From positions 1 to 41,338 of the IMG/VR virus record IMGVR_UViG_3300008113_000506: a stretch of 41,338 nt of DNA, one strand, 5' to 3'. Under the pieces are notes generated by a model, which ran no database searches, was not told the origin of the DNA, and was given only the letters and a program-made list of their open reading frames with translations. The DNA is from a virus. Of this stretch, positions 1 to 41,338 are shown one piece after another; within the stretch, counting starts at the first letter, position 1, and each line of letters opens with the position of its first letter. The position numbers and the translations under genes are program-made.

Positions 1-182
1 TTTAAAATGATATTGAATCTGTGTTCATTGAAATCATTTAAACATCTATCCTGAAAGGGATAGGTGGCAAATGGAATGAGACCTTTTAAGGGGTGTTCAA
101 TTTTTAGATATTTGTTAATAAAGTAAGACGGATCTTTGCCACATCTTACAATTTCGTTAATTTGATTTTGTTTAATAGACAT
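1..182 (-). CDS. Terminase large subunit (TerL, gp17-like), N-terminal part only
   Basis: This is the start of a gene that runs off the left edge of the window; about 60 codons are visible. TerL is the ATPase/nuclease motor that packages DNA into the prohead. Visible landmarks are the motifs RCGKDPSYFINKYLKI, HPLKGLIPF and TYPFQ, ending in RFNIILK. They match the conserved segment just before the Walker A region of T4 gp17-type terminases; the Walker A motif itself lies outside the window. The ATG at 182 has an AGG-type SD about nine bases upstream and begins 12 bases after the stop of the preceding gene. The family call is from recognised motif order. The catalytic parts cannot be checked here. 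Confidence 0.82.
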   Translation of the reverse strand, partial: MSIKQNQINEIVRCGKDPSYFINKYLKIEHPLKGLIPFATYPFQDRCLNDFNEHRFNIIL

Positions 183-194
183 GTTTAAAACCTA

Positions 195-569
195 TTAATC
201 TTGAACCTCAAATTGTACGGAATAGATAAAACGAATGCGACGAATAGGGGATTGTGAGTTGACAGACATGACTTCATGATTAGCATTTTCATTACAACGA
301 GTTAATTTAATCCCGGAACCGGTTTGTTCTTTAAAACCTTTTTTAATGTCATCAATACGACGATTAATAATATCGTTGGCTTCATATTTAAGAGAATCTG
401 TTTGTTGATGAATGCCAACTTCACGAGCTACTTGACCAATTGTTTCATAGGAAGCAGTCAACATATTACCTGCCATTTTTAAAGTTAGCTTACGACTGCC
501 ATCGCTAGTGTTATGATAAACATTGTCAATTAAGTTACCAAGTGCATGAGATCTGGAGATACTTTTCAT
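195..569 (-). CDS. Hypothetical protein upstream of TerL, 124 aa
   Basis: I do not recognise this protein. It has no signal peptide or membrane segment. The C-terminal third, ending FIYSVQFEVQD, looks beta-rich, while the middle is charged and probably helical. The start ATG follows AAAGGA-type spacing, with the SD right after the stop of the small zinc-protein gene, so the two are likely translated as an operon. It lies directly before the large terminase gene, so a packaging role (for example as a small terminase subunit) is possible from position alone. No motif supports that, and the 127-aa protein at 38114-38497 is a better candidate by sequence pattern. Confidence 0.7.
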   Translation of the reverse strand: MKSISRSHALGNLIDNVYHNTSDGSRKLTLKMAGNMLTASYETIGQVAREVGIHQQTDSLKYEANDIINRRIDDIKKGFKEQTGSGIKLTRCNENANHEVMSVNSQSPIRRIRFIYSVQFEVQD

Positions 570-583
570 TATTAAAATTCCTT

Positions 584-838
584 TTATTCTTTTTCTTTAT
601 TATTATATAGCTTAGACCAATTATCTAATTCACATGTTTTACACATTTTATGTCTTTTATATGCTTCAATATCATCAATTTCAGCAAATAGACGTTGGCA
701 GACTGGACAATCAATAGGAATATATTCATCATCGATCGGTCTAACAATCCTAATATTTTCATTTTCAAATTCTTCAACCGATTTATCAATTGCTTTCCAT
801 TTGTCTTTACTCAAATCTAACATAAGAGTCTTTTCCAT
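584..838 (-). CDS. Small zinc-ribbon-like protein, 84 aa
   Basis: This short acidic protein has two CXXC pairs, CPVC and CKTC, separated by about 21 residues that include a His (YKRHKMCKTC). The arrangement is typical of a structural zinc site. The ATG at 838 lies inside the end of the Mre11-Rad50 gene, in another frame, and overlaps it by 32 bases; a second in-frame ATG at 823 is an alternative start. An AGAAAG sequence precedes the first ATG. Overlap with the nuclease gene suggests coupled translation and possibly a shared DNA-repair role, but the function is unknown. It could equally be a small DNA- or RNA-polymerase-binding protein. Confidence 0.7.
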   Translation of the reverse strand: MEKTLMLDLSKDKWKAIDKSVEEFENENIRIVRPIDDEYIPIDCPVCQRLFAEIDDIEAYKRHKMCKTCELDNWSKLYNNKEKE

Positions 839-3800
839 CGCTTTCTATATTCAATGTATCATCGACGACATCCTTAATCGCATCCACGTGTGAAATGATG
901 AGAATGGTCTTGAAAAACTTTTTAAAGCTTTCTAATAATCTTACACAAGACTCGATGTTTGTATCATCTAAGGCACCAAAACCTTCATCGATAATGAAAA
1001 TATTTGATTTAGGTAGATTACTGATGTTAATTAAACCTACACGAATCGCCATTGAGCTTAACATCTTTTCCATACCTGATGCACATTCAATGATACGACG
1101 TTGATCAGCGCCATAGTTTAAATAAACTTCTAAGTCGTCATCAAGAATTTCAATATCAACTGTAAAATCAGAGACACCTGCTAAGATTTCTTTCACTTCT
1201 TTGTTTAGAGAAGGCAACATTTCTTTCATTAGCTTAGCTGGCAAACCTTTTTTGGAAACGCAGTTAATAAAGAGCTCATGTAACTTCCATTCTTCAACAA
1301 TCTCAGCATAAATCCTCTCTTCTCTGTCGTAGGTCTCAATCATCTTAGTTAAATAAGAGTTCTGACCTTTAATCCCAATGACATCAGTTTCAGTTTTAGA
1401 GAGACGATTTTTAACATCTGTTAATTCATGTTGATATCTGTCGACATTACTAGCTTCATCATCAGTGACTGTCATTCTTAAACCTGATAGCTTGTCTTGC
1501 GACTTTTCCCAACGAGTTTGTTCAGATAAAATTTTCTGTCCTAAAGTCTCTAGCCTTTGCTCTAAATTACCTTTTTGTAAGACATTCTGATGGTTTTTAC
1601 GCATATGTTCTTCATACTTATCAATCTTCACTTGAATTTGTGCTTGCTCAATATCTCGAATGATAGCCCCTAAATCATCGGCAGTTGTTGATAATTGTTG
1701 CATACGTTGTTCGGCATTACCTAAGTCATGATAATCAGCATAAGCGTTCTTAATGAAGCGACAAGTTGGAAAACTATCACCACAAGGCACACTCGATAAT
1801 AATTTATGAGCGTCCTTCTTTTTCTGAATATCTTTTTGATTATCAGCTAATTGACTCATTACAATCGTTAATTGCGACTTAAGATTAGTTAGACGATCTT
1901 TTTCAGATTTCAACTCATTAATGTCAACCTGTTCACAAAATTTGGCAAATTTTTCAATTTTAACTGTTAATTCATCAATTTCTGTTTGTGTCTTAACTTT
2001 TAAATCATTAGAACGATCAATTGAAGTTTGCAAATTTTCAATTTCATTTTCTAATTCTCGAATTAATTCAAAGTTAGAGTTTTTATTTTTGAGATTTTCC
2101 AAAAGTATGCGAATTTCCACTTCTCGGGACTTAAAATCAGTCAGAAGTGTCTGTAATTCAGTCATTTTAACTTCATTCTGCTCAATCTCTTCCGTCGCTT
2201 TTTTCTTTAAAGATGACCAATCTTTCTCTTGAAAAGCCTTTAATTTACCTTTTAATTCAGTAATTTTATCTTTGGCAATTCTTCCTAACTCTTCAAATAC
2301 ATCCAAATTCATGAACTTTGAGAGATAATATTTACGGGCACCGCTCTTTTCATTGATAAATGCATTAATATTACCTTGAGAAGCAAAAGATGTCATTAAA
2401 AATTCCTCGGAATTTCCAATTAATTCTCTTAAAACCTTTTCTGTCTCACGTCGTTGTTCATCACTCTCATTGACAATAGCTCCATCTTCAGCTATCTTAT
2501 GCAATGATAATTCTGTAGGAGCATAAATCTCATTTTTCTTCTTAATCGGTATTTTTTTAGTAGAACGTTCAATTAAGTATTTCTGATGATTTACGTTAAT
2601 AGTCATCTTAGCACTCGCATAATCTTTACGTGTGTTAATCACATGCAGATTTTTCATAGCACCCCGATCAGTTCCATTAAAAAGCGTATACATCATACTA
2701 CCTGGAATTGATGACTTACCTGCTGCATTTTTACCAAAAATACCGATAATTCCATTCAAGTTCTCAAAATTAATGATGTTATCTTCGCCATAGCTAAAGA
2801 GATTATCAAACTCAAAATTTAAAATCTCCCATTGATTAGGACGACGATTCTGTTCCTCAGGCATATGATCTAAGCCATCGACAAACATCTGATTAATCTT
2901 CAATAATTGTTGTTCATTAATGCTTTCTTTAAAATAATCCTTCAACATTTTCAATCTGGATTCTTCATCCCAGATATTAAAGGCTTTACGAGTATCTTCT
3001 AAATGCTTAACGCTTTGTTCAACACCTTCATGCTTAAAAACAATTTCCTTAGCTTTTTTCTTTTCTCGTAAATAAGTCTGTACAAGCTTGACGTCATTCT
3101 GATTTAAGGCACTTTTAGATTTTATTCTAAAACGACTGCCGCTTTTATGACTATTGCATAATTCTAAAGTTTTTTCGAGATTATCTTGCCATTCGACTGT
3201 TACAAAAGGATGAGGATTTTCAATACTATAAAATTTAGTTTTATAATCTACCTTGGAATTAATTTCCCAAAATAAAAATCCTTTTTCTTGTTCTTCACCA
3301 TAATTTTGTTGAATAGTTGAACCTGAATATGCCACTCTTTGTTCAAAATCTAAGAATTGTTTCTTATGAATATCCCCTAAGAATACAAAGTCATAATCCT
3401 TAAAGAAAGCTAAATCGACATCACCAGATAACTCCCAATCCACATCCGTTAAACTTCCATAGACTGCACCATGGAATGTCGCTATGTTGATCTCGCCATC
3501 AACTGGACGCACATTAATCCATCCATCTTCATCAAAACAACTGAATACACACCAATTAAAGCCCGGTATACCTGTCGGATAGACTCCACTCTTCTTATAC
3601 AGAAAAAGTCTAGGATTATTTAAAGCTTCAACCACAGGGGTAATAGCATCCAAACGATTTTGATTTAAAATCAAACCATCATGATTACCTAAGATCACAT
3701 GGGTAGGAGCAATTTCAGCTAAACTTGTAAACCACCAATTTAAAATATTAATTAACTCTGGAGATATCCCTTGTGTCTTAGAATGCACAATATCTCCACC

Positions 3801-3929
3801 CACAAAAATTAAATCAGGTTGCAATTCTTTCGCTTTTTCAAATAATTTAGAAAAGACGACACGATATTCATCATGTCTTTTTAAACCGCGAAAGTGCACA
3901 TCAGCTATATGTAAGCACTTGAAACTCAT
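807..3929 (-). CDS. Mre11-Rad50 (SbcD-SbcC) fusion nuclease/ATPase, 1040 aa
   Basis: This appears to be a one-chain version of the T4 gp47/gp46 recombination nuclease, which processes DNA ends for recombination-dependent replication. Residues 1-340 are the Mre11-type phosphoesterase: D10 and H12 (ADVH), GGDIVH with D46, GNHD at 81-84, H153 in HGAV, and GDIHKKQ at 185-191. From about 368 comes the Rad50-type ATPase: Walker A GKNAAGKS at 399-406, a long coiled coil, an apex with C716 and C723 (CGDSFPTC), a second coil, signature ASGMEKM near 950, Walker B IFIIDE near 977-982 and the H-loop His near 1014. All motifs are present in one open frame, so it looks intact. I chose the ATG at 3929 because GAGAG precedes it; an in-frame GTG lies four codons upstream. 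T4 uses two genes for these functions. Confidence 0.93.
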   Translation of the reverse strand: MSFKCLHIADVHFRGLKRHDEYRVVFSKLFEKAKELQPDLIFVGGDIVHSKTQGISPELINILNWWFTSLAEIAPTHVILGNHDGLILNQNRLDAITPVVEALNNPRLFLYKKSGVYPTGIPGFNWCVFSCFDEDGWINVRPVDGEINIATFHGAVYGSLTDVDWELSGDVDLAFFKDYDFVFLGDIHKKQFLDFEQRVAYSGSTIQQNYGEEQEKGFLFWEINSKVDYKTKFYSIENPHPFVTVEWQDNLEKTLELCNSHKSGSRFRIKSKSALNQNDVKLVQTYLREKKKAKEIVFKHEGVEQSVKHLEDTRKAFNIWDEESRLKMLKDYFKESINEQQLLKINQMFVDGLDHMPEEQNRRPNQWEILNFEFDNLFSYGEDNIINFENLNGIIGIFGKNAAGKSSIPGSMMYTLFNGTDRGAMKNLHVINTRKDYASAKMTINVNHQKYLIERSTKKIPIKKKNEIYAPTELSLHKIAEDGAIVNESDEQRRETEKVLRELIGNSEEFLMTSFASQGNINAFINEKSGARKYYLSKFMNLDVFEELGRIAKDKITELKGKLKAFQEKDWSSLKKKATEEIEQNEVKMTELQTLLTDFKSREVEIRILLENLKNKNSNFELIRELENEIENLQTSIDRSNDLKVKTQTEIDELTVKIEKFAKFCEQVDINELKSEKDRLTNLKSQLTIVMSQLADNQKDIQKKKDAHKLLSSVPCGDSFPTCRFIKNAYADYHDLGNAEQRMQQLSTTADDLGAIIRDIEQAQIQVKIDKYEEHMRKNHQNVLQKGNLEQRLETLGQKILSEQTRWEKSQDKLSGLRMTVTDDEASNVDRYQHELTDVKNRLSKTETDVIGIKGQNSYLTKMIETYDREERIYAEIVEEWKLHELFINCVSKKGLPAKLMKEMLPSLNKEVKEILAGVSDFTVDIEILDDDLEVYLNYGADQRRIIECASGMEKMLSSMAIRVGLINISNLPKSNIFIIDEGFGALDDTNIESCVRLLESFKKFFKTILIISHVDAIKDVVDDTLNIESDGKDSYVRFE

Positions 3930-3956
3930 GTTATCTCTCACAACTCTATAAAAAAA

Positions 3957-4955
3957 TTAGATTACTTGTATTTTACTTAATAATAAATCATCTGGCTCAA
4001 TTTTACAAGCCAAATTATAATACTCTTGAAACATTTCTACACTCATATCCCCAACATCTTTCGCTGCCGATGTATCCATCATCTTCACATCAATATCATA
4101 ATACATCAAATCTTGTGCTATTTTCACAGCTTTCTGATATGCATCATCATCCAAAGCTAGTATCACAGGAGTTTTATTTTCCACGATCTTTTTAAAGAGA
4201 GCACTATCTTTAGCTAAGGAACTGCCTAATAAACATGTCGCATTATCATTTGTCTTTAACAAATCTAATGGTCCTTCTACTAATGTCAAAGGTTGTTTCC
4301 AGTCAATCAAAAGCTCATTAAAGATAATAGATTTCTTAGATACTTCACAATTTTTATATTTCGTACCATCAGTTGTACTGGCATCAATCTTACGACATGT
4401 ATAGTAATTCAAATCACCATCAGCATTGAATGAAGGGATAATTAACATTCTATGAAAATTAGAATCTCGAGAGACTCCAAATCTTAACATCCACATTTTA
4501 TGTTCAGAACATCCTCTTTTTGTTAAATAGTGTACAACATCTCTAATATCTGGATTTCTAGAACCTAAATTGCTAACGCATAATTCAAAGCCATTAGGTA
4601 AATCAACTTGAATCGGTGTAATTGTTAATGTTGCTTCATCAGATAAACCTTGTAAGATACTGCTCCATTCGTTATCAGATAATGTTTGATTACGATTAGG
4701 AAAATATTCTAAGGATTTATCATAATGTTGAGCAGACAGACGTTTAATAACCCAAGGAATACTAGTTCCTTTAGAATTACAAACCCAGCAGTGATAGACA
4801 CCTTTTTCAAGATTTAAAATCATTTTGAGTTTATGTTGATTAGGGTTATTGCAGAAAGGGCACCAGACAGCCATGTCTGATTTGTTTTTATTGTATTTAT
4901 GAAAAGTGATAAATTGTCTTAAAAAGTCATATTTTTCGTGAGTTGTTTTGGGCAT
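3957..4955 (-). CDS. DNA primase with zinc finger and Toprim domain, 332 aa
   Basis: The protein would make RNA primers for lagging-strand synthesis. An N-terminal zinc finger is visible as C32-X2-C35 and C56-X2-C59 (WCPFC, HCWVC). The C-terminal half holds a Toprim domain: VEGPLD with E227, the metal-binding cluster LALDDDA at about 266-272, and KDVGD near 300. This order is that of DnaG and phage gp61-type primases; no helicase domain follows. I start at the ATG at 4955, where the conserved-looking zinc-finger region begins. An in-frame ATG 15 codons upstream (5000) lies deeper inside the resolvase gene and has no clear SD. Even with the shorter start the gene overlaps the resolvase gene by 29 bases in another frame, so translation is probably coupled. 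Confidence 0.88.
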   Translation of the reverse strand: MPKTTHEKYDFLRQFITFHKYNKNKSDMAVWCPFCNNPNQHKLKMILNLEKGVYHCWVCNSKGTSIPWVIKRLSAQHYDKSLEYFPNRNQTLSDNEWSSILQGLSDEATLTITPIQVDLPNGFELCVSNLGSRNPDIRDVVHYLTKRGCSEHKMWMLRFGVSRDSNFHRMLIIPSFNADGDLNYYTCRKIDASTTDGTKYKNCEVSKKSIIFNELLIDWKQPLTLVEGPLDLLKTNDNATCLLGSSLAKDSALFKKIVENKTPVILALDDDAYQKAVKIAQDLMYYDIDVKMMDTSAAKDVGDMSVEMFQEYYNLACKIEPDDLLLSKIQVI

Positions 4956-5496
4956 CTTTAATTGCTGCTTTTCCGATGACGTAGGCGTCGGCCATATCAT
5001 AACAAAAAGTTTCGTGAATAGTGGTGCCGGCGTTTTTACCGCGGCTAATCAGTTTAGTCGTCCAAGTCCATTGCGGTTCTTGGTCGGAGACCCAACTGAC
5101 AATTTGTTCTTTAGTGTCAATAGCGCTAGATTTATCCAGTTTTATCCCCAGTGATTTGCGTGCTGAAACGACATTAAAATATAACGGTTCCACTTTGAAT
5201 GTCTCATACGCAATCTGGGATATCACTCCGTTAAAACGTGCCAGTGTCGATAGGGTTTGTGCTGAGGAAAATCCTTTACGAAAAGATTGTGCGCACTCTT
5301 CAACCGAAATTAAGGACACATTTTCAGTTCCTAATTCACACCTTAAATCTTCTAACTTCGCTCTTACATAATCAGCCTTTTTGAAAAAGCTATCAATTTT
5401 ACGTAGATCAACATGATATAAATTATGTAAACTACCGTCTTCTTTAAATAAAGAAATTCCTACAATGCTAGAAGAAATGTCCAGTCCTAAAATCAT
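4927..5496 (-). CDS. RuvC-like Holliday junction resolvase, 189 aa
   Basis: The RNase H-like fold of RuvC is suggested by an N-terminal LGLDIS with D6, a middle SVEE with E66/E67, and a C-terminal pair D167/D170 in YDMADAYVIG. These four acidic positions would hold the two metal ions. The enzyme would cut four-way junctions to clear branched DNA before packaging, a job done in T4 by the unrelated gp49 (endonuclease VII). The SD lies within the last codons of the preceding tail gene, and the start follows that stop by a few bases. The gene ends in TGA inside the primase start. The base composition is visibly less AT-rich than that of the tail genes. Confidence 0.87.
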   Translation of the reverse strand: MILGLDISSSIVGISLFKEDGSLHNLYHVDLRKIDSFFKKADYVRAKLEDLRCELGTENVSLISVEECAQSFRKGFSSAQTLSTLARFNGVISQIAYETFKVEPLYFNVVSARKSLGIKLDKSSAIDTKEQIVSWVSDQEPQWTWTTKLISRGKNAGTTIHETFCYDMADAYVIGKAAIKDAQNNSRKI

Positions 5497-5500
5497 CTTA

Positions 5501-8485
5501 TTAAAAATCCATCTTTAATCTAATATTATATCTATCGTTTAATCTTTTTACAATCGGTTGAGCAAATTTAGCTTTAGCCACTATATTCAGATTTTCATCA
5601 TGTAAATTAACGCCTGTAATATAAACGAAGTTGGTTTCTTCTAAATCTGATAAATTGTTAGAAGGTTTTAATCCATTAATGTATGTTGGGTTTTGTGAAG
5701 AATTAAATTCACCTCTTTCAACTGGAATATCGATTTGCATAACATAAAGAGAATGTTCGCCTTTTAAATTAAAACTAAAATTATTTTCACCAAAATTACT
5801 TAAACCTGGATGTAAAACATTTAATAAACCATCTGAATAAAAAACATGTCCTAAGTGTGCCCACGTCGCGTGTTTACCATTACAATCAGCACGATACATT
5901 ATTCCTTGTCCGTTGTCTTTAATTTTCATATTTAAGGCTCCACCACTTCCGGCAAGATCAACGTCTATAATTTCTATGAATTTAGGACGTAATTGTGATG
6001 AATATAAAACGTTGGAAATATCAAAGAGTACGCTATGAGTTTCTCCTAAATCACCTTCAATACTATAATGTGAATTATAATATTTTGAATATAATGCCTT
6101 TGAGCCTTGAATTTCATTTCCTAATTCATCAATTAATGCCTTATTAGTCCATACAATATTTTCAGGTATATTAACTGATGCGTCATATGAACTATCGATA
6201 TTTTTAAAAATAGAATTGATAAATAAATGTTTTGAGCTCGAAGAATTATGTAAAGCTTTAAGTTTATTAAAAAAATCCTGTATTAAAGGTTTAGTATCTT
6301 TATTTAAAATTTTATTATAAAATAAATAATCTAAATAGTTTGAATTGTTTTTATCAATTAGACTTTCTGATACAAATGTTTGATTAGTAGGAGGTGAAAT
6401 TAAAGTGTTAATATTTATAAAAGGATTTTGAAAGAGATTAAAATAAATACTTTCATTTGCGAAAAAATTAACAGGCGATTGAAAAGAATATTCTACATCT
6501 GATGTATATAATGTATCTAACTTTACAAAATGAGGATTTTTTTCATGATAAAAAATATTTAATGAATCCCCAAGTATTGTTTTAATTTGAGGCGCATTAA
6601 AAATAGAATTTAAATTAAAACGTGTTTGTCCATTATCACAAGGCAGAATAAAATTATTACGATATACGATATTATTAAATTGAAAATTTTTATCTGAAAA
6701 GTTTTTATCAAATAAAACTAGATTAGACGTGACGACTTTATTTAATAATTCAGTCGGTGTTTTATGAAAAGCAAAATAATCTTTCACTAAATTAATTTTG
6801 TCATTTAATACAAAACTATCATTATTACTAAAATTGCCAGAATTTGTTGACATGCTATTAGGATATTCATCACCATTCATGCCTAGAATGTAAGGACGTC
6901 TGAGATTTATTACATCTAATATAAATGACTCTATTGACAATTCATGTCCATAAATTTTATGGGCGAAATAAGGATTAACACAAGATCGATAAGCGATATC
7001 ATCACGAGTGCCTAATGTAATATAACCTTTGCGTTTAATTAAATCCGCAATATAAACGCAAGGTACATAAAATGACAAATAGATATTGTTAATCACTTCT
7101 TCATAACCATAGGCATAAAGTTTTAATTTGGAATATTCAATTTCATTATTAAAAATCATCAAACCGTACAGTTCAGCATTAAGAGCGTGAGAATGTAGTG
7201 CGTAATTAAAATCTTCTGCAGTTTTATTTGAAATTAAAGTATTCCACGCAACTGACGCTGTATTATTATTCGGAATAGTAATTTCGGCAGGATTTAAATG
7301 TTGTTCAGTAAATGTAGTATTATTGAAAAAAGTATTTTTTAATTGTTGTTTATTAGTTGTCCAAAAATTAACAGTTTCATTATTTAAACGATTCCCAATC
7401 GTTAAGATCGAAGGGATATGAGTCCCAATATTTAAATCATTAATATCTTCAGTTGTATTTGTTAAATTATCATCTACAAAGAGTTTGACGTCATTATTGT
7501 TAATAATGATAGAAATATTGTGCCATGTATTTAATATTAAATTGTCGTTTGATAATAATTTTCCATGATCTGGAATGGTATTATTTTCAACTAATTTATT
7601 AGCATGTTCCCCTAAATGACATAAAATTTTAAATTCTATTTCTTGATTATTTGCGTTTAATTTAGTATTATCTGCTATCAAATAAATAGAAATGATATTT
7701 GGTAAATGTAATATACAACCAGGGTTATATCTTTTTCCAATAACAGCGGTTCTTTTTGGATTAATCCAAAAATTAATTGTCATATCGTCTTTATTTCCTA
7801 ATTGAATTTGCGAACCATTTAAACTTTGATTTGAATAAATTAAAGCATTTTTATGAGAATTATTTTTGAAATTATTTTTGTATTGACTTGAAACTTTAGT
7901 AGCAGGTAAAATATTGAAAAAGTTAAAGCAATTATAGTTATAAAATCCATGATAATATTTTTGAGAAAATTTAGCATCAGATAAACATCGATTATTTTGA
8001 TATAATTTTTTAGTAATTTGTTTTTTATTAAAACTCGAGCTGAAAGGTTTTAATTCTTGTTTTAATCTTTTAATTCCAAAATAATTAGAGTCAACTTCAG
8101 CATTATTTGTTACTGTAAGAGGTCGAATATTAGATAAATTGTTAAAATTTGAATTTTCATTTAAATTATTAAATACGTTTGTTGTATTATTAAGTGCATT
8201 TTTTTTAAAATCTTGTACGGCAATTTGAGTATTACCACCGTTACCTACTTCTTTTAATTTATTTGTTTTATAAGAATACAAAGGGACCAATCCATAGCTA
8301 GTTTGTCCTGTTAAAGGGTAATTCGGAAGTATTACAGAATTACTGTCAGTAATCTTTTCATCGAATAAATTGAGAGGATCTGTAGTGTAATTTGATTTTA
8401 TTTTAAAACTTTTTTGAGGAGACAATTTAATTTCCTCGAAATTTTTCTGTACCGATACCACATTAGATAAATTAATAATTGACAT
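5501..8485 (-). CDS. Large tail/virion-surface protein with LamG domain, 994 aa
   Basis: Residues about 235-375 read as a concanavalin A/LamG-like beta sandwich: a start MTINFWINP, a core WHNISIIINN, VKLFVDDN and a close LTIGN. Such domains in phage virion proteins usually bind sugars. The extreme C-terminus (YITGV, then AKAKFAQPIVKR, ending RLKMDF) matches the end of the neighbouring 460-aa protein, a module seen at the tips of phage appendage proteins. No transmembrane or signal segment is seen. The ATG at 8485 follows an AAAGG SD; a TTG two codons upstream is less likely. A promoter-like box lies 30 bases before the start. Tail fibre, adhesin or other decoration are all possible. Confidence 0.75.
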   Translation of the reverse strand: MSIINLSNVVSVQKNFEEIKLSPQKSFKIKSNYTTDPLNLFDEKITDSNSVILPNYPLTGQTSYGLVPLYSYKTNKLKEVGNGGNTQIAVQDFKKNALNNTTNVFNNLNENSNFNNLSNIRPLTVTNNAEVDSNYFGIKRLKQELKPFSSSFNKKQITKKLYQNNRCLSDAKFSQKYYHGFYNYNCFNFFNILPATKVSSQYKNNFKNNSHKNALIYSNQSLNGSQIQLGNKDDMTINFWINPKRTAVIGKRYNPGCILHLPNIISIYLIADNTKLNANNQEIEFKILCHLGEHANKLVENNTIPDHGKLLSNDNLILNTWHNISIIINNNDVKLFVDDNLTNTTEDINDLNIGTHIPSILTIGNRLNNETVNFWTTNKQQLKNTFFNNTTFTEQHLNPAEITIPNNNTASVAWNTLISNKTAEDFNYALHSHALNAELYGLMIFNNEIEYSKLKLYAYGYEEVINNIYLSFYVPCVYIADLIKRKGYITLGTRDDIAYRSCVNPYFAHKIYGHELSIESFILDVINLRRPYILGMNGDEYPNSMSTNSGNFSNNDSFVLNDKINLVKDYFAFHKTPTELLNKVVTSNLVLFDKNFSDKNFQFNNIVYRNNFILPCDNGQTRFNLNSIFNAPQIKTILGDSLNIFYHEKNPHFVKLDTLYTSDVEYSFQSPVNFFANESIYFNLFQNPFININTLISPPTNQTFVSESLIDKNNSNYLDYLFYNKILNKDTKPLIQDFFNKLKALHNSSSSKHLFINSIFKNIDSSYDASVNIPENIVWTNKALIDELGNEIQGSKALYSKYYNSHYSIEGDLGETHSVLFDISNVLYSSQLRPKFIEIIDVDLAGSGGALNMKIKDNGQGIMYRADCNGKHATWAHLGHVFYSDGLLNVLHPGLSNFGENNFSFNLKGEHSLYVMQIDIPVERGEFNSSQNPTYINGLKPSNNLSDLEETNFVYITGVNLHDENLNIVAKAKFAQPIVKRLNDRYNIRLKMDF

Positions 8486-8501
8486 AGTCAATAAACCTTT
8501 G

Positions 8502-8522
8502 TTATTTTTATTATACTTATTT
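8502..8522 (-). promoter_or_regulatory. Candidate late promoter box upstream of the LamG tail gene
   Basis: In the 69-base gap before the 994-aa gene the minus strand reads AAATAAGTATAATAAAAA. Its TATAAT starts 30 bases before the ATG. It resembles the boxes near 10776, 18795 and 22811 (ATAA, one or two bases, then TATAA). By analogy with T4 late promoters, which need only a -10 element, this may serve the gp55-like sigma. It is the weakest of the four related boxes because it lacks TTGATAA. Confidence 0.4.
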
Positions 8523-8560
8523 GTTTTTATAAAATAACAAAATAAATTTAGGTTTAAAAA

Positions 8561-9943
8561 TTAATAATCCAAACGTACCCTAATTGTTAATTCATTATTT
8601 GGATTTTTTTCAATAGGACGACTTAATTTAGCTGTCGCCAATAAATCTCCTGCATTACTATATAAACCTACTGTAGTAATATAACTGAATGGTTGATCTG
8701 CAACCGTTTTAACAACGACAATTTTACCATTTTCATCAGTGTAAGTAGGATTTGTGCTATAATTAAAATCGCTTGCGGCTGCGCGACAGAAGAAAATAGT
8801 TGAATTTACAATTGTTTCATTTTGAAAAGTAATAGCAGTATTTGGAGTATCTGTAAATCGGGCTTCACAAAAATGTTTAATAATATCATCAATGGTTGCT
8901 AATTGTAAAAATTTTCTTAATTTTGCTGTATTTTGAGCATCATCACTATGGCCAATAGCTTTTTGACCTGCCGCTAATGCAACTGGTTGAGAAGTATTAC
9001 CGCTGAGTGTAAAACTAGCAGAAGATTGAGGTTCATCTGGGAAATCGATTACACCTTGTACATTATCATTTAAATCAAAAATTTTATTAACATCTAAAAC
9101 TACAACACCCATATCATAATATATTACACCTACATTGACAGGATCTGCATTACCTAAATACATTTTTAGAGTTGCGACTTCACCTGACACAGGCTCGGCG
9201 CGATATGTATTTGACGCGTTAGTATCTAGAATTGTGACTTGATTAAGCGTGTAATTTACATCTGTTAATGTAAGTTTTGAACGACCTACGAAGCCACTAG
9301 CCGCAGGTGAAGTGAAGAGTGTACCAGTTAAAGCTGTCGCATCATCATCAGTTAATAAGGTATTATTTCCAGTACGATTATAAAATTTCATACCAAAAGT
9401 GCCTTTGGAAATATTATCACGTTTAAAAAGACGTTTCACATTAAGAAATAAGGCTTCTTTAATTTGAGTAGTATTGTCTGTTGAATTAGTGGCAGTGGTA
9501 TGAGGTGTACGAAAAACTGCGTTACTATTACCTAATAATGATTGCGCATATTGACGATAAATGTTGATTTTTTCTCGCATCATATTAGATGTGCTGGTAG
9601 AAAAATTATATTTACCGGCAGAGTCAATTGTACCATTTAAAAGAGTAGCAATTTCTGAACCTGCAATAGTAGGAGTATTAGTTGTTGTGTCAGTATATGC
9701 GTATACGCCAAAAGACATATCAAATAAAGCATTGGAACTCTGTAACGTATGATCTTGGTCGAAAATAGTATTAAATAAAGAACTTGTGATAGCAGGATTA
9801 GTGCCTGATACAAACGCAGGATATTTTCTACGATTAGCTTCGGTGCTAATATCTGAACTAATAATATCAATTAATTGATTTAAACGAGCCTTGTCAGATT
9901 TTCTGTCTGTGGGGTCGAGTGTTTTTAATCTTGCAACTGTCAT
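8561..9943 (-). CDS. Phage structural protein with appendage-type C-terminal motif, 460 aa
   Basis: The N-terminus is helical and polar (MTVARLKTLDPTDRKSDKAR); the middle is rich in Thr, Ser and Asn with probable beta structure. The last 45 residues (FSYITTVGLYS, LLATAKLSRPIEK, ending TIRVRLDY) form a module that I recognise from tail-fibre and baseplate-attached proteins of large phages. The next gene ends with a diverged copy. An AAGGA SD lies seven bases before the ATG, and the preceding gene ends 10 bases upstream. Composition is less extreme than in the giant neighbours. Exact function is unknown; a part of the tail fibre or its attachment is likely by context. Confidence 0.72.
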   Translation of the reverse strand: MTVARLKTLDPTDRKSDKARLNQLIDIISSDISTEANRRKYPAFVSGTNPAITSSLFNTIFDQDHTLQSSNALFDMSFGVYAYTDTTTNTPTIAGSEIATLLNGTIDSAGKYNFSTSTSNMMREKINIYRQYAQSLLGNSNAVFRTPHTTATNSTDNTTQIKEALFLNVKRLFKRDNISKGTFGMKFYNRTGNNTLLTDDDATALTGTLFTSPAASGFVGRSKLTLTDVNYTLNQVTILDTNASNTYRAEPVSGEVATLKMYLGNADPVNVGVIYYDMGVVVLDVNKIFDLNDNVQGVIDFPDEPQSSASFTLSGNTSQPVALAAGQKAIGHSDDAQNTAKLRKFLQLATIDDIIKHFCEARFTDTPNTAITFQNETIVNSTIFFCRAAASDFNYSTNPTYTDENGKIVVVKTVADQPFSYITTVGLYSNAGDLLATAKLSRPIEKNPNNELTIRVRLDY

Positions 9944-9953
9944 GTTTGTATCC

Positions 9954-10742
9954 TTAATTTAATGTAATTTCAATAGGTATTAATATGCGTGAACCAGAAC
10001 TTAGACCTATAATTTCAATATAAGTGTTAATGATACCTGTTAAGGTGTTATTATTTGAAGTTAAAGTACCAAATTTTTCAAAACTTGAATTGTTAAGATT
10101 AGAGATTAAACCTATATCGAATTTTAATTTATATCGATTTGATAATGTAAAATCATTTGGAGCCGCCAAACTTGAATATGAAGGTGTTCCATCAATTCGA
10201 TATGTTTTTACAAAATTTTCATCTTCATCAATTACTCGACTGGTATCTAATAAACCTGAATTATAAACAGATAATAACAATGAATTCATTTTTACTTCAA
10301 AGGTTAAATCTGCCAAGTTTGAATCAATAGCATTTTGTCCTGATTCTTTTGGTAAGGTTGAAATAATTTCAATAGTTTGAAATACAACGCTATTAGTAGT
10401 ATTATTTAATGTTAATGAAATATTAGAGGTTGCTGGTGTAATTTTTTGAAGTGTGGGTACATATAAAATTCTAAGATTAGAGTTACTTAAAGTAATATTA
10501 TTATACTTTAAGGCTAGAGTTTCATTTGTCTGGGCTTCAAAAATAGGCGTATTTTTTTCAATTTTTTCTTTACCAATATTATTACCATATTTAACGATAT
10601 TTGAATAATCTATTTCATCATCGCCAAGAGCAAAAGCATCAATTCTAAAAGAACCATCATTACGTGCCAAAAGCTCACGACCACGTTCAGTTAAAACTGC
10701 ATCAATAATAATATTATTTGTTGTATGGTCTAAAAATCCCAT
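9954..10742 (-). CDS. Phage virion protein with GxLD/LTxxGRxxL N-terminal module, 262 aa
   Basis: The first 50 residues follow a pattern common to small virion proteins of large phages: GFLDHTTNN, then DAVLTERGRELLARNDGSF, then an ALGDDEIDYSN segment. A related N-terminus is found on the 393-aa protein at 21605-22786. The rest is beta-rich and ends IPIEITLN. The ATG at 10742 has AAAGGA eight bases upstream; a TTG two codons earlier is possible but lacks that spacing. It sits between a fibronectin-domain protein and the 460-aa appendage protein, so a fibre, neck or baseplate attachment role is likely. I cannot name the exact part. Confidence 0.75.
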   Translation of the reverse strand: MGFLDHTTNNIIIDAVLTERGRELLARNDGSFRIDAFALGDDEIDYSNIVKYGNNIGKEKIEKNTPIFEAQTNETLALKYNNITLSNSNLRILYVPTLQKITPATSNISLTLNNTTNSVVFQTIEIISTLPKESGQNAIDSNLADLTFEVKMNSLLLSVYNSGLLDTSRVIDEDENFVKTYRIDGTPSYSSLAAPNDFTLSNRYKLKFDIGLISNLNNSSFEKFGTLTSNNNTLTGIINTYIEIIGLSSGSRILIPIEITLN

Positions 10743-10765
10743 GCTCAAAATCCTTTATTTTTTAA

Positions 10766-10785
10766 TTTTAATTATATCTTATCAA
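10766..10785 (-). promoter_or_regulatory. Candidate late promoter box upstream of the 262-aa virion gene
   Basis: The minus strand reads TTGATAAGATATAATTAAAA in a 40-base intergenic gap. TATAAT starts 34 bases before the ATG at 10742, and the SD lies between. The TTGATAA plus TATAA combination matches the boxes at 18788-18803 and 22806-22819, with one extra base between the two halves. Confidence 0.5.
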
Positions 10786-10788
10786 TTT

Positions 10789-12540
10789 TTATGGTAAATT
10801 TAATTTAAATTTTATATTTTTTGCATCTAAATCATTTAAACGAGAAACTGATAACTGATATTGATTATTAATATTAAATATTTGATTATTTTGAACGTTC
10901 AAGGTGTCTGGTGTAAAATAAATTGTTATTTTATCTTTATTTCTAAAGTTAGGTAAAAAATCAAAAATTAATTCCTCGTTCTGAAATAATTGTGATTTAC
11001 GTTGCACATATAAATTAGGATAGCTACGAGGAGCATTTTGCATACTGACTTGATCAATAATTAAAGAATTATAAATTTTTGAATATCTTAATCCTATCTG
11101 CGAGGAATAATTCGAAACATATCCATGTGCATCAATCGCACAAATAGCGTAAATATAAGTTTCTTTTGTTAAATCAACCGTCTCATCAGTAAAACTATAC
11201 ATACCTTTGAGTGTATTATCATCTGAAATTTTGATTAAATTTTCAGGAATAATGTCTGAAAACATTTGCATATGCTTAAATTGTGAAATAGGTTTTTTTA
11301 AATATACCTTGATCAGTTGAAAAGGTTCTTCTAAGGTTTGTCTTCGATAAATTTGAAAACCTACGACATCACCTTGAGGATTAGTAGGATGTGACCAATT
11401 TAATTCTGCTTTAAAAGCATGAGTTAAAAATTTAGCTGTCACAGCGTTAGGAGGTTCAGGTGCATAATAATCAACAGCTCTCACAAATTCTGTTCTTCTA
11501 GAATTATTCCAAACTAGATGATGAGAAATTAATGGAAAATTAAATTCTTGATATCCTAAGAAACGATATAATCCTAAATAAAACACAGGAATAACTTCAT
11601 AGGAATATGAATTAGCATAATTTAATAAACCATCATATAATATAATTTGATCGATTGGATTATTATTAATATCTACATAAATAAATTGTGATGCTGTATC
11701 TAAGAATGTATCACCGTTGACATTTTTAATGTGTTTTTTAATTAAAAACCCAATAAAGGCGACGCCTGTTTCATTTTTTAAATTGGCATCATCTTCTATC
11801 ACTGGGGTAATATCGAAAGGAATGAAATTAAATAATAAAGGTGTTGACTCAGTTGTATTGATAATTTCTTTATCTGATCTTTGATTTATAAAAAAACTAT
11901 CAATTTTGTCAGCAGAAACTGAAATATTTTTTGACAAATAATCAATATTTATTCTTTCATTTTCAATTTGATTTATATCAGATAAGAATTCTGCATTTTT
12001 GAAATCATAGGCATATTGAGAAGTTAACTTATTCTGCATAATATCACCTAAATAATCAGAACCGTAAATGACATTTCTTTGATTATATCTAGCTAAAGTA
12101 GGATATAATCGATTATCTACTTCATATGCCTCTAAAATACGTTTTTGATATTTATTATTTAAACCTGAAATAAAACTAATTGACTTGTCATCAAATCTTA
12201 AATTAGAATTAAAATATTCAATTGCTTTAATTTCATCAATAATAGATTCATTTAGATTTTGATTTTGAAAATTTTGAATTTGATCAACAACATCAGGGTT
12301 AATATTTTCTAAAAAAGAAATATTGGAATCAAAATTTAGTCTATCCTTTAAATCTTTTAATTCAATCGTGATTTTATTAGATAAAAACAAATTGATATTG
12401 TCAGATCTTAAACTTAAATCTGCGTCATTAATGGGATGATTATCTTCAGTGTTTTCATCATAACTATGATATGTAAATCCTACAGCAACACCAAATTTAG
12501 GAACATCATAACTGATAATATCAAATTTATTATTTTTCAT
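10789..12540 (-). CDS. Structural protein with fibronectin type III domain, 583 aa
   Basis: Residues about 361-478 look like a fibronectin III sandwich: PEPPNAVTA, then the core ELNWSHP, VVGFQIYRR, and a closing YIYAICAIDAHGYVSNYS. A segment near 310-325 (SYSYEVIPVFYLG) resembles the last strands of another such domain. The N-terminal 250 residues are helical and unrecognised. Such domains commonly stud phage tail tubes, fibres and baseplates and aid surface binding. The ATG follows GGAG by a short spacing and comes three bases after the previous stop, so the pair is co-translated. A tail or baseplate surface role is inferred from the domain and context. Confidence 0.75.
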   Translation of the reverse strand: MKNNKFDIISYDVPKFGVAVGFTYHSYDENTEDNHPINDADLSLRSDNINLFLSNKITIELKDLKDRLNFDSNISFLENINPDVVDQIQNFQNQNLNESIIDEIKAIEYFNSNLRFDDKSISFISGLNNKYQKRILEAYEVDNRLYPTLARYNQRNVIYGSDYLGDIMQNKLTSQYAYDFKNAEFLSDINQIENERINIDYLSKNISVSADKIDSFFINQRSDKEIINTTESTPLLFNFIPFDITPVIEDDANLKNETGVAFIGFLIKKHIKNVNGDTFLDTASQFIYVDINNNPIDQIILYDGLLNYANSYSYEVIPVFYLGLYRFLGYQEFNFPLISHHLVWNNSRRTEFVRAVDYYAPEPPNAVTAKFLTHAFKAELNWSHPTNPQGDVVGFQIYRRQTLEEPFQLIKVYLKKPISQFKHMQMFSDIIPENLIKISDDNTLKGMYSFTDETVDLTKETYIYAICAIDAHGYVSNYSSQIGLRYSKIYNSLIIDQVSMQNAPRSYPNLYVQRKSQLFQNEELIFDFLPNFRNKDKITIYFTPDTLNVQNNQIFNINNQYQLSVSRLNDLDAKNIKFKLNLP

Positions 12541-12543
12541 CTT

Positions 12544-14727
12544 TTACTCCAAAACAATAGTAGAAATACGATATGACACATTTTTAGGAATATATCGTAT
12601 ATTATTTTTTTTATTTATCACAGAATAATAATTCACATTATCGATTTCTGCAGTTTTATCAGATGTTAAACGTAAAATCAAAGAAGTTTCAGTTCCAATT
12701 TCATCTAAAATTTTATTAAGCACAACGCTTGAATCATTTTCAGTATAAATAATTTGTTCAAAATTAAGTTCAGATGAATTAGGCACAAAACGATTTACTC
12801 CACCTGTTAAACCTGTGACAATAAAATCTTTAGGATTAACAGCCATTGTATATATTTTTTGAAAATTATGTGGCGTCATGTTCACAAAATCAGGCAATAA
12901 AGCTTTTGTAAAATCAGACATAAATTGCAAATACACATTTAATTTATGATTAGTTGTAAAATGTAATTTATGAAAATTTAAACCTGCATAAGTATAAGCA
13001 TTTAATTGTACAGCGTTAGATATTTCTTCACTTGTAAAAGGGTACATTTCTTTAATCATATCTTGATTACCTGAAAAGTCTTCAATAAAAATTTTATAGA
13101 CATCACTTAAAACAAACATGTCTTGCATCCATTTATTTTGAGTTAAGCTAAATTCAGGATTTGGTTCAAACCCATTTAATAGTTTACTAATTTTCTTTAA
13201 TCTTAAATTTATTTGTTGATTATGAATGCATCTTTTGATTATATCTTCACGAATTTTTTTCAATTCATCAACTTCTAATTTACTTCTAAAATCATAAGGT
13301 AGTTTTGAATAAATAAAATCATCATTAGCCAAATCTAAAATTTCTAAAATATCATCAACTTTGTTTTGATATAAGATAGGATTTAAGTAACTTTTTTCAC
13401 TAATATAATTTAATGAACCGATATTATTACTTACATTTAATCCATTCACAATTTTATCTGATTTTTGAATAAGTGAATCCTTTAATGTTAATACATCAGC
13501 TGTAAAAATTGATCTATCATTTAATTTAAATTCTAAATAACTTGAATTAATACCGATAGGAGGATTTTCATTTGTAATATCACTAATACTTTGTACTTTT
13601 AAAATATTTCTATGTTGCAAAAAGACATTTTCAATATCTTCAAATGCGGCGCAATATTCAAAGATTTTAGGTTCCCAAACAATTTCCGGAAAATCATGGT
13701 CTGTCATTTCAACCTTGATTAATACAATATCATCTTTATCAAGTTTATAGTCATTGTTGATACCAACTGTTAAAATATGTGAGCCTAAAATGTTTTCGGC
13801 TTGATTTGGAATATTCCAACTATTATTATTGTCAGCTGTTCTTTGATAATTTTTATTGATAATATTACGGAAATTTGCTTCGTTTGTTGTATTTAAAATA
13901 TGCCATAAATCCTTAATATAAAAATCGTCGAAATAAGACATAAAAAAATCGCCGTTTTCGTTTTGATTATTTAAAGTAACAATTTTTTCCATAAATTGAT
14001 TAATATCATTGGAAAAAACATTTTCTATTTCATTTTTAGGCGCCATATTAACAATATTTTTAAGTGCTTTTGTTTTGATTAAACTTTTTATATAATTTTT
14101 TTGTAATTTAACATTATCAATTGATAAATTAAATAAACCTGTATCGATATTTCCAAAGTTAGAGAGATTTGATTTGGCTTGATTAGTATCTAAATTTAAA
14201 TTATTAATGGAGATTTTTTCATTACGAATATTAGTTAGCTTTTGATAGTTTTTCTCAAAGTCTTTTACAAAATTATCATAATAATATAACAATATATCAT
14301 GAGAAAAAGCCAACGCAATATCATTTGTAATCAACCCATGCATAATGTGATTATACCAATTTAAATTAATATCGACATATTTTTGATTTAACATTGACGT
14401 ATTAATTGTGTTTAAATTAAAAGTAAGTTGAGGAATATTTATTACTTTCTCTAAATTCATAAATCCACGTAAATAGTTATAGCTTTCTTTTAAACCTGAT
14501 ATACGGATTAAATCAGAGCTGCTGGAACTTTGATTATTATTATTTTTTGTAACTAATGAATTTTCATAATTTGTTAATAAATTAAAAGAATTATCAACAA
14601 TTAAACCAAAAATATTTGAAGTATTCATTTTTGCTGATATAAGGTAATTTTTCTTATTAGCAATTGTTCTTGTACTACCTTCAGAAAATTGATTATTTTC
14701 AAAATCAACAAGATTAATATAAGTCAA
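12544..14727 (-). CDS. Unrecognised probable structural protein with TTG start, 727 aa
   Basis: I do not recognise a family. The protein is Asn-, Ile- and Leu-rich, with mixed helical segments (for example around DDFIYSKLPYDFRSKLEVDEL) and a beta-like C-terminus ending RISTIVLE. No membrane segment or signal peptide is seen. The only usable start is TTG at 14727, because an in-frame TAA lies eight codons upstream and no ATG or GTG falls between. That TTG overlaps the TGA stop of the 1347-aa gene as TTGA. No strong SD is visible, so it probably depends on ribosomes finishing the upstream gene. It is likely structural from its place in a continuous tail-gene block. Confidence 0.68.
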   Translation of the reverse strand: MTYINLVDFENNQFSEGSTRTIANKKNYLISAKMNTSNIFGLIVDNSFNLLTNYENSLVTKNNNNQSSSSSDLIRISGLKESYNYLRGFMNLEKVINIPQLTFNLNTINTSMLNQKYVDINLNWYNHIMHGLITNDIALAFSHDILLYYYDNFVKDFEKNYQKLTNIRNEKISINNLNLDTNQAKSNLSNFGNIDTGLFNLSIDNVKLQKNYIKSLIKTKALKNIVNMAPKNEIENVFSNDINQFMEKIVTLNNQNENGDFFMSYFDDFYIKDLWHILNTTNEANFRNIINKNYQRTADNNNSWNIPNQAENILGSHILTVGINNDYKLDKDDIVLIKVEMTDHDFPEIVWEPKIFEYCAAFEDIENVFLQHRNILKVQSISDITNENPPIGINSSYLEFKLNDRSIFTADVLTLKDSLIQKSDKIVNGLNVSNNIGSLNYISEKSYLNPILYQNKVDDILEILDLANDDFIYSKLPYDFRSKLEVDELKKIREDIIKRCIHNQQINLRLKKISKLLNGFEPNPEFSLTQNKWMQDMFVLSDVYKIFIEDFSGNQDMIKEMYPFTSEEISNAVQLNAYTYAGLNFHKLHFTTNHKLNVYLQFMSDFTKALLPDFVNMTPHNFQKIYTMAVNPKDFIVTGLTGGVNRFVPNSSELNFEQIIYTENDSSVVLNKILDEIGTETSLILRLTSDKTAEIDNVNYYSVINKKNNIRYIPKNVSYRISTIVLE

Positions 14728-17700
14728 ATAATCATTAGAAAAACTTTACGTGTAATGTTTTTATCTACGAAATTGATACTGGCTGTTTCATTATCAACGA
14801 TCGGATCGCCTGCGGTGCTAATAACGTTTGTTGTTATTTGAAATAAATTAACATTTGTCAAGGCAGCTGTTAAATTATCAAATTCTGAATATGACATTTG
14901 TTTTTCTGAATTACCAATATTTCTTTGCGTAGATTGTAACGCTAATGCAAAATTTCTTTGAAACTCAATATAAGAATTTAAAGAATCATTACCAGCTTTA
15001 AATAAATTCATAATAGTGAGATTTGGAGTTAAATTAATTTGATAATCAATATCATTAGCTGCAGGACTATTATTACGCAAACCAGGAATTAATTGAAAAA
15101 TACCTGCGTCATATAAATTAAATAATTCAAACGGATTTGTCATGAATTCTACAAGATTAATATCAGTATTCAATGAAGTTAAACGTGTATTATAATTTTC
15201 ATTAAACACATTAATATTAGCACTTTCACTATAATCAATTAATCTTTTATATCGAGTGCATAAATTTTCTGCAAAATTAATATTATTGTTATTAGATGTT
15301 TTAAAAATCTGAATTGCGTCAATATTTTGACTCAATATTTTTTCCATTAATATTTCAATTTCACTTTTTTCAATACCTAATACTTCATTTAAAAAATACA
15401 TGAATTTTTTACTAGCGAAACTACGATATTTTAAAAAATCATTAACTGTAAATTGTGTATATAATTGAGGTTCATCTAGAAATATATTTGAATAGTATTG
15501 CCACATATCTTTTGAATATTTATTTAGATCAATTGATACATTACCGCCTGATGTGTTAATACCGCTTAGTAATTTTTGATTATCTAATGAGTTTTCATAA
15601 AAATAATTACTTTCAAAAATACGATCTGATAAATTTGTGTAAGATTGTAAATTATTAAACATTTTACAATAAACTGACGATGCGACCTTTAATGTATTTT
15701 TAATCATAAATTTCAGGTCAACAATACTTCTATTACTATCACTTTTAATTTGCGCAATAAAATTTGAAAAACTATTAACTTGCGTTAAATTTAAATTTCC
15801 GATTAAAGATTTAAATAAATTGATGATTTGGTAAAAAATATTATTATCTAACGCTTTATCTTCCAATTCGACATTATAAGAATTTCCAAAATTTAATACA
15901 TTTAAGAAAGAATTTTGGGTTTGAAAATTATAAGATAATTGTTTTATGTATTTTTTGGCAAGATTTAAATCATCAGCAAACAGACTATTTAAGATGTCAA
16001 CTAAATCAAAAGAATTTGCAAATGCAAGATCTGAGTAAAATTCAAGCATTGCAGCATTATAAATAAAATATTCAAAACGGTATTTATTATCTGGATAAGA
16101 AATTTTTTTAAATATTAATTGAGGCATAAAACAATAAGTTTTATCTTCATATAAATCTTCAAACGCAACTTGCCCTTGATCAGTTCTTGCATATTTACGA
16201 TATACATTATGACCAGTTAATAAGATATTTTTTTTATTTTGATTAAAAACATTGGAATCAGAAATTTCTCCTAATTCATAATTTCCTGCTAATTTATGAC
16301 CTGACACAATTGAAGCATTACTTTTATCGTCTAAAACTTTTGCCATTGCTGACAAGAAATGTGTACTTTTACCGTTGGTTTCAAAAACGTTAGGCGTAAT
16401 ATTATAATATTCGTTTTTAGCTTTATTAAGACGTGCCTGTTTTAAAACTGCAGGGTTTCTTGAATTAGTTGAAAAAGCACTAATAGGTGTTTGTTTATCG
16501 TTAGTGAAAAAACTAAAAAAAGGTGCTAATTCTGTGATAGTTGAAGGAGTAGGACCTTGATTTAAAATGATATTTTCAGCTGACATATTGTAAGCATTTT
16601 GAAAACTGGTTAAATTTTTACTGGAAATATAAACATAACTGATTAATAAATTTATAAAGTTATCTTGAAAGATTTCTCTGTTTTCTTTAGTCATTTCTTT
16701 ACATGCATCATTAAATAACCAAAGAATTGAAGCATTATTTAATAAATCAGCTCTATCTGACGAGAAGTTTGTTTTATTTTTTTTATTTGAATGCCATTTT
16801 ATACTATTTGAACAAATATTTTTAATTTCTTGAAAAAAATTAGCTGTATTCTTAAACACAGGATTATTATTATCATAATATTTGTTCGTAAATTTTTTAA
16901 GCTCTTCTTTTTTAGCTGCCATCTGAGTCTTGATTAAATTAATATCTATATTATTATCATTAATTTGACTATTTAGATTGTTTACATTCGCAATATCATC
17001 ATGACTTGCAATAAAATCATCAACGTTCATTTCACCTAAAATAGAGTTATTAACAATAATTAAATCTTTATTAATTTTATTATTTTTTTTATTGAAAATA
17101 TCAAACACATTATCTTGATTGCTAAAAGATTCTACAAAATTCGATGTAACACTATTGTTATTATTAATTTTAATAATTGAATCATTTAAACTTAATGAAT
17201 TAATATCTTTTTCAATAGGGGTACGATGTTCGACGCCCTTATCTAGGAAATAATTAATATGATTATCAACATTGACTGATGAGGCATCTAAACCTTTATT
17301 AATTGAATACTTTTTATATTTTTTAACAATGTTATTACAAATTAATCTATTTTTAATAATACTACTAGTGAAATTTTCAATATCTTCAAATTTATAATTT
17401 AAAATTCCTTTTTTATTTGTATCAATGACAGATCTAATTTTAATGTTATCGTAATTTGGAATCCCATTAAAATCTTTACTCACAACGCCATATACTAATT
17501 TTAATTGATTTGAATTAACATGATTACCAATTAAATTTAAACATTCTAAATAATTCAAAGTATCTTTTTTACCGATGGAAATAAAAGAATTTTTTTCAGG
17601 GATTGTAATAATCTCTAATAATTTTGTTGAAGGCAACGAATATTCTACATTATTATTTACTTCTTCTGTTATTAAATTAGTAATTTTTGAAGTAAAAGAA

Positions 17701-18767
17701 ACCTGCGGTAAATCTGATTCACTACATAAAAAATTCTCAAACTTAAAAATATCTTCTGATATTTTTTCTTGACTAGCTTTTTTAACATTTGGAATAGTAT
17801 CTAAACCAGAATTAAAGTCTTTGATTAATTGTTTTAATTCTGTGTTATTAATATATTCAAAATTATCAACATATTTGATAGGTAAAATTTCTTTAATAAT
17901 ATCATTTTCAATGATAGGTACACTTGTAAAATCAACAAATTTTAATTTTGAATTTAATTCATCTTCAGTATAAATCCCTTTAAATAAAGAATTGCATGAT
18001 GCATAATCAAAAGAATTTTCAATAATATTATTAATTGAAGTTGCCAAACTCATTAAACTTAAAGGTTTATTATGGTTTTTAATTAAATTTAGTTCGTCTG
18101 TTTTTATGAAATTAAAACCAACATAGGTTTGTAAAAATTTAACAGGATTACCAACTATTTTTTTATATAAATCATGTAATGGTTGATATGTATTGCGATT
18201 ATTACCTCTAATTGTAAAGACAGATGTAGACGCCTGCGCATTAATATCTTCAAAATTTTTAATAACTGTTGAAAAAGAAGATGCATCATTTAATAATACG
18301 CTGTCATCAATCGTAGCATTTGGAAAAGCATTTAATAAAAAAGAATGTGTAAAATCAAATCTGATTTTTTTAGAATTTTTAACGGAACTTGAGATCGCAG
18401 AGATATCTTGAGTAAATAGACTATTTTCTCTTTTTATTTCATATACTAATCTTTCTAAATTGGAAAAAACTTTAATATTTTCAGTTAAAAATTTATTAAA
18501 AATACCATTATCAAAAATGTTTACAAAATCAGTGAGACCACCGAACCTCTTCATTTTTTTATCTGAAATATCTCTAAAAATTTTTTTGTGTTGTTGAAAT
18601 CTTTTTCGAAAATTAATATCTAATTCAAATTTAAAATCTGAAAAATCATATCCCGTTGATTCATTTTGCAAATTAATAAACTGCAATAATTCAGATCTAA
18701 CGTGTATTTTACGATTTTTATCATTTAAAGAATTTATATTTTCCAAATCTTTTTTAAAGATTGCCAT
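14724..18767 (-). CDS. Unrecognised giant probable structural protein, 1347 aa
   Basis: This is the longest gene in the window and matches no family I know. The protein starts MAIFKKDLENINSLN. It is rich in Asn, Phe, Lys and Ile, largely helical by appearance, with a short charged helix near residues 610-630 (MAAKKEELKKFTNKYY). No long coiled coil, hydrophobic segment or repeat typical of a tape measure is apparent. It ends in TGA overlapping the next start. A late-promoter-like box with clustered palindromes lies just upstream, so this gene probably heads a late transcript. A large baseplate or peripheral tail component is the best guess, from context only. Confidence 0.7.
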   Translation of the reverse strand: MAIFKKDLENINSLNDKNRKIHVRSELLQFINLQNESTGYDFSDFKFELDINFRKRFQQHKKIFRDISDKKMKRFGGLTDFVNIFDNGIFNKFLTENIKVFSNLERLVYEIKRENSLFTQDISAISSSVKNSKKIRFDFTHSFLLNAFPNATIDDSVLLNDASSFSTVIKNFEDINAQASTSVFTIRGNNRNTYQPLHDLYKKIVGNPVKFLQTYVGFNFIKTDELNLIKNHNKPLSLMSLATSINNIIENSFDYASCNSLFKGIYTEDELNSKLKFVDFTSVPIIENDIIKEILPIKYVDNFEYINNTELKQLIKDFNSGLDTIPNVKKASQEKISEDIFKFENFLCSESDLPQVSFTSKITNLITEEVNNNVEYSLPSTKLLEIITIPEKNSFISIGKKDTLNYLECLNLIGNHVNSNQLKLVYGVVSKDFNGIPNYDNIKIRSVIDTNKKGILNYKFEDIENFTSSIIKNRLICNNIVKKYKKYSINKGLDASSVNVDNHINYFLDKGVEHRTPIEKDINSLSLNDSIIKINNNNSVTSNFVESFSNQDNVFDIFNKKNNKINKDLIIVNNSILGEMNVDDFIASHDDIANVNNLNSQINDNNIDINLIKTQMAAKKEELKKFTNKYYDNNNPVFKNTANFFQEIKNICSNSIKWHSNKKNKTNFSSDRADLLNNASILWLFNDACKEMTKENREIFQDNFINLLISYVYISSKNLTSFQNAYNMSAENIILNQGPTPSTITELAPFFSFFTNDKQTPISAFSTNSRNPAVLKQARLNKAKNEYYNITPNVFETNGKSTHFLSAMAKVLDDKSNASIVSGHKLAGNYELGEISDSNVFNQNKKNILLTGHNVYRKYARTDQGQVAFEDLYEDKTYCFMPQLIFKKISYPDNKYRFEYFIYNAAMLEFYSDLAFANSFDLVDILNSLFADDLNLAKKYIKQLSYNFQTQNSFLNVLNFGNSYNVELEDKALDNNIFYQIINLFKSLIGNLNLTQVNSFSNFIAQIKSDSNRSIVDLKFMIKNTLKVASSVYCKMFNNLQSYTNLSDRIFESNYFYENSLDNQKLLSGINTSGGNVSIDLNKYSKDMWQYYSNIFLDEPQLYTQFTVNDFLKYRSFASKKFMYFLNEVLGIEKSEIEILMEKILSQNIDAIQIFKTSNNNNINFAENLCTRYKRLIDYSESANINVFNENYNTRLTSLNTDINLVEFMTNPFELFNLYDAGIFQLIPGLRNNSPAANDIDYQINLTPNLTIMNLFKAGNDSLNSYIEFQRNFALALQSTQRNIGNSEKQMSYSEFDNLTAALTNVNLFQITTNVISTAGDPIVDNETASINFVDKNITRKVFLMII

Positions 18768-18787
18768 TATTATTACTCACGAGACTT

Positions 18788-18803
18788 TATTTATATTTAT
18801 CAA
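18788..18803 (-). promoter_or_regulatory. Candidate late promoter box (TTGATAAATATAAATA) upstream of the 1347-aa gene
   Basis: The minus strand carries TTGATAAATATAAATA; its TATAAATA (18795 down to 18788) equals the T4 late-promoter consensus. TATAAA begins 28 bases before the ATG at 18767, which would leave a short leader containing GTGAG. The first 14 bases are identical to those at 22806-22819. The gp55-like sigma encoded at 38548-39396 would be the matching recognition factor. Confidence 0.62.
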
Positions 18804-18820
18804 TTGATAAAGTTTATCAA
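18796..18820. repeat. Nested palindromes of TTGATAAA half-sites
   Basis: Positions 18796-18811 form a perfect 16-base palindrome TTTATCAATTGATAAA, and 18804-18820 form TTGATAAA-G-TTTATCAA. Together these are three head-to-head TTGATAAA units, one of which is the upstream half of the adjacent promoter box. The layout looks like a binding site for a dimeric protein, but an AT-rich chance palindrome cannot be excluded. Confidence 0.5.
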
Positions 18821-18844
18821 AAAATCCGTAGCAATAAATATTTT

Positions 18845-21595
18845 TTAAATCAAAAAGTCATAGAAGTTCAATAGACAATATTGGGCGTCAGTATTAATAT
18901 CAAAAAACTCAATAATATCAGAATCATTATTATTTGATAAACTTGTAGGTAATTCTAATTTAACATAAAGATTGTTGTTTAAAAAATCTAAATTATAAGG
19001 GGCAAAATCCAATGTTGAACGAGTATATGCAAAATTAAAAAATCGACTCAATTCAGGTGTTAAATCTAAAGAAGCGACTATTGTTGCAGAATTTGAGTTA
19101 ATGTTAAAAACATAACTTAAATTTTTATTTAATTCTCTTTTTAATTCTAAACTAGTAAATTCAGGTATGATTTGTGAAATTTCAATATATGAATTATTGT
19201 CTTTAAAATAAAAAGAATTAAAGATATTACTTAATTTACTCAATAGTAGAGTGAAATTTTCATTACTTGAATTCTTTAATGATGCGTCAAAATTAATATT
19301 AAATCTTAAACTTTTGCCTGTTGCATTTCTTAATAAATTGTAATTAATATTTTTAAAGTTGAGCTTGTTTGAATTTGGAATATTCACGGTATTATTGATT
19401 GATAATAAAATTTCATTGGAAGCTTGAGTATCTTTTAAACAAAATTCATTGTATAATTTATAAAGATATATTTGATTTAAATCACTAAATTTATTATCGT
19501 TAATTTTCTTTAAAATTTCAAATATTTCAATTAATTTATTTTCTGATGGTAGGGAATTTTGAAAATTATTTAAACATAAAAGTTCTTTAATTCTTTGTTT
19601 TGTTGCATAATCGTAAGTTGTAATAAAAAATCCGATCGGTATAATCATGATTCTTGCTTCAAAAACATATTTGACATTCTTTTTAACATCTAAATTATCA
19701 AATTGATTTCTTTTGAAAAAGAATCTATTGATCTGAACGTTATCATTAAAGTTAAGTTTTAAATTTAAATCGGTTTCTGTTTGTAATTGTAATTGTAAAT
19801 TATCAAAATTTATATCTTTATTAAAAATGTAATATTTATCTTTAACGTGAATTTTTTCTTGATAGATTGATTTTTTAATAATCACAAAAATGTTATTTTC
19901 AAAATCTCTGGATAATTGTTGTGTTCCTGTCTGTAATTCTTGTAAAAAAATATTTTCATAATTTAAAGACAAGTATCTGTTTAAATTGGTATTTGAATTT
20001 TTAAAATTTTTAATTTTAATCAAATATTCAATATTCAAATTTGAAAAATCTTTGGTTGTTAAATTATTATTGTTAATTGTTAAACTTTGTTCGTAATTTA
20101 CAGTTGAATAAATAGTTTCAATTGGAAAATTAACTTCATAAATTTCAAAATTTTGTTCAAAGATAAATTTTAAACTTAAAGGATTGTTAGCATAATTTCT
20201 TAAATAAAAAGTTAAAATATTTTCTGTTAAATTTGAAGAAACTGTAACAATATCTTTTAACGCGTTACCTTGTAAATTTAAATTTGCAAATGAATCACTT
20301 GAAGGAAGAAAGGTAAAAGTTTGTACTGCGTAATCTTTAAATGTATCGTTGTTAATAAAAATGCTTGAAATTTTAGGATTAAAATTATTATCATTAAAGG
20401 CTACATTTAGTAAACTTAAATCGACCTTAATTAAATTTAAATTAGTTAAATATTTGACAGTCGTGTGATTTAAAAAATTTTGAAATTTTTGTTGTTGAGA
20501 AATTAATGATAATGCTGATTGATCAGAAATTGTATTTACAAAACTTTTAATTACATACGAATTCATTCCTGCAATTTTCATAAAAATTTTATAAGTTAAA
20601 TTGACAGGGGCAGATAAGTCTGATAAATCATTCTCGCATGTTAATGCAATTTTATCAGTTGACGCAAAGACATTTTCAATATTAATTTTATCTAATTGTA
20701 TTTCTATCGGATTCGAATCTTCTTGGATTGAAATAGTTTCAATAGGAAAAAATCCTAATTGCTGTTTAATATCTTTACAGTATTGTGTAGTATTAATGTA
20801 AAATTTTCGTCGAAGGTTATTAAAAACGACACTATCAAATGTCATATTAAGCAATCTATCAAATTCAACATCATCAATATTGTAAAGCAAAGTGGTTGAA
20901 TCAACATTCCAATTAATAATAGAAGTATCAAAATTTTCAATTTTTTTGACATCAATAATTTCATCATTGCTATTCATTGCATAAATGATTAAATCATATT
21001 TTGTAATATTACTAATAGAAGGAAATAAATTGGAATTTGCAACTTTTAAATTAGTACTAAAATTTAATTCAAAAAATAAATCTTGATATTGAGATACGTT
21101 TAAACTCGAATCAACTGTCAAACCTGAATTATAGTTATAAGCTTTTCTACTTGTAAAATTTTCAACACTAAATTTATTATAAGTTGCATTTAAATTTAAA
21201 TCTCTTCCTAAAATATCATTTTTGACTAAATCAAAATTTCTATTTACTGTGTCGTTTGAAATAAAATTTTTTATATTAACTGTTTGATTTTCATCTAATA
21301 AACCTGTATATCCTGAATTTTGAATGGCATTCCATTTACTATTTTGAAATTTATTAATAGTAATTGTTTTAAAATAACTTAGATTTAATTCAGTTGCTTT
21401 TACGGTGTCTATTTGAATAAAAGATCTAAAAATATTGATATTCTTTTCATATCGGGTATAGTTGGCTAAGATTTTATTAAAATTTAAAACTCCAAAAAAA
21501 TTAGGAGTCGTTGTGTTGGTTGTAGTAGGAATTACCGTTCCTAAAATGTTGGGGGGTAAATCACTTTTAAAAATATTACCTAATTTTTTTAACAT
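18845..21595 (-). CDS. Unrecognised large probable structural protein, 916 aa
   Basis: No family recognised. The N-terminus (MLKKLGNIFKSDLPPNILG) is followed by a Thr-rich patch (TTTNTTTPNFFG) and then long beta-like stretches rich in Asn, Ile and Phe. Repeated alternating patterns such as LNLKLNFNDNVQINRFFF suggest a beta-sandwich or beta-solenoid protein. No catalytic motif or membrane segment is visible. AGAGGA lies shortly before the ATG, and the gene follows the 393-aa gene by nine bases. A 77-base gap with a promoter-like box follows it. The context is a continuous tail-gene run, so a virion role is likely; fibre and baseplate roles cannot be told apart. Confidence 0.7.
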   Translation of the reverse strand: MLKKLGNIFKSDLPPNILGTVIPTTTNTTTPNFFGVLNFNKILANYTRYEKNINIFRSFIQIDTVKATELNLSYFKTITINKFQNSKWNAIQNSGYTGLLDENQTVNIKNFISNDTVNRNFDLVKNDILGRDLNLNATYNKFSVENFTSRKAYNYNSGLTVDSSLNVSQYQDLFFELNFSTNLKVANSNLFPSISNITKYDLIIYAMNSNDEIIDVKKIENFDTSIINWNVDSTTLLYNIDDVEFDRLLNMTFDSVVFNNLRRKFYINTTQYCKDIKQQLGFFPIETISIQEDSNPIEIQLDKINIENVFASTDKIALTCENDLSDLSAPVNLTYKIFMKIAGMNSYVIKSFVNTISDQSALSLISQQQKFQNFLNHTTVKYLTNLNLIKVDLSLLNVAFNDNNFNPKISSIFINNDTFKDYAVQTFTFLPSSDSFANLNLQGNALKDIVTVSSNLTENILTFYLRNYANNPLSLKFIFEQNFEIYEVNFPIETIYSTVNYEQSLTINNNNLTTKDFSNLNIEYLIKIKNFKNSNTNLNRYLSLNYENIFLQELQTGTQQLSRDFENNIFVIIKKSIYQEKIHVKDKYYIFNKDINFDNLQLQLQTETDLNLKLNFNDNVQINRFFFKRNQFDNLDVKKNVKYVFEARIMIIPIGFFITTYDYATKQRIKELLCLNNFQNSLPSENKLIEIFEILKKINDNKFSDLNQIYLYKLYNEFCLKDTQASNEILLSINNTVNIPNSNKLNFKNINYNLLRNATGKSLRFNINFDASLKNSSNENFTLLLSKLSNIFNSFYFKDNNSYIEISQIIPEFTSLELKRELNKNLSYVFNINSNSATIVASLDLTPELSRFFNFAYTRSTLDFAPYNLDFLNNNLYVKLELPTSLSNNNDSDIIEFFDINTDAQYCLLNFYDFLI

Positions 21596-21604
21596 AAAAT
21601 CCTC

Positions 21605-22786
21605 TTATTCTATTACAATAGTAAATAAATTTATAAACAAATAATTATCTTCAATAATATATTGACCATTATCTAAATTGTTCGTACTAATATTATCCAA
21701 ATCGATTTCAGATTTTGAATTCAATAATTTTCCAACCGAATACACTTGCACATTTTTTTGAATATCAGTGTCAAAGATTTCACCTTGATTAATAAACAAT
21801 AATTTATTAAAATTAAAATTGTTAGTGTCTGTTTGATTTAATTCTGCCAAATTTAATATAAACTCAGTATCATATTCGCTGTTTTCAAACATTAATTCAA
21901 ATTTTCCTACATTAAAATCATCGTGACCTAAAATTTTAATCGATTCTAAAATTGCTGTATCGACTGACACATCTCCTAAATTTTTAAAATTTTCTAATAT
22001 AGGAGTTGTAATAACACCGTTAGATTTAAAATTCTTAAAAATAATTTTATGAGTATCTCTTTTATCTTCAGCTAAATTATAAAAATTATTAATTTTATTA
22101 TTTCTAGTGACCACGTCTTTATTCATATTTGAAGGAGGCAGAAATAAATAATTTAATTTATTTTTAAATCTATCATCCTCAATCATTGAAGTTTTGGATA
22201 AATTTAAACTATTAGGATTTACCAAGGTAAAGTAATTATTCAATGAATCAATTTGTATATTTACTTGTAAATTATCAGTATTTATAACATTATTTAAATC
22301 AATTTTTTCTTTGTTAATCTTACTCACGTATAAAGATATTTGATTATTTTGTTGTGTGTTATAATTCAGATTAAAAAAATCATCTGTTAAAATAATTCTT
22401 TGATTTATTAAATTTTCAATAATTGTATTTGATATTTTATCTAATACAACCGTGGGTTGTTGCACAATTGAAATATTCTGATAATCATTATTACGTAAAT
22501 TAATGTATTGACCATCAATTTCAGTTCGTAATTCAAAATTAGCTGTTTCTTTTAAATCTATTTCCACATTTATTTTATCAAAAGCACTGCTATTTGCCTC
22601 AAAAGAAAAAGGTATCGCAGTTATATCAGCAACATTATATTCATTTGATATTCTATCATATATCGCATCACGATCTGTGAGCGTTGCATAGACAAAACGC
22701 AAATCGCCATTTTCAATTTGACGATATCCATCTGATGTTAATATAAAATCAACTAAACGTTGCTTTCTATCAAGTATTCCTGACAT
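21605..22786 (-). CDS. Virion protein with GxLD/LTxxGRxxL-type N-terminal module, 393 aa
   Basis: The N-terminus SGILDRKQRLVDFILTSDGY, followed by GDLRFVYATLTDRDAIYD, follows the same pattern as the 262-aa protein at 9954-10742 (GFLD, then LTERGRELL, then DAFALGDDEIDY). The remainder is unrecognised, beta-rich and Asn-rich, ending NLFTIVIE. The ATG follows AGAGA about eight bases upstream. A promoter-like box sits 25 bases before the start, so this gene probably begins a transcript with the 916-aa gene. Two proteins with the same N-terminal module in one tail cluster suggest that both dock on the same kind of structure. Confidence 0.72.
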   Translation of the reverse strand: MSGILDRKQRLVDFILTSDGYRQIENGDLRFVYATLTDRDAIYDRISNEYNVADITAIPFSFEANSSAFDKINVEIDLKETANFELRTEIDGQYINLRNNDYQNISIVQQPTVVLDKISNTIIENLINQRIILTDDFFNLNYNTQQNNQISLYVSKINKEKIDLNNVINTDNLQVNIQIDSLNNYFTLVNPNSLNLSKTSMIEDDRFKNKLNYLFLPPSNMNKDVVTRNNKINNFYNLAEDKRDTHKIIFKNFKSNGVITTPILENFKNLGDVSVDTAILESIKILGHDDFNVGKFELMFENSEYDTEFILNLAELNQTDTNNFNFNKLLFINQGEIFDTDIQKNVQVYSVGKLLNSKSEIDLDNISTNNLDNGQYIIEDNYLFINLFTIVIE

Positions 22787-22805
22787 TATTATCTCTTATG
22801 TTATT

Positions 22806-22819
22806 TTTATATTTATCAA
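22806..22819 (-). promoter_or_regulatory. Candidate late promoter box upstream of the 393-aa gene
   Basis: The minus strand reads TTGATAAATATAAA, followed by AATAA. TATAAA starts 25 bases before the ATG at 22786. A short perfect A/T inverted repeat (AAAAAT, three bases, ATTTTT; 22818-22832) overlaps its upstream edge and could mark the end of the preceding transcript. The 14-base match to the box at 18790-18803 is the strongest evidence for a shared element. Confidence 0.6.
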
Positions 22820-22852
22820 AAATAATATTTTTCGTCAGACTTTAAATTCTTT

Positions 22853-25800
22853 CTATAGGAAAATTTCCGTCATTGCATCGTTATATGCAACATGTTTTAA
22901 ATTAAAAAAATCATCCACATTCCAAGGTGTAATTCCAGAATCGATTAATTGTAAATTTTTAGATTTATTACGAGGAATCAAAGGATTATTTAAATCAGTT
23001 AACTCAAAACCATCAACATTATTAATAAATTTTTGTTCTAACACATACTCAACTGTTTGAATATTTTTAATACCAAGCGATATTTCTGTTGTATACAATC
23101 GTTGTTGTATCATGTCAATAAATTGACCATATTTTCTATTATTATAATAACATGAAAAATTATATCTCTTATTAAGATTAATAAAATCACCTGTTGATAA
23201 TTGTTCTAAAATAAACGATGCCGCCAATAATGCACCTAAAACCGGGAATGAATTTATTAATTCTTCAATGATATCAGCAAATTCAGTTTGTATCTGTTCT
23301 ATAGCTGTTGATAAATTTGCCCCTGATAAATCTTTAAAATCTAATTTAAAAGGTGTAATTGCCGCGGCAATATTAAAATCAAAATATTCAATATCAACTT
23401 TATCAAAATTAGTCGTAATAGGAGGTGGATTATTTGTGTCAATAGTCCCACGATATGATGTTAAATATTTGTTAATATTAGGATTTTGATTATTTTCCGC
23501 CAACAATAATTTTAAAACCTGAGTAAAAGCCTGATCATTGTCATAAATCCATGTTTTATTAACATCTCTTTCTAATTTTGTATAAGGAATGTATGATTTA
23601 CCTGATTTAATTTTTGAAGGTGTCGTTTCATTTAATTTTCTAGTATCTAGTTTAAAAGATCCTTGAAAAATTCTATCATTAAATGTATTAATGTATTCAG
23701 ATAAAAAACCCATGTTACTGTAATCATCAGTTACGATTGATTTATCATCAATAATATTAGTATTTAAAGTCGCTTCCTTTAAACTATTTTCATCAATAAA
23801 AATTTGATTATTTCTTTTTTGATAACCGTGTAAAGTAAATTTAACTTTACCTGCTTTAATTTGACAATTATGTATAAATAATCGTGGAGAAATAGTGGGT
23901 GAAATTGAAAAACAAAAAGCCAGATTGTCATTAGATGATAGAACATAAGGCGAAAAATTACTAGTTCTACTAAAATGAAGATTTGTTAAATCGCTAGCCT
24001 GATAGTTTTTATAATAATATAATGTTTCATCTTCATCGAATGATGTTTGATCAATTTTTTTTAAATTTTTAAATAAATCCTTAGAAGTTTTACGAGCGTT
24101 TATCTTTTTTGTTATATCATGAATTAATTGAGATTGATGATTTATTAGATCTTTACCATCCAATTTATTATTTAACATATTTCTTGTATAATTATAAGTT
24201 ACTTCTTCGAGTAAACCTTCACCTGTCGCTAGATTTATGTTTTTACCGAATAAAGAATATTGTCGTGTAGAATTAAGGCTTGATTTAAATTCAATTTGAT
24301 AATTTAAATTATGCGAATTTAAATAACGAGGATAACTACTTGCTTTTTTAACATAACTATTTAGTTTTATATGATCTTCAAAATCTAAAAATATATAATC
24401 ATCAGGTATTTTTGAAACGTTATTATTAATTAACAATGATTTTGAAATATTATCTGCCAATGTGTCAATTACTAAATCATTATTATTTTTCATTTGTTGA
24501 AACCTTAATAATTTACCAGGATTAGTATAAACAGGTTTATTATCGATAATATCAGATAAAAAATTTTTATTAGACGCATGAAATAACACATTGCCGAAAG
24601 ATACAATATTTTTATTAAATGAAATTTCGTCTAATCGATTTGTCATGTCAGTTATAATTAATGAATCATCAATGTCTTTCCAAAGTTTACGATGAATTTT
24701 TAAATTTTGTTTTGAATTTAAAAGTTCAGAATATTCTAAATCATAAGGTGCCTCACTATTTAAATTATTTAATAACACAGAGGTATAATGTTTTATAGAT
24801 TGTATACTACTTAGTTTACTATTTATTGGATTTCCTAAATTATTAACAGTATTAAAGTCTTTAAAATACTCCTGAGGATTTAAAGATAAAAAATTTAATC
24901 CCACATCTTTTTTGTTCTTATTATCATTTAAAATAAAGTAATTTAATGAAAAATTTAAACCATCTCTAAAATCTAAATCTTCAACATTTATTTCATTATC
25001 TTGAGGTATTTTTATTTGCGCTTTAACTTTAAGATCACAATCAATTGTAACTCTATCAATAATAATATTTTTATTTAAAAAATTTTTCATCGGCATTAAA
25101 TTTTCTTCAAATGCATGAAACGTTGGAAAATGTGGAAAACCAAATTGCATTGTAGGTAATGAAAAATAATTAAAAATATTAAAACTATTTACTTCAGGTC
25201 GAAGCTGATTAATAGGTGTATTAGTTAATGCAAAATGATGATTTTTTAAATTTAATCTGAGTTTATCTTTAAACGGAAGTGTTTGATTGACATTAATATC
25301 AGTGATTACAGAATTTTCTTTTTTTACAAAAAATTTAATACTTGGAATTTGTGCAATGTCAGGAATATCTAAATCTTTTCCTTCATAATCTGTCTCGTTT
25401 ATTCTAGCATGATATCCTCGACTTTCAAAACATTTTTCTTTAAAATTATACATTAAAAATGGAGAATTCTTACGTACAACATTAGGAACAAAATTTTTTC
25501 GAAAATTATAAGGTGATTCAGCCCATGAATTTTCGAAATAACTTACATTATTTGAATCATCCATTTCTTGCATTTTAGCTGTATATTCCAACAATGAATC
25601 TTGCGGTACATCTAATTCAATTTCAATTGAAGTTTCTTCATATAAATTACTATCTAAAAATGAATATTCACCTTCCCCTTTAATAAAATCATTAATATTA
25701 TCATCTAAAATATTTTGAGAATAATTTTTGTCTTTATCACCATTAAAAGGCGTAAAATTAGAAGTGATAATATTACCTTTTTTTAATGATTTTTCGATAA

Positions 25801-26125
25801 TTGCAGTTTGATCATTTAAAAAATTATTGCTACCTTCAAATGGAAATGCTAAATCAGATAAAGTAGAAGGAGATGCTAATTGTTCTGTAGTTGTATTTCT
25901 ATCATTTTGATATTGATTAAAATAAGCCTGAGGTGTTGAATATTTTGATAAATTATCAAAATTAATCGTGTTTTCATCATTATATTTTTTATCAATAGAA
26001 AGTGTTTCAACATTTGTTCCATTAGGAATATAAGGTTGGTTAGTTTGTTGAGTATTTTTGAGACGAGTTCTTTCATTTAAAAAAGAAGCTCCAGATTTTT
26101 TAACGTTATTTTTAATTCTTGCCAT
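22853..26125 (-). CDS. Unrecognised large probable structural protein, 1090 aa
   Basis: No family recognised. It starts MARIKNNVKKSGASFLNERT, a basic and polar N-terminus, and is then Asn- and Asp-rich throughout. Around residue 960 it has an unusually hydrophobic stretch (FPVLGALLAASFILEQL) that is long enough to span a membrane or to pack as a buried helix; the rest is polar. The gene ends in TAG. AAAGGA precedes the ATG, and the preceding gene ends six bases upstream. It sits downstream of the gp7/gpI-type wedge gene, so a baseplate role is possible, as is a role in contacting the cell envelope. Confidence 0.7.
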   Translation of the reverse strand: MARIKNNVKKSGASFLNERTRLKNTQQTNQPYIPNGTNVETLSIDKKYNDENTINFDNLSKYSTPQAYFNQYQNDRNTTTEQLASPSTLSDLAFPFEGSNNFLNDQTAIIEKSLKKGNIITSNFTPFNGDKDKNYSQNILDDNINDFIKGEGEYSFLDSNLYEETSIEIELDVPQDSLLEYTAKMQEMDDSNNVSYFENSWAESPYNFRKNFVPNVVRKNSPFLMYNFKEKCFESRGYHARINETDYEGKDLDIPDIAQIPSIKFFVKKENSVITDINVNQTLPFKDKLRLNLKNHHFALTNTPINQLRPEVNSFNIFNYFSLPTMQFGFPHFPTFHAFEENLMPMKNFLNKNIIIDRVTIDCDLKVKAQIKIPQDNEINVEDLDFRDGLNFSLNYFILNDNKNKKDVGLNFLSLNPQEYFKDFNTVNNLGNPINSKLSSIQSIKHYTSVLLNNLNSEAPYDLEYSELLNSKQNLKIHRKLWKDIDDSLIITDMTNRLDEISFNKNIVSFGNVLFHASNKNFLSDIIDNKPVYTNPGKLLRFQQMKNNNDLVIDTLADNISKSLLINNNVSKIPDDYIFLDFEDHIKLNSYVKKASSYPRYLNSHNLNYQIEFKSSLNSTRQYSLFGKNINLATGEGLLEEVTYNYTRNMLNNKLDGKDLINHQSQLIHDITKKINARKTSKDLFKNLKKIDQTSFDEDETLYYYKNYQASDLTNLHFSRTSNFSPYVLSSNDNLAFCFSISPTISPRLFIHNCQIKAGKVKFTLHGYQKRNNQIFIDENSLKEATLNTNIIDDKSIVTDDYSNMGFLSEYINTFNDRIFQGSFKLDTRKLNETTPSKIKSGKSYIPYTKLERDVNKTWIYDNDQAFTQVLKLLLAENNQNPNINKYLTSYRGTIDTNNPPPITTNFDKVDIEYFDFNIAAAITPFKLDFKDLSGANLSTAIEQIQTEFADIIEELINSFPVLGALLAASFILEQLSTGDFINLNKRYNFSCYYNNRKYGQFIDMIQQRLYTTEISLGIKNIQTVEYVLEQKFINNVDGFELTDLNNPLIPRNKSKNLQLIDSGITPWNVDDFFNLKHVAYNDAMTEIFL

Positions 26126-26131
26126 TTTTTA

Positions 26132-27592
26132 TTATTCCTTTAATCCTAAATAAACTTTTGAATCTCTGCCTGTAGGATTAATTGATTTATCAACATCATA
26201 TCCATTAGGAGAATATACAGCATTATTATCAACAATTCCTTTTCTGTTAAAAAAATTATCTGATAAGGTTTGTAAGATATTATTTTTAATATCTTCATTG
26301 GTAATATCATCATAAAAATTAATAGTATTCACATAATTTTCAGCTCTATTATCATCATTAAAAGGTTGAATTGGGTCGATATGTTCATCAGCGTTTAAGA
26401 AATTAAAATTAATCGTTTGATCCCATAAAGGATAAGGCGAGTCTAATTCTGTAATTACAAATTGAACATCATTAGTAATACTTCCATTTCTATCAAAGAT
26501 TGTATTGGTCTCGTTACTACGTCTTTGGAATTCATAAGATGTCGTTTGAAGTGCAACATTAATAATATCAGAAAAATTTTCAACATTATCGTTGTAACTA
26601 TTCATATTATTGCTTGCAGTAATTACATCTGATACAACATTTACATTTCCACGAGCGTTTACGCCAGCCTCTACAAATGAAAGTTTAATGCCATTGAGTA
26701 AATTTTTAGGTCTGACTTTCCATTCTAAAATGTCTCTAATTTCAAAAGGTTCCAAATATGCGCCAAAATAAAAGTTACGAATATCATTATTGGTGATAAT
26801 AGGATATAAAAGTTTTGAAATAAAAGAATATCTCTCTTGATCTTCTAAGTTTAATAAAATTTTTTCCCAATAATTGTTTAATATTTTTAAAGTGCTGGTA
26901 TTTTCCCAATATCCTAATTTTTCATTATAAACAACAGGTAAGCAATAACCGTTAAAAACTTCATTAAAAGGGCCTTGTAGATGAAAATAAGGATACATCA
27001 TTTTAAAATCATCATTTAAACCTCTGATGGAGGAATCAGATAAATATTGGATTGATGTTGTTTTTTCAAAGAATTCTGTGCTTAATAATCTTTTAATAAT
27101 TTGATAATTTTTTTTATATGAATCGTCCCAAGAGTCTGTATTTAAGATAAGAGAATTATCAACGCTAAAAACATCTGTTTCAGTGTCAGTAAATCTTCTT
27201 TCTTCCCATTCAAATATCGGTGACGCTTTGAAGTTATCAATAAAATTATTGAAATTTTCTTGTTCTCTCAAATTGGTAAAAAATTTTGAAGTAGGGTGTT
27301 TAATCTCGTTTATCTCTGGTGATAACTTGAGTGAAAAGCCATAAGAAATATTATCTTCTAACGCAGGTTTAATCTGAGTGATTCTGGTAGTTATCTGGAG
27401 AGCTTTTTTATCTCGAATGTCATTGGTTTCATAAGTATCGTAATATTCATTGTTAAAAATATCATCTACCGATAAACTTGAATAAGGAACATAATAACGA
27501 CTTTTAACTTCAAAATTAATTAAGCTAGGTGAATCTTCCACACTATCCACAAAAGGAGTGATGGTATTAGGTTCAATGTAAATTGTTATCAT
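26132..27592 (-). CDS. Unrecognised probable baseplate/tail protein, 486 aa
   Basis: The protein starts MITIYIEPNTITPFVDS and ends NPTGRDSKVYLGLKE. Mixed alpha/beta character is seen, with aromatic-rich stretches (MMYPYFHLQGPFNEVFNGYC). No known motif, membrane span or signal peptide is visible. It follows the gp7/gpI-like gene, the place where T4 encodes wedge protein gp8, but I see no sequence feature that proves equivalence. Its AAAAAGG SD lies within the 3' arm of an 11-base-pair A/U hairpin, so its translation may be held down or coupled. Confidence 0.68.
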   Translation of the reverse strand: MITIYIEPNTITPFVDSVEDSPSLINFEVKSRYYVPYSSLSVDDIFNNEYYDTYETNDIRDKKALQITTRITQIKPALEDNISYGFSLKLSPEINEIKHPTSKFFTNLREQENFNNFIDNFKASPIFEWEERRFTDTETDVFSVDNSLILNTDSWDDSYKKNYQIIKRLLSTEFFEKTTSIQYLSDSSIRGLNDDFKMMYPYFHLQGPFNEVFNGYCLPVVYNEKLGYWENTSTLKILNNYWEKILLNLEDQERYSFISKLLYPIITNNDIRNFYFGAYLEPFEIRDILEWKVRPKNLLNGIKLSFVEAGVNARGNVNVVSDVITASNNMNSYNDNVENFSDIINVALQTTSYEFQRRSNETNTIFDRNGSITNDVQFVITELDSPYPLWDQTINFNFLNADEHIDPIQPFNDDNRAENYVNTINFYDDITNEDIKNNILQTLSDNFFNRKGIVDNNAVYSPNGYDVDKSINPTGRDSKVYLGLKE

Positions 27593-27601
27593 TGAATATG
27601 C

Positions 27602-27630
27602 CTTTTTTAATAAATTAAATATTAAAAAAG
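27602..27630 (-). promoter_or_regulatory. Hairpin covering the SD of the 486-aa gene
   Basis: In the 44-base gap after the wedge gene, the minus strand has CTTTTTTAATA, a seven-base loop, then TATTAAAAAAG, perfect 11-base arms. The second arm and the following G form the SD of the next gene. It is A/U-rich and so weak at 37 C. It may temper translation or protect the upstream mRNA end. It is not followed by a U-run as in a standard terminator. Confidence 0.5.
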
Positions 27631-27636
27631 ATTATT

Positions 27637-30600
27637 TTACTGTAATAATCTTCTACCTTCTAATTTCAAATAATTAAAAGATTTCCTAGAATTATTTAAA
27701 TTTGAAATATTCATATCACCTTTCATCACAATATGACTCTCTAAAAATTTATAATGAAATTTATGTCTTTCAAGCGCGTGTGACTCAATTACATAAATGT
27801 TATTATTAAATTTTACGCGACTAGAAATAAAATCTTGCAGCATTTCAGTTAAGACATTGTCAAAAATTTGATATAAATCGTATAAAGGAGTCATTTGAAT
27901 TTGATTACTCTTAATGCGTTTAAAATAAAAATCCGAGAACTTTTCAAATTTATTATAATGTCCTTCATTCATCGCACCAAAATCTGAAATAATATCTGCA
28001 AAAAAAACAATTGAATCAAATAATTTACCAATATCTTCATTTAAATGCTTTGTATTCGACATTTCAATTGAAAACCTAATATCGTTTTTCTTTTGCTTGT
28101 CATAATTGATCTCATATACTGGGGTTGCCTGTACGTTAAATTCATTAATTAAATTTTCATCTTGAAAGCTGAGAGGTATTACTTTATTATCCACATTAGG
28201 TTCGTCAAATTTAAAATCATTTTCATAATTAATAGTCGTTCTAAAAGTTAATTTATCTAAAGGCTTTAGATTATTCACGCCTAATATTTTAAAAGGATAT
28301 ATCGACTCATTATCAATCGTAGGTAATGCACTGTTTTCACTATAATCGATTGGGTATACAATATTTTCAGCAAGATTAGTATAAAATTTATTATCTTGTA
28401 ACGTTAAATTTAACAATAACAAATCTGAAATTTTTTGATATTGCAAAAATTGAAATTCATGATTTGAAAAAGAGGTAATATCTAACGCATGCATTTTTAA
28501 ATCATTTTTTGATAAAACGTTTTTCCAAATTCTTAAATGAGAAAACTGTCCATTAAAATTTTCATAACCCAATTTAATAATTTTATTAGTTTGTTGTGTT
28601 AATCTTAATTGATCAGCGTTAATGATATTTTTAAAAACTATAAGATTATTTTCAGTTAAATCTGCATTATTAGAACAATTTTGAACAGAAAAAGAAACAT
28701 TTCTTTGAAAAGTATCAGAATTATCAATTGATAATACAACGTGTGAAATATTGTTATTTAATAAATTAACGTTGTCAAGTTGTATAGTTTCTGTATTATT
28801 ATTATTTTGATATAAAATTGCCTTTAACTTACCTGTATTTTCCTGACTGTTTTTTTCAAATACAATTTTAAAAATATCTAAATTTGAATTTTGAGATTTA
28901 ACAGATAATAACACTTCATTCATATTTTCATTTTTAATTAAGAACGGATAATGAATATAAAATTCAAAAGAATAAGAGCTTGAATTATAATTCATTAAAC
29001 CGTTTAAATAACTAATATCAAAATCACATTTTAAATTAGTATTAGTGTTGGAAAAATTAAAAAATTTAATATTCTTTATTTTTCTTAATAATGAATTCTC
29101 AATAAATCGTGATTGGGATTTGCCAAATTCCCTAAAGCGATAATATTCTTCAGGTACTACACCAATAGCATTAAAAATTGAACGAATTGCATTTTTAGTT
29201 CCTTTAGATTGTAAAATGTCTCGAGAATTAATTAAAATTCTTTTCCACAATTCGTTCTGCACAAACCTTAAACTAAACTCACTCTTGTCAACGCCATCGC
29301 TACCAATAATATAACCATCTAATAATTTAGAAGTAGGTGAATTCATGATTTCTTTAAATTCAAAACCTGAATTTTTTGCCATTAATGGTAAGAAAAAATT
29401 AACAGCGCTATCAACTGAATTCAAAGCCGTATAATCAATATTGATTAATTTTGGCATCACATCCAAATACATCTTAATTTCATCAAAAAAACGAGCCCAA
29501 ATTAATAATAATTTACTAAAAGTTTGTACCCCTTCACCTTTTTGTTGCCCGGGATAATTTAATGTATCTTCATCAGTTGAAGTAGAATCAAAGATATAAT
29601 ACGCTGTAGCACTATCATATTTAAAAGGCTCTGATAAACCTTCAAACACAGCCCCTTCATTAAAATAATGTCTAGGAAATAATTTAAAAATTAAATTAGG
29701 ATTAAATAAATCATATTCTTTCGCCTCACTTAATAGATTATTATTTAAAGTAATATTAGAGGTAAATGTAGGCATTAAACAAGGATTGTCATCATCTTTT
29801 TCAAATTTTAAAGAAGGTCTAGGTTGCAAAACATCTTGAGGATTATATCGTAAAGATGAAATAATTGTACGAAATTCAGTAATTGGATCTGGATTACTAC
29901 CGATATGTTTTAATTGTATACGAGAGTGTAATGAATTACCACTTGAGTCAAAACAAAACATGTTTTTCTCATAAATACCTGTCGGTTCATTAAACTTAAA
30001 ATATAGTTTTAAAGTATCTTGGGCAAAAATATTAACATCTTTATACTTAATAATCCAATCCTGATCAATCGCTTGATGCAAAAATCTAAATTCATCAATA
30101 TATCCTGAAAATGATTGTGAATTATTTGACAAATTATATGCACCATTATCATCAGTGCTAATATGAGATTCACCTTTACCAATATAAAATTTTATAGATT
30201 TATCAATTTCTAAACCATCATTGATATTAAAATTTTGAATTGCATCAATTTCAAATTGTTCAAATGAGTTTAACCAAATTTTTAATTGTTTTGAATTGGA
30301 GGTTTCATTATTACGATTATTATTTACACAAATAGAAATGTGTTGCCACGAATTCACAGGCACTTTAAATTTAGCCAATAGTTTACTTTTATTAGTGGCA
30401 TTACTTACATGTAATACAAGATTAGCGTAAGTAACAGTGTCAGTTTCAGTTACAAAATCTTTAATAAAAAGAGAAAATCCATTTTTATTTGTATCTATTT
30501 TATCTAAATATTGAAATATAACTTGAGGTACAATTGTTTGGATTGGATCGTAATTTATCCAAATTCTAAAATCAAAAGAAAAAGCCGCTTTTCCAGGATT

Positions 30601-31074
30601 TAAAATGGTTTTTGAAATTTTTTCAATAATTTTTTCATTTCTATTAAAAGAAGTTAAATAACCAGATTTATTCTGTACTTCAATATATGAATTATTAAAT
30701 TTTAAATATCCAATATTTTTATCAATTTGATTATAAATATAACGTCCAAAACCATCTAATTTTCGATAAAATTCTTCTAATTCAACAGCCGTACCATCTA
30801 CTGGGAAATCATCATAAATTTGATTAAAAGAATATTCTACTTTTGATACTGCTGAATTAAAAAAACAATGTTTCGAAAAATCTGAAAAATCAACAGATCC
30901 TAAAAATTGTTGAGTATTAAATAAACCATTATATGTATCAAATCTTTCAAACTGATACTGTGAATAATTATCGGCATTTTCCTGCTGCCAATTTGAAGAA
31001 TCTCCAATTCTTTTATTCTTATCGACTTGATATTTTCGATCAATCATCGTTTTTTGACTAAATAAATTACCCAT
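27637..31074 (-). CDS. gp7/gpI-type baseplate wedge protein with two LamG-like domains, 1145 aa
   Basis: Residues about 545-650 carry the tail-protein-I pattern: a segment FFLPLMAKNSGFEF, then LWKRILINSRDILQSKGT, NAIRSIFNAIGV and YYRFREFG. In P2 gpI and T4 gp7 this part joins two gp6/gpJ chains in the inner baseplate. On either side lie lectin-like sandwiches: about 163-340 (AFSFDFRIWINY, SWQHISICV, IKFYIGKG, GYIDEFRFL) and about 700-880 (YSFEFYIHYP, HVVLSIDN, IIKLGYENFNG, LRIWKNVL). The gp25 and gp6 homologues lie two to three genes upstream, which fits. The start overlaps the previous gene by eight bases, with a GGGTAGG-like SD. The LamG parts would probably face outwards. Confidence 0.78.
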   Translation of the reverse strand: MGNLFSQKTMIDRKYQVDKNKRIGDSSNWQQENADNYSQYQFERFDTYNGLFNTQQFLGSVDFSDFSKHCFFNSAVSKVEYSFNQIYDDFPVDGTAVELEEFYRKLDGFGRYIYNQIDKNIGYLKFNNSYIEVQNKSGYLTSFNRNEKIIEKISKTILNPGKAAFSFDFRIWINYDPIQTIVPQVIFQYLDKIDTNKNGFSLFIKDFVTETDTVTYANLVLHVSNATNKSKLLAKFKVPVNSWQHISICVNNNRNNETSNSKQLKIWLNSFEQFEIDAIQNFNINDGLEIDKSIKFYIGKGESHISTDDNGAYNLSNNSQSFSGYIDEFRFLHQAIDQDWIIKYKDVNIFAQDTLKLYFKFNEPTGIYEKNMFCFDSSGNSLHSRIQLKHIGSNPDPITEFRTIISSLRYNPQDVLQPRPSLKFEKDDDNPCLMPTFTSNITLNNNLLSEAKEYDLFNPNLIFKLFPRHYFNEGAVFEGLSEPFKYDSATAYYIFDSTSTDEDTLNYPGQQKGEGVQTFSKLLLIWARFFDEIKMYLDVMPKLINIDYTALNSVDSAVNFFLPLMAKNSGFEFKEIMNSPTSKLLDGYIIGSDGVDKSEFSLRFVQNELWKRILINSRDILQSKGTKNAIRSIFNAIGVVPEEYYRFREFGKSQSRFIENSLLRKIKNIKFFNFSNTNTNLKCDFDISYLNGLMNYNSSSYSFEFYIHYPFLIKNENMNEVLLSVKSQNSNLDIFKIVFEKNSQENTGKLKAILYQNNNNTETIQLDNVNLLNNNISHVVLSIDNSDTFQRNVSFSVQNCSNNADLTENNLIVFKNIINADQLRLTQQTNKIIKLGYENFNGQFSHLRIWKNVLSKNDLKMHALDITSFSNHEFQFLQYQKISDLLLLNLTLQDNKFYTNLAENIVYPIDYSENSALPTIDNESIYPFKILGVNNLKPLDKLTFRTTINYENDFKFDEPNVDNKVIPLSFQDENLINEFNVQATPVYEINYDKQKKNDIRFSIEMSNTKHLNEDIGKLFDSIVFFADIISDFGAMNEGHYNKFEKFSDFYFKRIKSNQIQMTPLYDLYQIFDNVLTEMLQDFISSRVKFNNNIYVIESHALERHKFHYKFLESHIVMKGDMNISNLNNSRKSFNYLKLEGRRLLQ

Positions 31075-33025
31075 TGTTACCTACCCTGAATACTTCATTA
31101 GCATTCACAATCAAATTGTTTTGTTCTTGTTGCTTTAACTTAAAAATAAACTGTAAACGACGACCGTAAAATACATCAGAATTAAAAAATGGAAACCAAT
31201 AATGATCGTTTTCTTTTAAACACTTTGTTGCATTTAATTCTTCAGTTGATGGCACTAATACTTCTAATGTATCTGCATCAATAACCTCATAAAATACATC
31301 TCCTACATCTAATCCAGGCAATTCACGTCTTACCTTTACATAATCATATTGAGCGTCCAAATCAAAAAATGTCACAGCAATCTTATGAATTTCATTCATC
31401 ATACCTAAATCGGGGGAATATAATTTTACAGACGCCCTTAATCTCTTAAATGTAGTATCAGTACTTAAAGTATCACGATATAGAGTTTTAGTCTCAGTAA
31501 AAATAACTTCATCTGTTTCCCACCAATACCATGTAAATTTAAAATCCAAAGATTCTAGATCATTTTCGAACATATATGTGACTAATTCAGAATTAGTAAA
31601 GGTATCAATATTAAAATCTGAATAATAGGTTCCGATAATATCGTTTCCACGAATATCTTTGGCTTGTTTCACTGCCCAACCTTCAGCACCATAAACAGGA
31701 ACAGGTGGAATATCATCTGTCAATATCACACTTTCAATCTTTAATCTAATATCACCAATGCCATTATTATTTTGACCTGTTGATATTGATACAATTTGGC
31801 CATCTTCAAGTTTTTGAATATTTTTAGCTTTATTACCTTTTTTATTATATAAAAAAACCTTATTATCTTCGTTAAAATAAAAATCTTTTTCCACAGGAAT
31901 ATTATAACATACGTCGTCTATTAAAATTTTTAAGCAAGATCTTAAATGACGATTACGTAAATTCTTGGTTCCTAAACGTTTAGCAAAATATGTTTCATCA
32001 TTCCATAAAATTTCATTAATAAATTTAACAACTAAACCTTTATCAGGCAAAGCATTCTCTGACAACCAATATTTTTCATAAATTGGGGTTACATCAATTA
32101 CAATATTTTCATTACCTTCTGCAATATAAGCCTGACATTTTTCGTCACCTTTAAAGTCATAATCATCAAAAGATGTTAATATATCACAATCAGCAGCAAT
32201 TGTGCCTTCAATTAAACCAATTTCACCAGCTGTTTCCCATTCTATTTTTTCATTCGTATTACCATTATAATCACAATATAACCAATTAGCTGCATCAATA
32301 TCTGTTAATGAATAGACATCCCGACCTAATCCTTCATTAAAATCTTTAGTCAAAGGTAAAGCTTCTACAGTATAATCCCTAGGTTTACTTAAAGAAGTAG
32401 TAATATCATGTAATTCTAGATAAACCTTGATATTACCTTGCACAATTGAATAAGCAAAATATTCATTATTAGCAGGTAAATCGGCCTTTAATAACAATGT
32501 AGATTCTTCAACTCTGGAAAAATTTCTTAAAATTTGAAATTCGCTGTCATTCTGTAAAATTAAAGTTTTATCACCTAAAATACCTTTTGTTTTTTGTTCA
32601 AACGAAATCAAACCTGTCGCGGCATGAATATAAACATTAATACCTAAATCAAGTGTATCAATAATAGCCTTAATATGTTCCACTATTACAGCGATAGGAT
32701 TAATACCTACAATTCCAGCAATTCCTATAAGATATTGGCCATCAATATTAGTAGTACCATTAGCAGGATCATCTGATTCTAGATTGACGTCAATTAATAG
32801 TTGAATAGTTTGATTAAAAGTATTTTGAAATTCAATGACTTCATTGACTATAGGTACTTCGTTTAAACGAAAAAGGCATGTAGAGTTAAGTTCAGTATTT
32901 TCATTATATGTTTTATATAAATCTAGGGTTGAGGCCTTTCCAAAATTAGCATTGCGGCCGTCCACTCCGTTTAATTTTTTATTAGTAATGTAAGTGTCCT
33001 TTTGAATGGGATAAATAATATACAT
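31067..33025 (-). CDS. Baseplate/tail structural protein with DNRLRE-like N-terminus, 652 aa
   Basis: The N-terminus (YPIQKDTYITNKK, ANFGKASTLDLYK, CLFRLN) resembles the start of proteins in phage baseplate clusters and the DNRLRE-type beta domain, in which a rigid sandwich begins with D-T-Y-I and N-G pattern residues. The rest is beta-rich, with probable repeated sandwich units; the last third (DYVKVRRELPGLDVGDVFYEV) also looks like a beta module. There is no membrane span. AGGAAG precedes the ATG, and a TATAAT-containing gap of 47 bases separates it from the gp6 gene. It lies between gp6 and gp7-type genes, so a wedge or peripheral baseplate role is likely. Confidence 0.7.
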   Translation of the reverse strand: MYIIYPIQKDTYITNKKLNGVDGRNANFGKASTLDLYKTYNENTELNSTCLFRLNEVPIVNEVIEFQNTFNQTIQLLIDVNLESDDPANGTTNIDGQYLIGIAGIVGINPIAVIVEHIKAIIDTLDLGINVYIHAATGLISFEQKTKGILGDKTLILQNDSEFQILRNFSRVEESTLLLKADLPANNEYFAYSIVQGNIKVYLELHDITTSLSKPRDYTVEALPLTKDFNEGLGRDVYSLTDIDAANWLYCDYNGNTNEKIEWETAGEIGLIEGTIAADCDILTSFDDYDFKGDEKCQAYIAEGNENIVIDVTPIYEKYWLSENALPDKGLVVKFINEILWNDETYFAKRLGTKNLRNRHLRSCLKILIDDVCYNIPVEKDFYFNEDNKVFLYNKKGNKAKNIQKLEDGQIVSISTGQNNNGIGDIRLKIESVILTDDIPPVPVYGAEGWAVKQAKDIRGNDIIGTYYSDFNIDTFTNSELVTYMFENDLESLDFKFTWYWWETDEVIFTETKTLYRDTLSTDTTFKRLRASVKLYSPDLGMMNEIHKIAVTFFDLDAQYDYVKVRRELPGLDVGDVFYEVIDADTLEVLVPSTEELNATKCLKENDHYWFPFFNSDVFYGRRLQFIFKLKQQEQNNLIVNANEVFRVGNNG

Positions 33026-33049
33026 TTAAAACTTCCTAATCGTTTTAAA

Positions 33050-33059
33050 TTTAATTATA
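33050..33059 (-). promoter_or_regulatory. Possible promoter box before the 652-aa gene
   Basis: The minus strand reads TATAATTAAA in a 47-base gap; its first T is 34 bases before the ATG at 33025. The ten bases match part of the box at 10767-10776. It lacks the TTGATAA half, so it is only a candidate. Confidence 0.3.
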
Positions 33060-33072
33060 AAAATAACTAAGA

Positions 33073-34749
33073 TTAAGCTACAACTTGTACAATAATATCT
33101 CTATCTAAAAATTTTAATTCAAAAATTCCACCCTTGGTAGGATATAACACATCTTTATAAATTTGTTTCTGAATATTAATATTTTCATTAGAATATTTTA
33201 AACCTTGAGGATATTTTACTTCATCAATTGTACTAACAGAAAAAATTCCTTTCACCTGCTTAATAAAATTTAATTTATTATTGGCTACTGAATATACCCC
33301 ATTAGTGTTAATAATAATATTATAAATTTCATCTAAAATGATAGGTTGATTAATTTCAAATTGTTTTGTCAAAAAGAAATCTTGCAAACGCGCTTTAACA
33401 TTATTACTAATCAATGCAGGATCCAACGCTTCTTTAATACGTATTTTTACTTCAATTTGAATATTATAAATTTTAGCGTCCAAAATATTAAAGGAGTCGC
33501 CAATTAAACGAAATTCATTTAAATAATTGCTTAAATTTCTCTTTAATACGTCATTTGCAAATGTCAATTTTTGATTTTCGTCAAAACATAGTACATAAAG
33601 ATTTTTAGCGTAAATATTATTAGGGTCATCTTCTAAAGCAATTTTTGAAACTTTTCCAAAAGAAGAAGGCATTGAATAAATTTTTGATAATAAATCCTGA
33701 TAATTAACAATTCTATTTTGCATCTTAATTGAATTATTTAATTGTCCTTGTAATTGTTGAAATGTTAAACCATTTAAACCTCCAACGCTTGCGCTTTGAT
33801 TATAAACCGAGATATTATTAATCACAAATTCTTGTTCTAATATTGAAATGTTTTCATTAAAAATAATGTTTGAATATTCTAAAATTTTATTAATTGAAAA
33901 AGAAGGAATATTATGATTTAAACCTCCACCATATGAATAGGTAATATATAAATTACCTTTAGGTGCAATGCCCAAGCTATTTGTTTTTAATAAAGCGCCT
34001 GGATCAAAACTAAATTTTGGAAAATAATCGCGGCCATATAATGATAAAACTGATTGACTGGGATCTTGAATTAGGTTTTGTTGCATAATTGAATCTTTAT
34101 CACCTGACCCGAATCTTAAAATTGTTAAGCCTGATGTTAATTGATCTTCCTTTACAAATCGATACGGCGCAGGTAAAACTTCATAATATTTATCACCTTG
34201 TTCATTAATTGTTGTTGATTTATAAATTGTATCTTGGGTTAAAAATTCAACCTCATAATATTCATTATTTAAATCATCAACAACCTTTTCTATCATTGTC
34301 ACATTTCTATTTGGTAATACAACCGTAGGAAATTGAGTTGTAACATTCGACATATCAACGATAATTGTTTCTTTATTTCCTGAAACTGCCAGCGCTTTTT
34401 TCTGTAAAATAGCGTAAGGAGTCGCAACTTCTGTATTAATTAATTTAACAGTATAACCTTTATTAAAATCAACATCCTCTAATAAATAAAAATTAATATT
34501 TCTAGAACTACCTAACTTTAGATTTTTTAAAATTTTAGGTAATTGTATTTGATTTACATTTTCAGTACCTACTTCTAATTCAACCTTTATTTCAAATGTT
34601 ACTTCATCCTGAATTTTATCAGGAAAATAATTACGAGCGTAATCTAACAATTCAGTTCTAAATTCTTCAAAACCTTTTGTTAAATAACTTCTAGTTAACG
34701 CTTTTTCATTTAAAATACTTTGTTGTATATTGGTATTATTAATTGCCAT
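33073..34749 (-). CDS. Baseplate wedge protein gp6-like (baseplate J family), 558 aa
   Basis: The C-terminal half has the order seen in T4 gp6 and P2 gpJ relatives: a repeated-start region QNRIVNYQDLLSKIYSMP, SFGKVSKIALED, a segment LYVLCFDENQKL, LKRNLSNYLNEFRLIGD, and IYNIQIEVKI. gp6-type proteins form the continuous inner ring of the baseplate and pair with gp7-type proteins. The N-terminal region (LTKGFEEFRTELLDYARNYFPDKI) matches the usual wedge start. The length is somewhat below that of T4 gp6 (about 660 aa). AAGGAA precedes the ATG and the gp25 gene ends nine bases upstream. Confidence 0.85.
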   Translation of the reverse strand: MAINNTNIQQSILNEKALTRSYLTKGFEEFRTELLDYARNYFPDKIQDEVTFEIKVELEVGTENVNQIQLPKILKNLKLGSSRNINFYLLEDVDFNKGYTVKLINTEVATPYAILQKKALAVSGNKETIIVDMSNVTTQFPTVVLPNRNVTMIEKVVDDLNNEYYEVEFLTQDTIYKSTTINEQGDKYYEVLPAPYRFVKEDQLTSGLTILRFGSGDKDSIMQQNLIQDPSQSVLSLYGRDYFPKFSFDPGALLKTNSLGIAPKGNLYITYSYGGGLNHNIPSFSINKILEYSNIIFNENISILEQEFVINNISVYNQSASVGGLNGLTFQQLQGQLNNSIKMQNRIVNYQDLLSKIYSMPSSFGKVSKIALEDDPNNIYAKNLYVLCFDENQKLTFANDVLKRNLSNYLNEFRLIGDSFNILDAKIYNIQIEVKIRIKEALDPALISNNVKARLQDFFLTKQFEINQPIILDEIYNIIINTNGVYSVANNKLNFIKQVKGIFSVSTIDEVKYPQGLKYSNENINIQKQIYKDVLYPTKGGIFELKFLDRDIIVQVVA

Positions 34750-34758
34750 TTTAATTCC

Positions 34759-35301
34759 TTAATTATTTAATCCTATTTTAATATTAACAGTTGCATCACG
34801 TTTCACAGTATTAAACAATCCCGTATTAATATTGTCATTATACACATTTACTCTTTCATAAAAAGAATAATTAACTGTCACCACAACAATTGGAATATTA
34901 TACTTCATTTTTTCTTCTTCACTATATACAGTTGATACACTATTTAAAATAATCCCACTTGCATAACGAGTTAATACATCACGAATCTGATTGCTAATTG
35001 TATCAATAGTCACATTTAAATCATCGTTTTGCGCAATTACATTTTTTAAACTAGTCCCAATATTAGGAAAACATAATCTCTCACCAGGTTCAGTATATAT
35101 TAAATTTTTAATCTGATCATTCAATACATCTTTTAAAGAATAATGCATTTTAAATAAATCATCTTTATTAGAAATTTCTAATGGGGTTTTAATACTTAAA
35201 GGCAAATCTACTTCTTTAGAAGCAATATCTTTTAAAGTTTCCTCTAAATCATAACGAGTATTACCCCCCGATTCAAAACTATATTTCTTCTTAATTGCCA
35301 T
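34759..35301 (-). CDS. Baseplate wedge protein gp25-like (GPW/gp25 family), 180 aa
   Basis: The hallmark of this family is near residues 67-90: LIYTEPGERLCFPNIGTSL, with the PGER turn and PxxG that bind the wedge core. gp25 starts sheath polymerisation and holds gp6 and gp53 together in T4. The start is the ATG at 35301: GGAGGGTGA lies just upstream, and a longer frame reaching 35352 would add 17 hydrophobic residues translated from the neighbour's coding sequence. The gene overlaps the end of the previous gene by 11 bases. Confidence 0.92.
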   Translation of the reverse strand: MAIKKKYSFESGGNTRYDLEETLKDIASKEVDLPLSIKTPLEISNKDDLFKMHYSLKDVLNDQIKNLIYTEPGERLCFPNIGTSLKNVIAQNDDLNVTIDTISNQIRDVLTRYASGIILNSVSTVYSEEEKMKYNIPIVVVTVNYSFYERVNVYNDNINTGLFNTVKRDATVNIKIGLNN

Positions 35302-36331
35302 TATCGTCACCCTCCATCTGAATGACAGGAATATTATCAGGATTATTATCATAATTATGAATATTTCTTAATTTACCTTTTAATTCTTCAGCAGAACTTT
35401 TTAATTGACGCGTTATATTAAATCCACCTGAAGGAGGTGCCACAATAGATGCATTCGGTGATGCCAAAATTGATTGTTCGGCAATTGCTACATTTAAACT
35501 ATCAACTAATTCAACTAGTTTGGCAGGAATTGCAATATTGATAGGTATATTTTTTAAGTCGAGTGTAATTTCTTCTAAAATATTTAAACCTAATTGATTT
35601 ACAGGTGGTGTAACAGGAAGAGGTAAAGTAATTTGCAAATAACACGAAGAAAGAATATCCTTTAAAGTGTAATAAAAGGCATAAGAAAAAGCCAATGCTA
35701 ATCTATCTTCATCAAATAAATTGTATTGTTCTAAAGTAAAAAGAGCACCTTTCGCCGAATCCAAAGATAAAAAATAAGAGTACTTATTATATTCTGACTC
35801 TGCAGTTTCAGTAATAGTTGGAGGATTACTTAATTTTAAAGGATTGTCTTTCATAAAATTAGGTATAAAAAAATTTAAAGAAGGAGCTGAAATAGTCGCA
35901 AATAAAGCGTAATTATCAAAAATTGCCTGCATTAATTTTTCAACACAAAATTCATCAGGCGGATTAGCACTAAAAATATAAGGATTCCAATTAATCTTTA
36001 ATGATTCTTTAAACTCAGGATTTTCTGCAATAATATACTCTGATAAACCAATAGTTGCTAAACATTCTACAATTAAATCATGAAATATTTCTGTAACAGG
36101 TGTTAAATCAGGAATCGCCGTTGCATTAATTACTTCTTCAGATTTTAAAGTTTTTTTAAAATTAAATTGCACAACTTCATCATTTTGAGATTGCGCAATT
36201 TCTTTATATACCATTTTATCACCAAATTTTTGATATAGAAATTTATTAATACCTCTAAATTTAGGAAAAATAATTTGACGAATAATGCCCTGATTACTTT
36301 CAGGATTATCTAAAAAATATGGAACTGCCAT
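35291..36331 (-). CDS. Unrecognised baseplate-cluster protein, 346 aa
   Basis: The sequence starts AVPYFLDNPESNQGIIRQI and is rich in aromatic and proline residues (FSANPPDEFC, LPLPVTPPVNQLG). No known motif, signal or membrane segment is seen. It precedes gp25 with an 11-base overlap and follows the spike-like gene, so it is probably part of the hub or wedge. Its length does not fit T4 gp53 (about 196 aa), and no LysM repeat is visible. AAGGA precedes the ATG. Confidence 0.68.
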   Translation of the reverse strand: MAVPYFLDNPESNQGIIRQIIFPKFRGINKFLYQKFGDKMVYKEIAQSQNDEVVQFNFKKTLKSEEVINATAIPDLTPVTEIFHDLIVECLATIGLSEYIIAENPEFKESLKINWNPYIFSANPPDEFCVEKLMQAIFDNYALFATISAPSLNFFIPNFMKDNPLKLSNPPTITETAESEYNKYSYFLSLDSAKGALFTLEQYNLFDEDRLALAFSYAFYYTLKDILSSCYLQITLPLPVTPPVNQLGLNILEEITLDLKNIPINIAIPAKLVELVDSLNVAIAEQSILASPNASIVAPPSGGFNITRQLKSSAEELKGKLRNIHNYDNNPDNIPVIQMEGDDNGN

Positions 36332-36342
36332 TTTTTATATCC

Positions 36343-38112
36343 TTATAAAGTTTTCACAAATTTACTAAGAATATCATTTAAACTATCTCTAATCGTTGCA
36401 ATATCCTTAATCTTATCTTCTAATTTTTTACTATCAGCTGAACCCATACCTGACACTTTGCCATAATTTCCTGTTTTATCATCAATATTACCAGACCTTT
36501 CATTAGCATTATTATTAGCAGTTGAATATGCTCCAAAATTTTGATTTTCAGTTGCAAAAGTTGGCAATTGACCAGGTGTTGAACCAGTAATTGGAAATAA
36601 AGTTAAACCTGCTGGTCCTGCGTATTGATGAACATGATTATCTAGATCTTTAAGACATAGACCAATAATATTTAAAGCTCGAATGGTTTCATCCATAAAA
36701 TTTTCAAGCTTATTTTTCAACATATAACCCAAAACACCTGGTTCATGACTGTCATTTCCTAAATAAATGCTATCGCCTGTGCCATTTTCTTTCATGCGAT
36801 TTTTATCGCCTAACACAATGGTAGGTCCATCAATAGAAATATGTCCTGTACTATCAATGACAATATACCCTTTATCATCATCATTACCTTCTTTTACAAT
36901 TCTAATTGAACCTGGATTTTCAATTTGATTTGAAAATTCCAATTGATCAGTATTAGTATGTTGTTTTGTAATTACACTGCCTCTCGCTATTAATCTAATT
37001 TCATCAGATTTTGCGATAATATATCCTCTTTTATTATTATTACTAATTTTTGATTGAATACCATCTAACGCAATCGTATTTAATGAACCATAATTTAATA
37101 ATTCATCTCCGTTTAAATATTCAGAAACCATCAAACGACTGATATCAGTAAAAAAATCAGGATCGCCTTCTGCCCAGTTAAAATTTTGATTGCCTAAATA
37201 ATATTCAGTATCTTTTAAATTTTCTGTTATTTCATTTTCATTATAAATTACTAACTGAGAATTTTTATAAGCTTGTGTTGTAATATTTTTCAAAAATAAT
37301 GTATCATTATTTTTACGATAATTAATATATTTTTTTTCAATCCCTAATCCTTGTGATAATGAAGCTCTCCCGGCGACAATATCAATCGTTCCGGAATATG
37401 ATTCAGGTGTTGTAAAAAAAATTGTATTATTGTAAATATCATTAAAACTATTTTGAGATTTACGAATATGATTGGTTCCTAAACGAATTAGAGTATTATT
37501 AGATCCTTGAATAATATAATCGCCTGGATTTTTAAATGTTCTAGGCACATCTTCTAATAAATGTTGAGATGATAAATTTAAACTCTTTTTTATTTTTTTA
37601 TCTCTTACATTTAATGTATTATCTCCTGATTTTGCTAAACTGTTATTACCTCTAATTGGTCCATCATTAAATAAAGCGACAGAAGCACTCTCAGCTCTTT
37701 CAATACTTAAAGTATCTCTTTCTTTCGGTTTATCATAATTTTTTAGATATTTTCTATCTGCATGGGTATAATTCGGATCTTCATAAAAATTATTTCCATG
37801 CACACGACTTACCCAATAATATTCATTTTCAAAATCTTTAGCCGCACTTAAATCTTCATATATCCAAACTTCTTCTTGCACCTTTAAAGGTAAACTCATG
37901 TGAGATGAAAAAAAAGGAAGTGCAATAAATATGTTTTTATTATCCACAAAAGAACCAATTATGGCATTCGCAGGTAAAGATTTTAAGAATTCAGATTTTT
38001 TATTATTAGTTAATCTTAATGTGCTTTTTTCATCAAGTAATTTATTTATAGTATTATCACTTAATAAACCAGGATGAGTGATAATATCCAATACAATGGC
38101 TCTCTTAAACAT
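36343..38112 (-). CDS. Baseplate spike/hub-like protein (gp5-type candidate), 589 aa
   Basis: The N-terminal third has a beta-barrel-like pattern, with LPFFSSHMSLPLKVQEEVWIYED and YYWVSRVHG, as seen in OB-fold spike proteins of large phages. The motif GDYIIQGSNNTLIRLGTN and later GYIVIDSTGHISIDGPTIVLGD suggest a needle or beta-helix stalk. No lysozyme domain as in T4 gp5 is visible. I start at the ATG at 38112, which is one base after the previous stop and has AAGGTG nine bases upstream. An in-frame GTG four codons earlier is possible. A spike that pierces the outer membrane is inferred from order and gp25/gp6 proximity. Confidence 0.65.
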   Translation of the reverse strand: MFKRAIVLDIITHPGLLSDNTINKLLDEKSTLRLTNNKKSEFLKSLPANAIIGSFVDNKNIFIALPFFSSHMSLPLKVQEEVWIYEDLSAAKDFENEYYWVSRVHGNNFYEDPNYTHADRKYLKNYDKPKERDTLSIERAESASVALFNDGPIRGNNSLAKSGDNTLNVRDKKIKKSLNLSSQHLLEDVPRTFKNPGDYIIQGSNNTLIRLGTNHIRKSQNSFNDIYNNTIFFTTPESYSGTIDIVAGRASLSQGLGIEKKYINYRKNNDTLFLKNITTQAYKNSQLVIYNENEITENLKDTEYYLGNQNFNWAEGDPDFFTDISRLMVSEYLNGDELLNYGSLNTIALDGIQSKISNNNKRGYIIAKSDEIRLIARGSVITKQHTNTDQLEFSNQIENPGSIRIVKEGNDDDKGYIVIDSTGHISIDGPTIVLGDKNRMKENGTGDSIYLGNDSHEPGVLGYMLKNKLENFMDETIRALNIIGLCLKDLDNHVHQYAGPAGLTLFPITGSTPGQLPTFATENQNFGAYSTANNNANERSGNIDDKTGNYGKVSGMGSADSKKLEDKIKDIATIRDSLNDILSKFVKTL

Positions 38113-38113
38113 A

Positions 38114-38497
38114 TTATCTGGCACCTTGAATTCTTAAGAATAATTCATCTTCGGATACTGCTTCTTGCTTCTCTTCGGCATTAGCAATTAATTCAGCCAA
38201 CTTTAAAATCTGGTCATTTGACTTAGACATTCTCTCTAAATACTTAGACATAACCTGTCCAGCACTCACATGGTCAGCAATAGTAGCAGCCGACATCGCC
38301 TGATAACAATCATTAAATAAAATCTTCGCCTTCTCTCTATCTTCCAAGGCATTCTCATAAATTTCTTTCCACAACAACTTCTTCTTCTCTTCTGTTGTAG
38401 ATAAATTGTCTAAAATATCAGAAAAATTTTGTAATTTATTATATTTTTTTTCCTGATCTTCTAACTTTTTAGTATAAATTTCAATTGAATCGCTCAT
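38114..38497 (-). CDS. Helical protein, candidate small terminase subunit, 127 aa
   Basis: An all-helical, highly charged protein. The core AGQVMSKYLERMSKSNDQILKLAELI resembles in pattern the T4 gp16 segment in which a helix ends in an MTxxNxxILKLxxxM motif, preceded by a DxxxA helix (DREKAKILFNDCYQAM). gp16 forms a ring that recognises DNA and activates the large terminase. The length is shorter than T4 gp16 (about 164 aa). The ATG at 38497 has GGGAGA a few bases upstream; a second in-frame ATG five codons earlier is less well placed. The large terminase lies 38 kb away in this window, so the pair would be split. Alternative: an unknown regulatory or scaffold protein. Confidence 0.6.
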   Translation of the reverse strand: MSDSIEIYTKKLEDQEKKYNKLQNFSDILDNLSTTEEKKKLLWKEIYENALEDREKAKILFNDCYQAMSAATIADHVSAGQVMSKYLERMSKSNDQILKLAELIANAEEKQEAVSEDELFLRIQGAR

Positions 38498-38524
38498 CGT
38501 AATATCTCCCATGTTAATACATGT

Positions 38525-38536
38525 CTATAATATTAC
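38525..38536 (-). promoter_or_regulatory. 12-base repeat GTAATATTATAG, copy 1
   Basis: The minus strand has GTAATATTATAG in the 50-base stretch between the sigma gene and the start at 38497. The same 12 bases recur at 39701-39712 before the membrane-protein gene. It resembles a bacterial -10 region (TATTAT), but no good -35 is evident. Possibly an early/middle promoter or operator. Confidence 0.4.
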
Positions 38537-38547
38537 GTATTGAACCC

Positions 38548-39396
38548 TTAAAATAAATCAAATAAATCTTCAGCTAAATCTTTGTTAATTTGTTTATATA
38601 CTTTACGAATAGAAGACAAGGCAGAACTCAATTCTGCGTTATTTAAACCAGAAATTTCCCTTAAATATACTAACACCGCCCGCTTATTCAGAAAATCCAG
38701 ATTGTCAATATTTTCAAATACAACTTTAATCGCCTCAATACATCTTTTTTCTCGATTATCTGTAATTGTTCGACACATATAGTCAATTGTATCATAAATT
38801 TGTTGTTGACGTTCAGCCGCAATCATCTGAGTTTCAGGATTAGAATCTTCGTCAACCATATAAGTTGATAAATTAATTTTAGGATATTTCTTTTGACTAC
38901 TTCTTTCCTCTTTTGGTTGAGTATTAGGGGTATAATTAGTATTTCCATCATCAATTACCACAGTTCTTTTAAATTGTTGATAATTTTTACGAGATCTAGC
39001 AATTAACCAATTTTTAGCAACTACATTAAAATAAGAAAACGCTTTTTTACCTTTAGACCCATCCCACTTTTGAATCGTTTCCCATAAAAAGAAGACACAA
39101 TCAGACTTCATAATGTCCATTTCATCATCAAATGACTTAAAACCATATACAGATACTAACTTATCTACTAACATTTCAAAGGCCGGCTTAATATCTTTTA
39201 AATAGATATCCCAACGCTCTTCATTAGTATCAGCCAACTTATATTCTTCTAACTTCTGTTGCGTATCTTTGGAAAAATATTGGTCTTCTTTCACAGGTTT
39301 TGCCACTTTTTCCTTCAAAATTGGTTCTTTTTTAGTTTTTTCAACTTTTTTTACATCATTTTCAGTAGAAACGTCATCACTTTTTTTGCGGGCCAT
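38548..39396 (-). CDS. Late RNA polymerase sigma factor, gp55-like, 282 aa
   Basis: Sigma region 2-like features are in the middle: an acidic DDEMDIMKSDCVFFLWETI, QKWDGSKGKKAFSYFNVVAKN and RSRKNYQQFKR. The W-D-x-K-G-x-x-A-F-S-Y-F pattern is typical of phage gp55-type factors, which direct host polymerase to late promoters with only a -10 box. The N-terminal 60 residues are lysine-rich, low-complexity and probably disordered. The C-terminal part, VYLREISGLNNAELSSALSS, has the look of a helix-turn-helix like sigma region 4. T4 gp55 is about 185 aa, so this version has extensions at both ends. AGAGGAAG precedes the ATG. The start overlaps the end of the membrane-protein gene by 20 bases. Confidence 0.82.
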   Translation of the reverse strand: MARKKSDDVSTENDVKKVEKTKKEPILKEKVAKPVKEDQYFSKDTQQKLEEYKLADTNEERWDIYLKDIKPAFEMLVDKLVSVYGFKSFDDEMDIMKSDCVFFLWETIQKWDGSKGKKAFSYFNVVAKNWLIARSRKNYQQFKRTVVIDDGNTNYTPNTQPKEERSSQKKYPKINLSTYMVDEDSNPETQMIAAERQQQIYDTIDYMCRTITDNREKRCIEAIKVVFENIDNLDFLNKRAVLVYLREISGLNNAELSSALSSIRKVYKQINKDLAEDLFDLF

Positions 39397-39691
39397 CGTT
39401 TTCTTCCTCTATTTCTTCTTCTTCAATAATTTCTTGATTAGTCAGCTTTTGAGCGATTAATAAAATCGAATCTTTTACACCTTTAATCTCACGCAAAACA
39501 TCACGCACCTCTTTTGAATCAAAAAAAATAGGGATATTTAAAATCTCTGAGATTTTTGCATACTTTTCATCCAATATATCTAAACTCTCTTCAATTACTT
39601 CCTGCATATTGATTATAATCATTGCAAATTTATAACAAAAGTAAACTGCAATCCCTAACAATATCAATAAAAATATAACAAAATATATCAC
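39377..39691 (-). CDS. Small single-span membrane protein, 104 aa
   Basis: Residues 2-26 form one hydrophobic helix (IYFVIFLLILLGIAVYFCYK) and the remainder is a charged, helical cytoplasmic or periplasmic tail ending in an acidic run EEEEIEEE. No catalytic or lysis motif is visible; with one span it could be a spanin- or holin-like protein, but the context is regulatory rather than lytic. GTG at 39691 is the likely start: an AGGA SD sits about eight bases before it, and the overlapping ATG is followed by TGA. It overlaps the sigma gene by 20 bases. A link between sigma function and the membrane is not supported by any motif. Confidence 0.68.
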   Translation of the reverse strand: MIYFVIFLLILLGIAVYFCYKFAMIIINMQEVIEESLDILDEKYAKISEILNIPIFFDSKEVRDVLREIKGVKDSILLIAQKLTNQEIIEEEEIEEENDGPQKK

Positions 39692-39700
39692 ATGAACATC

Positions 39701-39712
39701 CTATAATATTAC
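39701..39712 (-). promoter_or_regulatory. 12-base repeat GTAATATTATAG, copy 2
   Basis: This is an exact copy of the motif at 38525-38536. It lies ten bases before the GTG start of the membrane-protein gene and its last bases merge with the SD. If a promoter, its transcript would be almost leaderless, so a regulator or RNA element is equally possible. Confidence 0.38.
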
Positions 39713-39746
39713 TCATGCTTAAAATTTAATAAAACAAAGGTAGATG

Positions 39747-40211
39747 TTAAACGCTTAAATCCGGAACATACCAAATCACAATTCGAGTATTTGCTTCATT
39801 TGGATCATTAATATCAATTAATTGACCTAATAATTTACCATCAAATTTAATATAACTATCGCCTTCAACAATTGCTAATTCTGTTTTGCTAGGAGGGATT
39901 TCAAGACCATTAACAACTAATCTAAATTGATATGTTAAACCCGAATTTATTACTGCTGTTGTCACTTTAATACCCGTCATTTTAATTAATATATCAGTAG
40001 AATCCGAAAGTGGAGGAGGAAATATAACAGCTAATAATTCCTGAAATTCAATTTGTTCAGCGTATGTTGTTTCATAAACATAATTTTGACTTAATAATGC
40101 CCCATTACTATCAATGTCACCTACCCATAACTTATTCCATCTAATTCCATCCCGTCCTAAATCATGTTGTTTATCACCATTCGGTCTTAAAGAATTTTTT
40201 AAATTAGGCAT
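39747..40211 (-). CDS. Small structural/tail-fibre-type protein, 154 aa
   Basis: The N-terminus (LRPNGDKQHDLGRDGIRWNKLWVGDIDSNG) resembles the short turn often seen in phage tail-fibre and pre-neck proteins, where a repeat of the form D-L-G-x-x-x-x-R-W-x-x-L-W-V is used for trimer assembly. The rest is beta-rich (TYQFRLVVNGLEIPP, ANTRIVIWYVPDL). AAAGGAAAGA precedes the ATG. The gene is preceded by the 243-base gap, so it likely starts a transcript; a TGATAATTAAAAT box is seen near 40239. The role is inferred from the motif and not proved. Confidence 0.65.
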   Translation of the reverse strand: MPNLKNSLRPNGDKQHDLGRDGIRWNKLWVGDIDSNGALLSQNYVYETTYAEQIEFQELLAVIFPPPLSDSTDILIKMTGIKVTTAVINSGLTYQFRLVVNGLEIPPSKTELAIVEGDSYIKFDGKLLGQLIDINDPNEANTRIVIWYVPDLSV

Positions 40212-40454
40212 CGTCTTTCCTTTTTTATTTTAATTATCATTGTATTTCAAATAATAATATTTTAAAAAACCGTTTAAAAATTATATTTTATTAACGTTCA
40301 AAACATTTACTTGATGTCAATTACCCATTGGAATAAAGAAGAATTAAAATTTTATTATTTGATAATTCGAAATTTTAACAGGATATTTTTAAATTTAAAT
40401 GAAGATTCAATATCATTTGTATCATGTCATTAAAAAGAAGAAAAACATAAAGAA
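40212..40454. other. 243-base non-coding gap with hairpin and weak promoter-like box
   Basis: The longest gap in the window. On the minus strand it holds a hairpin with outer arms TTAAAATTT / AAATTTTAA (40370-40378 and 40344-40352) and inner ATTAT/ATAAT around a three-base loop, followed by TTCTTCTTT, so it may end the nuclease transcript. A TTGACA is present at 40315-40320 but no TATAAT at normal spacing. TGATAATTAAAAT at 40227-40239 lies 27 bases before the next ATG. No ORF or tRNA is apparent. Confidence 0.5.
40344..40378 (-). terminator. Possible A/U-rich terminator-like hairpin
   Basis: Nine-base perfect outer arms with a five-base inner stem (ATTAT/ATAAT) and loop CAA in the minus-strand RNA, about 65 bases after the nuclease stop. 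The downstream tract is T-rich but broken by C. It is weaker than a typical rho-independent terminator. Confidence 0.35.
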
Positions 40455-41294
40455 TTATTTGCAATGTTCAGTGTTTACAAAAGGACACCATTGACATGAA
40501 GTTTTATTTTTTAATGGCGTAGGATTAGGTTTTGTAATACCTTTTATCATCGATCGAACAACTTTCACAGCCTCTTCTACGCTCTTAGGTCCTGAACTAA
40601 TTGAGACCATCTGACACACCTTCTCAATTTTATCCACTTTCTTTAACAAAACAAAGGCACATTGCACATCCCGAGAACCTAAGCTGTTTTTTGTCATCCA
40701 AAAATGCTTATATAATAACAGCTGCATATGTGTCAAAAAATCCTGCTGCTTCTCCCAATCCCAACCACGAGCCGACGCCGTCTTCCAATCCAAAATATAA
40801 TATTTCCATTTGCCAGCTGTTTTCTGAGGCATTTTAATAATACAATCAATATATCCTTTAAACTTTAAAGGTAAATCTTGCATCTCCTCATACAACATCT
40901 CTTCAGCCGACACTGTCTCCCACTGCGGAAAATTCTCATCCATCCACTGAGGCAAGGCATTCACACTATTCTGTGCCCACAACAACCATTTTTCAAAAGG
41001 AATATGTTTATAATCTTTATTCTTCTTTTCCTGCTCTTCCCTCCATACACCATCAAATCCGACCCTCTCCCACTCTTTCCTTAAACTCTCTTCCATCTCC
41101 TGCAACTTTAATTCTTTCGTCTTTAAAAAATGCTCCACTGCATCATGTACAATTGAACCATAATACAAATGAGGACTCTCCTCAAAGGTTTCGATCTTAT
41201 CTAAATATAATAATTTATGACGCCAGGAACACTCTTTCCATACCCTTACCTCAGAATAAGAGACATGCTCTTTTAATAAATTAGTTGAAGACAT
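40455..41294 (-). CDS. PD-(D/E)XK nuclease, Cas4/RecB-type with Fe-S cysteines, 279 aa
   Basis: The nuclease core is clear: H50 in GSIVHDAVEHFL, D150 in FKGYIDCII, D169 and K171 in ILDWKT, and a QxxxY motif (Q191-Y195, MQLLLY). Four cysteines are placed as in Cas4 and AddB-type enzymes: C22 (KECSWRHK) near the N-terminus and C267, C270 and C278 at the C-terminus (CQWCPF, HCK), which would bind a 4Fe-4S cluster. It would degrade or process DNA ends during replication, recombination or host-DNA breakdown. The start ATG has a weak GA-rich SD. An AT-rich tract with TATAAT (first T at 41329, 35 bases upstream) lies before it at the right edge. Confidence 0.88.
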   Translation of the reverse strand: MSSTNLLKEHVSYSEVRVWKECSWRHKLLYLDKIETFEESPHLYYGSIVHDAVEHFLKTKELKLQEMEESLRKEWERVGFDGVWREEQEKKNKDYKHIPFEKWLLWAQNSVNALPQWMDENFPQWETVSAEEMLYEEMQDLPLKFKGYIDCIIKMPQKTAGKWKYYILDWKTASARGWDWEKQQDFLTHMQLLLYKHFWMTKNSLGSRDVQCAFVLLKKVDKIEKVCQMVSISSGPKSVEEAVKVVRSMIKGITKPNPTPLKNKTSCQWCPFVNTEHCK

Positions 41295-41338
41295 TTAAAC
41301 TCGTCTTTCTCTTAAGAAAATAATTATAATAAATATTA

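Follow-up and report, generated by a model that had tools for sequence, protein, structure and literature searches.

Genes of the window and content of the block

The window, by which we mean the whole stretch of DNA that was analysed, comprises a 41,338-bp piece of an uncultured viral genome, and nearly all of its coding lies on the minus strand. In the direction of transcription a nuclease-like, a sigma-factor-like and a spike-like gene (all three recognised by eye) are followed by genes for gp25 and gp6-type baseplate wedge proteins, a 652-aa protein and a LamG-like 1145-aa protein at the gp7 position, and then by a block of mostly giant genes. Beyond the block lie genes of 264, 460 and 996 aa, a RuvC-like gene, a primase and an SbcCD fusion, so that the block is flanked by gp25-gp6-gp7-like wedge genes on one side and by fibre genes on the other. 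The fusion is a single 1044-aa ORF (807-3941) that joins an SbcD-like phosphoesterase and an SbcC-like ATPase; it recurs in relatives, and in LR756508 the two parts seem to be separate. The genes that concern us are the following:

34759-35352, minus: gp25-like baseplate wedge protein, the anchor upstream of the block (Pfam GPW_gp25, E 1e-5; phrog_261, E 6e-8)
33073-34749, minus: gp6 or baseplate J-like wedge protein (tblastn to the 'baseplate wedge protein' of immuto, E 3e-34; alignment)
31067-33025, minus: f652, a 652-aa wedge-cluster protein conserved in arrangements with and without the block (HMM family)
27637-31074, minus: 1145-aa protein at the gp7 position, the last before the block (Laminin_G_3, E 2.5e-4; family f1145)
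26132-27592, minus: f486, wedge-side block gene (orthologues in G001, G002, L016 and G020)
22853-26125, minus: f1090, giant wedge-linked block gene (iterated HMM family)
21605-22786, minus: f393, first gene of the fibre-linked sub-module (profile match to its sister family, E 2e-27)
18845-21595, minus: f916, giant block gene (orthologues in G002, L016 and G020)
12544-18767, minus: f2105, one 2105-aa gene present as two ORFs, 14724-18767 and 12544-14727 (intact in G001, G002 and G020)
10789-12540, minus: f583, predicted tandem FN3 protein that closes the block (HMM family; AF2 model)
9954-10748, minus: f264, first fibre-region gene (common to immuto and Mel-JY01)
8561-9943, minus: f460, fibre-region protein with a C-terminal module
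5501-8491, minus: f996, LamG-like protein of the fibre region that shares the C-terminal module of f460

An earlier note on this DNA had described the block as six proteins (486, 1090, 393, 916, 1347 and 727 aa) that belong to no recognisable family, apart from a short N-terminal module of the 393-aa one. All six ORFs were found on the minus strand at the coordinates reported, none had a significant Pfam or PHROG match, and no internal repeats were found in the giant block proteins. The six ORFs are nonetheless not six genes. The 1347-aa and 727-aa ORFs are one 2105-aa gene, as a single unbroken ORF occupies this site in G001 (2105 aa), G002 (2093 aa) and G020 (1846 aa); two ORFs that were listed separately are now recognised as its pieces. 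They are seen apart because 94 bp present in G001 are missing from the window at about position 14743, which shifts the frame. The span first proposed holds five genes, or six with the 583-aa gene added, and its limits were drawn too narrowly, as the conserved unit also takes in this next gene (10789-12540). The intact block reads 486-1090-393-916-2105-583 and totals 5573 aa.

Two blocks of contig G001, of 19,864 bp and 9,209 bp (together about 29 kb), match the window at 100% identity, and a third block of 3,837 bp has 4 mismatches. A second, in-frame difference was mapped at about position 34606, where 186 bp (62 codons) of gp6 that are present in G001 are missing from the window. With these restored, gp6 has 620 aa, as in relatives; alignment with the relatives demonstrated that the window copy lacks 62 conserved residues because of this deletion. 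At both breakpoints (14743 and 34606) the overlap is just 1 bp, and the two deletions may be either assembly errors or a true variant.

The block proteins had also been singled out as rich in Asn, Ile, Lys and Phe. They are, with a combined fraction of 0.33-0.41, but gp6, the gp7-like protein and the 996-aa protein score alike (0.33-0.37), at a GC content of 22-27%, and relatives of higher GC that carry the same module reach 0.16-0.29. The richness mirrors low GC and not function, and composition was dropped as a sign of a special system.

A late-promoter-like element, GATAAATATAA, or RATAAR(A)TATAA, lies on the minus strand at 22807-22817 (before f393), 18791-18801 (before f2105), 10772-10783 (before f264) and 8511-8521 (before f996). 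Four of its four coding-strand matches in G001, and likewise in G002, fall 30-41 bp before starts, for a motif that was found by eye and picked after the sites were seen. The element is weak in G020, where 2 of 10 matches are near starts. The T4 late promoter, TATAAATA, was not enriched on the coding strand of G001, G002 or L016.

Recurrence of the block in uncultured relatives

Relatives were gathered by a gp6 scan of viral contigs, extended by scans with f393 and f460. Synteny in metagenomic phages, which the earlier note had proposed to look for, was found: the order of the block and the sizes of its genes recur in dozens of contigs. The order runs gp25-gp6-f652-gp7-like, the f486 slot, f1090, zero to two further genes and f393, and continues through the f916 slot, the f2105 slot, f583, f264, f460 and f996 to RuvC, primase and SbcCD. 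Among 80 loci obtained with the f460 query, near-duplicates included, f264 lay upstream in 79 and f583 in 75, and the gene immediately upstream of f583 was at least 1000 aa long in 60. It was cut by the locus end in 8, and one exception measured 782 aa. Apart from this 782-aa case and the broken window copy, intact genes of the f2105 slot have 1174-2127 aa.

The families of the block differ in how closely they can be followed. Both f1090 and f583 are tied to their sister families by BLAST and iterated HMMs, f486 matches its sister slot with a profile probability of 88% (E 3e-6), and f2105 matches its sister family with a probability of 94% (E 8e-8) over 53 columns only. For f916, profile comparison detected no sequence similarity to the proteins of the sister slot, which are mostly 600-1020 aa long with a weak FN3-like signal, and its place in one module in the sister clade is given by position only. 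The size of f1090 ranges from 869 to 3376 aa among relatives, and in G004 (L111-L112) ORFs of 1740, 3376, 1511 and 2249 aa follow one another behind the gp7-like gene. Family f1145 is conserved in immuto, Mel-JY01 and LR756508; the gp7 or gpI identity of the 1145-aa protein is putative, from position and by eye.

It might be thought that such giant ORFs arose by chance or as assembly artefacts of an AT-rich contig, since the window does have two deletions relative to the otherwise identical G001. These deletions, however, disrupt a giant gene and do not create one, and relatives at 36-51% GC retain the same gene order and sizes. The relatives already refute such an origin, and we give it a negligible chance.

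In two contigs, G016 and G017, gp25-gp6-f652-gp7-like-f1090 lie on one strand, and f393, the f916 slot, the f2105 slot, f583, f264, f460 and f996 lie on the opposite strand, about 30-50 kb away. As the f1090 part and the f393-f583 part are separate there, the block consists of two linkage groups: f486 and f1090 belong with the wedge, and f393 to f583 with the fibres.

Two relatives, G020 and G021, carry a T4-type terminase, portal, capsid protein and tail sheath (phrog_2, phrog_213, phrog_138 and phrog_23), which are not within the window itself. In G021 the tail-sheath genes form a tandem pair (L245:4681-7875 and 7924-10962) of about 1000 aa each, roughly twice the usual size, and a 1884-aa ORF at the portal position (G021:C1:101179) has, by eye, an apparent intein or homing endonuclease insertion. 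These genomes bear on the proposal that f2105, and perhaps f1090 too, serves as the tape measure or is an internal tail protein that is ejected, a role that its large and variable length would suit. In G021 the two sheath genes (1064 and 1012 aa, phrog_23) are followed by a 1658-aa protein, called tape-measure-like by eye without a PHROG match; the f2105 slot is about 40 kb away, making it unlikely that f2105 is the tape measure. Furthermore, the f2105 slot lies among fibre genes and not between tube and hub genes. With the sheaths and a candidate tape measure elsewhere in G021, the proposal was rejected as very improbable.

One of the contigs with the whole module aboard, PBIO01000013.1 (108,871 bp; L256, L259-L264), was binned with a Halobacteriovorax MAG. 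The phage may have this predatory bacterium as its host, or the contig may have been mis-binned.

Relatives without the block and the T4 periphery

In 16 loci (immuto, Mel-JY01, LR756508 and 13 contigs) the gp7-like gene and f264 are adjacent or one to two genes apart, whereas in the window clade giant genes in conserved order fill this slot. Like the window, immuto and Mel-JY01 have gp25, gp6 (28-30% identity), f652, gp7-like, f264 and f460-type genes in the same order, and Mel-JY01 runs on into primase and SbcC-like genes. Unlike in the window, the gp7-like gene and f264 are adjacent in Mel-JY01 and separated by one gene in immuto. Searches of the complete immuto, Mel-JY01 and LR756508 records gave neither f583 nor f1090, though they detected the positive controls G021 and G027; of f393, these whole records yielded an f264-type N-terminus, in Mel-JY01, and nothing more. 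In a midpoint-rooted tree of 91 gp6 sequences, 57 of them unlabelled, rows with the block (19) and rows with the direct arrangement (15) are split by one branch with a support of 100; the tree leaves the direction, gain or loss, undecided. By its block the lineage is set apart from the closest deposited phages.

As the earlier note pointed out, the block occupies the position of the T4 gp8-gp12 stretch, between the gp7-like gene and the fibre genes. None of the PHROG and PDB profile comparisons maps a block protein to a known baseplate protein. Profile searches of the PDB with f583, f393, f1090, f486 and the sister families of f916 and f2105 gave no phage baseplate chain and only generic FN3 or chance matches; the window-clade f916 and f2105 were compared with Pfam and PHROGs as single proteins. 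Using tblastn against INPHARED, no match was obtained for f1090 (the window protein and two sisters) or for the sister proteins of f583, f2105 and f393.

Structure prediction, by which the note had proposed to check the block, gave a usable model for f583 alone among the block proteins; that of f393 was unusable. The f583 model (AF2) has a mean pLDDT of 73 and a well-defined core, and its top matches in the PDB are FN3 tandem structures (E 8e-7) rather than anything like gp8-gp12. In a library of viral structures unnamed viral proteins matched best, followed by FN3 and tail-tip proteins. By this prediction f583 contains tandem FN3 domains.

These results can be set against the view that the block proteins are diverged and enlarged one-to-one orthologues of T4 gp8, gp9, gp10, gp11 and gp12, and that the periphery is of the ordinary T4 type. 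The position behind the gp7-like gene and ahead of the fibres is the same, and sequence searches can miss distant homologues, as the f916 slot demonstrates within the clade itself. On the other hand, the PHROG and PDB profiles are silent, T4 baseplate chains are missing from the top structural matches of the FN3 tandem f583, and sister T4-type phages manage without f583 and f1090. The block is also much larger, at about 5570 aa, than T4 gp8-gp12, which together have about 1970 aa. We regard one-to-one orthology as unlikely, though not far-fetched.

Two other phages offer parallels. A precedent is Bacillus thuringiensis phage 0305phi8-36, whose baseplate/fibre region has multigene insertions that code for large unassigned virion proteins, along with FN3-bearing genes; they are linked to unusual baseplate-borne curly fibres, and the module proteins were placed in the virion by mass spectrometry (PMC2147016). 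The window resembles it in having large-protein modules and FN3 genes at the same kind of site, but its block proteins are only presumed to lie in the virion; the block proteins searched had no INPHARED match, in a collection whose inclusion of this phage is unconfirmed. In Klebsiella phage RaK2 a large tail-tip attachment complex of many proteins is encoded largely together (gp526-gp534), and its long fibres are mostly depolymerases (PMC10253068). The clustered large genes of the window recall this complex, but unlike RaK2 the block has no enzymatic domain in Pfam and PHROG scans. In the papers searched on immuto, Mel-JY01, RM378 or the window clade no description of the module was found. Contractile tails with extra appendages are already known; these protein families and their clade-wide arrangement were not found described in those papers.

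A candidate tail-tip module

We propose, with a probability of roughly 60%, that the block encodes late structural proteins of the distal contractile tail and is a module specific to one lineage, a large uncultured T4-related clade, in which a wedge extension is combined with an accessory appendage or platform. In this scheme f486 and f1090 would enlarge the gp25-gp6-gp7-like baseplate wedge. The N-termini (45-66 aa) of f393 and of the fibre-region protein f264 are related (E 1e-7 in a profile comparison of sister families), and it is through this module that f393 might dock. Together f393, f916, f2105 and f583 would build an accessory appendage for host contact, or a peripheral platform, with the giant FN3-bearing assembly of f916, f2105 and f583 as its body, next to the ordinary fibres f460 and f996. 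The C-terminal module of f460 recurs on tail genes of Mel-JY01 and immuto and on one gene of RM378. We infer the presence of the block proteins in the virion, the docking of f393 and an adhesive or spacer role. In favour of the module we count the filled slot between the gp7-like gene and f264 with its branch in the gp6 tree, the lack of f583 and f1090 in immuto, Mel-JY01 and LR756508, and the frequency with which f583 and a giant neighbour precede f460. The two linkage groups, the kinship of the f393 and f264 N-termini, the FN3 tandem of f583 and the T4-type sheath, portal, capsid and terminase genes of relatives also speak for it.

The earlier note had suggested a peripheral baseplate or an added tail structure. 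The position and the missing match to known proteins speak for this, and with two linkage groups the suggestion divides: the best term for the 486-1090 pair is 'peripheral baseplate', and for 393-916-2105-583 it is 'accessory appendage'. Three observations count against the structural module: f916 has no homologue detected in the sister clade, FN3 domains are generic, and the phrog_8510 label ('virion structural protein') matched by one distant f1090 relative falls in the category head and packaging, not tail. The products of the block genes could instead be late proteins that stay out of the virion and act, for instance, as chaperones or scaffolds in the assembly of a large tail and fibres, given that no domain proves a virion role and that helpers are often needed in fibre assembly. 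Helpers are usually small, however; a size of up to 3376 aa, the FN3 domains and the linkage with structural genes suit virion parts better, and we consider the helper role improbable.

Returning to the structural module, we would advance a further step only tentatively, namely that a second tail-tip organelle defines the lineage. It would comprise the f393-f916-f2105-f583 appendage (about 4000 aa per set) with its f264-related docking module and the enlarged f486/f1090 wedge, all of undescribed families.

The block amounts to a clade-defining conserved candidate tail-tip module, with no closely related isolate in the collection searched, whose families matched no phage baseplate protein in PHROGs or the PDB. 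It probably builds an extra host-attachment structure that known laboratory phages do not have. Since the gene set is defined, its borders are clean and a sister arrangement lacks the block, one can now test the target of attachment as well as the way in which baseplates of the T4 type gain new parts.
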